Source: Perkinsus olseni
Taxonomy: Eukaryota > Perkinsozoa > Perkinsida > Perkinsidae
Direction of reading: 5' to 3'
Length of the DNA: 64,000 nt
Assembly (NCBI GenBank): GCA_013115135.1
Contig: JABANP010000023.1
Location: forward strand, 186,001-250,000
Of the stretch, positions 1 through 64,000 are shown piece by piece. Both the position numbers and the translations under genes were made by a program. Position 1 is the first letter of the stretch. Each line of letters opens with the position of its first letter. The notes beneath the pieces were generated by a model. The model was not told the origin of the DNA, searched no databases, and saw only the letters and a list, made by a program, of their open reading frames with translations.

Positions 1-1512
1 ACGCAGCAACAACAGCAATCTCAATTCCATCCATCTCATCAGATGGGCTACCATCATGGACTCCCAGCTCCGCCCTACCCGATGCTCAGCGTCCCCTCCA
101 GCCGGTGGCCTCTCCCCGATCCTCGGATATACGCTCGGAGACCGGGCTATGGTGATGATGCCCGACGCTTGGCGACTGCGGCTCCAGCCAATGACCCGAT
201 ATCACCGTCCCCTTTACGACTGCCCCCCACCCAAGCTGCGGTGGTCCGCGGTCCTAAGAAGGAGGGAGGGACCCCACGTGGTGAGCATGGGCGCCATAGT
301 CGAATCCATCGCTGTGCTTTTGCAGCCGCTCAAATGAAGGCAACGAGCGCTTCCTCAGGGAGTTCGCCGAGGCCGACACCCGCCGACCGTCAAACCGTGG
401 GAAATGGCCGTCGTCCAGCATCTCCCAGGCGAAGAATTCGGACTCCCAAGTCCTGCCCAGTTGCACGAGTTGAACCTCCAGAAAGCAGCACTCGACCTGG
501 CCTGCTCCAGCATCCTAGTTGCTGGACGGTCGGCCGCTCCAGTCGGCCGCCAATTGACGAGAGCGAAACGCTCACTAATTCGATGCATAAGAGACGACGC
601 GTCTCTCGTACGGAGTATCTTCGGCTGCCCGTCTTCTCCGAGGATGAGCGAGACGACGCTGCCAAGGCCGGCGGCCAGCAACAGCATTCTGCCCGGAAAG
701 GGTTATCGTTTACAGATATGTTGATCGAACACCGGCGGAAATCCGCGGCTTCATCTTTCTTTACTCCTGAGCGGAGCGAAGCGAGACGAAAGGATAACAA
801 GCTGCAGGCTTCTGCCTCTCGCACCCCGGCTCCCGACCAGGCGACTCTCCGTTATCGAGGAGGCGGCAGAAGCGTCGGCTCGTCACACGCCCGAGAAGCA
901 GCGGGGGGTTGGCTCGCCCACTCCCGCGGGGCCTGAGGACGCAGCTGTCGCCGCCGCTGACGGATCCTCGGTCCTGGTATGATGGTGAGAGGACACCTTC
1001 GTCACCGTCTTTGCCGCGGATCAACCCAGCGGACTACGGTTGTGGCGTACCGGAGGATGACACGGGGTTCACGACGGATGTGGAACGTGGTATAGCTGGC
1101 GAGGAGGATATAGGTAACAGTAGCAGTGACGAGGATGATGAGGAGGAGACCAGCGAGCGGAGCGATGAGGAGTCCAGCGGAGGCGAGGGCAGGTGAGGCG
1201 ATTCGCTCCCCCGCCGACAGCAGTGTTGTTTGTGGCAGCACTTCGGAGTTTGAGATCGTTCAGCGAGGTGACGAGATTGTACGGAGGAAGCGGCGGAAGA
1301 AAAAGGAGCGCGTCAAGGACTTGGACTTCATCGACCGGAGCGAAGAATTCAACACGGGCCTCTTTGCTACCGCTGACGAGCCGACGCTGCGGTTCAAGAA
1401 GGTGGTGACACGAAGGTTCGGGGCGAAGCTCCGAGGCCATCCGATGTTCCGAGAGGACGTCCAACGGCAAGAGCAGGAAAATGGAGAGCATGTTGTAGAG
1501 TATCAAATGTAG
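1..1512 (+). CDS. Low-complexity, charge-segregated protein, 5' end outside window
   Basis: No family is recognised. The 5' end is missing: frame 1 is open from base 1 and begins with a Gln/His-rich stretch (QQQQQSQFHPSHQ). Likely exons follow to about 900, including a Lys/Arg-rich segment near 580-800. An exon at about 960-1190 carries a strongly acidic run (SSSDEDDEEETSERSDEE). A short intron lies at about 1191-1230 (gtgagg...cagcag), and the last exon is basic (VRRKRRKKKERVKDLDF) and ends at TAG 1510-1512. Alternating acidic and basic clusters with Ser/Pro-rich linkers suggest a nuclear protein; that is inference. The middle exon boundaries (250-900) are uncertain because two frames are open there. 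Confidence 0.45.
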
Positions 1513-2032
1513 TTGCAGCGGCCGAGGCCGCCACTACCACCAAAATGAAAGAGCTTGCGTTCGATAGTGCAACGAGAGTGAATGTCGAGTTTGGTCGTTG
1601 CTTGCTCTCGTGAGCGCTGCCAGCGAGATCTGGAGGAGCGTGCGTGAGAAAGAAGTCCTCTGGAAGCCAATCCACTAGGCAATACTCATCATACTACCGC
1701 ACAGATGTAGGCAATGCTCGAGACTGTGAGGTGAAAATGCATGCCTCACTAGACGGTCGTTGCGTGCAAGACGAACTCACATGGGGTCTTTGAAGTAGAT
1801 ACACCTTGCCCGAGAGGCGAAATTCACAATCGTCTGTGGCGACGGCATTGGGTTCTGAACTGGCTCATACGAGACGATGGCAGCATCAGGTTCAAGTGGC
1901 CGCGGTATTCTTTCACTCGCACCAACACAACAGGGCCGACTAGTGACGAGGTTTCGATCACATTGAAGTGAATGAAGATGATGATAACAGAGGAACTTAC
2001 AGAACATCGTGACGGAAGGCTTCGACAGCTGC
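1513..2032. other. Intergenic, no convincing gene
   Basis: This lies between the convergent ends of the acidic protein (+) and the REI1-like gene (-). A short minus-strand frame at 1777-2007 has donor-like ends and could be an extra 3' exon, but it shows no family motif. Nothing else is visible. Confidence 0.4.
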
Positions 2033-3900
2033 TCACTTCGCGTAAGTCCACAGCGTGACGTTCTGCCGATTGGTTCTGCCCTTTCGGCTCTTCTGCAACA
2101 TGTTGCTTCTGACCTGCGCCTGAAGGCACCCGCAATTCGCCAGGAACAGAGAGAAACATCATCCGTGCCTTTTGCGCTTCAAAGTCCATGAACCGCATAG
2201 ACTTCAGCAAGGACTTCGCCTGTCGCTTCTGCTCCTGAAGAAAATTCGACGGATGAAAAGCTATCACTGCCTACAGCGCTTACCCTGTAAGTCTTTATGC
2301 TCATAATAGCGCCAGACTGGTCGCCACCAGCAATGGCAAGCATAGCGTTCTTCTGCTGCGGCAGAGCTCTGCGGGGCTCATGGGGTTTATCACCAACTCT
2401 AAAAACCGTGCAATCAACACGATATGTGGGAAATTTGGTACTACCTGTTGTTGGTGAGCCGCTGCTTGTAGATGTAAGCGTACATACGATGTGTTGCAAC
2501 CTTGCCGTTGGGAAGGCGGAGAGACCCGTCATCGCTGCGGAAAAACTGTGGTCAGGGGTGGCCAGCTACGGGGAAGTGCTTACAGAATCTGAGCTCTGTG
2601 CAGTCCAGTTTGAACAACGGCTTCATCAAGGTCCTCTTCGTCGCCGCTGACTGAACCTGAGAACAACGTACGCTCATAACACGTTCATCTTCAACTGTCT
2701 GACACTTGAAAGCCAAGATTAGTGAAAGGAGTGGTATTCCATCCCGACGATGCCATATTATCGCGGCTTAGGAGGCACACGGTATTCCACTGAACCGCTA
2801 CAGCCCTTCTACACTCCCGCCTTGTTTTTTCCGAAGAAGCACAGCGAGGCGGCAGCATGAACCAGCACCGTCTATTACCAACTTCTGTCCAGTCATCGCT
2901 GTCGTCATCGCTGTCATACTCCTCTTCCTAAATGAGGGAAAATTTACCAACAGTCATCAGACGTCACCATCCCTACCTCCTCCTGATTGGCGCTCTGCAG
3001 CTCCAGGTACGAAGAGCTGAAGTCATAGAAGGGGTCCAAGTCTGCTAGCAACTCATCCGTGTCCGTGCCTGAAGATGAATCATTAAGCGATGGTGGCGTT
3101 GGTGTAACTCAGTACCAATTCTCGTGTGCTTCATATCCAGCATATGGGACTTGACAGCGCCAACACCGCTGTAGATCTTATTACAATACAAACCTGGAAG
3201 CAGCAAAGGGGAGTAGACACTCAGGGAGCGGGGGCTGCCTACATTGATGTCGGTCGTAGATCTTGTCAGTGAGCATGGCGAGGAGGCCAGGCAGGTCCTT
3301 GAGATAATCTATTTCCGGGATGAAGAAGGAGTACCTACCGCCGCTGCATCAACGGCGCTTCCTGTGAACTGTGTTTTACTTAAGGCTCATGTAAGCGAGG
3401 TTGTCCTCTACTGTTTCGTGCTGAGTGTTGTCGAAGAGACAAGTCTTGTCATCACGGACTATCTCCTCCTGCGGTTCACTCGCCGCTTCCCGTCGCTCTC
3501 TGTGATGCTCCTGAGAGCCTGGCACGACACACGTCGTACAACCCGATATAAACCCAGCTCAGTCATCTACCATCCTCGTCCCTATGCTTGAGATGGGCGG
3601 TGCCCTTACTGTCTCCCGCGCTCTCCGCTAGCTTCTTCAATTGCTCCATTCGGGCCGTCCACACTTGCAGGGAGATTGGCGCCAAGCCCGCTACCTTCCG
3701 CTTGGTGTTGTAAACGTGGAAATCTGCCAAGAGGCCGTCAAAGGCACTCGCCATACCGATTCGCCCCTCCCCTTACCTGATTTATAATGATCCCGTTGCT
3801 CAGCACTGTCGATGAACTCCAAGTTGCAAGCGTTGCAGCGGAACTCGTTGGTGAGCTCGGACGGGTCCACCGTCGGGGCCGCCGTAGAATGTGATGTCAT
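2033..3900 (-). CDS. REI1/ZNF622-type cytosolic 60S ribosome biogenesis factor
   Basis: REI1 (ZNF622) proteins act in the cytosol on pre-60S subunits to release and recycle shuttling factors. The order of motifs along the minus strand fits the family: a first C2H2 finger (FRCNACNLEF, then HYKS) whose exon splices to DFHVYNTKRKVAGL, the family's basic block after the finger; a second finger region (CLFDNTQHETVEDNLAYM); the segment FFIPEIDYLKDLPGLL; a third finger CLYCNK...KSHMLDMKH, with its first Cys created across an intron; an acidic stretch with DPFYDFSSSY and EEEYDSDDDSDDW; then LRLPNGKVATHR and YIYKQRLTNNR near 2490-2540. At least seven GT-AG introns interrupt it. The start is ATG 3898-3900, with an in-frame ATG at 3919-3921 as alternative. 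The 3' end (TGA at 2033-2035 after a basic tail) is the least certain part. Finger 2 lacks expected ligands. Confidence 0.8.
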
Positions 3901-4966
3901 ATTAGTGAAAACAGTAAACACTGAAGAGAAATGGTTTTAAACCTTCCCGTGTCAACTTGGCCGATTTGGCCGCCGCTCCACTGGATGGAAGAAGCCCGGC
4001 TAGGATAGCTTCTTTCACCGAGGACGCTGCAATGGCACAGAAAATCCATAGATAGAGCAAAGCGATAGATGGTAGTCTAACACAAAACTCGCTAGAGAGA
4101 TTCCCAAAGAGCATAGTACTCACACAGGGCGGTTTAGAGTCTCTACAAGTACCACCCAGCAGCTCCTGCGAATGAAACTGTTGTGCGATACTAAAATTAT
4201 CGCGACTCCGATTTCCGCCGTTAGACGTTGAAATCGATCGTAAGTTCCGAGATAGCGACACTCTGCAGGGTTGTGGTAGAACATCTACCCTCATTTATTC
4301 ATCGTGACCTCCGACGGGCCCCTTCCAGAAAATTTTTGGAGGGGCGGAGCGAAGCGTGATATGTTGTACATTTTCACCTTTCTTTCTTGAAGCTAGCCTT
4401 TACAACGAGAAGGTGGTATTAGCATATGCCACACAGTAATTCTGGGCTCAAAGACTGAGGTAAACGAATTTAATTGAGATACGCAAGAAGGCTGTGGTAC
4501 CGTAAAAGGCAGCTAGTCGAGTTTTTGAAGGTAATGGCCAGCACTACTGGACGGCGGAGGAGGCGGTACGGAGCCACGAACACTAGGAGCCAACAGAGCG
4601 CAGTAGAGCCAGCTAGCGGTCCAGCTCCAGGCACGGACCATGTAGTACTACCGGGCTGGGGCAACGCCTAAAGGCGACTAGGGTGATTGAACTCGAGTCG
4701 ATGGCACTCCAGGTTTTCCAACATAATTCTAAAACTCATCATCGACTCTGGAACTGATTCTTTTACACGTAAAATGCGGTTCCAGGAACGATTCTGAGTC
4801 TCAGAATCGGTTTCTTCAACGACCCCTTTGTCGCAAAATACTCGAACTTCCCTTCAGTGGTGTTGAACGCTTTTCTTTGGTGTTCGAGATCGGCAGACAG
4901 AAAACTGCATCGGCCTGTTTTCAGGGAGAGGCCCCAGCTCGGCGTGGTATTGATGACCTCTTCCTC
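3901..4966. other. Intergenic, probable divergent promoter region
   Basis: About 1 kb separates the divergent REI1-like (-) and AT-hook (+) genes. Short frames on both strands show no family motif. A minus-strand frame at 3902-4294 with a hydrophobic stretch could be a small exon but has no support beyond being open. No RNA gene or repeat is seen. Confidence 0.4.
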
Positions 4967-5842
4967 ATGGTTGCCAGCAGCAATCCCAACCGAACCGACG
5001 CGGCTTTGTACGGCGTCCCAAGCTCCCAACCCGCCCCTACAGGGTCTCCAAGCACTGATGATGGCGCTAGGGGATCTACGGGCGACGCTTCGACAACATC
5101 AGCTTCCAAGGGAGGACAGCAGCCGCCGCCAGAGAAGAGAAAACGAGGTCGACCGAGAAAGAATGGCGGGGTTGTGGGAGGGGCTGGTCAACCCGCAGTG
5201 AAGCGGCAGAAAGCTCGGATCGTCGACAACTCGGTTCATGAGATCAGAGTCACCTTGCGGACGCTACGGAAGCTCTTTGCCGAGTACGAGAAGCGATTAG
5301 AATCCAGCGGGTCGGTTGTCAACTTTGAGGAACTGAGAGCATCTTTGGGTCCACGACTGGAGCCATGCGAATTGTCACCTATCGATCTTGAATTTATCGT
5401 CAACGAATTCACTGCCAGTAAATACCGACCTACTTTGGGCGTTGTTTTGATGGAACGTCCTGGGTCGTTCCAGCCGTCTACCCGACAGGTTGGCCGCCCT
5501 GGTCTGGGTGAGGTGGGTGAACGGTTGCGGCAGTTGTGGAAGGAGCATAAGGAGAACACTCCCGTTTCTGGTGATGACGTGGCCGCGGATCGAATCCGAG
5601 CTAACGGGGCGGTACGGTGGCTGAAGGGCTGCGCTACTACGAGCACACTGAGCTCAACTGCATGGGACTACTGGTCGGCTGCTGTTGCTTCTCCGGCGAG
5701 GCCGAGTGGACGCACTAGACTGTCATCATTCAGTGCGATGGAAGAAGCCAGCCCGTATGGTTTTGGTACGGCGGACCGGCGGCTTAGCACGGCAACGATA
5801 TCGCCAATTGTGGGCGGGGGAATCTTTGAGACGATTTATTGA
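4967..5842 (+). CDS. AT-hook protein, single exon
   Basis: This is one uninterrupted frame of 291 codons from ATG 4967 (MVASSNPNRTDAAL). The frame is open upstream to an earlier ATG at 4877, but the 4967 start avoids a leader with no features. Residues about 20-55 are Ser/Thr/Gly/Pro-rich. A canonical AT-hook (KRKRGRPRKNGG) follows at about residues 60-72, then a second basic cluster (VKRQKARI), giving a DNA minor-groove binding and nuclear localisation signature. Downstream is a predicted helical region (VTLRTLRKLFAEYEKRLESS and ELSPIDLEFIVNEF), then a Ser/Thr-rich tail. The lack of introns is unusual among its neighbours. The family beyond the AT-hook is not recognised; a chromatin-associated role is inference. 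Confidence 0.65.
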   Translation: MVASSNPNRTDAALYGVPSSQPAPTGSPSTDDGARGSTGDASTTSASKGGQQPPPEKRKRGRPRKNGGVVGGAGQPAVKRQKARIVDNSVHEIRVTLRTLRKLFAEYEKRLESSGSVVNFEELRASLGPRLEPCELSPIDLEFIVNEFTASKYRPTLGVVLMERPGSFQPSTRQVGRPGLGEVGERLRQLWKEHKENTPVSGDDVAADRIRANGAVRWLKGCATTSTLSSTAWDYWSAAVASPARPSGRTRLSSFSAMEEASPYGFGTADRRLSTATISPIVGGGIFETIY

Positions 5843-6045
5843 AGTTGTGGTAGGCGATCTGAGTTGACTCGTAGTTGATGATGATGCTGCATTCTCGGTA
5901 TAGTAGCGTGAATTAAATAGGAGGAGCATGTTGCACAGCAGCAATACCATGACAGCTCGGCGCTGCTACTCCCTTTGGCTGTTGCGTTCGTACGGGAAGG
6001 GCGAGGTGGCAGTTGGTAGCTGCAGGCTTCATCCACTTTACTGAC

Positions 6046-8878
6046 ATGCCGGTCCCCTTCCTACCCTTCGTAGCGAGCATCAGCGTATCCACTAAGATAT
6101 CGCTATGCTTGTTTGGTACCGTTGTACTGGCGGTAATGTTCATCAGGCAAATCCTGAAGCGGAAGGAGATCAGAGTCAGTAAGGCCTTCGTACCAGTAAG
6201 AGTGCATCTCGTACCACTCCTTGCCCAGATACCGACCGTTGGATAGAAGTGCCGCCGGCCAAGTCGAAAGGCAAGCCTGTTCGGGTTGCAGTCATCGGCT
6301 CTGGCGTCAGCGCGGCTGCTTCATGGTGGGTTATTGGAGATGCTTCGCTCCGCTAGGATTGTGTTGCATTTTGTTCCATTTGGTAGTCACTATATTCGCT
6401 CTCTCTTCTCCGATGAGAAGGACGTATCTTTGTCGGTGTTCGAGATGGGAAGTGGAAGTGCTGGTCCCATTGTTGACTTTGACGGAAAAAAGTAGGGCGC
6501 CGGGATCGAACTCGGGCCTTTATCTCTGAGGTTCTCCGCCGCAGATACGAGGCTGGCCACTCCATTATTGCCGATTATAACCAGGCTATCAAGAAGCTGT
6601 GTCTCAAGATGGAGGTCCCTCTGCGCTCCCTCCTGCCCGGCCAACAGAGTGAGTGTCCTCGCTGGCCGCTGGGCGAGTCGACTCTCATTTCCATCAGGCA
6701 TAATGCTCCATACGGGCTCCTACCCCTCCTTCCAGTCCATGGGGCGGACTCTGCTCGACATGCTATCGGCTGTCTGGCGCTACGGCCTCCAGAGCCCTGT
6801 GGAAATGCGGCAGACCACCAGCGGATGTACTGAGAGTTTCTACTGTGAGCCAACTCGAGGATCCTCCTGTTCCTGTTGCAGGCGTGCTGTCCTTCTCCAA
6901 CATCTACCTCTTGCAGCAGCACGGCTACGTCTATGATGAGCCCATGGAGCTGCTCAAGGGCATGGGCGCTGATGGTGATGATTTCACTAGTATCATCGAC
7001 AAGGATGTAGGACTGGTATACCTGCTTCCCTATCACATTCAGTACTCATTGGCAGGCACGGGATTATTTCATAACCGACCGCTGCATCAAGGGCCCTCTG
7101 GTTGACGATCTCTGCACCGCCAGTACGACTGGTACTCGTTTTACAGCGTCACAGTTTTCTGTTCAGGTCTCCGATATCTGTACGGGCTTGACTGCAAGTC
7201 GGTCAACGGCCTCTGTGCCAACATAGCAATGGCTGATATCGAGTATGAGAATCTCTACACTCCTGTTGGTGGCGCTGATGCGGTACTGCGACGCTCTGCT
7301 TGGCTACATGTGAGAGCAATCGTGGTCAGGTGACCAGCGCCTTGTTGGAGGAAAGTGAAGCCCGAGTTGTCGCGGGCCCGAACCATCACAGCGATCTCTC
7401 GTAACGAGAGAGGGGCCTTCGTGCTTGACGGAGATGATGAGGACAATGAGTTCGACGCTGTTGTTGTCGCCATGGCGGTTGAAGAGGCGGAGAAGATCTC
7501 GCTGAAGGGTACGAGATGGCGGGTGGGTGGTGCATCCTATGGTACGCGCATTGTAAAGAGACCGTTTGGTGTCACCGACTTCTGGCCCTAGAGCTCTACT
7601 GGGACCGAGACTTCGTGTATATGCTCTCTTAAAACTACTATATTATTTTAATAGGTCACGGATCAAATTCTCAACGAAAAAACTTTTAGCACACTTTCTC
7701 CTTGTGAAGGCGGTGACTTTTTTTTACGCAGGTTCGGACGGTAAGGCCAACAGTCTCTTCGGTGCCGCTGACTGCAACTGTGAGACTAAGCAGCTCTACC
7801 ATCACTTTCTCCAGGGCACCGTGAGCCCTTCGATAACCAAGGTGTAGGTGCTCCCCCTTCAAGGCTTGGGTCCTCCTCACTACTCTTCTCAGGGCTGGTC
7901 GTGTGCCTGTGGTAGTGAGTACGACTCAGACTGCGGCTGATAACAACCTCCCATGGACCAGCATAGAGGCTATAGTGAGTATCTTCCTACCTCGTATCTT
8001 GCATGATTGTCCATCGCGGAATAGGTCCCCGTCGGGGCTACGGCCACGGAGGCAGAATCTACCCTGACCAAGGCCACTTCCGGCAACGTCTCCAATTGGA
8101 AGGTCACCGCTCAGGAGAAGCTAGGCAAGGATGAACTGCAGAAGTTGGTGATGAGGTAAGCCTTAGTAGCCCTAGCACTAGGGCCCAGCACTCGGACTTT
8201 AGCCCTAGCACTATTTCTCGACCGATTCCATGATTTGCCATAACGGTCTCATAGATCTTTATTTCAATCGCAGATGATTTTGTAACTTTGCACATTTTTT
8301 AACTCATTCGCAATGGAAGTGGAAAGTCTCGATGACTTCCAATCGAAATGGCAATGTACTAGACCGTTTTGGGAAAACATGGATTTGATTTGAAAATGGT
8401 GTGGTACGTTGGTTAACCAAACGAGCCGTTCTGCGCAAAATAATAACTCTTACTGAAAATAGGGCAATCGTGCAAGGGCATGGAGAACAGCGATCGAACT
8501 CAACCACAGATCATCACATTAATTAAGTATCGCTCGCCCTTTGACACAATCCACATCAGTAGGATAGCTCCTATCAGTCAATAATTCAGCAGCCTCTGAA
8601 TTGGAGGAGGCGCATGATCTCTTTTTTTCAGTCTCCCTGGAGCGCCAGAGCCAGTGGTCGTGGCCACCACTTGCCCCACTTTCCCAGTCCATGACAAGCT
8701 GCCGCCCTTCGAGCTCTCTGAGGGCGTCTTCAGTACTGCGGCAATGAGCAGGACTGCTGATGATATGGAGATGGCCTGCATAGGAGCCAGGAACTCCGCG
8801 CTGTTAGTTCGCAAGTACCTCCTCGGGAAGGAGCTGATCGAGGTGTCCGAGGAGGAAGGCCCGAAGCCACTGGAGTGA
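6046..8878 (+). CDS. Prenylcysteine oxidase-like FAD protein, N-terminally membrane-anchored
   Basis: Prenylcysteine oxidases are flavoproteins that cleave the thioether of prenylcysteine released when prenylated proteins are degraded. The first exon (ATG 6046) encodes a hydrophobic helix (LCLFGTVVLAVMFI) followed by basic residues, a signal anchor. Exon 2 has the Rossmann FAD motif VAVIGSGVSAAAS. Exon 3 ends in VFEMGSGSAGPIVDFDGK and splices to YEAGHSIIADYNQAIKKL, the family's YEAG(x)SII block. Later exons have NEFDAVVVAMAVEEAEKI and GKANSLFGAADCN. The last exon, after a long intron of about 470 bp (8158-8634), has KLPPFELSEGVFSTAAMSRT and ADDMEMACIGARNSALL, matching the family C-terminus, and stops at 8876-8878. 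About ten short introns are inferred. The second Gly region of the FAD motif has Ala-rich substitutions (GSGVSAAAS). Family assignment is fairly firm; substrate is inferred. Confidence 0.75.
8158..8634 (+). other. Unusually long intron of the prenylcysteine oxidase-like gene
   Basis: The donor gtaagcc follows the codons for LQKLVMR and the acceptor is a pyrimidine tract ending in tttttttcag. At about 475 bp it is several times longer than other introns here. It is locally AT-rich, and no nested gene, repeat or RNA is visible. Confidence 0.5.
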
Positions 8879-9050
8879 AGGCTGTCACTGTCTAGACGCT
8901 GTACCCTCTGTTGTTGTATAGAATCCTTTATAACTTCCAAGACCCCAAGTTTCTCTAAATTTGAGGATCTCTTGCGTCAGGGCGGTCAATTGGCGGGATA
9001 ATTTCGTGGCGAGTGACGGTTTATGGGGACAGGCTTGCTTGTATTATTTT

Positions 9051-11799
9051 ATGGTCACGACCCGGTCTGCACGGGCGGCCCAAAGACTGTTACATTCTGG
9101 TGAGATTTTCGTGGCGCGCGGGAAAAATATGGCGTTCCGGCAGATCCTCTATGCGGCTCGCCGGCCCCAGTGCCTGTGAGCCTTCAAGTGCCGCGAGTGT
9201 TGGACTCGTCGCCTTCCAGTATCGGCTCGACCAAGCGCAAGATCCTGGACAGTGAAGGTGGGCAGACGGCAGTAGTGGAGGGGAGGGTATCTTCGAGGTC
9301 AGATGAAGACATCTTTCCTGTGAGGAGATCCGCAAGATTGTCGAGTTTCGGAGGCAGCGAGGCGGCCAGCAGTCCGGGTGAGGCTGCCAGCCCGACGCCC
9401 GTCTCTATTGAAAACGCTTGTCTGTCGGAGACCGGTGGTGAGTAGATGCAGCTAAGCTGTGCTGGGGCTGAGTTGCCTTGCAGGTGATGCTGGGGGAGGG
9501 GTCAGCACTCCAGCTGCTCGTTACGTGATGGGCCCTGCTGCTGCTGCTCCGCTGCTGCCGATCTCGGAGAGGGGGACTTCACACCTCGGCCAAGTAAGGG
9601 CTTGGTAGAGGAAGCGGTCACGGGTGCGCGTGAGACTAGCGTTGAAGTTGGAAAAAAGACAAGTTTAAGAGCAGTACAATATGGTCCTGCTGCAAAGTCT
9701 CCACTAAGACAGATGGAGGGGCGATCAGCAATAATGAGTCAAAGAACTAAAATGGTGTACTGATTCCTGGTCGAAGCATGTGGCGTTGAAGGCTTCGCTG
9801 TCGTTGTAGACGAAGCTACTACTGGGATTGACGAGGGCAGGGCTTGAGTCCGGGATCGACCGCGCTTCTCAGGATTCGTGGGCCTGGTGAATCTTGGCAG
9901 CACCTGTTACATGAACGCGGTGCTGCAGTGTTTGCATGCTATATTGCCATTGGTTACTTACCTTCTTAGAGGGTAAGACCAGTTGAGAAATAGCAAGTTT
10001 GAGTAAGATAACAAGATTTATCTGTCAGAGAACACGAGGTTAATGAGACCAATCCTCTGGGATCTGGTGGTGACATATCCTGTTGGTAAGACCCCATCCC
10101 ATTCCGGGGTCATCCCTCGTCGATCTCAGCGTTGCAAAACTGCTCTCGGCCATGCGACTAGCCTCTAGTGGAGGGCCTATTGTACCAAGGGAGCTTAAGA
10201 GGGCGATTGACAGGCATATGGCGGCCTTCAGGTAGGGGCCTCTTGCTGGTGCGGGATGGCCTAGTGTTGTGTTTTCAGAGGGACAGGAATGCAGCATGAC
10301 GCGGCTGAGTTCGCTACGGCTCTCCTGGATAAGTACGATGGAAGGCCTGTTAGGGTTTGATTTGGCAGCCGTGATCATCAGGCTTCACGAGGATTTGAAC
10401 CGGGCCTCGCCCCCCAGTGAGCCGCCCTCGACTCCCGAGTGTACGATAGAGATGAGCGAGGAGCAGGGGTTGGAGAGGGTCGCAGCTGAGTTCTGGAAGT
10501 AGGAAAGCCCGAGGTTTGGCGATTGGCGGCCATTGCCTCTCCCCTAGGGCCCAGCTGGCGAGGAACCAGTCTATCGTAGTGGACCTGTTCCAAGGACAGA
10601 TGCGCTCAGTGTTCATGTGCACCTCCTGCGGCCACTCGAGGTAGGCGTTGCCCTGTTGGTGGTGGTGGAGGCGGATCTGATCAGGGTTGTATTTGAGGCC
10701 TTTAACTCATTGATCTTGCCAGTGGAAAGCGCCACTGGGAAGCCCTTGTCTAACATATACGATTGCTTGAAGGAGTTTGCAAGGCCTACTGACCTCTCTG
10801 GAGACAACGGTTGGTAGGTGTCATCCTGTGGCCAGTGGCCTTTCTCCGTAGTGGTCGTGGTACCAGGTACTGTGCCAAGTGCAATACACTTTCCGAGTCG
10901 ACGTGTGACACGAGGCTGTGGAAGCTGCCCAGCGTGCTGATGATACAGCTGAGGCGATTCAAGCAGCTCAGCCCTACCCGCTGGAGCAAAAGCAGTCACC
11001 ATGTGAGACACTGCGGGGCGACAGGAGACCCAGTCGGGCTGGCTCAGGTTCACTACCCCACCGAGGCTGAGCTCGACCTGAGTGAGTTCGTGGCCGAATC
11101 CCATCAGCGGGACGCCCCGCGGTATCGTCTGCTGGGCGTTGTTCGGCATAGAGGCGTGATGACGTAGGGCCATGGCCAGGGTCGGCTAGGGGGCTGATAC
11201 CCCTTCTTAGGGGAGGCCACTACACTGCCTTTGTGAACCATGACAAGTCACTGTGGGACCTGAAGGGGCAGGAGGAGGCGACCGATGGGGCGGCCCAGAC
11301 TCCTCGAAGAGCTCCCTTTCACATGGGTAAGGTCCTCCCGATCGGTGTTGAGGTATGCTGGCTCCCAGGCCATCACATCATCCCAGCCAGCCCGCTGTCC
11401 CGAGCTGTCCTCAACTTAGTGCCTGGATCCCCGAATGGTGAGAGAACTCTTCCCTGTAGCAAGTAGGCCACGGCGCTCTGCCTCTAGGCTGGTGGTCCTT
11501 TGATGATGCGAGGGTGCAGCCCTTACGTAATGAGGCCCACGTCGACTCCCGGGGTGAGGGAGTATGATATTACCTCAGCCGCCGGTGAAGCTGCCCGTGC
11601 TGTTTCAGACGCCTATGTACTCTTCTTTGTCCGTTCCGGCACTCCCGTGGATCATAAACTTGTCCCCACTCAGCGAGACAACCAGCCGACTGATTGGCCG
11701 CATATGTTTGATAAGGTGTCACCAAGAAAGGGTGACACGACACATGACAGTTCTGATCACCTTCAATCTCACGTCAGCGGCGGCAGTACTGAGGACTAG
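9051..11799 (+). CDS. Ubiquitin-specific protease (USP/C19 cysteine peptidase)
   Basis: This deubiquitinase is split by about ten introns. The likely start is ATG 9051 (MVTTRSARAAQRLLHS), followed by a Ser-rich basic region. The Cys box GFVGLVNLGSTCYMNAVLQC is an exon at about 9882-9940. Then come QHDAAEFATALLDK (about 10290), LHEDLNRASPP (10380), FQGQMRSVFMCTSCGH (about 10590-10635, first zinc CxxC), RYCAKCNTLSES (10862, second CxxC), LPSVLMIQLRRFKQL (10930), YRLLGVVRHRG (11122), the His box GHYTAFVNHDKSLWDL (about 11216-11265) and WWSFDDARVQPL (about 11487), supplying the third catalytic residue region. The last exon begins DAYVLFFVRSG, the usual USP ending, and stops at 11797-11799. All catalytic and zinc residues are present, so it is expected to be active. 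Substrates are unknown. Confidence 0.88.
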
Positions 11800-12313
11800 A
11801 AGGAGTCCCTTGCCGCTTCATCATTTATTACAACCGCAAACGTTGATTTACTATAGACGAGTGTTGAGTAGTTCAGTCACAGGGACAGCTGAGATTCTGC
11901 ACACAAAATCTTTGCGGTGCGCGACGGGAGATGAACAGTGAAAGATACGTCAAGAGGGAATTGTGCCGTGCTGTAAGGAGCTGAATTCCCACTTGTATCG
12001 CACATGGAGTTGTTGTCTCGTTTGGTGCAGGGGGTCACACTACCCGATACACTTCAGAGCTAGGCGATTCTCAGTAGACCCTGAGGGCCCGCGAGGCACT
12101 TGGGCGGCCAGAGAGGCGAGAGAATTCGACACCGCGCCAGCTTCCAGCCCCAAAGGAAGGAACCCCCTCTCGAATCGGTTCTTCGCCTTGCGTGTGAGCT
12201 TCTTGCCTCTGTCGTTCATCTCGATGGGTTCTTGGCCAGAGTGCGCTTTAATAACGGGTGGAATTGAGTCAAGCGACGTGAGGCGGAGCTTCCCAGTTTC
12301 GGTAGAATATCCA

Positions 12314-15300
12314 ATGCCTCCAGCCAGACGTCTACGGAAAGGAAAGTCTGGTCATGAAGGGAAGAGAAGACGCTCCTCAACGCCATCTGATGGTAGGGCC
12401 ACTCTGCCGTTCAGATGTGCAGCCTCTCGCAAGTTCGCTGGGGGTTGCATCTCGCGGGGATTATTGAAATCAACTTTGATGCGGTCTATGGGTATCGTTG
12501 AGCTCTCTTTCCGTACGTGTGAGTTTAAGCTCAACGCCGAGAGGCGGCTTATTCAGACCTAGCACCAATGTATCTTGTCTCCAGAGGGATGAGTCTCTTT
12601 CAGTATTCACGCAGGAGAGGGAAATGTCAGTGGAGCGGCCGAAGAGCGAACGTAAGGGTTCGGAGAGACGCCACCGTCTGCGGAAACAAAGTAAAAGAGA
12701 GCGAAAAGTAGATCTCGTACGGCTCTTCAAAGCATTGGGTTTTTCGCCTCAGAATCTAAAACAAAGCCCTCCGCCGTGGATGGGGATGCCGGTGAACAGC
12801 AGTCAAGTAGCAGTTTCAAGGGACGGCCCCTGTCGCCTTCGACTCCCTTCCCTTCTCAGTAATTGCCGGCCAAGCTGTTCAAATAACGGAACTGCAGCAG
12901 CGTGAGTCCTCATCGTGTGCCTTCCGAAGGGCACTGATGGTCGCTTAGGTATCAAAGAATTGGAGGAGCGTATCGGCAATGCGCCATCAGGCTTGGGTGC
13001 GTCGGGACTGCCATGGTTGACGGCTCATCTCAGCTCTCTTCTCGGAGTTCAGAGTCCGCGCAAGGAGGCAACGTTCCATTGGAGAGTTCGAATGAGAATA
13101 GAGCAAGTAAGCTTCGTCCGGTACGCAACGGTTCGACTCGACGAGCAATGGTTTTTCTTGGGACGGCCGGAACGCGGTCAAAAGTGAACCATGCTGTAGT
13201 CGAGCGCCCTTTCAGGTAGTAGAGATGAAGAGTTGAAGCCAACTCCATATGGAGGCGGCGAACAGTGCAGCAACGGCAGCGAAGACAAGAAGCAGATGAG
13301 TCGTTCCTGAATGTGAGCTGGCACAAGTCTCGATTCACGCGTCTCTGTCCGCCCCCAGCTGAAGCCTTCCGATGTGTCCCCCTGTCAGTTATGTCGATGG
13401 GCGAGAGGGAAAACGACGAGGGGAGTTGTGAGATTTTTGGTAAGCTGAGTGGTGCCAGCGTGCTTCAATAATGAAGGTTGCCGTGCTTGCTCTTCAGGTT
13501 ATGAGGACTGCGAGCCTCGGGAGAGGAACATCTGGTCAGCGGGAACTCGTGCAACAACCAATGAGAGGCTATCGAGTAGAGGCATAGTTCTCGTTGATTC
13601 CGCTGAGCTCTGCCCTCCGCTCAGGTGCCCCGTCGTACGGCACGAGCTCGGAGGCGGAGGCTGGGGGCTGTGATCCCGCCTCCTTGCCGACCGTGCCCTA
13701 CCCCGACCCAAGAAGATCCTTCCACGGCCCACCTACTCGGTACGAATGACCGGAAGCCGTAGTTTTGTGGCATTTTTCCCCGTCAGGCCGCCCGGAACCT
13801 TCCATGTTCCTGGAGAATGAGGACTTGGATATGTTCCACGATGGAGGCAAGTCGGTCACACCGCGGTTAAGTTGTTCAGCTTGCTGCTGGTCAGGCTTGG
13901 CGGATATGGAAGCCCCCTCAGAAATGCATTTACATGGCTCCGAAGGTGACTAGCGTTCTCCGTTTTTGTTTGTATTGGTCGTTCTCAGGCTCGCAAGCCC
14001 TCTCGAGGACGGAGATGGCTGGGAATGCTGGACACCGCAAGAGGAGGGTGGCGAGTGCAGGCTATGCTGATGCAGGTGAGCGGTGCGGGATGGTCTATTC
14101 GAATGACCGTTACCTAGCATGTAAGAAGCCAATAAGCACACGAACGAGGCACACAGAAGGTCTACGACGTATATATCGACTGTACCTGCATGTAGGAGCT
14201 CCATAACTACTACTGGTGCTTCGATCACGAGCTCGAAACTAGCTCTCGGTCTATAGCCTGCGTAGGGATTATAATTTATAATGCGCTAGTTCATCCGAAC
14301 GCACGGTGGGAATCTCGGTGGGGAAGGCTGAGGGCAATACCACTCCCGCACGTCCGTATCGAAAATCGGAGAGTGAAGACGCCTCCTCCGGTATCTTTAC
14401 TCAACACGTTCATGAGAATTTGGCACGGTCTCTTACGATCATTTTCCTAGCTGTAGCCTCCCTTCTCGTTAAGCCGCGTACTGCTCCGCCATGCCATCTG
14501 ATAGAAACAGCTTCAGGGTGGGGACACCTGTGCGGTTTTGTGGGTATTATGCTCCACTTACAGACTACGTGCGGGTGAGCCATCACCTGCATGCCATTCA
14601 GGTTTCGCCGATCCCGAGATTCTGTCTGAGTGGTCTGTCGAAAATGAAGGTGAGCTCCAAGCTCCTCGCCTTGCTCATCAGCGTCCGCGGTCGACCTGCT
14701 GCATTTCTCTCACAGGCCCAACTGGAGGGGCTCCCGAGGAGAAGAGGCCACGGACGGCGAGAGGCCATAGAGGCTCGGCGAACAGACCGTCGGAAGCGGA
14801 TATTGGTGAGTGGCGGCAGTTGGGTGGTGAGCATGAGCTCGTGACGCGGCAGTGTGCGACTGCGGGTTTTCCTGCGGGAGTGATGCCATAGTCGGACCAG
14901 CGTAGCTTCTGAGGCTCTTTGCCATTGTGCTTCGATCTCGGACCGCTTCCTTGGTCTGCCCCCTCAGACTCGACCGCAAGCCCACCGGATGAGTCGAAGA
15001 AGCCAAGGCTGAGGGGACGCCCACGGAAAGCGGCTGGAGTGAGCGGCGAAGTTACTGGTGAGGGGGAATTCATTGATTAGGGCGTGGTGTGGTATTAAAG
15101 GAGCCCATAGTGTGATGTATAGAACCGTGTGTAGCGTAGTGCGTCATAAGCTATCACGGGCGCCCCACTGCAACTCACAGTCTCATGATATGCTGCTACA
15201 ATTCGTCTCGCAGTCTTTAAGATGCACTCAATAACTCTCAACTGCGAATGAGCATATAGCCTAGGATAGGGCGGCTACACACGCTGTAATTCCCATACCA

Positions 15301-16681
15301 ATAACACCTTTCAGAGCATCAAACGGAGCCCAAGAAGAGCGAAGAAATCCTGAACGTGTCATTGGCAGGCCAGACTAGGCATCAGTCTCGGAGCTTCCTT
15401 TTCACCTGGTCGCATACTGAGGACTGCGACAAGGCCAAGCCCTGCGATTGGGATAAGAAGCAGATCAGCAAGGTTATCCTAGATATTAATGAGGGCAAAA
15501 ACTTACTTTACTACGCGATCTTCTTCGAGAATCATAAGGACGGCAATCCTCATGTGCACTTCACGCTCAAGTATGATACCCCAACGCGTTGGAAGCAGCT
15601 CGCGGATGCTCTCCGAACCAAGTACAGCATCTACGCCTCGGTCTGCTGTGCCATCCCTAGGCCGGGGTATAAGAAATGCATGTACCCCGTGCTGTTCTCC
15701 TACTGCTACCGCACCAATCCCGACAAGCCCCTGATCGACCTTGACCACAAGCCCTACCTTTCCCAGAACCATCCCCATCCTCACAGTCTCATAGTTCCTC
15801 GAGAGAGACAAGGAGCGAAGGCCAAGCGAGTGCGGGCTATGGATAGGGTCGACTTTCAGGAGTTCGTGGTGGCGAAAGAAATTAAGAAGGAGAGCCAGGT
15901 CTTACCGTACGCCGAGAGAGACCGGGCGCTTAACATGCTGGCTATGAATGATAAGATTGACGTGCAGGCTCTCATCGATAGGTCGTGGGAGATCGCGGAG
16001 GCTTCCATGCGGCAGGAGGAAGAGGAGAGAAGTCCGATGCAGAAGGTTAACGCTTGCCAGAAAGGCAAATGCGTCTGTCGGAGTCCTGGCCTGTGGCTCG
16101 AGAAGATATCAGAGGTTGTTGTACGGAATCTAGGAGAGGAAAGAGCTGATCAGCTGAGAGAAGACATCAGGCGGAACCTGGAGGAAGGACGGTCGAAGCA
16201 GACGAATGTGGTTATTCACGGTGTGGCCTCGAGTGGCAAGACCGCCATTCTGCAGCCCCTCACTCGCATCCTGAAGTGCGCGACGACTCCTGATTCGGGG
16301 AAATTCTCTCTCGAGGATTTGCTCGATTGTGAGTGCGTCTTCTGGAACGACTTCCGCCTGAAGTGTTTGGGCGAGGGCTGCGATATGGGTAAGCTGCTGA
16401 ACCTCCTGGAGGGGAACGAGATCAAGATCAGCCGACCCCGCAATAGAAAGAAGAACGACTCGATCTTCACCAAGTTGGTACCGATTTTTATTACTTGTAA
16501 TGCGTTACCTGTCCCAAGGGAAGATCAGGACAGGGACGCGTTGCGTGAGAGGCTTCAGCGATGTTATTACTTCCCTTATATGATAGACCATAAGGAGCAG
16601 GTGAGGCGGATAGACCCGTGCACCCGATGTTTCGCTGATTGGCTTTTCACTGCCACCTTAGCTCAGACCCAGCATGAATGA
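12314..16681 (+). CDS. Rep array unit 1: AT-hook plus HUH nickase plus SF3 helicase, the least degraded copy
   Basis: A multi-exon gene whose terminal exon is a viral-type replication initiator. ATG 12314 opens a short basic Ser/Pro exon (MPPARRLRKGKSG). Several Ser/Lys-rich exons follow, including one at about 12951 beginning GIKELEERIG. An exon at 14968-15057 carries an AT-hook (KKPRLRGRPRKAAGV). Its donor at 15058 and the acceptor at 15314 join it in phase 1 to the Rep exon, where the frame stays open to TGA 16679-16681. The Rep frame has no plausible ATG of its own at its start (first candidate is GTG 15356), which supports fusion. This unit is about twice as long as the others. Its inner exon chain (12400-14960) is only partly resolved. 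Viral origin is inference from the domain pair; a DNA-binding role follows from the AT-hook. Confidence 0.6.
15315..16681 (+). other. Rep terminal exon of unit 1: HUH endonuclease and superfamily 3 helicase
   Basis: Numbering from GTG 15356 gives 441 residues. Motif I-like RSFLFTWSH is at 12-20 and the HUH motif HVH at 66-68. The position of the catalytic Tyr motif holds YCYR (116-119) rather than the usual YxxK. A Cys cluster (C234, C239, C241) precedes the helicase. Walker A GVASSGKT is at 289-296, a Walker B-like VFWNDF at 328-333, and motif C IFITCN at 377-382 with the sensor Asn, then an Arg-rich ALRERLQRC. A CxxC (422-425) lies near the C-terminus. The order HUH then SF3 is that of CRESS-DNA virus and parvovirus-like Rep proteins; the tryptophan before the acidic Walker B residue leans toward the parvovirus style, but this is not decisive. 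All required residues except the Lys of motif III are present. Confidence 0.8.
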
Positions 16682-16921
16682 TGATGATGTTTTAGATACC
16701 TCTCCCTTTGTTTGGTTCCCATCAATCTCCCCCGCCATCCTCCTCTCAGGCTCGATCCGTCGTTCATGCTGTTGGTCGTGCAGGATAGGTAAGACCCTCC
16801 AGCTGCCCCCTCTCCCGGTCGCCTCGAGTGGTGGACATCTCCTGACTATGAAGGCAGCGGCAACATGTGCATGAGAATACAGTGCTTCTAGCTCCTCTCT
16901 CTGTGGTGTTGGTCAGTTGGG
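16531..16921 (+). repeat. Block shared with 22300-22689 (unit 1 and unit 3 3' ends)
   Basis: The last part of the unit 1 Rep exon and about 240 bp of 3' flank reappear almost unchanged at 22300-22689, including the Rep C-terminal codons, the stop and a downstream pyrimidine-rich tract. This shows duplication or conversion between units 1 and 3. Confidence 0.85.
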
Positions 16922-17156
16922 GAATAGACCATCAGTGCGGGAGGGTATCGTAGCTTCTGTCGTCTTACTCTCCGCACAGTAGAGGGGATTCTGTGGTTTC
17001 TACGGCAACATGGCCTGCATTATAAATCTCGTGCAGCGTCACTACGCCTCTAGAGGGGAAGGCGTTCGGAGGATTGTAGTCCAGTGTGACTGAGCGTGAT
17101 GGCCGTCGCCTTAGCTGATGGAAGTTCAAACAGCGGTTGTTGACTCACTCGAGACT
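16682..17156. other. Spacer between Rep units 1 and 2
   Basis: It contains the 3' flank copied after unit 3 (to 16921) and then about 235 bp that presumably hold the unit 2 promoter. No RNA gene or open coding frame is convincing. Confidence 0.5.
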
Positions 17157-18395
17157 ATGTCGGATCCACCGACCGCCGAGATCACAGCGCCAAAATTAGA
17201 ACCTAGCATGCCTGACGGTAGGGCAGGGTGTTCGATGGGAGGTTGATAGACCACTGGTCATAGTTTCGCCGTCCCATTCATGGTCCACGGTGAAGTACAG
17301 TCTGTAACGAGAGAAATACGAGGAGCAAGTTAGGCCACTTCGTCACGCAGCAGTAGCGGCATCAGCGGGGGATCGAGGCAGCACTCAGATACTGTATCAG
17401 TACTCGGACGCTTCGACCGCCGCCGCTGCTGCTGCCAGGTGGCATAGTGGCCTCATTCCTGCATGTTGCCTCCCCTCGTCACACATCGTATACCCGTTGC
17501 GTATTGTCGTGCGAAAATCCACCCAAACTCGCTCCATTACCCTCGCTGATATTTTCTCTCTTTTGTGTGCAGTTCACGTGGAGGTCAACAACGGCCTAGA
17601 AACGACACTGCCGCTCGCCGCTGGTGATGAGGACACTATACTGTACCCCGCAGTGGCTGAGGGAGATGAGTCCAACAGTAAGGAAACCCCCTCTCGGTGC
17701 CTGTTGATGGTCGTTCCTCGTTCAGCCATCGAGGCCTTGCGAGTCCAGATCACGGCCCTCCAGGACCGTGGGTCTCCGGCTTCACCGTCTGAAGGCCCCC
17801 TAGTGGTTGTCTTGGTTAGGTATCAAGTGGCTGGAAGAAGGGCAGCGGAAGTCCCTGGAACTCCGTAGGAGGGTTTTTGACGGATCGTTAAGGCCGTGGA
17901 CTATTCTCTTACAGGTGCAATCGACCGGGGCCCGACGCCCTGCGCGAGGTGTCTCCGATGCCGCTGCAGGGTGGAGGGAGCAGCCCTTGAAGATGAAGTC
18001 GGGAAGCAGGAGGCTGCGAGTGATGGGAGTAAGTCCTACACCCTCAGTTTTCCACTGGCGAATCCTCGGTCGTTCCATTACTATATTACACTTCAGAATA
18101 CGGCAAGCATGTATTCTCTAAGATTCACTAGGGTTGAGGGTGTATATTTCTGATGGGCTGCGTCCTCAGTATTCCAAGTCTTTACCTCAGATGAAAGTCG
18201 GAAGAGAAGCCCAGAGATCCGTGACCTGGAAGGCCGTAACCGACAGCAAGGGCGAAGCTTTCTGTACAAATTCTCGAGGTCAAGTGCTGGCAGCTATGGT
18301 GGCGTGGACAAACAGGCTCTTTCCACTGCCATAGTCGAAGCCAACGAGGCTCTGGGAAAGACCTTGACGTACTTCTCGATATTCTGCGACCAAAA

Positions 18396-18713
18396 CGACA
18401 TTTACTTCGTGTTGAAGTATGAGACTCCGACCAGATGGAAGCAGCTTGCCGATACCCTGCGCAACAAGTACGGCATCTCCACCTCGGTCAGCTGTGCCGT
18501 CCCCAGGCCGGGGTACAGGACCTGCATGTACCCCGTGCTGTTCTCCTACTGCCTCGACTTGGACCCCAACCCCTACCTATCCCCCAATCACCCCCACCCC
18601 AGCAGCCTCCTCGGGGACGGAGAGAAGCAGGGCTCGACGGCCAGACGGACTCCAGCTTTGGACGCGGGTGGTCTGCCGGCACTCCCACCTTCAAGAGGCG
18701 CTGAGGAGGAGGG
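18396..18713 (+). repeat. Block near-identical to 21853-22171 (units 2 and 3)
   Basis: The second half of the nickase domain and the linker (from the HUH position to the ARRTPAL...PSRGAEEE stretch) are nearly the same in units 2 and 3, far closer than the flanking parts. This indicates recent conversion or duplication of this segment only. Confidence 0.8.
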
Positions 18714-18969
18714 GAATGTCCCTGAGGGTGACGGAGCCCCCACTGTGAAGATACCGGGTGAAGATAACCAGTCAATCATCGATGAGTCTGCGGGCTGTGT
18801 AGAAGGAAGCCCATTGGATCAAGTGGAGCAATGTTTGGAGAGGGGGTTGCATTTGTCGCCGCCCCGGTCTGTGGGCTTGAGAGAATATCGTCTTTGGTTG
18901 TGCGAAATCTTGGAAAAGAGGGAGCGAAGCAGCTGAGGGAGGATATTCGGCAGAACTTGGAACAGGGAC

Positions 18970-19440
18970 GCTCGAAGGAGACTAATGTGGTGATCTACGG
19001 TGTGGCCTCCAGTGGCAAGACCGCCATACTGCGGCCTCTCACTCACATCTTGAAGTGCGCTAAGATCTCCGATGCTGAGGAAATCTCCCATGAGGATTTA
19101 CTCGACTGTGAGTGCATCCTGTGGAGTCACTTCTCCGTGGAAGATTTGGGCGACAACTTTGACATGACGAAGTTACTCCAAACTCCTCGATGGCCGCCCG
19201 GTTGAGATGAGCTGCTCGAGCGACCGAGGGAAATAGTGACTTTACTTTCGACAAGTTGGTGCCAATTTTCCTCACGTGTGATGCGCTCCCTGCCCCCCTT
19301 CGAAGTTGAGGGCAGACAGGCCCTACACGAGAGGCTTCAGCGATGTCACTACTTCCCGTACAAGATGGAGCTCCCGAGGAACGGAAGAAGCCTTCCATAT
19401 CTTGCAACCGATGCTTCGCTGAGTGGCTCTTCGCTGATAC
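18970..19440 (+). repeat. Helicase block near-identical to 24296-24770 (units 2 and 4)
   Basis: From just before Walker A to the C-terminus, units 2 and 4 match closely apart from the small indels that break unit 2. Their nickase halves are much more different. The pairing differs from the unit 2/3 block, so the array is mosaic. Confidence 0.8.
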
Positions 19441-19447
19441 ACTAGCT

Positions 19448-20038
19448 TGAACTCAGCATTAATATTTGTGTTTCCTTTCTACTGCGGTTTAGTTCATGTC
19501 AATTCGTCCGACCATCGTCTCCTCAGCCTCGCAGGGGACGACATTTATGACGAGTGATCGACCCCATGCTGTTGTGCCTTTGTTTTGGCTCTCTAGTCAC
19601 TACAATGGCGTTCTGATATCTTTGAGTGCCAGGCTACTAGACTCGGAGTCACTATCAAATCGTTATCGAGATTGTTGGTGTCATCAGAGCTGCTTCGACT
19701 CTTCTGTGGTATCTGCCTCGTCAACAAGTCCATTACGTGGGGCCTTCGTGTACTTGGCCGACGGCAAAAAGCCTCGAGTTGTCTCAATTTTAGTCTGACC
19801 GCTCTCTAGTTAGGGATGTTGCTTCAGTTGCTGCTCAGCCGTAGTAAAGGAGACCCCCACTCGACCCTATCGTAGCTCCTCTGTCTCACCCGTTTCTTAC
19901 CGATGAGAACCTCACCAACGTGTCGCTCGAGTTGAAGTTCTGTGGTGGTGCTGGGCCGGTGGTGTTGATCAGATGGGGTGGCGCATTCACTGACATCAAG
20001 GATATAGCTTTGTTGTTAGTGTTGGCATACTCCAAGCT
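19448..20038. other. Spacer between Rep units 2 and 3
   Basis: A stretch near 19810-19870 resembles the 3' flank of unit 4 near 24840-24910, extending the unit 2/4 relationship past the gene. No coding region is supported. Confidence 0.45.
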
Positions 20039-22285
20039 ATGCCTGACTCGTCAACCGTGGCCGCATCCTCGGACCCTGAGCCTTGCAAGAATGAAAGTGG
20101 GTGGGTGGGGATGGTCAGGCCCTGACCGTCAGGGAAGGTAGCTCTTGTTTTATCTTCTCCTTCTGGCGAAGTCCGAGGACGGCAAGGAAGATGCGAGCTC
20201 TCTTGTGCTTGAAACGCCGTTCATCCCAGATTCTCTGCCACCTGCGGCTGTCGTTCCCACCGAGGGCGACCCCGACCGAGAGCCCGAATTTCCCCTCACC
20301 GATACGGACAACTTCGTGCGGCCTGAAGGCTTAGATCAGGCTAACAGTAGAAGCAATTGATCGGAACTCTATAGTTCGCCAACCGATTTCTTTCAGTCAT
20401 CGACGCTCAAGCTCGAGAGATTGTGGCACTAAAGCGGCGTGAGTCGTCCGCTGATGGGGGGCGGCGAAGCGCATCTTGGTTAGGTATCGATGCATTGGAG
20501 CGGGAGAGACAGGGGACGGAGGAGCGTGAGGGAAATAGCAAGTGTGCGTTATGTTCTCGTTCTTTTCTCACGCCTTTCGTCTTGTGAGCAGGGAGGCCTG
20601 CCGGAGATGCTTGAAGCGGCCCCGCAGGTGGAAGCAGGGGGAGGCCATCGATGAAGGTGAGTTCTTATTTTCTGTTCTTTTCGGGCATTGCCGTAGTCGA
20701 TCGCGGCAATATATCGTCCTGGGTAGACACCATTGCAGTAGTCTCTTCTGAAGGTTAGACTGATCACCAGTAGTCCAACCTGCGAATCCTGTGTCTCGCG
20801 ATAAGGCTGAAGTCAGCATGAGTTCGCAAGTAACCCATCCGACCGATTCTACTCCAACGTATCCCGTGTATAATTCGCAATCTCCTCATCGGAGACGTTG
20901 GAAGCATGCTCTTGGGGCCCCTCGGAGTCAATGCTATGACGCGGTGTGAGGGCTGCGTACAGGGCCAGCTGACTTGACCAGCCGGTGGACAACGAACGTC
21001 CGAGCAATGAACAACGGAGATGCTCGACTCGCCGTTCCCTATCGAGTTTGTTTCTGAAGATATGTGTGATTCCGGCAGCCCATTTCTCGTCGACGCATGA
21101 GGAAAGTAGGATGAAACTGTCGATAAATCTTAGTACAGCTCGACAGAAGTTATAACGTGAAAAGTCTTCGAAGAGTCACTACGGTTCGGCCTACACGGTC
21201 ATAACGCGTGAACGCCCGGTGGGTTATGGGATCACCGGTAAAGGCTACATACTCAGTGGGCTTCGGACTAGCCTTCTATGATACAAGCATCTCCGTGCAC
21301 GATTACCTCGCTATCCGGTCTTCGAAGGCCCTCCCTGAAAGACAACGTAAAATTCAGAAAAGAGCGCGGACTTTATTCGATGGTGTCGGTAGGTGTTGTA
21401 TAGTATTCGTCATAGTGTAGCACACGGTGGCATCTGTTGTGGTATGAGTCGAGTAAGTATACTACGAAGACGATAGAGTTGTAAGTAAAACAGCACACAG
21501 CGTACTACAGCAGACAGTGAAGTGAATGATCGGACAACTCTGTCACAACTGGGAAACTCCTCCGCCTGTATTACGTCATGTTACAGTAGAAGTCATGTAT
21601 TCGCTATGAACATGATGGAATCCGCACCTCAGGTCGAATCGAGCGAATGCACGTGATGTTCCTCAAGGACTTGACAGCAGAAGGTCTCACAAGAAAGCAG
21701 TCTCGGACCTTCCTGTTCACCTTGCTCTACATCGAGGAGGACGATGATAAGGCCGAGTTCAGCGTGTTCGGCGTGGGCAGGCTGAGCGAGATTATCGCCC
21801 AAGTTAACGAAGGGAAAAGTTTGCAGTATTTTTCCGTGTTCGAGAATAAGAACGACATTCACTTCGTATTGAAGTACGAGACTCCAACGAGGTGGAAGCA
21901 GCTTGCCGATACCCTCCGCAACAAGTACGGAATCATCGCCTCGGTCAGCTGTGCCATCCCCAAGACAGGGTACAGGACCTGCATGTACCCCGTGCTGTTC
22001 TCCTACTGCCTCGACTTGGACCCCAACTTCTACCTATCCCCCAATCACCCCCACCCCAGCAGCCTCCTCGGAGACGGAGAGAAGCAGGGCTCGAGGGCTA
22101 GACGGACTCCAGCTTTGGACGGGGGTGGTCTGCCGGCACTCCCACCTTCAAGAGGCGCTGAGGAGGAGGAGGAGACGGGTATCTTGGAGCATGTCGAGAG
22201 TGATGGAGTATCCGCTGTGAGCGCGGAGGAAGGGGTTCAGTCCCATGGATCGGAAGAGTCGGCAGAGTCTCTTGCCCTGTCTTGA
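20039..22285 (+). CDS. Rep array unit 3, nickase-like domain only, helicase deleted
   Basis: ATG 20039 opens a short exon (MPDSSTVAASSDPEP). Further exons hold SEDGKEDASSLVLETPF (about 20160), the mini-exon GIDALERERQG (about 20484) and a CxxC exon ACRRCLKRPRR (about 20595). The Rep exon starts at 21633 after cctcag, in phase 1 like the other units, and runs open to TGA 22283-22285. It has the motif I-like RTFLFTLLY. The HUH position is DIH, so one histidine is lost. The motif III position reads YCLD, with no Lys or Arg. At about 22171-22299 the sequence jumps past the Cys cluster, Walker A, Walker B and motif C into the 3' end of a unit 1-type gene, which lies after the stop. A short nickase-like product without ATPase is predicted; loss of function is the simpler reading. 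Confidence 0.6.
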
Positions 22286-22852
22286 GCTCCCCGTGGGGAC
22301 AGGGACGCGTTGCGTGAGAGGCTTCAGCGATGTTATTACTTCCCTTATATGATAGACCATAAGGAGCAGGTGAGGCGGATAGACCCGTGCACCCGATGTT
22401 TCGCTGATTGGCTTTTCACTGCCACCTTAGCTCAGACCCAGCATGAATGATGATGATGTTTTAGATACCCTCCCTCTGTTTAGTTCCCATCAATCGCTCC
22501 TTCCATCCTCCTCTCAGGCTCGACCCGTCGTTCATGCTGTTGGTAGTGCAGGGTAGGTGAGAACCCTCCAGCTGCCCCCTCTCCCGGTCGTCTCGAGTGG
22601 TGAACATCTCCTGACTGTGAAGGCAGCGGCAACATGTGCATGGAAATATAGTGCCTCCAGCTGCTCTCTTTGTGGTGTTGGTCAGTTGGGAACTGGGAAG
22701 GGTATCGTTGCTCATCTTTCTGACCTCTCTGCTCGCAATAGCAGTGTGAGCACTACAGCCCGTACTACGTAACTAACGGTGAGGACGTCACATCGTATAA
22801 CATAGAATACGGCGTCAGCTGGACCAATATCCAGTCAGCAAAAATTCAACCT
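22286..22852. other. Residual Rep 3' end and spacer before unit 4
   Basis: Bases 22300-22449 encode, out of frame and after the unit 3 stop, the last 50 or so codons of a unit 1-type Rep including its CxxC. The remainder to about 22689 is the copied 3' flank. The last 160 bp should contain the unit 4 promoter. Confidence 0.6.
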
Positions 22853-24736
22853 ATGTCATTCTCATCATCATTCGCCGAAGCCCCGACCTCGAAGAAGCCA
22901 GTGTCTTGCACGGGCGGCGATGGTAAGAAGGCTCAGCTGTAGAGGGCTTCTCGACGCCAGGCCGCGAGATACTCGCTTGTACTTTTGTCGTCGCCCGGTT
23001 GTTTGCCCGACTTGTTGCTTTAGGCTCTTTTCTCCACAGTAACTGTTGCAATTTCTACCGGCCTGCAGTCAGGTCAACCGCTTTCCTTCATCGATGAAGA
23101 TACTATCGTGTACGCCGATGAGCCCGGGGAAGACGATCCGAACCTCAAGATAATGGCCCTCAAGCAACGTGACTCCCCACTCCTGGTGGCGGAAGAGCTG
23201 AGTTGGGCTTGATTAGGTATCGATGTGCTGGAGGAGGAGAAGAAGTGGTTGGAGTGGCGTAACTTTGTTGCGTCATTCTACGATGAGGGCATCTTGCTTC
23301 AGGCCTTCGGAAATGGCAGGACTGCCACGAGTGCTCAAAGTGCAAACATGAGAAGCAGGAGGAGAAGGAGGACGAAGCCATTGTTGTTAAGAGTAAGTTT
23401 TCTGTTCTCTTCTCGAGTATCACAGAAGCTACTGATATGACTATATAGGAGGACCATGAATGTAGCGTCGAATAGCTTTGTCTGCGCCTCAGGTTCAGCA
23501 AGGATTATGGAAGTTTCGAGTCACGGCAACCGAATGACCAGGCACCAGTCGAGAAGCTACATCTACTCTTGGATCCATTGCAATGACATGGACCTACCAG
23601 ATGGCGTGCTCAAAAAGCGGCTCAGTAGGGTGCTCGCCCAGCTCAACGAGGCAAAGTCTTTGACGTTCTATTCTATATTCGTCGGGGAGCAGCAGAGGGA
23701 CGGCAGTCGACTTGTACACTCCCTGCTGAAGTATGGAACCCCGACGCGGTGGAAGCAGCTCTCGGACACTCTTCGAAGCAGATATGGGATCGACGCTTCG
23801 ATCAGATGTGCTGTCCCGAGGCCCGGCTTCAAAAGCTGTATGTACCCCATGCTCTTCAGCCACTGCCTCGACCTCGACCCTAGCCCCTACCTGTCCCCTC
23901 ATCATCCTGACCCCCGAAACCTCCTCGACGTCGAGGGGCAGGGCCCGAAGGGCAGGCAGACTCTTGCTTTGGAGGGGGGCGATCTCTCGATGCTGCCGAT
24001 CAAACGGGACGCTGAAAGGAAGGATGGAATTCCGGAGCATGCTGGTGAGGACAGAGCACTGGCCGTGAGTGTGCTGGGAGATAGCCGAGCTTTTATGGAT
24101 GAGTCTGTGGACTGTATGGAAGAGGACAACACGGACCCGATGTATGAAGTGGAAGCTTGCCTGGAGGCCGAGTGCCTCTGCGAGAGTCCCGGCCTGTGGC
24201 TGGAGCGAATATCGACCTTGGTTGTGCGGAATCTTGGAGAAGAGGGAGCGAAGAAACTGAGGAACGATATCCAGCGGAATCTGGAGGAGGGACGCTCGAA
24301 GGAGACTAATGTGGTTATCTACGGTGTGGCCTCCAGTGGTAAGACCGCCATACTGCGGCCTCTCACTCACATCTTGAAGTGCGCCAAGATCTCCGATGCT
24401 GAGGAAATCTCCCGTGAGGATTTACTCGACTGTGAGTGCATCTTGTGGACTCGCTTCTGCGTGGAGGATTTGGGCGACGACTTTGACATGACGAAGTTAC
24501 TCAAACTCCTCGATGGCCGCCCGGTTGAGATGAGCTGCGACCAGCGAAATAGTGGCTCTACTTTCGACAAGTTGGTGCCAATTTTCCTCACGTGTGATGC
24601 TCTCCCTGTCCCAAGGGAAGATCAGGACAGGGAGGCCTTACATGAGAGGCTTCAGCGATGTCACTACTTCCCTCATAAGATGGACCGAGAGGAGCGGGGG
24701 AAAGCCGTTCAGGCCTTGCAACCGGTGCTTCGCTGA
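22853..24736 (+). CDS. Rep array unit 4: full-length open frame, catalytic residues replaced
   Basis: ATG 22853 begins MSFSSSFAEAPTSKK. Exons follow with FIDEDTIVYADEPGEDD (about 23090), GIDVLEEEKKWLEWRNF (about 23219) and a Cys exon CHECSKCKHEK (about 23321). The Rep exon enters in phase 1 after cctcag near 23492 and stays open to 24736, over 400 codons. Motif I-like RSYIYSWIH is clear. The HUH position reads LVH (first His lost) and the motif III position HCLD (Tyr to His). Walker A GVASSGKT is intact, but Walker B reads ILWTRF with no acidic residue and motif C LTCD instead of ITCN. The final 20 or so codons are shifted relative to unit 1: the conserved CNRCFADWLF lies in another frame, so the product ends differently. 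Catalysis looks lost while the open frame is kept. Confidence 0.65.
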
Positions 24737-26069
24737 TTGGCTCTTCGTAGATACACTAGCTCGAACTCAGCATGAATAATGACGTTTCACCCTGTCTGCT
24801 GTTCGGTTCAAATCAATTTCTGCGGCAATTATTCTCTCAGGCTTGCAGATGATGGTGATGGCCCTGCTGCTGCTCAGCCGCAGGTACGGAAGCCCCCACG
24901 CAGGTCGTCTTTGAGGCATGTTGTGTCAAGTAAAATATCATTCGCAGGCGCTTCAATCTGCTGCTTCTGTAGCGTTGTCCAGTTTGAAAGTGAGGGGTTA
25001 AATATGAGAGCGGATCGTGATGACTTGGGCTTCTTCTCCACCAGACGGTTCCCTTCCGATATTCTTCGGGAGCTTCAGCATACATCAGTCTGTAACGAAA
25101 AGATTCAACATGGAGAAATGAGGCCACTATGCCATGAGGCGCGAGAATCGCCGGTATCTCTGAGCCGTTCGCCGAAGAGCTGCGCCAGCCGAGCGGCTCG
25201 AATTTTTGCTGTAGGTCCTTAGTCAGGAGCTACAGCACGAGTCCTGACACGTGGAAGCGTCGTGTTCCCACTTTGGGTCGTGAAGTCTCCACAGTAAGGG
25301 AACGATTCACTTGCTGACCCCGAGATTCTCGAGTTGAGACCATTGGCGCCCCACGTGGCATAGTGGAGGCTGCATTCTTGCATGCTGCATTATCTTGTCG
25401 CAGGCTGCTGTATGTCGGGCACTTCGCCCGAGCCTACCGAACTTGGTCAAGCATTTTTTAGCGGGAAACCGTGGCTAATTGTATCATGTACCGCACCACA
25501 TGGTTCTCTAAACCCTTTCTAGTAGTGTGGTGTCTCGCTCACTCTATAGAAGTTTAGTGCACCGCGGTGTTTTCCTCAACACTGACCCTTGAGTCCTGAC
25601 GGCTCAGTTTCCTCAGCACTACTGGGCACAGCTTCGGCTGGAGGGCCCACTGAGTCAGTACTACTGACTCAGTAGGCCCTCCTGCCGAAGCAGTGGAGGA
25701 TCTTCAATAGACCTCTCCTGAATTTCAAGTAGCTACTTTTTCGTGGTGAACACCAATGGGCCATCAGCAATCCCGGTGGCCCTCTACTGCCGCCGGGTCC
25801 CGCGGTGAATCTTCCGAAGATTATCTTCGACTGACGGTGAGGACATCAACAGTACATGCATAAGAAGACAATGTCCCAGGGATGTTTTGTCTTAGTTTTG
25901 GCTAGGAGAAACATGACTTTGAACTAGGAAGTGATCGATGGTTCGGCGTTGAGCTTCGCAGTACAGGAGATCGGTGATTTTCAAATATAGGCCGAGTGCC
26001 GCCAGCGCCGAGTGAAACCATCATGCACTGCTCACGACACGTAAAGCTGCTTTTGAGGCTTTTTCACAT
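24737..26069. other. Spacer between Rep units 4 and 5, contains a long hairpin
   Basis: About 1.3 kb with no convincing gene. The first 150 bp continue the unit 4 3' flank. Segments near 25085-25130 and 25350-25395 resemble 17295-17345 and 17435-17465 around the start of unit 2, so promoter or 5' intron sequence is also duplicated. A near-perfect palindrome at 25631-25691 is listed separately. Confidence 0.45.
25631..25691. repeat. 61-base near-perfect palindrome (hairpin)
   Basis: Bases 25631-25660 and 25662-25691 are reverse complements at 28 of 30 positions around a single central base, with mismatches at arm positions 9 and 18. The stem core is ACTGAGTCAGTA on one side. It sits between Rep units 4 and 5. 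No nonanucleotide of the TANTATTAC type is present in the loop, so it is not a standard CRESS-virus origin. Confidence 0.85.
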
Positions 26070-28363
26070 ATGTCGAACTCGCCATCCCAGCCCATCCAGC
26101 CCGTCGACTCACCAAACGCGAGTGCCGGTGAGCTGGCTGCGATTATAGACAACATTTCTCTCGAGTCGATCGCCGTTTGTATTTTGTCTCTCCCATCTGT
26201 TGGAAGGTCGCGCGCTGAGATAGTATCTCGGAGACGTGGCTACCTGGCGCCTCCTTTGCGTGCTGTAATCCCTCGTCTGGGGGATAGTCAACCGCTTCAC
26301 GCTTCATGGTTAAGCGTTAGGATGGTGGGCAGAAGGAACCGCTGTGACTATGCCTTAACGACATCCATAGCAGTTTCATTCGGCGAGTTTCCGAGAGTAA
26401 CCACGAGGCGGTCGCCGAGCACTATTCCTATGCATCTTGAATAACTTTATACGGTCCTAAACTCTTTCCGTAACATAGCCAGGGCTGAACTCTCCGTCAT
26501 GATTGCCGTTTCTCTGCTCCAGATATCTTTCACGACTGCGTGGAGTCTAACCCCCGGCGCTGTTCTGGTGAGCATAGCTATCACTCCTGAGCATGCTTTT
26601 CAACATCTGTCACTTCCTGCAGTGTCTAGTACCGTCGGCTTCTCTAGTCGAATTCAGGCGATGAGGACGCTGTCCTTCAGATGAAGTTAGCTTATTGGAC
26701 GCAACAGTTCTCTATGGGGATGAAGAAGGAGACTCGGATACCGAGGAGAAAGTGAGACCGAAGGCCATGTACGCGCACTCCAAGCAGCCTCGCCATAGTT
26801 AGTTGTGCCAGTCCCGCGGCGTGAGTTCGAGGCCATGGAGGAACGTAAGGCGTCCTTCAGCTTCTGTATCCATCGTGAGTACTCATTCTTCTTGCAGGCA
26901 TTCGCTTCCTGGAGTCGGAAAATGCTGAACTGAAGCAGGGCGGCAAGCAACTCCGTTTTCACGGCTGGTCGTCATTCTGTCACTGAATAGGTGTATCTAG
27001 CCGCGTTGGCTTCTGTCCGCAATGTTCGCATCGGAATCTGCCGGCAGAAGCGGGCGAGAGCCGCGGAGAAGGTGAGGAACCTCTCCGGCCCGGGTGCGGT
27101 GTTTACCACCTTACAGAAGCTTTTGCTATCACTAAGGTGGATATTTCGGTGACCAAATACACGTTGAAAATGAATGCAGCAATATCATCTGGACACTTGC
27201 GTGACGTAAGTCACGTCGAAATACATATCCTATGCATCCAAGACACGAGGGTGTCGTCCTACTCTTTCCAACTTTCACGATGTACTGCTCGTTACTGGGG
27301 AGTGTTCGACTCCATTTTCGTCAGGCCATAAAGGGAAGTGTCTCGGGAGCGCCGGACTTCCCTTTTGTGTTTACCGGCATGTGGCTGCCGTTTGGGTCAC
27401 GACCATTCTCTTGAGTCTCGCAAACTGAAAATCTTCGGCTTCGACCTCACTGGAATCGTTGTGAACCTTGCCAAAGACATTAAGGCTTTGCGACGTCTCG
27501 CCGGGGCAAGCGAGAGGAAAACTCAACCCATATACCACAGGAACACTTTCCCAGTTGGCATCAAGAGACCTGAATCGAACACTCCCCCTGGTTATGAGTA
27601 ATACGCCGTCGAAGTTGAATGCACAGTAGTGAGGCATAGTCCTTCATTGATGCAAACACTCAGGACCCATAAGGCCACTGGTCGAGGCAGGAATCCGCAC
27701 TCGCATAAACGCGAAATCAAGTAGCATTGTCGAGTGTCGGCCGACCGGCATGCGAATTTGGTTCGACTTGTACTTCTGTACCGTACTTCTGTACTTCTGG
27801 TAGCTTGCACCTGAGAGGCGTGTCACAGCACTTCAATCAGACGCGATATCGTGCCAAGAACATGCCTCTCAGGCCGCATCCCAGTCGAAGAGCTAGCTAC
27901 GAGCGGCCCCAGGATTACTCCCTGGCCCGTTCGTGACGCTTGTTCGGCGACTGAGCTTCGGTTGGCCGACCGAGAAGCTCAGGCCAGGGTCTACGTGTGG
28001 GACTGGCCGGAGTCCCCTCACGGTCTATCTCCTCGTCATATCGAGAAGTCGGAACTGGGACGTTTGGTATCGGAGCTGAACGTTGGAAAGGGCCTCGCCC
28101 AGTTTTCGGTCTTTTACCGACGCTTGCCAAGCGGACCGGTCAATGCTCGCTTCATTGTTAAGTATTGGGGTTCACGACGCTGGGTGAAGATGTCACAAAC
28201 GCTGAGGACGGTGTATGGTATTCATGCTAGTACTCTGCAGGGCTCTCGTGGTTCCCTCAACTACGACTCGCTTTTCAACGATTGCCTCCTCGGTGACCCT
28301 GAGCCCCTTCTCTCCCCCAACCACCCGCCCGTCCCGTTGCCTGATTATATACCCACCATTTAG
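26070..28363 (+). CDS. Rep array unit 5: diverged nickase-like domain, no helicase
   Basis: ATG 26070 (MSNSPSQPIQPVDSPNASA) precedes a donor gtgagc. Later exons read LLDATVLYGDEEGDSD (about 26690), REFEAMEERKASFSF (about 26826), the mini-exon GIRFLESENAELKQGG (about 26898) and a CxxC exon GFCPQCSHRN (about 27010), the same order as units 2-4. An exon at about 27410-27600 (LKIFGFDLTGIVVNLAKDIK) has no counterpart that I could find. The last exon, within 27851-28363, matches the nickase region only: VYVWDWPES for motif I, ELGRLVSELNVGKGLAQFSV, then ARFIVKY where the HUH should be, and a degenerate NDCLLGD at motif III. It ends LSPNHPPVP shortly afterwards with a stop. It is the most diverged copy, and all catalytic residues are gone. 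Confidence 0.55.
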
Positions 28364-29826
28364 TAGAATGACTGGCATTCTTCAACCTTCGTCGTGATAA
28401 CTATCCTCCGTGTTCCCTATGTCAGAGCGGCAGTTGCGTTACCCCAGCTGGCTGGGGTGCCCTACATCGATTAATTTTGAAGAAACTCATCGAACGGAGC
28501 CGCTCTGTGCATTATAGGGATCCCTCTGACTCATTTGCCACGTCCTGGTGTGCACTACAAACGGCAGCCAGTTCGCGTGCTGTACACCGCATGAGTGAGT
28601 GGACGGTTCATGCGACGTATCATATGGTCCATACGCGATGGACGATCTATCAGAGACGCAATAGACGGTCTATCATAGACTTCATGACAGCCAACAGGGT
28701 AATCCGAAGGTATCACAGCGCATCATGACACGATGGGTGAACTCGGGAAAACAGGCTCAATACACGGTGGGTGTCGCATGCCTTAGCGAAAGGAACTCCA
28801 AACGCGTTCTCTTTACTATGACGACTGCAGTCGCGCCCATCGCTCAATTATAGGCTGTTAGCAATCCATTGGAACCATTTCGTCACAACTCCAGTGAGTG
28901 AGAGAGTCTGAACTGCGGATCATCCAGTTGAAGCTCCCATTTCAATTCTCAGGCAGCTCGAAAGATCTCCTGCAATGTGCGCCTCCCGACGCCGCGCTCG
29001 ACAGAGAAGGATCGCTGTTGCTGCTGAGTAGATTCCTATGTGATGCCGTCCGAGAACTTCAAACCACGGTAGCTCACCGGAATCCACGATTGTGCACGCG
29101 AAGGTGGAGTCCGATAGCGGAGACAAAGGTATGCCGACGAAGCGATGACTTACTTAGTTTCCTTCTTAGTCGTTGAGGTCCGCGTCAGCGAGATTTTGCC
29201 ACTGGAAAAGGTCAGGGGTGGCATTGCTAGCTTAAGATCGAGGTTGCAATCATTTTCGCCGGGGATGAAAATTTTTCATTGAGCAAAGAAACACCGAGGT
29301 AGAGGGGCGTAGCAAGCTGGCCGAATATTCAGTAGGGAGAACTGGAGATCGGAGACTGCTTGAAAGGGTGCTTGTCACCTTCGTGAAAGGGAGGCCGCGA
29401 GAGACGAGACGACCGAGAACAGGGAAGGCCCATCACAGAGTACCCTGACAACAGTCGACTTTTAAGTGTCTGGTGAGAAAAATTCGCTTCGCTGACTCCG
29501 GCACGCTTTTCTCTCCCGATCACCCACCTTGCTACCATGGCCATGGTTTCATAGCGATGGCATGATTTCCTACGACCAGAAGCTGGGAGTCACGGCTGCA
29601 TCGCCACTATGCTGGCCATGAATCCTTTTGTATGGAAGTATTTCTTGTGGTCCCCGAGAGGGTTATGTAGTGAGTTGTGAAACATAGATGCAGTGCCTGG
29701 TCGACCATAGGTCGATTGCTTTACCCGCAAACCAGTTGTCAACTCGGTTGCTTCATAACGATAGGGACTCCTTTCGGATAAGGTTTCAGCATAGGCGCCA
29801 ACGGCCGGTTTAGTTCATTTCTGATA
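28364..29826. other. Long intergenic stretch
   Basis: About 1.46 kb between Rep unit 5 and the CRAL-TRIO gene. Short open frames (28477-28728, 28898-29176 and 29329-29544 minus) carry no motif. Several local imperfect inverted repeats occur near 28600-28690. No RNA gene is recognised. Confidence 0.4.
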
Positions 29827-31188
29827 ATGAGCATCGCCATCAACTGGCCCATTGGCCCCTTCACCCTTCCACCGGAGCTACTGGCTCTTGAAGTCACCGA
29901 TGCGTATCTTTTCTCTCGCTACGATGATGGCTCCACTGAGCGGCGCATATTCTGCAACGTACGACAGCGTCAACTCGCGACGATTGAGGATTGCCTCTAG
30001 GTCCCTCTATTAAAAAAGGAGTTAGATCAGCTAGAAGAGCTTACCGAGTACCTCTGCTCCTTATGCGTAACGTTGAAGAGGCGCATGGAACCAAAGAGGC
30101 TGAGGTGGGCGCGAACGTATCTTTGAAGTTGCTCACTGGCACTTTGCCAGATACCTCCAGACGGCTGCTGGCAATGTGAAAAAAGCAGCGTCCATGATGA
30201 TGGAGACCGAGCGATGGAGTGAGTGTGATGTTGTCGGGTTGTGATCCATCTTGGGTCGTCAAATCTTCAGGACGGTCTTTCTTTGACAAGCCCATCGACG
30301 ATAGGGAGATTTATAAGCAGCTCAACCTGGTGCGTCCTCGGCACGTTCTGGTTGCAGCGGCTTCTATCATTCGAGGCAATCGATGCTACGCCTCTGCCAG
30401 GGTTTTGTCTACATATCGGGCCGAGATAAGCTACTACGACCATGCCTGGTCGTACGGGTCACGCAGATGCTGCGGAATGGAGTCGACCAGAACACTTCCC
30501 TTCGGTGTGTGTGTTTCCTTATGGAGTTTATTATACGGTGAAGCTGTCCAGGGCAGGGCGACGCGAGCTCGACTCATCCCTCGCTCCTAGGTACATGCTT
30601 CTCCCTGGTAAGTGTGAGAGCACTGTCACCCTCCTCGACTTGGAGAATATTGGCCTGATGCAATTCGTGCCAGCAGTGTCCCGTACACGGGCCATATTCG
30701 GGGTGAGAGATACATGCATCCTAAGAGCTGCGCTGACGCTCTCCGTCCCATCGCGAAAGCAACCCTGGTATCGGTTTCAGGTCTTGGCCGAGCACTACGT
30801 CGGACGATCCGCTCTCACGTTTGTGAAGAGCGCGCCTGCTGCCCTCGAGGGTTTGATCAGAGGCCTAGTGCCGGAAGAAAAGAGGAGGAAAATTGTCTAT
30901 GTTCAAGCAACAGAGGACATCGCCAAGTGAAGGTTCGACACCTCTCACCGTCGGCCACCGAAGCTTGGCAGGCACTTCGATGCCGAGCAGCTGGAAGTCC
31001 AGTACGGAGGTCGGAAACCGACCATTACCAGCTTCTATCCCGTGAACCACCTGAGCTCAAGGTCGGGGGAGAGCCCAGCGCGATCGTCTTCTGCACGCAT
31101 GCGCACCGCCAGTACGCCACCTCTCATTCATGATCAGCTATGCCCTGGCAGGAACGGAGAACTACAAACTTTTCGCCAGCTGCCATAG
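29827..31188 (+). CDS. CRAL-TRIO (Sec14-like) lipid-binding protein
   Basis: Sec14-like proteins bind and exchange phospholipids or other hydrophobic ligands. The start is ATG 29827 (MSIAINWPIGPFTLPPELL). An N-terminal helical segment HFARYLQTAAGNVKKAASMM (about 30140-30200) fits the CRAL-TRIO N domain. Then come RSFFDKPIDDREIYKQLNL, GFVYISGRDKLLRPCLVVRV (about 30403), a family hallmark (G-x-x-x-GRDK-x-x-RP), STVTLLDLENIGLMQF (30610), HYVGRSALTFVKSAPAALEG (30796), EEKRRKIVYVQ and, after an intron ending ggcag at about 30972, FDAEQLEVQYGGRKPTITSF, the typical C-terminal EQLxVxYGG. About seven introns are inferred. One reading ends at TAG 31186-31188. Another uses an acceptor near 31180 and continues downstream, so the C-terminus is open. 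Confidence 0.78.
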
Positions 31189-32579
31189 GTGAGGACAAGC
31201 TGTTCTGGGACACTCCTAGGGAATTGGACCCATTAGGTGTCTGGGTCTTCCCACTATCCGCGGAGAGCTATGGGAGCGAGGGGTCCCTCATGTACCACTG
31301 CGATACGCTGCTGAGGCTGTACAGTATTTTAATGCCCTCGGTTTGCCGCCGCCTGAGAACGTAAGCACACACCAGTGAGGTCGTCTGATTCACTAGCTGT
31401 TGTCGTAGACGATGTTCCCCTGCGAGGGTCAAGCGCTCGAGTCAAAGGCGCTCCCCGGGGGGTCGGGAGGTGTTCACGAGATGCTCTTTGGAATCGCCGT
31501 GAGCTCCAGTGACCGTTGAGGATGCAGGAATTGTCCCCTTCGCAGAACTTGCCAAGCCCGGTGCCGGAGGGCACCATGCAGGATATGATGGCGGATGACT
31601 ATGATCTGGTGGGCCCACGCTTCTGCCGTTCCCCAATGGAGAATCTCCGGGGCAACCTGTAGGTGATGACTCATGCTAACGAGGACTCAGAAGGAGCTGG
31701 AGAGTGAGTCCCATCTCGACAGCATTCTAGTCTGGCTTCCTAGCCTTGTGTACTCCAGGCAGCTCTTCGCGAAGGAACGACGTCAACGGACTGCGAGCAC
31801 AGGCTCTGAGGCGACCCCGATGACAGAGTAGAAAATTTGCCTTCGCACCACGTTCTTTACGCGTCCTGTCATCAGTTCGTCGGTGGTGGACTCGATCGAG
31901 CAGCAGAGGCCTGCGGAGAAGTCACGGAAAGGTGTCACTAGCCGGCATTCCAGCTCGCATTATGAAAGTGCTTCATTCAGATGCGAGGCGGAGATCCAAG
32001 CTAGGCCCTCGCATGACTCCCGAAAGACCGGTCAGTGGGGCCTGCGATAGGTTGTCGCTCTCTCGACTCCGGGGTACCCCGACGAGTACAGCTTCGTGAC
32101 GATCTCTAACAGGGAACAGTTCAGACGGTTCCTCATGCTCCGTCCAAGAACGTCCCACCCGCTAACATTGCGCAACCATCTTCTTGTGCATGCGTGCAAT
32201 CGCCCTTGCCCCAATGAGACGCCACTGTATCAGCGTCGACCCCTTCAACGGGCATGGCCAGGTCTGGCAATCAATCGGTCCCACCTTTCAGAGAGTTTGT
32301 ACTGAGTGGCCTGCCCGGGCTCGCTCCACTTTCTGACGCCAAAGGAAATCAATGCCCTCCAGTTGGGGACACGGGCGAGGAGCCTATCGGGGAAATGCCC
32401 TTCTCGGCTCGGGCTGCCCCAATCCATCGTTCGACTGCAGCTTGGGCATCCTCGTGGCTCTGCCGTACTTGTATACCACGGGACGACCTTTAGTGAAAGT
32501 AGGCACATTCCTCATCGCTGGTGGATCTATTCTTTCTCCTTTTGTCGAGTTGTTTGTGGTTCTGCACGGAGAAGGCTAA
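31189..32579 (+). CDS. Coding-like multi-exon stretch, possible C-terminal part of the CRAL-TRIO gene
   Basis: Plus-strand pieces with donor/acceptor-like ends continue after the CRAL-TRIO core: GEDKLFWDTPRELDPLG (about 31185), EGTMQDMMADDYDLVGPRF (about 31570), DEYSFVTISNREQFRRFL (about 32080), and a final segment with a hydrophobic stretch (LGILVALPYLYTTGRP, then VGTFLIAGGSILSPFVELF) ending at TAA 32577-32579. No family is recognised for these. They may be one longer lipid-transfer protein with a C-terminal membrane segment, or a separate small gene. Exon boundaries are only sketched. Confidence 0.35.
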
Positions 32580-32764
32580 TGTAGTAGTATCAGTGTGACC
32601 CGCATGGAGTTGCCTGGCGAGTTGTCTGTGCCATGTCCCGTTTTCTCTGCGTACACTATGGCCACATCGCTGTTGGGTTGATCAGTGCAAGCTCGAAAGG
32701 GCGAACGGAAACCCGCTGAGCATTCCGCGATGTGAAGATCTGTCTCGGCAGATTGTGTTCCTCC

Positions 32765-34203
32765 ATGAATCGTCGGTTGCTGACTGTTTTGCCTCCAGTC
32801 ACAGGCCTCGCTCATACTGGGTATCATCGCGGGATCTCCCATGCAGTTGAGCGACTAGCAGTGCTGGGGAAGGGTATATCAGAGGCCCGCGATGGCAGCA
32901 CCTTGCTCAGCAACACACGGGATCTTATAAAACTGCTGAAGCGAGACAGTGAACGGCTTCAGAAAGACGGTATTCTGTCGCCTCAAGGAGCCCTGACTCT
33001 CGCTAACAAGGCGGCGTCCGAGAGGGTGGACCACCTACAGCCGGGGCAATGCTGCGAGCTCCTCTTTTACCTGGCAGAGGGTCGGCATTGGCTACCTTGT
33101 GATGAGGGAATTGTCGAGCGACTCATTAAGAAGGGTCTATCAGGGGAACGCATACCCCTTAAGGACTTGTCGATCGCGCTGCACGTTACCACCGTGCTCG
33201 GGCTCGAGAGCGACAAGCGGACGAAGAGGGTAATCGCATCCGCCATCACTGCATTGAACTTGAGTTCGTCTACATTCCACGACATCGCCCGACTGGCTGT
33301 GGTTCTGGGTGCCTGTTCAACACGGAACTTCATATCAGAGAGGCTAGTCCAGACCTTGTCCGAGGCTCTGTTGACATGCTACCCCAAGCAGGACCTCACC
33401 ACGGATACACTCAACCTGGCTAGCAGTGCCCTGGTCAGCCTGTGTCGGGCTCTGCCTCGGGAGGCGTCAGTGAACGGCAGAGGCGATCTCCTCGATAAGC
33501 TTCTCGGGCATGAGGGCGAGTGGAGCTCGATTGCAGTATGTGATGTTCTATATAGTGCGTACGTGCTGGGTAGGCCTATGAAGGACATGGTTGTTGTGGA
33601 GGAGATGCTAGACAGCTTCGACCCGGCACAGGTGGGAATGAATTGGGGAGGACTCCACATGGTCCAAGCGGTCAGCTTCGGGAGTCGGCACTCATCTTAG
33701 AATATCCCCTCGGGTTCTCTCCTTGTCACCGGGTGCTTCACATCTGTTTTCAAACCGACCATTCTGACACTGACGACGTCAGTCTGACGTAGGTACCCTC
33801 TCCTGACCGCCTGTGCAGACTGCTAGCCTCCGTGCCCGCTACGGAGTTGCCTTTCGTCGCGCAATGTTCCCTACCATATATAGAGGTCGGACAGCTCTCG
33901 AGGAGCAATGCACTGAAGGTCGCCCACGGTCTACTGGCGCATGCGAACGCCTTCAGCGAGTCTCTAAACGGGGTGTGTGACAGGCTTGTTAGCCTGGCTA
34001 ACACCATGAACCACCGCCATGCCTGGGAGTGCATGTCCATATGCAAGGGAGTCCAACATGATGCCCTGTTGGAGGCTTCTTGTAGAGTATTGCTAGCTGG
34101 AAAGAAGGTATTCACGGCGGCCAACAAAGAGCTGTGTGATGAGGTGAAGCTTTCTCTCATCTGGAGGCGGACCAAGCAATATGTGTACGATCGGATGCCA
34201 TAG
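32765..34203 (+). CDS. Alpha-helical repeat protein, probably organelle-targeted
   Basis: Exon 1 is open from ATG 32765 (MNRRLLTVLPPVTGLAHTGY) to about 33670, and exon 2 from about 33822 (after ctgtgcag) to TAG 34201-34203. The N-terminus is Arg-rich and lacks acidic residues over the first 25 or so positions, like a mitochondrial presequence. The rest, about 430 residues, is a run of amphipathic helices with repeated Ala/Leu spacing (RLAVVLGACSTRNFISERLV, LASSALVSLCRALPREAS, DVLYSAYVLGRPMKDMVV). This recalls the helical-repeat RNA-binding proteins common in alveolate and FAST-kinase-like families, but no RAP domain is visible, so that link is inference. Codon use and frame continuity make it a confident gene. 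Confidence 0.7.
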
Positions 34204-34481
34204 GTTCGTAGTGAAGTCAGAAGGAGGCTCGGTAGACTTCCTGCAGTTCTCCAACAACTCCACGAGAAAGTCCACGAAGAGGATAGAGCGGATGCGGAAG
34301 ATGACTCGAAACAGGCGCCGAGAGGTAGGCACTTGATGCGGGTCGAATCTTGTTCGCCGCTTCTAAAACGATTGGAGGATTATGGGAGTTGCATGAACCT
34401 CTGTGAGGTTTTGCTAGTGCGCTCGTTCTGCCGCGGTGGGGCTTTGACATCAGTTGAGTTTGATATGGCCTGACAGAAAGA
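34204..34481. other. Intergenic between helical-repeat gene and tRNA
   Basis: No gene is seen. A short minus-strand frame crosses it without motifs. Confidence 0.4.
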
Positions 34482-34554
34482 TTCCGATGCGGGGACTCGA
34501 ACCCCGGTCGCATGGGTGAGAGCCATGAATCCTAACCAGCTAGACTACATCGGA
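34482..34554 (-). tRNA. tRNA-Glu (anticodon CTC)
   Basis: Read on the minus strand, a 73-nt cloverleaf forms with a perfect 7-bp acceptor stem (TCCGATG/CATCGGA) and discriminator A. There is a D-arm TAGTCTAGCTGGTTAGGAT, an anticodon stem CATGG/CCATG with loop CTCTCAC giving anticodon CTC, and a T arm CCGGGGTTCGAGTCCCCG. A and B box consensus are present, and CCA is not encoded, as expected for a nuclear tRNA. It has no intron. It lies between two plus-strand genes. The amino-acid assignment follows from the anticodon and the strong similarity to eukaryotic tRNA-Glu. Confidence 0.95.
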
Positions 34555-34627
34555 GCTGTTAAATTATGCTTTTGGCATTTTAGATCAGCCTTCTGCCTGG
34601 AAAGGCTTTTCACGAGGAAAGAATCTA

Positions 34628-35527
34628 ATGACGCTGGCGTACTTGGGACTCTCAGGCCGTCAGCGGAGCAGCCTCGGCGTTGATGACGAAGTGGAGGAGG
34701 ACGATTCCCTATTTCTCGATCGCGAGCTGCAGTGCCTGCGTGCATCGGCGAGGAAGAGTGGAGTTCTCGGAGGAGACGCCGCATCGGAGGGGACTGGCAA
34801 CATCTACGAAAGGTACGTGCGAGGACCAGTTTGTTGTCTCTTCAAGGCTTGATCTTGAGTCCTGAGAACCACACCAAACGACATTGAAGTCCCGCATTTC
34901 TGCATGTTGTTAAGGGACTGCTTTAGTGCAACAGTGTTTCAGTTTTTGTCGATCGAAGCTCGTAACGATGCTCGAAAAAATGGAAGCTGGTCACGACCCT
35001 GTGGACGAAGCAAATGCAATTCTGAAGCAGCAGCGGGATAATAGGAGGGAAAAGCAGAGGAACGCTGGTGGGCCGCCTCCGGTTGAAGTAGCTCCTGATG
35101 GTAGCTGGGACTTAGATTATGGACCACAAGTAACGGGAAGATCTAGGAAGAAACGGAAGCCGCGGAATGAACGAGAGAAACGAAGGCTCGCGCTGTTCAA
35201 GATGGGGAGCTATCAGCCTTTCATCTTCGCGAAACAACAGGTATGAACATTCGCAAAGACCACACGAGGCCCGCGCGCTAGCCCAAGTGTCTGAGTTAGC
35301 TTCTTAGAGGCCAATACTGTGTGGGTTCGTTGGTTCGTAAATTTTGAAATGGTGAGAGTCCGCGAAACATTTGACTCCTGCAGCTGGAAGCTCTCCGAGC
35401 CCGGGAGGTCAGCATTGCCAAGGAGTGCTGGGCGCTGAGGAACCCTCACGTGCGGAGGAAGCGGAGAGCTGCGGAGGTGCGAAAAAATGAAGAAGACCAT
35501 TTGCGTAGGATGTTCACTGTTTCATGA
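34628..35527 (+). CDS. Small basic coiled-coil protein, unknown
   Basis: Three exons are likely. Exon 1 runs from ATG 34628 (MTLAYLGLSGRQRSS) with an acidic patch (DDEVEEDDSLFLDRELQCLR) to the donor gtacgt near 34814. Exon 2, from about 34937 to 35240, holds KLVTMLEKMEAGHDPVDEAN, a Lys/Arg-rich block (RSRKKRKPRNEREKRRLALF) and the donor gtatga. Exon 3 begins after tcctgcag (35382), with LEALRAREVSIAKECWAL and RRKRRAAEVRKNEEDHLRRM, and stops at TGA 35525-35527. The product is about 200 residues, highly basic and helical, with probable nuclear or ribosome-associated character. No family is recognised. Confidence 0.6.
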
Positions 35528-36219
35528 GTATGTTTCTGCGTCTTGAAAGACGCTTTGAGTTTATACTGAACTAGTTCGGCATATGAACACAAGATTCGCT
35601 CTGCTACTCCCTCGCACCCTTAGCGGCTCCACAGTCGTTGAGAGAGAGCATTATTGAAACGAAGACTACAACGCAATGAGCATCCATTCTGTCTAACCAA
35701 GTCAACCGCTGTCCACCACACGTTCATGCCAATCTGTCAAGATGCTCCGAGCTCGTACTGCGCTCGGGTTTGCCACGGCTGAGACGTATCCTTCAAGCTC
35801 GTCTGAGGAGGAAGCCTAGTCGAGCTCTGCTGGTAGGGAAAGCAGGAAAACGGCAATACATTTGCTTACCAAGACACTCTCGCTCGGACTGATCGAGCAT
35901 CATCATGACCATTGGACTGACCTTAAACAGAGTAACGTCGGAGAGAATAGTGCGGTAAGTACATCGCTACCATTCGAGTGCTGTTCATAGCCTCGATGTA
36001 GTCACACAGGAGAGACCCGTCTATCGCTCCTCTCTCAGCAGCCCCGCAGAGGCCGTGCAGCATTGCTCCTGTACAATCTGGGTCTAAGGTGTGAATGTAG
36101 AGTTGAGTGATCGTGAAGCGGTGCGCGGCTCACCAAGGGCGGAAAGGCCGGCAGTGCCAGATCCAGCAGCAGCCTCCAATTTCGAGGGTGTCAGCTTATC
36201 GGAGACGAAGTCGACAAGA
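35528..36219. other. Intergenic
   Basis: About 690 bp between the ends of convergent genes. A short frame at 35741 (MLRARTALGFATAE) ends in a donor-like gtatcc and could be a 5' exon, but nothing supports a continuing gene. Confidence 0.35.
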
Positions 36220-38446
36220 CTATCCACCTACGACAGGCAAATCCCTCTCCTCTATGCCGCTCGACCCCACCTTCGTCTTGAGCCTTCGCAGCTCGTTCTC
36301 CAGAGTGGACGCCCTCAAGACGCCCTCGTTGGGTTTGCCGGCCGACCGTGCCTTCCTCTCCTTCACGCCGGCCTGAGCATGGGAACATTGATGTTGGTCA
36401 CACTGACTCTCCGGAAGCACTGCCTTCTCCGCGGGCTCATCGGGTATCACACTCGGCGCGGTGACAGGCATCGTCACAAGCTTGCTCGTTTGTATGGACG
36501 ATGGCCGAGTGATACTCTCATCCGCCGGTGGGCGGCCCGTCGGTTTATTCCATAACCGCGAGACGCTGATCGGCCCAGTCATGCCCCACTTCCTGAGACG
36601 CGAGTCACTCATGAGCGGACAGGCGGCTCACTTCTCGAGAGCTCTTCGCTTCGCCATGACCGCCTCTCTGAGCGCAACCGCCTCTGCATGAGATTCATTG
36701 CGGGATGAGAATATGGCGAGGACACGGGTGATATCTTCCAAGCTTCGCTCGAGGCTGATCGTGACCAGCGCAATGGTCATGAAACTGCGCCACTATCGTT
36801 GGCTTACTCATCCAGTTCGTTAGAAGCTAGAGCCCTCCGATACATCGCCTTCGTGTTGTCGCCTACGCAAGCAAGAAGTCAGAATCCATACCAAAATTCC
36901 CCAACGGAGATTAACCAATGCCAGTGAGAATACTGTATCGGAGCGACATTTCCAACTTGGAACGATTGAAATGGCTAGACTCACGATCAAAATGTAGGGC
37001 TGAATCGCAGTCCTTCACGACCATCCTGTACAGGGACTCCACATCACTATTCTCTGAACCCATGAGCTTGATGTAACTCAGGACGGCGAGGGCTCTATTG
37101 CTATGCAGGACCTGGGGCGGTGACGGGGCAGTCGGAAGGAAGAGGGACAGGTGCTTCCTCCTAGAGTACCGAGCGCAGTGCAGTATTGGCCGACTCGGCT
37201 TGGATGTAGCTGTTGATACAGCGGGTAAGCATCTCTGCTGACTCCAGCAGCTTGCCTGCCTTGAACCTATTCGTCGAGTAGGCGATACCAAACTGAATAT
37301 CAGCCTGAGTCCCGTCAGATCTCTCCGAACACGTGGTCAAGGTGTGTTGAGCGAGGCGCGAGGATAGGTGACCAGCTCAGCATTTGCAAAGTGAGTGCAG
37401 GAATGTGGCACAGTGATTGATGTCATACAGTGTTATCGCCTTGGTTTTCCCAAGCTCGATAGAGAGGCCAATCTCCAGCAGGATAGTCGTGTCTCTGAGG
37501 ATTGATAGCATGGGGTCCTGCTCAGCACGCACTGCATCCTCTGCTTTGGTCGGGTCCCCAAGCTCCTGAGATGAGGAATGTCGCATACAGCCGCTGGGGC
37601 TTCTGTACCTCATCCTGACTCGGGTCGTTGTTCAACTCATCGGCAGCGAAGAGACCCTCGGCAGTCTCAACCAAGGCTGACCCTCCGCTCACTTTGACTT
37701 CTCGGACCTCACATTCAGGATTCGTATCTGAGAATTGCCTCATGGCAGGAATCGCGCGTAGACCTTCCCGGAACGCAGCCGGGCCACCTGTTGTTGACCG
37801 CAGGCGACTCTCCTGCTCCTCGTCAGCCCCTCGTCCAGGTGGGATGGAAACCGCCATGCTGTGGACATCACCGCTCCCTTGCCCACTGAGGTACTCGTGA
37901 TGCTTGCCTGCAATCCTGCATGCACGCTGCTCGCAGTGTCGAGGAGCTCATTACTCTTCTGAGGTGAGTCAATTTTGTCATTCGAGAATGGCAATAGGCT
38001 TGGTATCTCCGGGCTCTTCAAGAGAGTCTAAACACCACAACGCACTCATTATAGACAGAGTGCACATGGGACTTCTGCCTCCTGTTCTTCGTGGTACTCC
38101 TCAAAATCCTTTATAAACCTCTGTTGGCCTCCTCCGCATCGCTTACAGACAGGCCTTGAAGGTCTCATCTTGAGCTTCTGTGTGCAACCATAGCAGAACG
38201 TCCCATGACCACAGGGTTGGGCGATATACCTATACCAGTCACGCTGACCAAATGGGAAGGTGGCGGTATTCCTCGCGGTTGACCCCGAGGGAACTTTCTC
38301 TCGGTTACAATTGATTTCACTCAATCTGTCTTGCTCGACTTTCAAGCTTATTCATGAGGGAACGGCCAGCGGTCCTAGCCTCACCTAACGTCACTGTCCA
38401 ATGCCGTCTCGCAAACCTGACAACTGATTGGCTTGGTGTCGTTCAT
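36220..38446 (-). CDS. RING-finger protein with a TPR-like repeat
   Basis: The start is ATG 38444-38446 (MNDTKPISCQVCETALDSDV), giving the first CxxC of a RING finger. An intron follows (38385 to about 38235). The next exon reads YIAQPCGHGTFCYGCTQKLK then VCKRCG, supplying CxHxxFCxxC and the last CxxC, so a complete cross-brace RING near the N-terminus is likely. After several Ser-rich exons, the exon near 37020-37120 has SNRALAVLSYIKLM and KDCDSALHFDRE, the SNRAxA...DCDxAL signature of a TPR helix pair. The C-terminal part is Lys/Glu-rich (TLENELRRLKTKVGSSG) and ends at 36220. RING proteins usually act as E3 ubiquitin ligases and TPRs bind partner proteins; activity here is inferred. Exon boundaries between 36650 and 38000 are approximate. 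Confidence 0.6.
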
Positions 38447-38712
38447 CCGAGCTGGGGGTCGAAACTTCGTCATAGTTCGCGGTGGAAGGGAGATTGCCGT
38501 TGGCGATGATCTGTTCGTCTTGACTCAACTCAAGATCGATCACGCTGATCACGACCAAATCTAGCAGAGCAGCCGAAGCATGTTGAAATTCATGATGCTG
38601 ATGTGGGCGAAAGCGGACAGCTGAGTAAAGGATGCACTTCAATGGTAACAGGGCAGATAAGATGTAGAATACAACTTGTGAATAATATGCGGCCAATGAG
38701 ACAGAAGATGGG

Positions 38713-40110
38713 CTAGAGGTCGCAGGCTGTGGGGTCCTCAGGCGTCGTCCAGCAGAGACCTCCAACCCACTGTGCGCCGTCCTTCAACCAGTTGAACCGG
38801 AAAGTGAGGTCGTTGCCACCAGGCGCATACTGTATTTGGAGGAAGAATCCAAGAATGGTAATCTGGAAGGCCAAGAAGGCTACACCGTAGATAACACACA
38901 AGCGCCCAAGCGCTTTCACCGACCGCAACCCCGTGACTTTCTTGATAACCCTCGTCAAGAACATGAAAACGCACACTTCGCCGACGACATCCAAGCAGTT
39001 GAAGAAGATACCCTGCCAGAAGGCCTTGTCTTCGACCAAAGCAAAGTTGTCATTGGGCCTCTTATTGAAGTAATAGATAGCGAACGAGCAAATGGTGTAC
39101 TGCAAGGGAGCGATCATCTCAGCGAACTCCATGAGCAAGGATACTGTGACCAGTTGCCTGGCCGTCTCAGAGCACTCAGTCTTGTACTGTAGACGACGCA
39201 GCTCCAGCACATGGTAAAGGTTCTCAGAGAGGTCATAGACGATGAAGACTGCAAAGACGTACCACGCCGACACTCTGTTCATGAGGATGGCTATGAAGGT
39301 CTCGTGGCAGAAGCAAGAGGAGAAGATGAACAGGGGATAACCGTCTTGCGCTCGCTTTGAAAGGAGACGAGTTCCGACCTTCTCGTAAATGCCGCGGACC
39401 ACACAGAAGGCGAGGGCCATGAACGCTTGAGGGATGCCCTCAAGCTGGTTAAAGAGAGCACCGCCGAGCGGGTAGATGACGCCATAGACAACCGTGACGC
39501 CTACGAGTATCCCAACCGATACGAAGAAGTCCGCACGGTGAGACCTTTCTTGCAGGACGTCAGGGTTCATGAAGAAGTACAAGTATACGAAGACGAGGGG
39601 TATTATGGCAGCCGCCTGGATGACAGCCAACATAGGTACTGGGAAGACGTCGAAGATGAGGTAGGGGATAATGCCGCCCAGGGTGACAATCCCGGCGCTC
39701 AGGTAGGGCACCATTAGGAACTGCCCCCATGGCGTTCGAAACAACGGTACAGTTAGAAGAGCTCCGGGGACGAAGGGGTACATGGTGCTGCCGGCAAAGT
39801 CCATGACGAAGAGCGTGACGAAATGCCACACCATTGCAGTGGTAGAGGTCTCATCAGCGTCGGGTAGCCCAGGGATCCAGAAGGGTATGACGGCGAAGAG
39901 GGGAGCAAGGAGGACGGCCAAGAGCCACTTCTCGGGGGATTTGGTACCGTCGTAGAAGCGAGAGTGGCTCTCGCGCATGACTGCTTCGATACGGTCAGCA
40001 ATGGACGATGAACGCGGGCGCTGGATAGACCTGGCGTCATCGTTGGAGGTCGGGTCGGGGATTGGTTGGCACTCCTGCAAGGAGTAACGGGTGACTGAAG
40101 ATGATGCCAT
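38713..40110 (-). CDS. Polytopic membrane protein, 465 residues, intronless
   Basis: One open frame from ATG 40108-40110 to the stop at 38713. The first 55 or so residues are hydrophilic with a Ser/Arg patch (RSIQRPRSSSIADRIE), a possible phosphorylation site cluster. From about residue 62 there are ten or eleven hydrophobic segments, for example WLLAVLLAPLFAVIPFWIPG, LSAGIVTLGGIIPYLIF, MLAVIQAAAIIPLVFVYLYF, FFVSVGILVGVTVVYGVIYP and LCVIYGVAFLAFQITILGFF. Charged residues sit between segments, and a short Cys-containing tail (GLCWTTPEDPTACDL) ends the protein. No transporter family motif is recognised, so the substrate is unknown. It is the clearest intact single-exon gene in the window. Confidence 0.85.
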   Translation of the reverse strand: MASSSVTRYSLQECQPIPDPTSNDDARSIQRPRSSSIADRIEAVMRESHSRFYDGTKSPEKWLLAVLLAPLFAVIPFWIPGLPDADETSTTAMVWHFVTLFVMDFAGSTMYPFVPGALLTVPLFRTPWGQFLMVPYLSAGIVTLGGIIPYLIFDVFPVPMLAVIQAAAIIPLVFVYLYFFMNPDVLQERSHRADFFVSVGILVGVTVVYGVIYPLGGALFNQLEGIPQAFMALAFCVVRGIYEKVGTRLLSKRAQDGYPLFIFSSCFCHETFIAILMNRVSAWYVFAVFIVYDLSENLYHVLELRRLQYKTECSETARQLVTVSLLMEFAEMIAPLQYTICSFAIYYFNKRPNDNFALVEDKAFWQGIFFNCLDVVGEVCVFMFLTRVIKKVTGLRSVKALGRLCVIYGVAFLAFQITILGFFLQIQYAPGGNDLTFRFNWLKDGAQWVGGLCWTTPEDPTACDL

Positions 40111-41899
40111 TGCGGTCGCTCACTTGGTCGGGCGTTGCAAGCGTTGATGCAGCTGAAGAACGGCTAGGATCGGAGGCCTTCCGGGGCACGGCCAACAAGC
40201 CTGATCGGATAAGTCAAAATGTTCTGTTGCTGGCCATCACAGTGATGAGAAGATACTGACTTCCGGATCCACCCGAAAGTTTGCTCGACGAGCGTTGTAT
40301 ACAGATCTCGATGGGCTCGGGTACACCTGAGAAGCCAGGACCCTACCAGAGAGCGAAGGCGCCGTGTTGGTCACCTGACGGAAGAGGCACCAAATCTAGC
40401 GACTCAGCGGAGGAAAGGGACCCAGTGATCTCCGATAAGCGTTGGGAGGTGATAGGGGGGCCTGGCATGGCGATAGTGCTAGAAAGAGTGGCTCGTCTTC
40501 ACTCACCCGAGGGGCTGGCTACGGGGCTGAAGGACGCAGGGGTGGCGATGTCGCCTTCATCTGAGGTAGGAATTGCCGCGAGGGGAAGAGCCGTGACTCC
40601 CCTACTTATGCTATGGTGTACTGCTTGGTCCTCGGGCCCATCGTCGGGCGCGGTGAAGGGTTGGATTTCGGACGCCATGCAAGGCTGGCGAGAGTGAAGC
40701 CTTAACGGATAGACAATAGGAGCAAGCCAGTTATTACCCAACAACTCCAAGAAATCCAAGCGCAGCATGGGAACCGTGCGCGAGTATCTTGCGCTCTTGA
40801 GCAATCTTGTATTTCCTCAGCGATCTCCTGCGCAACTTCGGTAGCGACCGCACCAAAATGGTCACTCCCCTAGTACTGCCCCATCAGCACTTTGAAGCCA
40901 TTTTTTCACTTCGGGGTTTTACCGCTCGTTGGACCATCGGACTTCCGAGGGCCAGGTGTATGTCAGGCACCATTTTTGCTGTCCTTTTTGCGTATTTTAC
41001 CTCGGCAGTTTTGACTCGAGCTCCCATCTCTCTGTCGGCTTGACGCGGCCGGTCGCGATGAGAACTGTCAGAAGCAGTTTAGCGGTGTGGAACGAGTTTG
41101 GCTTAAAAAACTGAGAAGCTTTGACGATCTCTGCCTTTGTAGTGCCCTCATCTTCCAGCCGCTCGTCAGTGGCAGAGCCCTCAGCCTCCATTTCGCGGTT
41201 CTGGCTGGAGAAGTACTGCTACTGAGAATTGACGGTCTGTCTGCGACCGTGAGGGAATCGCCAGGTGTAGTTGTGCTCAAATCAAACTGGGTTGGATGTG
41301 GGCCTGTTGTGGGTTGGGAGATTGCCAAGAGTGATTGAGACCAGGCACAAGGGAGGCAGTTCCCTTCTCGGGAAGTTGGCCGACGCGGCTGGTCTATCGT
41401 GGACGACGATTGCTGGGGCGAGAGTACTGCGTCACGGGAATTCAATAATGACGTGCCAAGCAACTTGCTGACTGGATGGCGATTGCTCGGCACGCCCCGG
41501 TTTCGAATCTTTGCTCCAAGCAAGACTTCCGGGTTGATGAACGATCGATGGCGTTCCGCGTTTAGAAGACCCGCGGACTGTTGAAGGACGTGCAGGATTC
41601 AAGGGAGTCCCTTCGGCGACGCTCCGAGAATGTCATGGAGGAACCCGAGCCAGAAATATCTGGCCGCCGGGTGATAATCAGTGGGCGGAATGCCAGCCCA
41701 CATTACCCTGCCGGTTCACTGGTCTCGGCTGAGCTGCTTGAACTACTTGGTCCCTCGGAGAGGGTTTTCTCCTCTATCTTGTTGCCCCAGCTCACTGAGT
41801 CTTTGTTTGAGTTTCTGTCGGCACTCTGTTGTATTGGGTCATGGATATCCGGCTGAGCAGGGGTCATTGTTCCGTCCTCCTCAGCCAATACTTGTTTCT
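40111..41899. other. Long gap with only doubtful coding sequence
   Basis: About 1.8 kb upstream of both the membrane-protein gene (-) and the first coiled-coil gene (+). On the minus strand, a frame starting at about 40678 (MASEIQPFTAPDDGPEDQ), with donor ggtgagtg, and another at 41703-41888 (MAEEDGTMTPAQPDIHD, Ser-run) look like 5' exons of small Ser-rich proteins. The second would leave only 11 bp to the next gene's start, which argues against it. On the plus strand 41581-41856 is open. None is supported by a family. Confidence 0.35.
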
Positions 41900-44800
41900 A
41901 TGTTGATACCGCCTCGTCTGGTCTGCCTGTCATTGTTGTTGGGGCTGATGGGCGGCCGTCATCATGCCCTACGACGGCGGCGGCGGAAGGAGCCAGTTTT
42001 GGAGTGAGTTGTTTTCCAGCGTGATCGACAAAGCGCTGGAAATCTTCCTAAAATATTTCTTTCGACAGGTTGCTGAACCCATCAGAGGATCCTGGAGGGA
42101 CTTCGCTTCTCGAGCTCACTTCGGGGCATAGAATTCTCCCTGCCCTGGCGATTCCTCTGATCTCTGCGGCTCTCCCGGCAGTTGCGGGCGGTGGTTTGGG
42201 CCTTTTCGGCCTCGGTAAGTTCACACACAAGAAGATCATGGACTCCAGAATGAAGGCCTTTGCGTAAACTCGGGTGCATCGCTGTAGTACAATGGGAAAC
42301 GGCTTCTCTCGTGCCAGGAAAAAAGACTGCGAGGCGATATTCAACGGAACGATACCTAACTTGGACGATAAGAAGCACGAGCGCATGAGGGTCAACTGCG
42401 GGTTGTATATTTTTAGCGAGCTGGTGAAGCTCACTAAGGACGCTACGACGGAGGGGAGGTTTGTCAATGAATCATCTAAAGAAGTGATGATACCACTCCA
42501 TCAGCAACTCGTGTATGATTGTAGCAGTTACACTATGGGATGGGAGGCGTTGAGACCGCTGAAGGCGGAGGTGGAAGCTTTGGATCCAATCGTGGACGCG
42601 GAGAAGAAGTGAGAATCCTCAACCCATTCGGACAAACCGTCACGCTGCAAACGGCGTGGCATCTATTCATCATTTTCGCCAGCTGCGGACGCTGTTCGGC
42701 CAGCAGCCATCCATCTGTTTTTGGAAGTAGCAGGAAAGACTGTCGATGGCTTTGCTAACAGGCACAATGGTTTGCGTAAACGGCGACGAGATTTAGGGCA
42801 AGCGCTCAAGACACTACGAGAAAAGCTGGTAAGTTCCTGGCCTTTGCGACCCTGAGAGATTCCGAGTCCTCTGTCAGGAGTCCCGATTCGGATCCTCGTT
42901 TGACAAGCTGTCTCGGCTGGAGCGGTAAGGCGGAGGGCTTTTCGCTGCTGCTGTTCACACTCGCCTTTCTCAGGAATATTCGCGACGCGCTTCTGGAAGA
43001 CAAACGAACGGAGTCTAAGCTAGCGAGGGAGGTAGCACTTTTTAATCTCGAGTACCAGGACGGACCGGCCTCGCTTAGACCGCGAGGAAGTTCAAGAGCA
43101 ACGTGGAGAGAGGCGCTGGGAAGATGCTCGCAAATACGTACACTGAGGACGCTGAGACGGAAGCGGTGAGTGATGCGTTGTCGCCTTCCCGAGTCGGTAT
43201 CTCGGAGGTTAGGCATTGAAGAAGACGACGAGGAGCGTTGGGATCCAGCAGAGGAATCTGCTGAGAATGGCCGACAAAGGAAACCGTGGCATGGCTAAGG
43301 ATGAGAAAAAGGTATTGCGTCTAGCTCGAAGGCCGGAGGGCATCTTCTACTGTAGTTTCAAGAGATGGACGCTGAGCTTCATCGGCGGCTGGTGAGTGAT
43401 GAGGAAGAGGCAGCGGATATTCTCGATAGCAATGGGCGACGCAGGACACAGTTGAGACAGTAACGCCTGGTTTGATGGACTGGAGGCTGGATTGCTGTTG
43501 TCATTAGAAAAATGACGGCGGACGCTGACCATCGCTTTGGGCGGGTGGAGAAGGTGCTGGGGCAGGAACTACCGCGAAGTCAGCATCGAGTAGGGAGGAG
43601 GCCTAAGTCGGTGTTGTCGTTGAGTGAGGGGGTCGTGGTCAGATATACAGAGAGGCGGCCGAGGCAGCCAAGCAGTTGGAGCGAGGGCTCAGTACTTCGT
43701 CCAAGGGGCTGGCTATGTCCAGAGGAATGTTCGACAAAAAGTTGGACAGCGACTTCGGCCGGATGGATAAGAGGCTAGTCTCTGCTGGAAAGGAGTATCA
43801 GCTGGTGAGTGGAGACAAATCTTGTGGCCCAACATCCTGTGCGCCTCGAGAGAGCGTCAGCTCGGTCCATACTTAAAGTCGTGTGGGGGTTTTCTCTTCG
43901 GTGGTCTGATGTAGAACTCGTTCCGGATTGGCGCAATTGAAGTGGTGCTTTGCAGGCCTTGGATGATGCTCATGATGACTTGGGTCGTCAACTGTCCGCA
44001 GCCAAAGCTTCTTCCTCGATGGAGGCATTGCGGAGAGAGAGGAAGTCACAGGAGAGAAGCGTGCAAAAGCTGATGTAATGGTTCCCTCCGACCGGGCTGG
44101 CGTCATTGCTCTTCGTCCGCAGAAATAATTATGAGCACGACGCGGAGTCCAGCCAAAGAGATGTGGAAGCGATCAACGCGGTCATCGAAGCGGATGCCAC
44201 GGCGCAAGAAAGGAGCATGAGGACTGTCCAGAGTGACCTACAGCGCCAGGTGACTAACGAGGGAGAGTTCTCAGCGGGGATACTGTGGACTGGTGCGTCG
44301 TTCTATCAGCTTTTCACGAATGTCAACCACTTGGAGTCGATTCTAGCCAACAGTGCTTCGGAGCAGGGAACGGATGCTCACCGATCGGTAAGGGCGTCGG
44401 AGAAGCCCCTGGCCGGTCTGGAGTACTTGTCCCTGTTTCAGGCTCAGCTGTTGCGGAGCGTTGTGGCTGATCATCAGATCGCTGTGGACCAGGAGAATGT
44501 GCGTGCGAGTGGGGAGCTAGGAGAGGGCCAGGCACTCGTCACGAGAACTGCCGATGATATTGGAGGCCATGTGACGGATGAGACAGCTCGGATGAAGTAC
44601 GTAGGGGGTATCAATAACGAGCTTGTCGGTCGGGTTCAACTCGGTGGCTAGCTGCTCGTGCATTCGGTGCCGCGGGAAGGGTGTTGATATTCATCTTCTC
44701 TTGACCGCTCCCTCCCCCTGCCTCAGACTAAAGATAGACCGGATATTGTGGTCGGGGAAGTCTCAGCTGAGCGATGGGAAGTCTTTCATCTCCTCTGCTG

Positions 44801-47800
44801 GCAGGAAGGAGTTACTCACGCGGAAGCAGATCGCTGGTGGGCCCTCACGTTTCCACAGTCGAACCCGGCAGAATCATTGCAGATCAATTCACGGCTGAGG
44901 AGCGCAACCTGCTCTTCATGGCGGATGCAGACCTAGAGCACCTTTCAAAGGAGGACAAGGCCAAGTTCCTCGCCTTAGCCGATCGACTGGAGTCCGAGTC
45001 CACTCGGATGAGCAAAGGCAAGTGACAGTATACAACAGGCGTGCTGGACACGAGCTTCTGTTCAGATTTCGGATCCTTTGGTACTGCCCTGTCGGGTTTG
45101 GATGCGGGTGCGGCCACGACTAAGGCGGAACTCGCTGCACTTACCTCCGAGGAGGGAAGGTTGACGGCTAAGATGGCAGCTTTCTCTACTAGGGGTCAGA
45201 ACGTGATTGCTGCTGATAAAATGTAACTACCCTGGCCTTGTGTTCGTCCCGAATGAATGACGGCTTAGATACGGTACCCAGCTGCTGGGTGGGTTGAAGT
45301 CCCAGACTGCACGATACGCGAGCGAATCTGCCGGGGCTCTCGGCGCTCTCGCTCTGCAGGAGAAGAATAATGCATCAAAGAGTGTCGCCGTAAGTCCTGC
45401 GAGCCTGGATCTAGCTGGCTGTTATCGGTTGTGTCCTGTAGGGCTACATGTCGCTGATGGAGCGTCGATTTGGGGCTACTCGCGGAGCGCTATTGAGGGA
45501 AGAGGCTGAAGCGAGGTCCCAATACGGCATCGAGAAGAATGACGTTGATAAGGTAGTGGACGCTGTGCTTGTCGCTGCTAAACGCAGGCGGCGTGAAATT
45601 CTGATGGCGAGGGTCTTCTGTGGCTTGTATGGTCCATCGCCATCGGAACGCTGTATTAGGGTGTATTAGGGACATCAACAGACAGATGCCAACGACAGAT
45701 TTAAACAGACTTCGTCTCTCGGCGGGCGGCCCCGTAGATACCATTCTGATTTGTCGCCATGACGAACCGGGAGGAGCTGCTCCTTTGCGCCTGAAATTCC
45801 TCGGTGGTTTATTGTAGAGGGATGTGATGCTTTTGGCAGGCCGAGGTTTTTGTTGCTACACTGAAGGACGAGTCCCAAAAAGACGAGATCAAGTTGAGGG
45901 ATTCACTGTTGCGGCTGATAAGGAGCGACGACCAAGGCGCCGAAAACGTAACTCGTATCTTGCAGGCGTCAGCCTTGCTTCAGTGATGTCTCATCGCCGA
46001 GGTCTGTGAACTTGAATACCATCTTTTCAGTTCATTCGAGAGATGCTGGAGGCGCAGGACGGGCGGCTGGTGGACGTACGCAATGTGCTGTTGAAGATGA
46101 TCGGTACGGACTCCTCGGGGGTTGTGAATGCCACCGAGGCTGATGTGTCCACGGTGAAGGACAAGGTGGGCGCCTGAGTGCTCTTTGCTCGTGCCGCAGC
46201 GACTGCCTCAGATGGAGCTCTTGCTGGCTAGCGAGGAAACTGAGGCGCAGAAAGATGCTCGACGGGATTCGCAGCTGATAGAAAACACCGACAAGTAGTG
46301 CGGCATCCTCGATGGCATGGGGCACTCGGTCGTTCAGGTTGAAGGCGGTGGGGGCGGCCCATCGACGAGCCTTGGCTACGTTGAGAGATCTGGTAAAGTC
46401 CTTGACACATACGGTTGCGGTAGAGATGCATGCGAGGGAGCAGCACGTGAAGTAAAGCACAGCGGGCTTGTCCTTGTGAGAAATCTGGTGATATTTTTTA
46501 GTCGCGAGGAGCTGACCAACGGCGTGGAGATCAGAAAGCTCAACGAGAGGTTGACGGCGGAGATGCAGAAGTTGGATGATTTCTTTGCGAGCACTCGCCG
46601 AGGGGTGTACGATGATTATCGAAGGGCGTCACAGATGCTGATGGTACGATGGCAGTTGATACAGGATGGCGCCACTCGTCGGGGGTAGGTACTTATCAAC
46701 GCCCTGAGGAAGGTCATGCGGCTCGACGTTGAGAGAGCAGTTGAGAGGCACATAGCAGCACACAAGGCTTTGGTGAGGGCGAACACGTAGTGGGTGGCTG
46801 CCGCCAGATCCCTGTTTTCTTCAGAGAAAGCAGTACGCTAGTATGAAGGCCTTGGCTAATGATTCGACTGCCACTCTGGCGGAGAAGCAGGTGGAAGCGT
46901 CAATGGTACTGCAGGAGGTGATCGCTTCATCGTCGTCATCCGTTCTCTCTTTCAGCATAATGTGGATCGGACCTCGGGGGCGTCGAGTATGATGACTCGA
47001 CTGGTGAACATGGCTAGGTAAGGCTGCTATGGTGTGGCTAGGGCAGGTGGATTATTATGGGCGTGTTGCTATAGGGGCGTCGGCACGAGCGGCGAGAAGC
47101 TGGGCGTTGAAGCGCAGGGGGACCTGAGCGGGCTAGTGGACACCGAGGCTAGGGAATACGAAGAAGTGGAAGATGCTCTGGTTGACGATACTAATGGCTT
47201 CAAGTAAGTGCGGTTGTCTCGAGGCCCCCTTCCATGTCGAAGTCACTGTGCGTTTCAGGAGCGAGTTGAAGCTGGACAAAGCTCACTCAGATGAGGATCT
47301 TCTGGTGAGGAATCAGCGGCTTGAGTTTACCCGGCAGCTCCCGCTGTGGTCAGGCACATAAAACGGAGGTCGCCAGAGGTGACTCGGCTATCACTGGTCG
47401 GCTGGGTGAGGGCAGCCTAGCCCTCGGAGACCAGGCATCTCGAACGGGCAACGTCCTAGGGTAAGAACGACGGTCTGTGCTTTTCCACTGAGTTGACAAC
47501 CCTGCTCTTCTTAAATTCCGCATGCCTAGAAACCGCTCAACTGAATTGCTCAGTGGTGAAAAATCTCTACTGGAGATGTCGGGCAATCATTGGCTGGCTC
47601 AGGTACAATGCCCAGGCAGCAAGACGGTATCAAGAGGCAGTGGAGAGTGAGGAGCACATCACCGGTGACGAGCTGAAAGCGTTGGCCCATAGAGTCAGGT
47701 AGGGTGGCCGGAGAGTCCCCGCCTGGTTGCTGACCTTCGCTGCGTTGCCCAGCGCTAACGATGAGGGACTGTTGAAGTCGATTGGCAAGTCGAGAGGAGT

Positions 47801-48529
47801 TGCGCTGGAGCGGGCAGCGAACGTGGAGACTGCCGTGGTCGCATTTATGGCTACCATGAACCAGTACATGGAAGAGGTGCTTCCTAAGGGGATGCTCGTG
47901 GTTCTCTGAGAGTGTTTCCTTAGGTGAAGCAAATGTTCAATACAATGCGGACGAGCATGGCTTCTTTGGACCCAGTAGGGGAACCTATAGCAAGTAAGCT
48001 GGTCGTCGCTTTTGGCGGAGGATGAGTGGTGTCTTTCAGACAACGCGACTGATACGTCGCAGGAGGTGATGGAGCGAGCTGGTGAAGTCTCTAGGGAAGT
48101 TAAAAAGTGAGATGAAGGGATCGAACCTGTGCCTTTTGGTATCACAACTCTCCTTCAGCGATCTGCAGACATCGAAGGTGATGCATAGCGCTATGCGGCA
48201 CGACCTGTCGGAGGGGCTCAAGCAAGTTCAGCATGACGCGACAATGCACCAGTACGGTCATCATACGCCATCCCTTCAGAAGATTCCGGTGGATCAGGTC
48301 TACTGAGAAGGAGCTTCATCGACAAATGCTGGCCTCGTCCAGAAAAGTAGAGGATACGCGTAGGAGTGGTAGAGAGTCTTTCGACCAGTAAGACTTCTTG
48401 TTTGCCTCGAAAAGTACCTCTCCTCACTGTAGGTGGCTTCATGCCAGAGAGCATCACTACGACTCTATCTTCGTCGGCCTTGCTAGTGAACTCAACAGCA
48501 ACGGTGATGAAGATGATGAGTTTGATTAG
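41900..48529 (+). CDS. Secreted coiled-coil protein A, highly intron-split
   Basis: ATG 41900 encodes a signal peptide (MLIPPRLVCLSLLLGLMGG) followed by a polybasic stretch. A phase-2 intron (about 42006-42068) joins it in frame to an exon with LLNPSEDPGG and a hydrophobic, Gly-rich segment (LPALAIPLISAALPAVAGGG). Further exons of about 40-300 bp, separated by short GT-AG introns, encode charged helical sequence: KTVDGFANRHNGLRKRRRDL, KFKSNVERGAGKMLANTY, then from 44106 onward long heptad-like stretches (AINAVIEADATAQERSMRTV, HQIAVDQENVRASGELGEGQ, DLEHLSKEDKAKFLALADRL). The last exon ends acidic (LASELNSNGDEDDEFD) at TAG 48527-48529. At least 25 exons are likely. No known domain is recognised. 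A secreted or vacuolar rod-like protein is inferred. Its close relative follows directly downstream. Confidence 0.55.
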
Positions 48530-48858
48530 CGAAGCATTTCACGAAAGTGAATGTGGACATGAGCCTCGATGGGCGTACACTAAGCTGTGTCTTATACCAT
48601 GGGTGTTTGACTTGGTCATAGAGTTGGGGCCCGAGTGCCGTCTAGGGCGGAGCCGGTCGATCTATTCTCGGCTGAAGAGCGTCATCATACGACAGAGGAA
48701 CCACCGTCACCAGCAGGTTGCTAGTCGATATTCCCTGCGACCCACTCGCTCGCATCTGTCCCTGCCAGGAGACTCTCCCGTAAAATATAGGCTTGTTCAC
48801 TGTCTGCTGTTTGACCTCGTCATCGGTGTGCTTTCCTCCCAGCCATTATAAACTGTTT
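48530..48858. other. Spacer between tandem paralogues A and B
   Basis: About 330 bp that must hold the 3' end signals of A and the promoter of B. The bases just before the two start codons are alike (tgttt-tATGTTGATA in both), as expected for a tandem duplication. Nothing else is seen. Confidence 0.45.
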
Positions 48859-51800
48859 ATGTTGATAGCCCCCCTATGGGGGCTACTGGCATTACTCATC
48901 TTTGAAGCCTCGGCGCTGGACAGGGCCGATCCACCTCCTGCTTCTCCATTATCCAATTCAACCGAAACGAGGTAACCACGGGCTTCGCATCGCGCTCGAG
49001 CGAAATGTTCTCACTCTTCAGAGGAGCGCTCTCGGAGTTGATACCGTTGGACGAGATCCCCGACAGAATCCCTGAGAACCTTCGCTTTCCTCATGTGAGT
49101 TCAAGGACCGCCTTCTTCTTGCGGAAGAGTCGTGACTCTGCCGTCCCCAGGCCACGAAATTGCACCGAAGGGGAGGCTTCCTGCCTGCCTCATAGAAAGA
49201 CGAAGGTCAACAGAATGTACAACCAGATGCTTTACCTCCTTAAGAAGTCTCAAGAGGCTTTCACGAGGTTGGTCGCCGTCCTGAATGCGCTCTGTCGTTC
49301 GCAAGCTGGCCCTGATTCATTCAGGCTGGGCTCTATCAAGGGACACCGTCAGGCAGGAGAACCTCACCCTGGGAGGAGATGGCGGGTGGGTAGCTTCTTA
49401 GAAGTAACGAGGACTGTTGAGGCCGTGTCATTCAGGAAGAAGCTCACAGCAACTCTGGAGAAGGGGGTTAACCTTCTTCAAAAATCAACTGTAAGACTCC
49501 GCAGGTTCGTGGTGTCTCCTTATTCGCTCGGCTTGCTTCAGAGAAAGAGCCTTACCAAATCAGCAAGGATTATGACTGAGATTGAGAGGTAGTGTTGTCT
49601 GGGGGCTCCTCAGTGGATTGTCGCCGACGTGCGATCGGGTTGTTGGAAACGAGATCCTGATTGAGTTTCTTGCGAGTTCAGGAACATGGGCAGCGAGGTG
49701 AAGAGGCTGAGGGAGTGGTTCTCGGAGAACTCCCAGCGCGTGAGTCTCATGCGGTTTGGCCTCGTCGTGTAGTCGCTGTTGTCAGGCAAGGGATGGTAAC
49801 TCGGAGAAGCTGCAGCAGAGCATGGAGCACATGCTTGAGGCCAGCGAGAAGATGAAGGCGAATGTTGGCAGGGCAGGGAACTCTGGGTCGTCGAGAGAGG
49901 CTGAGTGAAGCTGAGTGATTCAGGCCATTGCCGAGTCGACGGGCGAGATCACTCGGGTGCAACGACGCTTCCCTTTGCGCGCTGCTAGAGTTCTCAAGCT
50001 ATCTCGCGATGTGGCCAGCCGGGTGAGCAGGAATGACCTTCCCTTGATGGCGGTCTGCGGCAGCTGAGCTCATAGTGATGTTGAGCTTGTGTAGGCGTCG
50101 AAGGGAACGCAGGCCGCCCTGAGTCGCATGAGGGGTGTTGGGAGGAGCCCTCGGCCATATGGAAGAGGAAGGCATAAAGCGGCAGAGACAGGAGCGACTG
50201 TGAGGAGTCTATCGTGTTCCTGAAAATTCAGCTGCGGCTAAGGTACTTGCTCGATCGCACGACCAAGCAATATCGTAGGACAGAAGCATCGCTCGCGAGC
50301 TTTAGGCAGCGGAGTTCGGGGGAGGTATGCTCGTAGAGAGCTTTTTACGAGGAGCGGGAGGTGTGGTATGGATTCAGGAGCTGAAGAGAATCCGGCAGAA
50401 AGCTGAGAGCTTCGTGAAGAGAGGGCGGATGCTTGATGAGGAGCTCCTTGAGAAGGGGAAAGGTTTCAACATCAAGCGGCGTCTCAGGAGGTCGACCAGA
50501 ATCAGCGATACTCTCCTGCGAGGAGGGCTTCGGGTGAGTCTAGCCCCGACGCCACTGAAGGGATTGCCTAGCGGTGTTCGGTGGCATACGGGAGCCATAG
50601 ATGATACCGAGCGCAATTCGAGCAGTGCGGTGAATTGGTGAAAGTTTGGTAATGTATTATTCGGTAGCGCAGGCGATCGAAGCGATTGCCCTGTGACGAG
50701 ACTTCTAAGCTGGGCTTGATCCTCTTCTATACTATAGCGTAGTTGCTGTGAAGAGTGGAAGACTCTTCATCGCTCGACTCGGCCATTATCAGGCGACCGC
50801 TGTCGGTCGCTCTGACAGCCATTCCACCATTCGCTGACTGCCTCTGTGCTCATCTCTTTCTTCCGTCAGGATCTCGCTCGAGACGTCACTGGTCTGACCT
50901 CGGATCTCGACCACGTGGCGACCGAAGGGAAGGAAGAGATATCAAGACTCGCGTCGAAGGAGAAGGAAATGATTGTCGGGAGGACGGCTACTGCGTGAGC
51001 TTCGATGGCTGCTGCAGTTGAGCTGGTCATGCGGATGGCAACCTCAGGACTGCCGTGGACGGCGCTATCAAGAGCCAGTTGAGCGGCATTGAGAGCGCGG
51101 AGACTGAGCTGAACCGTGCTGCGCGAGCGGCGGACAAGACGCTGACGGAAGACATGGGCAAGGAGCTCGACGGCGTGAGGCTGCTAGTCGTGGCTCTTTC
51201 GATGATCGTGTGGATCTGTGTAGGTGATCAAGGAGACGAGTAGGTTCGAAACCACTACGGGAGGCGTCCAGCGGCGTGCGGATGCTGAGACTGAGCACAT
51301 CGTGAGCTCATGCATCGTGAAGAGACTGCTTGGATTCGTCCCCTCAGAGGAAAGACGCACAGCAAGCGATGCATCTCGCGGAGGAGCAAGAGCAGGAGAA
51401 TCTGGCGCATGACAGGCAGGTGGGTTCCGTTGATGAGGATCCTGCCTGCGTGCCATTGTCTGCCTTCGAGCTCGACTGATGCCCTAAATCAGATGGCGGA
51501 GGCCACGGGCTCCTTGCAGGAAAGCGGCGAAAAGGACCTTCGGGGAGAGATGGGACGGAGGGTCGATGCGGCCGAGTACGCAGAAAGGGTGCTTCTTTTC
51601 TGATGCTTTACTTTCCTTCTACAAAGGCACAGCATCGCTGCCATGGGTGGTCGTGTGGACGCTGCAATGGGTGCAGTAAAGCGTGGTCTAGCTGAGACTG
51701 CTGCTGGAGGCGCGAAGTCGGAAATCCAGAGTAGGAAGAGTACTTCGGGTAGTCTATCGTCTATGAGTTGCTTCGCAGACTCGCTAGGAGTGCTGGAGTC

Positions 51801-54800
51801 TGAGCTGAGCCAGGATCTAGCATTGATGAATGACCAAATCACGGGCTCCGTCGAGAGAGGCGTTGACTCCGTGCGCAAGCGGCAAGCACATGAAAGCTCG
51901 GAGCAATCTCGCAGTAAGCTAGCAATCATCATCTCTCTCTTTTTGATGGCAAAGGGTTCTCTTCGTCGTTTGTAACATAAATCTTACCGTTTCAGAAATG
52001 AAAAATCTACAGTCTGCAATCAGCGGGGGAGCCAGCAGTTTCGCAAGGGATGCGGCATCCTTTAACCAGTTGGACGAAGCTCACGAAAACAAGCTGCATG
52101 GGCTTGATGGCAGAGCTGCCGAGAGCCGCAGAAATATCCGACAGATTGAGAGGTAGGGCATAGCTAGTCGCTAGCATTGGTTCCTGACTGCTGTTACCGT
52201 AGTGGAATCGGATCGAAGATGCTGGTACTGGGCTCCTACCGGGGACAAGGCTGGGGTCACCCACCGTCGGGAGGTGGACGCGGACTTGCGGCACCAAAGC
52301 GAGGAAGGCAAGCGGGCAATGAAGGTAATGGCTAAGTCAGTTAGCTCCGATTAGAAAACTGCGGAAAGACTGTCCGTTTCGATCAGCGAGATATAAGTAC
52401 TATCTCGTCTTTTGTGATTAACATTGTCCGTGTATGGCAGGAGAGCGCCGAGAGCAGAATGAAGGAGCTCCGGGGGATCGATGGAGGCCTTAGCGGGCGA
52501 GATGCAGGCTGGAAGAACAGGAGAAATGATTCTGGACAGGGAGGTCTCTAAGGTGGAGTCTAGCAGCCGCATATTCTGCTCAGCTGGGTGGCGCCCTAGG
52601 TTGCTCAAGATGTTGATCGAGCGAAGACAGATGGGCTGAAGCTCGCGACCGAGCTGGAAGCGCGCCTTCACAGTCTGCTGAGTCGGAGCGACGTTAACGA
52701 TGAGGCAGTAGGCTTCGCTCTAGGCCGTCCGTTCCAGCTCTCAAATTAACTCCTCAGATGATATCCGGTCTTCAAGCGCGCCGCAGGAGTCTGCTAGAGT
52801 CCACCAGATCGAGCACTGCTACTCGAGTTGCCTCTACAGTCGAAGGCGTCTCCCGGTCCCTCGGCAGTCGGATAGCGGAGGCAGAGGACGAAGTAAGGTT
52901 CGCTCCGCTCGGTCTTCGCTGCCGCAGTGTGGCATTCGCTGCTCACCATTCGCATTGGGTTGGGTCTGCCTTACTCGAAAGGAGATGCATGACCGCGGCC
53001 GTGCAACGAGTACTCCGGCTTGGGTCAGGTTCGGAGGGTTATTGATGAGAATAATCGTGAAGAGAAGCGCCATACAGATATCGAGGCCTCCCTAAAGCTT
53101 TCGCAGAGAAGGTGGGCCCGGCTGCGAGAGACCGAGCTATGAGCTGAGCACGTCTGCTTCAAGGCTCGCTCTGATGGACGGCTCCATGCAGCGCGGGTTG
53201 ACGGAGGCCGGGGGTGTCATTCGAGACCTGAACGACTCGGCACACCTCCACGAGGGCGATGAACTCATTCGGTGAGTGCGAAGATGAATTTCAACTCGGC
53301 AACGAGAGCTCAGCAGGTTACAGCAGAACCGGGCTGTCGACGAAGTGGCCTCGAGCCAGATGCGATTAGAGAAGGCCGTCGTGGAGACCAGCGGTCAAGT
53401 CGATCAGCAGCAGAAAGCGCTGAGGAGACTAGTCGAGCTCCTCAAGACAGCGATGAAGGTGAGGTTTGCCGCTGCTGTCCTATGGGATGCGTTGGGGAAT
53501 CATCAGAATACGTTGGAGCACGTGAGCGGCATCGTTGAAGAGAACCAGGAAGGGCAGCACCGCTTCATCAGTCGGGGTAGGCGGGAGACGCTCGGTTGGG
53601 AGGCTGACACCGGAAGGGTGCTCTCAGGCTGCTCCCGCTGCCAGAAATATCTCGGCGGAGCTCAGCCGCTCTGAGGCGGAAGTTGCTGCAAGATTGGAAC
53701 GCACCAAGGAGGTGAACGCACCACTGAGAAGGTCAGCTGGGAAGAGGGGCTATTGTTCAGGGACGGGACGACAGCTACCGAAGACTCAGGAAAGGGCGTC
53801 GAGGAGATCCTAGCCGCGTCCAAGTAACTTCGCCGCTGCGGTATGCTTTGGTCTTACCGAGCTCTTTTCTCAGGGACACAGAAAGATGGAGCAAGAGTAT
53901 TCTGGGTGACGAGCGGAAGAGACTAGAGAAGCTAGCAGCCGATAGTAGCACGGAGGTGGAGGGCCTGTCTATTCAGCTCCAGGACGAGATGAGCGCATAC
54001 AAGTAGGACGTTTGTGAAGTTGCAGGAGGGTATCGCTGATGTTGGCAGATCCGCGGTGGCATCGGAGCAGAAGCAGGAGGCCGAGACAATGAAGGTGAAC
54101 GGCGGGAGCTCTCACTTTTATCACCACTTTGCGTGTACACAGGCCGCTGGAGGGACAGCTTCAGAGCGCGTCATGAGAATAGATGGCGAGGTCGAGGAAC
54201 TAATGAGGAGCTTGACGACGCACGCCTCCGAACTGGAGGGCTTGCTCGAGTGGGGATTGGTCTGAACTTTGTTGCATGGTGTTTGTATGCTCACCACGGT
54301 CCTCAGCACAAAGGGCGCCAGTTGAAAAGGTGTCTAAGATACGAGCCTGATTCCCCTGTGGCTCAGGCGTAACGCGTTGACGATCTCTAGCGCGAGCGGG
54401 GACGCGTCAACTCTCAACGATGGTGTGAAACGAGAGGTGGAACAAGCAGAGATGGCGATGAAGTAAACTCAGGCAGAGGAGCATTACACGACTCCGCCTT
54501 TGCCTTCAGTTCGACGTGGACTCGCATGCGCGAGAACGCGCGATTGACGAGAAAACACTTCGTGCGGTTGGTCGATGAGAGCGGGAATGCCCTCTTTACC
54601 ATGAAGCTTCCAGTGAGCGAGGCCCTCAACGTTGAAGTGGGTCCTGTAGCTAGAGTAAACTAGCCCGGCATTTTCGCCTTTGCAGGCTACCGCTGCTCTC
54701 GAGGACCTCACGAGGTTCCTGCATTCTAATCTCAGTGCCTCTCTGCACAACACCGGTAGGTGAGCTGTCGGGTCGTCTGTGGTCTCATTCGGGCCCTGCA

Positions 54801-55252
54801 GGTTTGGATGGCCCTGTCTTCGATGAGACAGTGCAAGCGATCGATCGTGATTACAGCCGGTGAGCTCACAAGATTATATAATCTGCAGCATCCTCATCTC
54901 TCAGGCAACGGGCGAATTTTCGACCTCTGCACGACCAGATGCGGAAGAGCGTCGTGGAACTCAACCGTCAGTCGGACATCGCCGCCCGGAGTCTCTCGTG
55001 GGTTACCGTGCACTCCACGCCCGGCCGTACTGCATTGTGTCAGGACTACTCGCCAGCAACTACTGGACGAGATTGATGACGCTGCTGGGAGCCTGACAGC
55101 TTCACGAGACTCCCTAAATCATGAACTTCAACAGTGAGTCTCTGAACGCCACGCTATGCCTGCTCCTGGAGACCCGTTGCTGTAGGCACTGGGCGGATGA
55201 AAGTCGAGATTACGCGAATGTGTTTGCCTCGTTGGCTGATGACTTGCCCTAG
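48859..55252 (+). CDS. Secreted coiled-coil protein B, tandem paralogue of A
   Basis: ATG 48859 encodes a signal peptide (MLIAPLWGLLALLIFEASAL) that starts MLI like protein A. It is followed by a phase-2 intron at the same relative place (donor gtaacc 48973, acceptor ttcag about 49019), leading to GALSELIPLDEIPDRIPENL. Many small exons follow with helical, Ser/Ala/Glu/Lys-rich sequence: LRQKAESFVKRGRMLDEELL-like stretches near 50390, SQLSGIESAETELNRAARAA (51064), GRVDAAMGAVKRGLAETAAG (51648), RLEKAVVETSGQVDQQQKAL (53356), SDLDDAAGSLTASRDSLNHE-like sequence near 55070. The final exon HWADESRDYANVFASLADDL stops at TAG 55250-55252 and resembles the last exon of A in sequence and position. Gene length (6.4 kb against 6.6 kb) also matches. 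Function is unknown. Confidence 0.55.
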
Positions 55253-57084
55253 CATGACTAGCCACCGCCGCCGTTCACCGGATTCAGCCGATGAAGGGTT
55301 GCGTTAGTAACCGGGTTAGCGGGCAATACCCGTTGTGTTAATTTCCCGTTCAATGAAGTGATTCTGAAACTCGGAATCTAATCTTTGTCCAACTCGCGCG
55401 GCATTCGCGAATCACAAATACCGCGAAATCGCTTCTTTTTCTGCTGAATGGAACCAGACTCATCGAGTGTAGCGTGTCGTGAAATCCCAGAAGATGAGAG
55501 GGAGGATTGCGCACGCCCCCCGCGAAGATTCCAACACAAAAGAACGGAGTGTGAAACGCTCAAGCGCTCACTTGAAGTGAAGCGCTGACCCGTAGGCAGG
55601 TGGTGACAGATTGTGAGTCACTTCCGCAGGGACGTGTATTGACGAGCTAGCGTGCTCTGTAGAATTCGCAGTGTTGCAGTGGAATGCGGCTGGCCACCCA
55701 GCTGCATTAGAACGTGATCTAACTCACAGAATCGGGAGTACGTAAAATACAACAAGTCGTCCGGACAGGAGAACAACATCAAATCTTCATGAGGGCAGCC
55801 GAAAATACAGACAGCGGCAAATTGCCGCCGGCAATACACGGTGGAATGGGTGGAATCGTTAACGCCCTTCATACAGAATATCCAAACCACCCGGAAAATT
55901 CTCTTTCAATAGAGCTTGGACTCACAATGAGTCACTCATCGATTCTCATGAGAAGGCTTTGAGAGTGCTCATCGTGAGCCAGTGGACGACATTAAGGGAT
56001 CTAGTATGCCTTTGGATCACGTGATCTTCTTTTAACTTCTTGAAGCGTCTTCGGCCAGGTATCAATCGAGACGTTACTGCCAGGTGGCGAGATGTATTCA
56101 CTGTAAGCCTTCAGCTGCTTCCTAGATAACTCCCATTTATGTTCTGAGGAAGAAATAAGTGTGCTAACTTGTAATCCGAAATATCAGCTTTTCTATCCTC
56201 GTAAGAGCATCGCCGTATGAAAATTGTTCGTTCACATGTTGAAAGAATAATTATTCGGCATATCAAGCAAGTCCTCCGACTCGGAGGAACTCGGAGGCTC
56301 CGAGCCTGGGAATCCGAGTGAACGAGGACTGTCCTCGCCCCGTGGGGCGCACGAAGTTATCCTCATCTCATCGACTCGCAAATTGAGCCGGCCCTGCCAT
56401 ACCGGAGGGATTCGGCACGACTTCCTCGCTGCCGGTGAGCAGCTGTCCGCGCTGAACTTCGGCTTGACGAACCTGTTGAAGACACCGAGAATCCCAAAAC
56501 GATGCCCAGGCTATCCCGCCTAGTTACAGTACCAAGAATAGAAGATACCATCCGAAATGGCACGCATCGCAGCGTTACTAGTCACTCTGCTATGAGAAAG
56601 TGAAAGTAGCTACGGTGGACACTGCCCTGCTGCGCTCCTGATGTAGTTTGGCCCAAACTTCAGCAGAGGCGCAGCGGGACCGTGGCCATTATGCACGGTG
56701 GTGGCCAACCAGTAGTTGATCTTCGCCGTTGTGGTCGACGCATATCCATGGAACATGGATCAATGATCCCCAACACGGTCCCGGAACCATGATAAGGGAT
56801 ACAGTATATACACCCTAGCGCAAATCCTTGTACAGTATAGCTTCGAGACAGGTCGAAAGAAATGCTTCGCCGGAGGGACTCCCATGGTCAAGGTTTTGCC
56901 GACTTTGAGACCGAGGTAACTTGACTCGTATCGCTCAGCCTACGTGCAGTTCCTTCCGTTGTCTGGAGTGAGCTTCGCTCTCAGAGCTGTGAGCCTCAAA
57001 GGCTGGTCGACTCCCGGCCTGCTCAAGAAGACCTTGTAATGAACGTGCTGAGTTAACAAGCAATAAACAGCTACCTTCCGCGTT
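55253..57084. other. Long intergenic region with minor frames
   Basis: About 1.8 kb. A minus-strand frame at 55618-55890 (CELDHVLMQLGGQPHSTATL) and another at 56363-56563 are open but show no motif or clear splice context. A local cluster of CTCGGAGG/CCTCCGAG inverted copies occurs at about 56271-56302. No RNA gene is recognised. Confidence 0.4.
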
Positions 57085-57669
57085 CTATAACCTTACCCAG
57101 TTAGCGCTCCAAAAATCCGCGCGGCTCCAGGTGTAGAGTGCGCTTCCGTCGGGAGAGAAAAGTTCCTCGTATCCTTTCAGGATTTCTAAACCGAACCTGC
57201 GCATCGCCCGGGTTTTCAGTGAAGGCGGAGTCCTCTCTCTGAGTGTCTTATTTTTGGAGACTTCATCGTTTAACAATGTATTGTATTTTCTCACGACATC
57301 TTCATCAGCCACTACTGTGAATTCGACGCAGCTATCTCTCCTGAGTAAACGACAATGTGGGGCAGTTATACTGAGAACCATCACTCCCAAGAATAATCCA
57401 CATGTGCCACGTCGATAATCGTGACTTGCTCCGATCCCGGCGGCTCGAGGTATCCTACTACGGTCTGCGAGAGATTCACTCGCCAGTGACGCATAGCGAG
57501 ACGCAATCGACCGTGAGAAACGCTGAGGCGGCTTTACCTCTAACTCTGTCTCTGCATCGTAGAAAATCATGTTCAGCCTGGTTGAAAGATGGGGGCTCAC
57601 ACCTTCCCGACCAATGGCAGCTTGGTATGACGATGGTGCTATGGTGGAGATTTTATGGTTAGAGAACAT
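57085..57669 (-). CDS. Unassigned minus-strand exon(s)
   Basis: The frame is open over 194 codons, but two pieces look most exon-like: SYQAAIGREGVSPHLSTRL with FYDAETELEVKPPQRFSRSI (about 57500-57650), and, after an acceptor ctcag near 57345, FTVVADEDVVRKYNTLLNDE with RRFGLEILKGYEELFSPDG (about 57110-57340), ending at a donor-like gtaagg near 57105. No family is recognised. It could be a small gene, or 3' exons related to the DUF2817 gene upstream, though none of the family motifs occur here. Confidence 0.35.
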   Translation of the reverse strand: MFSNHKISTIAPSSYQAAIGREGVSPHLSTRLNMIFYDAETELEVKPPQRFSRSIASRYASLASESLADRSRIPRAAGIGASHDYRRGTCGLFLGVMVLSITAPHCRLLRRDSCVEFTVVADEDVVRKYNTLLNDEVSKNKTLRERTPPSLKTRAMRRFGLEILKGYEELFSPDGSALYTWSRADFWSANWVRL

Positions 57670-59145
57670 AGCAGGGCAGTCTGTCGGGTCATAGGAAAGG
57701 AACTACCGGCCGAGTGATTTGGGAGGTATATCGCTCGATATCTACTGTCTATCTGTTCACAGCTGCTGCCTCAGCGCGGTGTAATCGCCGTGCTCAAAGT
57801 GCTCCTGCTGGGGAAATCCCAACTGTAGAAGAGGGTCTATCGAGCTCGAAGGAAAGCAAGATGGCGAGGATCCGTCAATTTTCCATTTGTGAGTCACCAA
57901 CTGCGAGTCACATGACCATTATGTGTAAGCACCGACTCCTGACCAGACCAGATAGGTGTTGAACCGTTTGGATGAGCTCGTAAGATGAATCGCGACCGAT
58001 TATCTGTCGAGTAGTTCGGGACAACGTTGCTTTCTAGACTTTGAGTGAGCGAGACGAGAGAGCGAGATTGGGCGATGTCAACGCATTCATGGACCTGTGG
58101 ACTCATCATGAGTTACTCATGAGACTATCCTGTGCCTAAACGGCCATCAGTTTGACGGCGCTGGACATACTCTTTGCCGCATATTTGGTCAGGGATCGGT
58201 CCTATCGAGACCCTCCTGCCTGGATATTGGCAGCGTGGGCGTTCAGGGGTTCACAAAATTGTGAACTAACAAAACCTGATTCAGTGAATCACGACTTACG
58301 CACATAGCTCGTGAGCCTGAGCGCACTGCTAATAGGCCTTGGTCTGGACGACACCGAGTTGGCGGCCAAGCTTTGGTCTCAGCAGCGGCGACTCAGCCTC
58401 AGGCCCGCGGGTAAGTTCTTGCGATGACATAAATACCCGAACCGAGCCTGGCTACGCCTTATCTGAGTATGCATGTTGTGGCTTTTCCTGATGTATCCAC
58501 AACGTTCATGTCGCAACATCAATAGATTCAAAATCCGTCCGGGTGACCGCCTTGATGATCACGGCTGCGTTCGAAGTTCTACTTCCCGTGAGCAGGAATC
58601 TAACACTAGTACTCAACTCAATCACATATAGATGATAAAAGTCAATAAGCGGTCCTTGAAAAGACTCCTTGATGATGGTCAACAATCTAATCGGACAATG
58701 TCCGAAGATGTCATCTTCAGTTCTTCATGTGGTATCTTCGACAGCCTCCCAGAAAAGGCGAGAACCCCTGAGAATGTAGATGTGGAACATCCAACGCTCC
58801 CCTTAGGGACAAAGACTTCATCACAGTCGTGAATTCCGAAACTCTGACGAGAACCCCTGGATCAGCATTGCCGGTTATTCTGATGTCCCTCCCCGAGCGC
58901 CCCACAGTGTTGTATATCAGCCCTACGCTACGACGGAGTATCGAAAATTAGCTTGCGTCAAACCCACGACTAACCCTTCTCGAATCTAGAATCTCGATTG
59001 AGAGTCATCATGCCATAAACGATCTCAAGAATCACGATACTCTCTCTATTCCCGCTAATAAATCACACGCATGACAAGAACGCGGCTGCTTTGGCCACGA
59101 GAGTGGAGTCGAGCACGGACAGAACAACTATAAGCAAAACAATTA
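57670..59145. other. Long intergenic region
   Basis: About 1.5 kb downstream of the DUF2817 gene. Small frames on both strands (57714-57962 plus, 58632-58832 plus, 58717-58905 minus) lack motifs. The region is AT-richer than the genes. No repeat or RNA gene is identified. Confidence 0.4.
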
Positions 59146-61172
59146 TTACGAAAATACACCTTCCCACCTTTCGATAAGACTTTCTTTCCACTCGGGTGTC
59201 CTCACATAGAAAAAATCTCGATTGTACCCCGCCCACCACGAGTGATCTTCAGGGGAGTGGTGGAACCTACATGATGGAACGGTGACGGGCATCACGCCAA
59301 CCGAAACCGAGCCGCTCAGCCTTCGCTCGGATCGCACTTTACAACCATACATGAAGAGTTCTATTATATACGGAAGCATGGTAGAATGTAACGCGCGGTA
59401 AAAATTCTCATTGAAAATACTGCGAGTACAATAATTGGCAGCAATTTGCGGAACACTTGAGAGCTGACCCTTTCATCGCGGTAGCACTCCAGGACCACAC
59501 CGCTGCCGAGAGGAAAAAGTCCGCCAGAACTGAGCACATCAATGAAAATTAAACTAAGCCCCCTCCGGGATTGGAGTTTCAAATCGCACACACCGCCACC
59601 CGCCATGAGGTACTAGATCGTCAACTTACGCCATATTCTCCCCTATCATGGTGGGCAAACCCCAAATGGTGCTGTACGTTCCGAACTCCTGCGCGACGCA
59701 GCTCACCCGAGTGCCCTTGGTTCTGAGAAAGGTTCACGCGAAAAAAATACCAAAAACGCATCCGAACTGGAAGCTTACCTTCTGGGCAAAGAACCATTCG
59801 TCAAAAGGCTGCAAGCATCTCCTTGAACGAGATCGTATCCACTAACAACATCGGCCCCGAAGCCCGGCTGGCCACGCCCTTTGATAATGCCGGAGCAGCG
59901 AGCACCCGCGCACTCTACGGGAGGGACATCCGACTGACTTCGCGATTTCACCAGCGTCGAGAAAAAGTTGAACTGAAGCAAGGACGCTGACTCTCAATAG
60001 CAACTCTCCGCGTGACTCACAGCATCGGAGTCAGTGGTGATGAGCGTATCCTCTCCGCTCGGGCCGAGTCCAGTATGGATGTCGATGAATGTTGCATCGC
60101 CTTCGAAAATCTTCAGATCTCGCAAGGCCTGCGGTAAGGCTGTTTAGCAGCACACACAATGGCGGCCGGCTCTACAACTAACAAAATCTGGTACGAGCGC
60201 TGCAGTTTTTGGCCACCATAGAACAGCCCGGAAGGTTTCCAGTACTGCCCGGTCACCACAGCGCGTTTGATGTGACTGGTGCCGTACCTATAAGACATCA
60301 TCCTAATATTCCAACCGCTTGTGCAACACCGACGATATTCCCGACGAAATGCTGAAACGGAGCTGTTATGGTTTGTCGCATCTCTTATGTTGACCCTATC
60401 CAGTAGCCGCGACAATAGTTTTCAAGTGAGGAATCCTCGAAAGACTTAAACCGGAAGAGGGCTCCCAATGACAGCTCCGCCACCTCACCTGGCTATTTGG
60501 AAAGCCGATTGAGCGACAAGTGATGGCAGGGTCGTATTTTGGGGGTTCAGAAACGCGTCCAAGTCGACGTACCTGTGAACCAAGGAATTTGCGAGTGTTG
60601 TGAATGGCCTCATACCCGGCAACATTCGGGTCTCGCTTGTTAATAAGGTAGTCAAACTCGTGACTCTCTAGCGCGTTCCTGTTCAGGTCGACGTTCTCTT
60701 CATTAACTCTTCGGTAGTGCGCCATGCCGTAGGGATTCACAGCATGAACGAAAACCTGACAAAAACGAGAATGGAAGATAGAATCTCCAAAGATTGTGTC
60801 GAATTTCATCAATCACCCGAAACGAGGGTCCCCCTATTGGGGGACCCTTAACCTTACCAAGGTTTTGTCAATTGTTTGGAGGCGTCCCTCCTCCTTAGCC
60901 TGTCTGATCTGGTCCAGCAGGTAACACTGGATACCGGAGCCACCATAACCCTCCACACCGTGTACGCCAGATGTGTGCACGACACTCCCGCGGCTGGGCC
61001 CCACCGTCGGTCTCAGGACGGCCACGTCCATGAAATAGTCATCACCATACCCGCTAGGAGACGCCACTTGGAATGGCATCAGCGTGAAACCGGCCTGGAT
61101 GGCTAGACTCCTGAACTTGGTTCGAGCTCCGTAGTAACTACAAAGGCCAACACAATAGTCGGCAGAAGGCAA
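59146..61172 (-). CDS. DUF2817 family (M14-like metallopeptidase fold) protein
   Basis: DUF2817 proteins are predicted zinc carboxypeptidase-like hydrolases, best known from bacteria. Exon 1 starts at ATG 61170-61172 (MPSADYCVGLCSYYGARTKF) and has VVHTSGVHGVEGYGGSGIQC, the diagnostic HGxEGxxGSxxQ zinc-site block. It ends at the donor gtaagg about 60856. Exon 2 (about 60575-60757) holds HAVNPYGMAHYRRVNEENVD then LNRN. Later exons give VVTGQYWKPSGLFYGGQKLQ (about 60200-60260), FIDIHTGLGPSGEDTLITTD (about 60025-60090), VSCVAQEFGTYSTIWGLPTM (about 59640-59710) and the C-terminal DFFYVRTPEWKESLIERWEG (about 59155-59215). All family motifs appear in order, including HxxE (HGVE) and the later EFGTY glutamate. 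At least seven introns. Its start codon lies only 82 bp from an inverted-repeat mobile element. Confidence 0.85.
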
Positions 61173-61253
61173 TAAATTTGGTAAGATGAGGGGAAAGATG
61201 AAAGAACTCCAGATACCAAGGTGGGCGTTAATCTAGAAATGGGCTAACCGCAA

Positions 61254-61888
61254 TTCTACAATCAAATCCTGACAAAAGCTCAGTAAGATCTCACAAAGAT
61301 GCTATCGCCTCCATAAAGAGGTTGAGATAGATTCACCCCTACTCTTCAGAGAAGAAGCATTCTAATCGTCCTGTACTGCTGGCTCGGCTATCGGGGCGAC
61401 GATCACACAGAGGCGTAGCAGAAGCACACGCGAGGAGTAGATGGATGATGCGTAATAACATCGGAAAAGATAAAGAGAATAACTACAGCTCACGCAGGGT
61501 AACAACGAGATGTAGATGCACTATAATCCTGCACAGTGGCGGGGTTCAAAGGAAGGTGGAACCAGTTCCGAGGGAATTCAAGCGATGAGCGAGAAGTTAG
61601 CTACGGTTCGCAGCTAACTAAGCTAAGCTTAGTGCAGCACGTGTGATACGTGACGTATACTCATGCGCGCGAGTGCAAGGCGCAGAATGAGGTCAGACGG
61701 AGATCTGAATCAGATCATCTGATACTAATGACACGCAGGAGCAGACTGCCCGCTGGCCCTCAGTGGGGGCCTCATTCAATGGAGCAGCTCCGGTGAATCT
61801 GCTTGTGATTAGCAGCCGATTCGTGATGAGATGGGGTCGACCTAGGCATCTAGCGAAGCCAGGCTATACGCTAGGCTAGCGTGCAGCT
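61254..61888 (+). repeat. Left terminal inverted repeat of fold-back element
   Basis: It begins ttctacaatcaaat and ends gctagcgtgcagct, and is the reverse complement of 63381-64000 with scattered substitutions and a few small indels. The sequence near 61740-61800 contains a GGCCCTCAGTGGGGGCCTCA run conserved in both arms. Confidence 0.85.
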
Positions 61889-63380
61889 GCTGCACTGTGC
61901 AGCACTTTCGGGCAGCCAAGGGTGCCTCCATGAGGGAAGTCTCTGCGGGGACTGAAATCAGTGTGAGGGCTCTTCGAGGCACTACCTCCTCTGAGGAGGT
62001 GGCTGAAGGCTGAGGAAGAATCATTCTTCCCTTCCCCAATAATTCCCGTTTTAGTTCCCGGGAATAATGGCCGGCGTGGAAGGGGACGAATGAACCTCAT
62101 TTGGGGAACTATCATTAAAATCGCCCTTCGCCCACGAAAACCCGAAATCAAACCCGAAAAACGCTCAGGAACCCTTCTGGCGGCCCTCTTGTCCGCTAGG
62201 CCAGAGAAAATTAGTGTATTCACCTTGAGCCCTGTCATTTTTCATGATTCACCCGTTCGGGGGTGCGCTCATCGCAGAGCGCAAGTACGGGGGCCCCTAG
62301 TATGCCACTCCGCTACCTAGCCTCTTATCATCATCGACACAACCGGTCGGACCGGTGAGGCACGTTTTCATCGTAGCGGAGGCGTTTTATATGAACATAA
62401 TAGCAACAAAGGCAGGAGTCGCTCAGAAATGAAGGTTCGTCGATATTTCATACATAATTTGTATAATTCCCGAAAAGGCAGATATTATTCCCCGAAATAG
62501 TTCCTTTCTTCCCTTCCCCGGGAGTATTCCCGGGAACTATAGGAATAATTCCCCATTTTCAGCCACCCATGAGGAGGCTCCTCATCTTCCGCTCTTAGAG
62601 CAGCCTAGGAAGAGGGTTAAGGGTGGTGTCCCCTACCATTTATATGGATTAATTGTTGATTTGAAGCGACGTAAGTCCTTCAATCAACTATGTTCGGCCC
62701 TCACGCAGCATCTTGATGCTCGCAGGGGTCTATTGTAGTGCCGGATAGGCATAACTTTTGTGTATCTTCCTTCGTTCGAGGCTCACTATTGGATAATTGC
62801 AAAAAAAGCAGCAGCTCGGACCAAGGCCGGACGCTCTCGATGGCAGCAGCAGGGACACAGAGCGCGAGGATGGAGGAAGACGCAGAATAATTCGGTCGAA
62901 GCCTTAAAGCAGGAAGACATGATAATTAAATCATGTATTGCTCGTGTTTAAGGACAGTTTCAATCTGAGTCGTAGTGTACGACCTCCTTCCTGCAACTCG
63001 AACACATACTTGCTCAATACACTGCATACACGCTCAATGCGTGCGCTCGCTTAAATTTGGCAACAACTGTAGTATATTTTAAATTGCATGGAAAGTGAGC
63101 TTCAATATGCGTGACATGAGTAATTTAAATTTGCCAAAGCATTTAAGGTGGATGAAAACTTCCTTACGATAAAATTCGGATTTCCGTGCCCTTTCAAGTC
63201 AAACGAAAAGATATTCTATTTGCCCGGGAAAAGGTGTAGTGAGTGTGCCGGACTGTTAGAGACTGGCTGGTTGAGGACACAACACCTGACTTTGCCGTCT
63301 GGATCCCAAACTTTCATCTGCTCAGCACATGTAAGGAGACCGCAGAAGCTGCTGTATCATCCACCACTTAGCACAGCTAA
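61889..63380. other. Interior of fold-back element
   Basis: About 1.5 kb without a recognisable coding region. Two TTCCCGGGAAT-type sites (about 62055 and 62526) lie in inverted orientation, and the stretch 62960-63130 is AT-rich. Open frames at 62090-62320, 62760-62951 and 63148-63393 show no transposase, integrase or helicase motif. Confidence 0.5.
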
Positions 63381-64000
63381 AGCTGCACGCTAGCCTAGCG
63401 TATAGCCTGGCGTCGCTAGATGCCTAGGTCGACCCCATCTCATCACGAATCGGCTGCTCATCACAAGCAGACTCACCGGAGTTGCTCCATTGAATGAGGC
63501 CCCCACTGAGGGCCAGCGGGCAGTCTGCTACTGCGTGTCACTAGTATCAGATCTCCGTCTGACCTCATTCTGCGCCTTGCACTCGCACGCATGAGTATAC
63601 GTCACTTATCACACGTGCTGCACTGAGCTTAGCTTAGTTAGCTACGAACTGCAGCTAACTACTCGCTCATCGCATGGATTCTCTCGGAACTGGTTTCACC
63701 TTCCTTTGGGCCCCGCCACTGTGCAGGATTATAGTGCATCTACATCTCGTTGTTACCCTGCGTGAGCTGTAGTTACTCTCTTTATTTTTCCGATGTTATT
63801 ACGCATCATCCATCTACTCCTCGCGTGTGCTTCTGCTACACCTCTGTGTGATCGTCGCCCCGATAGCGGAGCCAGCAGTACAGGACGATTAGAATGCTTC
63901 TTCTCTGAAAGGTAGGGGTGAATCTATCTCAGCCTCTTCACGGAGGTGATAGTATCTTCGTGGGATCTTACTAAGCTTTTGTCATAATTTGATTGTAGAA
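63381..64000 (-). repeat. Right terminal inverted repeat of fold-back element
   Basis: It is the reverse complement of 61254-61888. It reaches the last base of the window (...ttgattgtagaa), so the true outer end is unknown. Confidence 0.85.

What the first reader, a model, noticed from the sequence alone, without database searches (positions are those of the whole stretch)
12314..28363. Tandem array of five spliced genes ending in viral-type Rep exons
Five consecutive units on one strand carry a terminal exon related to HUH-nickase/SF3-helicase Rep proteins of small ssDNA viruses, but placed behind several host-style exons. Endogenised Reps are usually single, intronless fragments. Here an intron-bearing multi-exon gene has been amplified, so it looks like a host gene family built on a captured Rep. 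I do not know of a described system with this architecture.
Basis: partly seen in the sequence, partly recalled or inferred. Interest (0 to 1): 0.9.

Follow-up and report, generated by a model that had tools for sequence, protein, structure and literature searches.

The report
Captured Rep gene family in Perkinsus
A single-celled shellfish parasite appears to have turned the replication gene of a virus-like or mobile element into one of its own spliced genes, then multiplied and diversified it in a row, with one copy keeping its DNA-cutting motifs and the others losing them.

Summary
The window is taken as a Perkinsus olseni contig. Five same-strand units at about 13.5-28.4 kb carry an exon related to HUH endonuclease-SF3 helicase Reps. 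Upstream exons are supported in units 1-4: in unit 1 by similarity to a P. marinus protein, in units 2-4 by database gene models whose exons align here. Only unit 1 has a complete uninterrupted Rep exon with H-u-H, Tyr and Walker A motifs. Units 2 and 4 are broken, unit 3 lacks nearly all of the helicase, and unit 5 is a diverged HUH remnant. Unit 1 is much the nearest copy to the P. marinus protein (74%; unit 4 about 50%). A further relative lies on a contig that, judging by its length, also carries a gene flanking this array, so the locus looks old. The tested 5' exons were found only in this array and a partner contig. The same genome holds distant Reps (about 26%) in near-identical tandem units beside Tc1/mariner-type transposase frames; their cis-repeats were not found in the window. 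Best reading: a co-opted Rep gene, expanded and diverging. No transcripts or functional tests were available. New variant of a known kind.

The parts
13497..13575 (+). unit 1, 5' exon (similar to P. marinus P0001 residues 15-40), followed by a 49-nt intron 13576-13624
13625..13739 (+). unit 1, second supported 5' exon (shares the stretch PASLPTVPYP with P. marinus)
14955..15057 (+). unit 1, probable last 5' exon with an AT-hook-like RGRPRK stretch (label recalled); start not determined; intron 15058-15314, phase 1, read by eye
   Evidence: weak similarity to P0006 (E 0.71) and P0001 (E 0.32); donor and acceptor read
15315..16681 (+). unit 1 Rep exon, open to its stop: H-u-H (HVH, 15551-15559), YCYR tyrosine motif, Walker A GVASSGKT (16220-16243), C-terminal C..CFA stretch
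17578..18028 (+). unit 2 5' exons (one ending at 17767, its start not determined; 17820-17864; 17915-18028)
18191..19447 (+). unit 2 Rep exon, broken (frame changes and stops); H-u-H not kept, motif 3 reads YCLD
20039..20656 (+). unit 3 5' exons 20039-20096, 20230-20346, 20397-20438, 20484-20541, 20592-20656 (as in gene model P0007)
21633..22285 (+). unit 3 Rep exon, HUH half only (P0007 ends here)
22297..22469 (+). 173 nt identical to the unit 1 3' end (16528-16700): recent gene conversion or unequal exchange (inferred)
22844..23392 (+). unit 4 5' exons 22844-22922, 23073-23168, 23217-23258, 23303-23392
23493..24776 (+). unit 4 Rep exon, frame change near 24.7 kb; Walker A kept, first HUH histidine and motif 3 tyrosine not kept
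27815..28363 (+). unit 5, diverged HUH-half relative, no helicase

Best explanation
This is a Perkinsus host gene family built on a captured HUH-SF3 Rep. Shown: Rep ancestry, by the HUH fold and by homology to Reps that sit beside transposase frames in the same genome; 5' exons in units 1-4 that align to database gene models or to another species; related proteins in two other named Perkinsus species; several tandem copies in P. olseni; loss of nuclease motifs in units 2-5. Inferred: a Rep gene from an ancestor of that element (or a related virus) was fixed at this locus before these Perkinsus species split and acquired 5' exons. Inferred: the unit 1 lineage is a nuclear ssDNA nickase-helicase, since it keeps H-u-H, Tyr and Walker A. 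Inferred: the gene then duplicated in the P. olseni line (perhaps shared with the unnamed relative P0005), and the copies without nuclease motifs bind DNA or hydrolyse ATP without cutting, or are decaying. The most likely job is handling of single-stranded DNA, possibly interference with the related Rep-encoding mobile elements; this last step is the least certain (about 0.25).
For:: 7 proteins at E<=0.01 among 5381 candidates (the search reaches only relatives sharing short exact words): 1 P. marinus, 1 P. chesapeaki (partial), 4 P. olseni (one of them the window's own), 1 unnamed. Unit 1 is 74% identical to the P. marinus protein, unit 4 about 50%; tree order (P. chesapeaki,(P. marinus,(unit 1,(other P. 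olseni copies and P0005)))), midpoint root; the forks that place P. marinus and unit 1 are not starred (82/96, 85/91); the one homologue found (66%) of a downstream flanking gene lies on a contig of 13,211 bases, the length of the contig of P0005; 5' exons; intron before the Rep exon phase 1 in units 2-4 and, by eye, unit 1; unit 4 against its C874 copy dN 0.026, dS 0.114 (NG86; YN00 0.027, 0.101); a neutral simulation to 74% identity left the unit 1 frame open in 4 of 2000 runs; array against mobile Reps, hhalign E 1e-22 over 396 columns. HUH fold; four mobile-element patterns not found in the window.
Confidence: 0.66

Rival explanations
1. Decaying remains of endogenous Rep elements with no host function; the open frame of unit 1 and the gene models are coincidence or over-prediction.
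For: Units 2-5 are broken or truncated. No expression evidence. Exons and introns of unit 4 and its C874 copy are equally alike (exons 95-98%, introns 94-98%) and 7 of 11 changed 5' codons change the residue.
Against: Unit 1 is open and 74% identical to P. marinus; 4 of 2000 neutral runs keep it open, indels not modelled. dN/dS about 0.23 for the Rep part of unit 4 against C874. 5' exons shared between units 2 and 4 and, for two exons, between unit 1 and P. marinus.
Confidence: 0.19
2. An intron-bearing mobile element that still moves and happens to sit in tandem here.
For: Related Reps in the same genome are mobile-like, in near-identical tandem units beside Tc1/mariner-type transposase frames.
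Against: No transposase match on C146, none of four tested element patterns in the window, close copies only on C146 and C874, one P. marinus and one P. chesapeaki protein found, probably a shared flank in another genome.
Confidence: 0.05
3. The direction is reversed: an old Perkinsus Rep-like host gene gave rise to the Rep of the mobile elements.
For: The tree cannot be rooted, and both groups were found only in Perkinsus or in unnamed sources.
Against: The mobile Reps keep the fuller motif set (H-u-H and Y-x-x-K), repeated cis-sequences and single-frame genes. Loss of motifs in the array is easier than their gain in the element (inference).
Confidence: 0.1

Closest known systems
Co-opted endogenous Rep genes, e.g. 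the parvovirus-derived Rep-myosin fusion gene of guinea pigs (Valencia-Herrera et al. 2019, seen only as a reference and a passage in PMC9707805; the paper itself is not held)
   Same: A Rep-derived frame kept in a host genome and, in the guinea pig case, joined to host sequence.
   Different: Here the Rep exon is multi-copy in tandem, the tested 5' exons were found only in the family, nuclease motifs are lost in most copies, and the host is a protist.
Endogenous Rep-like genes and Rep-plus-transposase elements of Liu et al. 2011 (PMC3198968; passages and section 9 seen)
   Same: They report Rep-like genes in protists and a geminivirus-like transposon of the truffle Tuber with a Rep frame and two transposase frames.
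   Different: 'Perkinsus' occurs 0 times in that paper's text. The Perkinsus array is spliced and looks immobile; its mobile relatives form head-to-tail arrays with Tc1/mariner-type transposase frames (the family of the Tuber transposase was not seen).
Geminivirus Rep nuclease domain (PDB 6q1m, 7vg8)
   Different: 18% and 14% identity, Gemini_AL1 under its cut-off, motif 3 YCYR, helicase half nearest to Pfam PPV_E1_C.

Membership tests
HUH endonuclease-SF3 helicase Rep | HUH nuclease fold | tested here: met
HUH endonuclease-SF3 helicase Rep | H-u-H motif | tested here: met
   met for unit 1 (HVH) and the P. marinus and P. chesapeaki proteins (HAH); not kept in units 2-5
HUH endonuclease-SF3 helicase Rep | catalytic Tyr with Lys three on (YxxK) | tested here: inconclusive
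   Tyr present, Lys is Arg or Asn in unit 1, P. marinus and P. chesapeaki; the three mobile Reps aligned have YCVK or YSTK
HUH endonuclease-SF3 helicase Rep | SF3 helicase domain | tested here: inconclusive
   PPV_E1_C E 5.3e-5 but 23 bits against a cut-off of 26.5; 6 of 14 members match at E<=0.1; Walker A in units 1, 2 (second frame) and 4
endogenous CRESS-DNA virus (geminivirus-, circovirus-like) | match to a CRESS Rep family over its cut-off | tested here: not met
   Gemini_AL1 best E 0.022, 2 of 14 members, 14.7 bits against 24 for unit 1; no relative found in viral contigs
parvovirus NS1 | PF01057 match | tested here: inconclusive
   no match, but that search rang in no control genome; not listed
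Rep-plus-Tc1/mariner-type mobile element of this genome | homologous Rep | tested here: met
   hhalign E 1e-22, 396 columns
Rep-plus-Tc1/mariner-type mobile element of this genome | transposase and element cis-repeats in the unit | tested here: not met
   no row on C146 among 46 transposase matches; four patterns not found in the window
co-opted (domesticated) Rep host gene | open frame kept across species | tested here: met
   unit 1 and P. marinus 74% identical over 94% of the query; 4 of 2000 neutral runs stay open
co-opted (domesticated) Rep host gene | fixed shared locus | tested here: inconclusive
   flanking-gene homologue P0011 and Rep P0005 on contigs of equal length 13,211; contig not read
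co-opted (domesticated) Rep host gene | spliced transcript | not testable with these tools
   no RNA data

The most novel reading that the evidence does not exclude
The array is a genome-encoded control system against Rep-driven elements. A nickase-helicase (unit 1) and paralogs that lost the nuclease motifs bind the ends or origins of the co-resident Rep-plus-transposase elements and block their replication: an immunity built from the parasite element's own replicase.
Probability: 0.13. Interest if true: 0.88.

Novelty: new variant of a known kind. Interest (0 to 1): 0.62.

Why it matters
Rep genes are regarded as hallmark genes of viruses and plasmids, with few known cellular uses. A spliced, multi-copy family that keeps the nuclease motifs in one lineage and loses them in sister copies, in the same genome as Rep-encoding mobile relatives, would allow the steps from captured replicase to host protein to be followed. 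The literature searches made listed no paper on Rep genes in Perkinsus by title or by the start of the abstract; some showed only part of their matches (for example 20 of 35 and 12 of 32), and I did not read those papers through.

Full report
Identity. The window is C146:186001-250000 of a 61.5-Mb assembly in 968 contigs. C146 is 276,019 bases long, the length given for the contig of P0007, P. olseni FOZ60_005534, and P0007 aligns residue for residue to the window. I take the genome as P. olseni on this basis.

Observation. Five Rep-related exons lie on the + strand. Unit 1 (15315-16681) is one uninterrupted frame. Unit 2 (18191-~19447) has frame changes and stops. Unit 3 (21633-22285) holds the HUH half; 173 nt at 22297-22469 are identical to the unit 1 3' end (16528-16700), so unit 3 was probably rebuilt by recent exchange. 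Unit 4 (23493-24776) changes frame near 24.7 kb and has no start codon where P0002 has one. Unit 5 (27815-28363) is a diverged HUH half.

Splicing anatomy. P0007 aligns to unit 3 as six exons with introns of 133, 50, 45, 50 and 976 nt. P0002 aligns to unit 4 with introns of 150, 48, 44 and 100 nt, and P0003 to unit 2 with introns of 52, 50 and 162 nt before the Rep exon (the aligner allows only GT-AG introns). In all three the intron before the Rep exon is phase 1; in unit 1 the donor at 15058 and the acceptor ending at 15314, read by eye, also give phase 1. The unit 2 5' exons match the unit 4 region (28.9 bits, E 1e-5, 0 of 200 shuffles), and stretches upstream of other Rep exons on C874 match unit 2 or unit 4 exons (E 8e-4, 2e-4 and 8e-6, 0 of 200 shuffles each). 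Against this: unit 3 against the unit 4 region and unit 5 against all three were not convincing, one chance-like match (24.3 bits, with a stop inside) also beat its 200 shuffles, and one of two control stretches reached 23.5 bits. P. marinus P0001 matches upstream of unit 1 (E 8.8e-7; lowest of 200 shuffles 0.002). P0007 and P0002 5' exons were found only on C146 and C874 (5 of 5 and 8 of 8 matches). The gene models come from databases; no transcript was seen.

Relatives. One search found 7 proteins at E<=0.01 among 5381 candidates: P. marinus 1, P. chesapeaki 1 (partial), P. olseni 4, unnamed 1. In the tree (midpoint root) P. chesapeaki, P. marinus and unit 1 branch off in turn before a starred group (100/100) of the other P. 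olseni copies and P0005; the two forks between are not starred (82/96, 85/91). C874 matches w21928-25022 (92.4%) and w29558-32760 (91.6%) with a different middle that holds an extra HUH exon: another haplotype or a duplicate, which shows that the array is structurally variable.

Locus age and selection. A downstream flanking gene (from 32.7 kb) has one homologue found, P0011, 66% identical over 68%, on a contig of 13,211 bases, the length of the contig that carries Rep P0005. This suggests the same neighbourhood in another genome, but I could not read that contig, and no P. marinus homologue was returned. Unit 4 against C874: dN 0.026, dS 0.114; units 2 and 3 HUH halves: 0.282 and 0.537; unit 1 against unit 4: 0.342 and 1.35, near saturation (NG86). 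In the 5' exons of unit 4 against C874, 7 of 11 changed codons change the residue, so no constraint shows there; in the Rep exon the changes by codon position are 12, 11 and 31. A neutral simulation to 74% identity kept the unit 1 frame open in 4 of 2000 runs, mean 5.4 stops, indels not modelled.

Source. The same genome holds distant Reps (about 26% to unit 1) that are homologous over 396 columns (hhalign E 1e-22). The three aligned keep H-u-H and Y-x-x-K. They lie in head-to-tail units of about 3.82 kb (C66) and 3.48 kb (C472); the repeat families listed are 96-100% alike except one 300-nt copy at 64% and one 91-nt copy at 92%. Beside them are transposase frames, some broken: of 4 scanned, 4 match HTH_38 and 3 match DDE_3 at E<=1, both over cut-off in the two C66 frames. 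In 5 of 9 loci checked CCAATGTTG recurs inverted at a fixed spacing of 49; four patterns were not found in the window. Array and mobile groups are separate branches of the tree (100/100). The mobile profile found 3 proteins, all P. olseni.

Interpretation. Rep capture with later tandem expansion explains the spliced exons, the relatives in other species, the missing cis-repeats and the loss of nuclease motifs. I rate it 0.66. A role against the mobile relatives is possible but untested. Precedents: Liu et al. 2011 (PMC3198968, passages and section 9) report conserved and expressed Rep-like genes, protist cases and a Tuber element with Rep and transposase frames; PMC9707805 (passages) cites Rep fusion genes. 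Searches for Perkinsus with 'endogenous viral', with 'CRESS', and with 'rolling circle' plus 'transposase' returned 1, 9 and 2 papers, none on this by title or abstract start; I did not read them.

Noticed in passing
L031, L032 (C66), L034 (C472), L037/L038 (C369), L043 (C374), L039/L040 (C267): Head-to-tail arrays of a Rep frame plus a Tc1/mariner-type transposase frame. The C66 unit matches C369, C374 and C93 at 99.3-100% apart from one 121-base piece at 97.5%, and C432 and C884 at about 87-92%: apparently recent elements, possibly circular-replicating.
   Followed up: partly
L031 from 7418, L035, L037, L043 left edges; junction in L038 near 3051: At 4 of 4 left edges examined the element starts with the same stretch (AGATGAAATC...), and a segment of about 180 bases holding the inverted repeat is missing at one internal junction in L038.
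   Followed up: partly
L032, L034, L039, L040, L047: Inverted CCAATGTTG/CAACATTGG pairs at constant spacing 49 in 5 of 9 loci checked, and TGATCAG repeats that might be Rep-binding sites (the reading is a guess).
   Followed up: partly
L041/L042 (C874) against window 21928-32760: Alternative haplotype or duplicate of the right half of the array with a different middle and an extra HUH exon.
   Followed up: partly
window 10793-11164: Ubiquitin carboxyl-terminal hydrolase fragment upstream of the array (UCH, E 1.3e-10).
   Followed up: no
L044 and L045 (C432, C884): Long frames with zinc-knuckle-like and reverse-transcriptase-like sequence beside mobile Rep copies, by eye.
   Followed up: no
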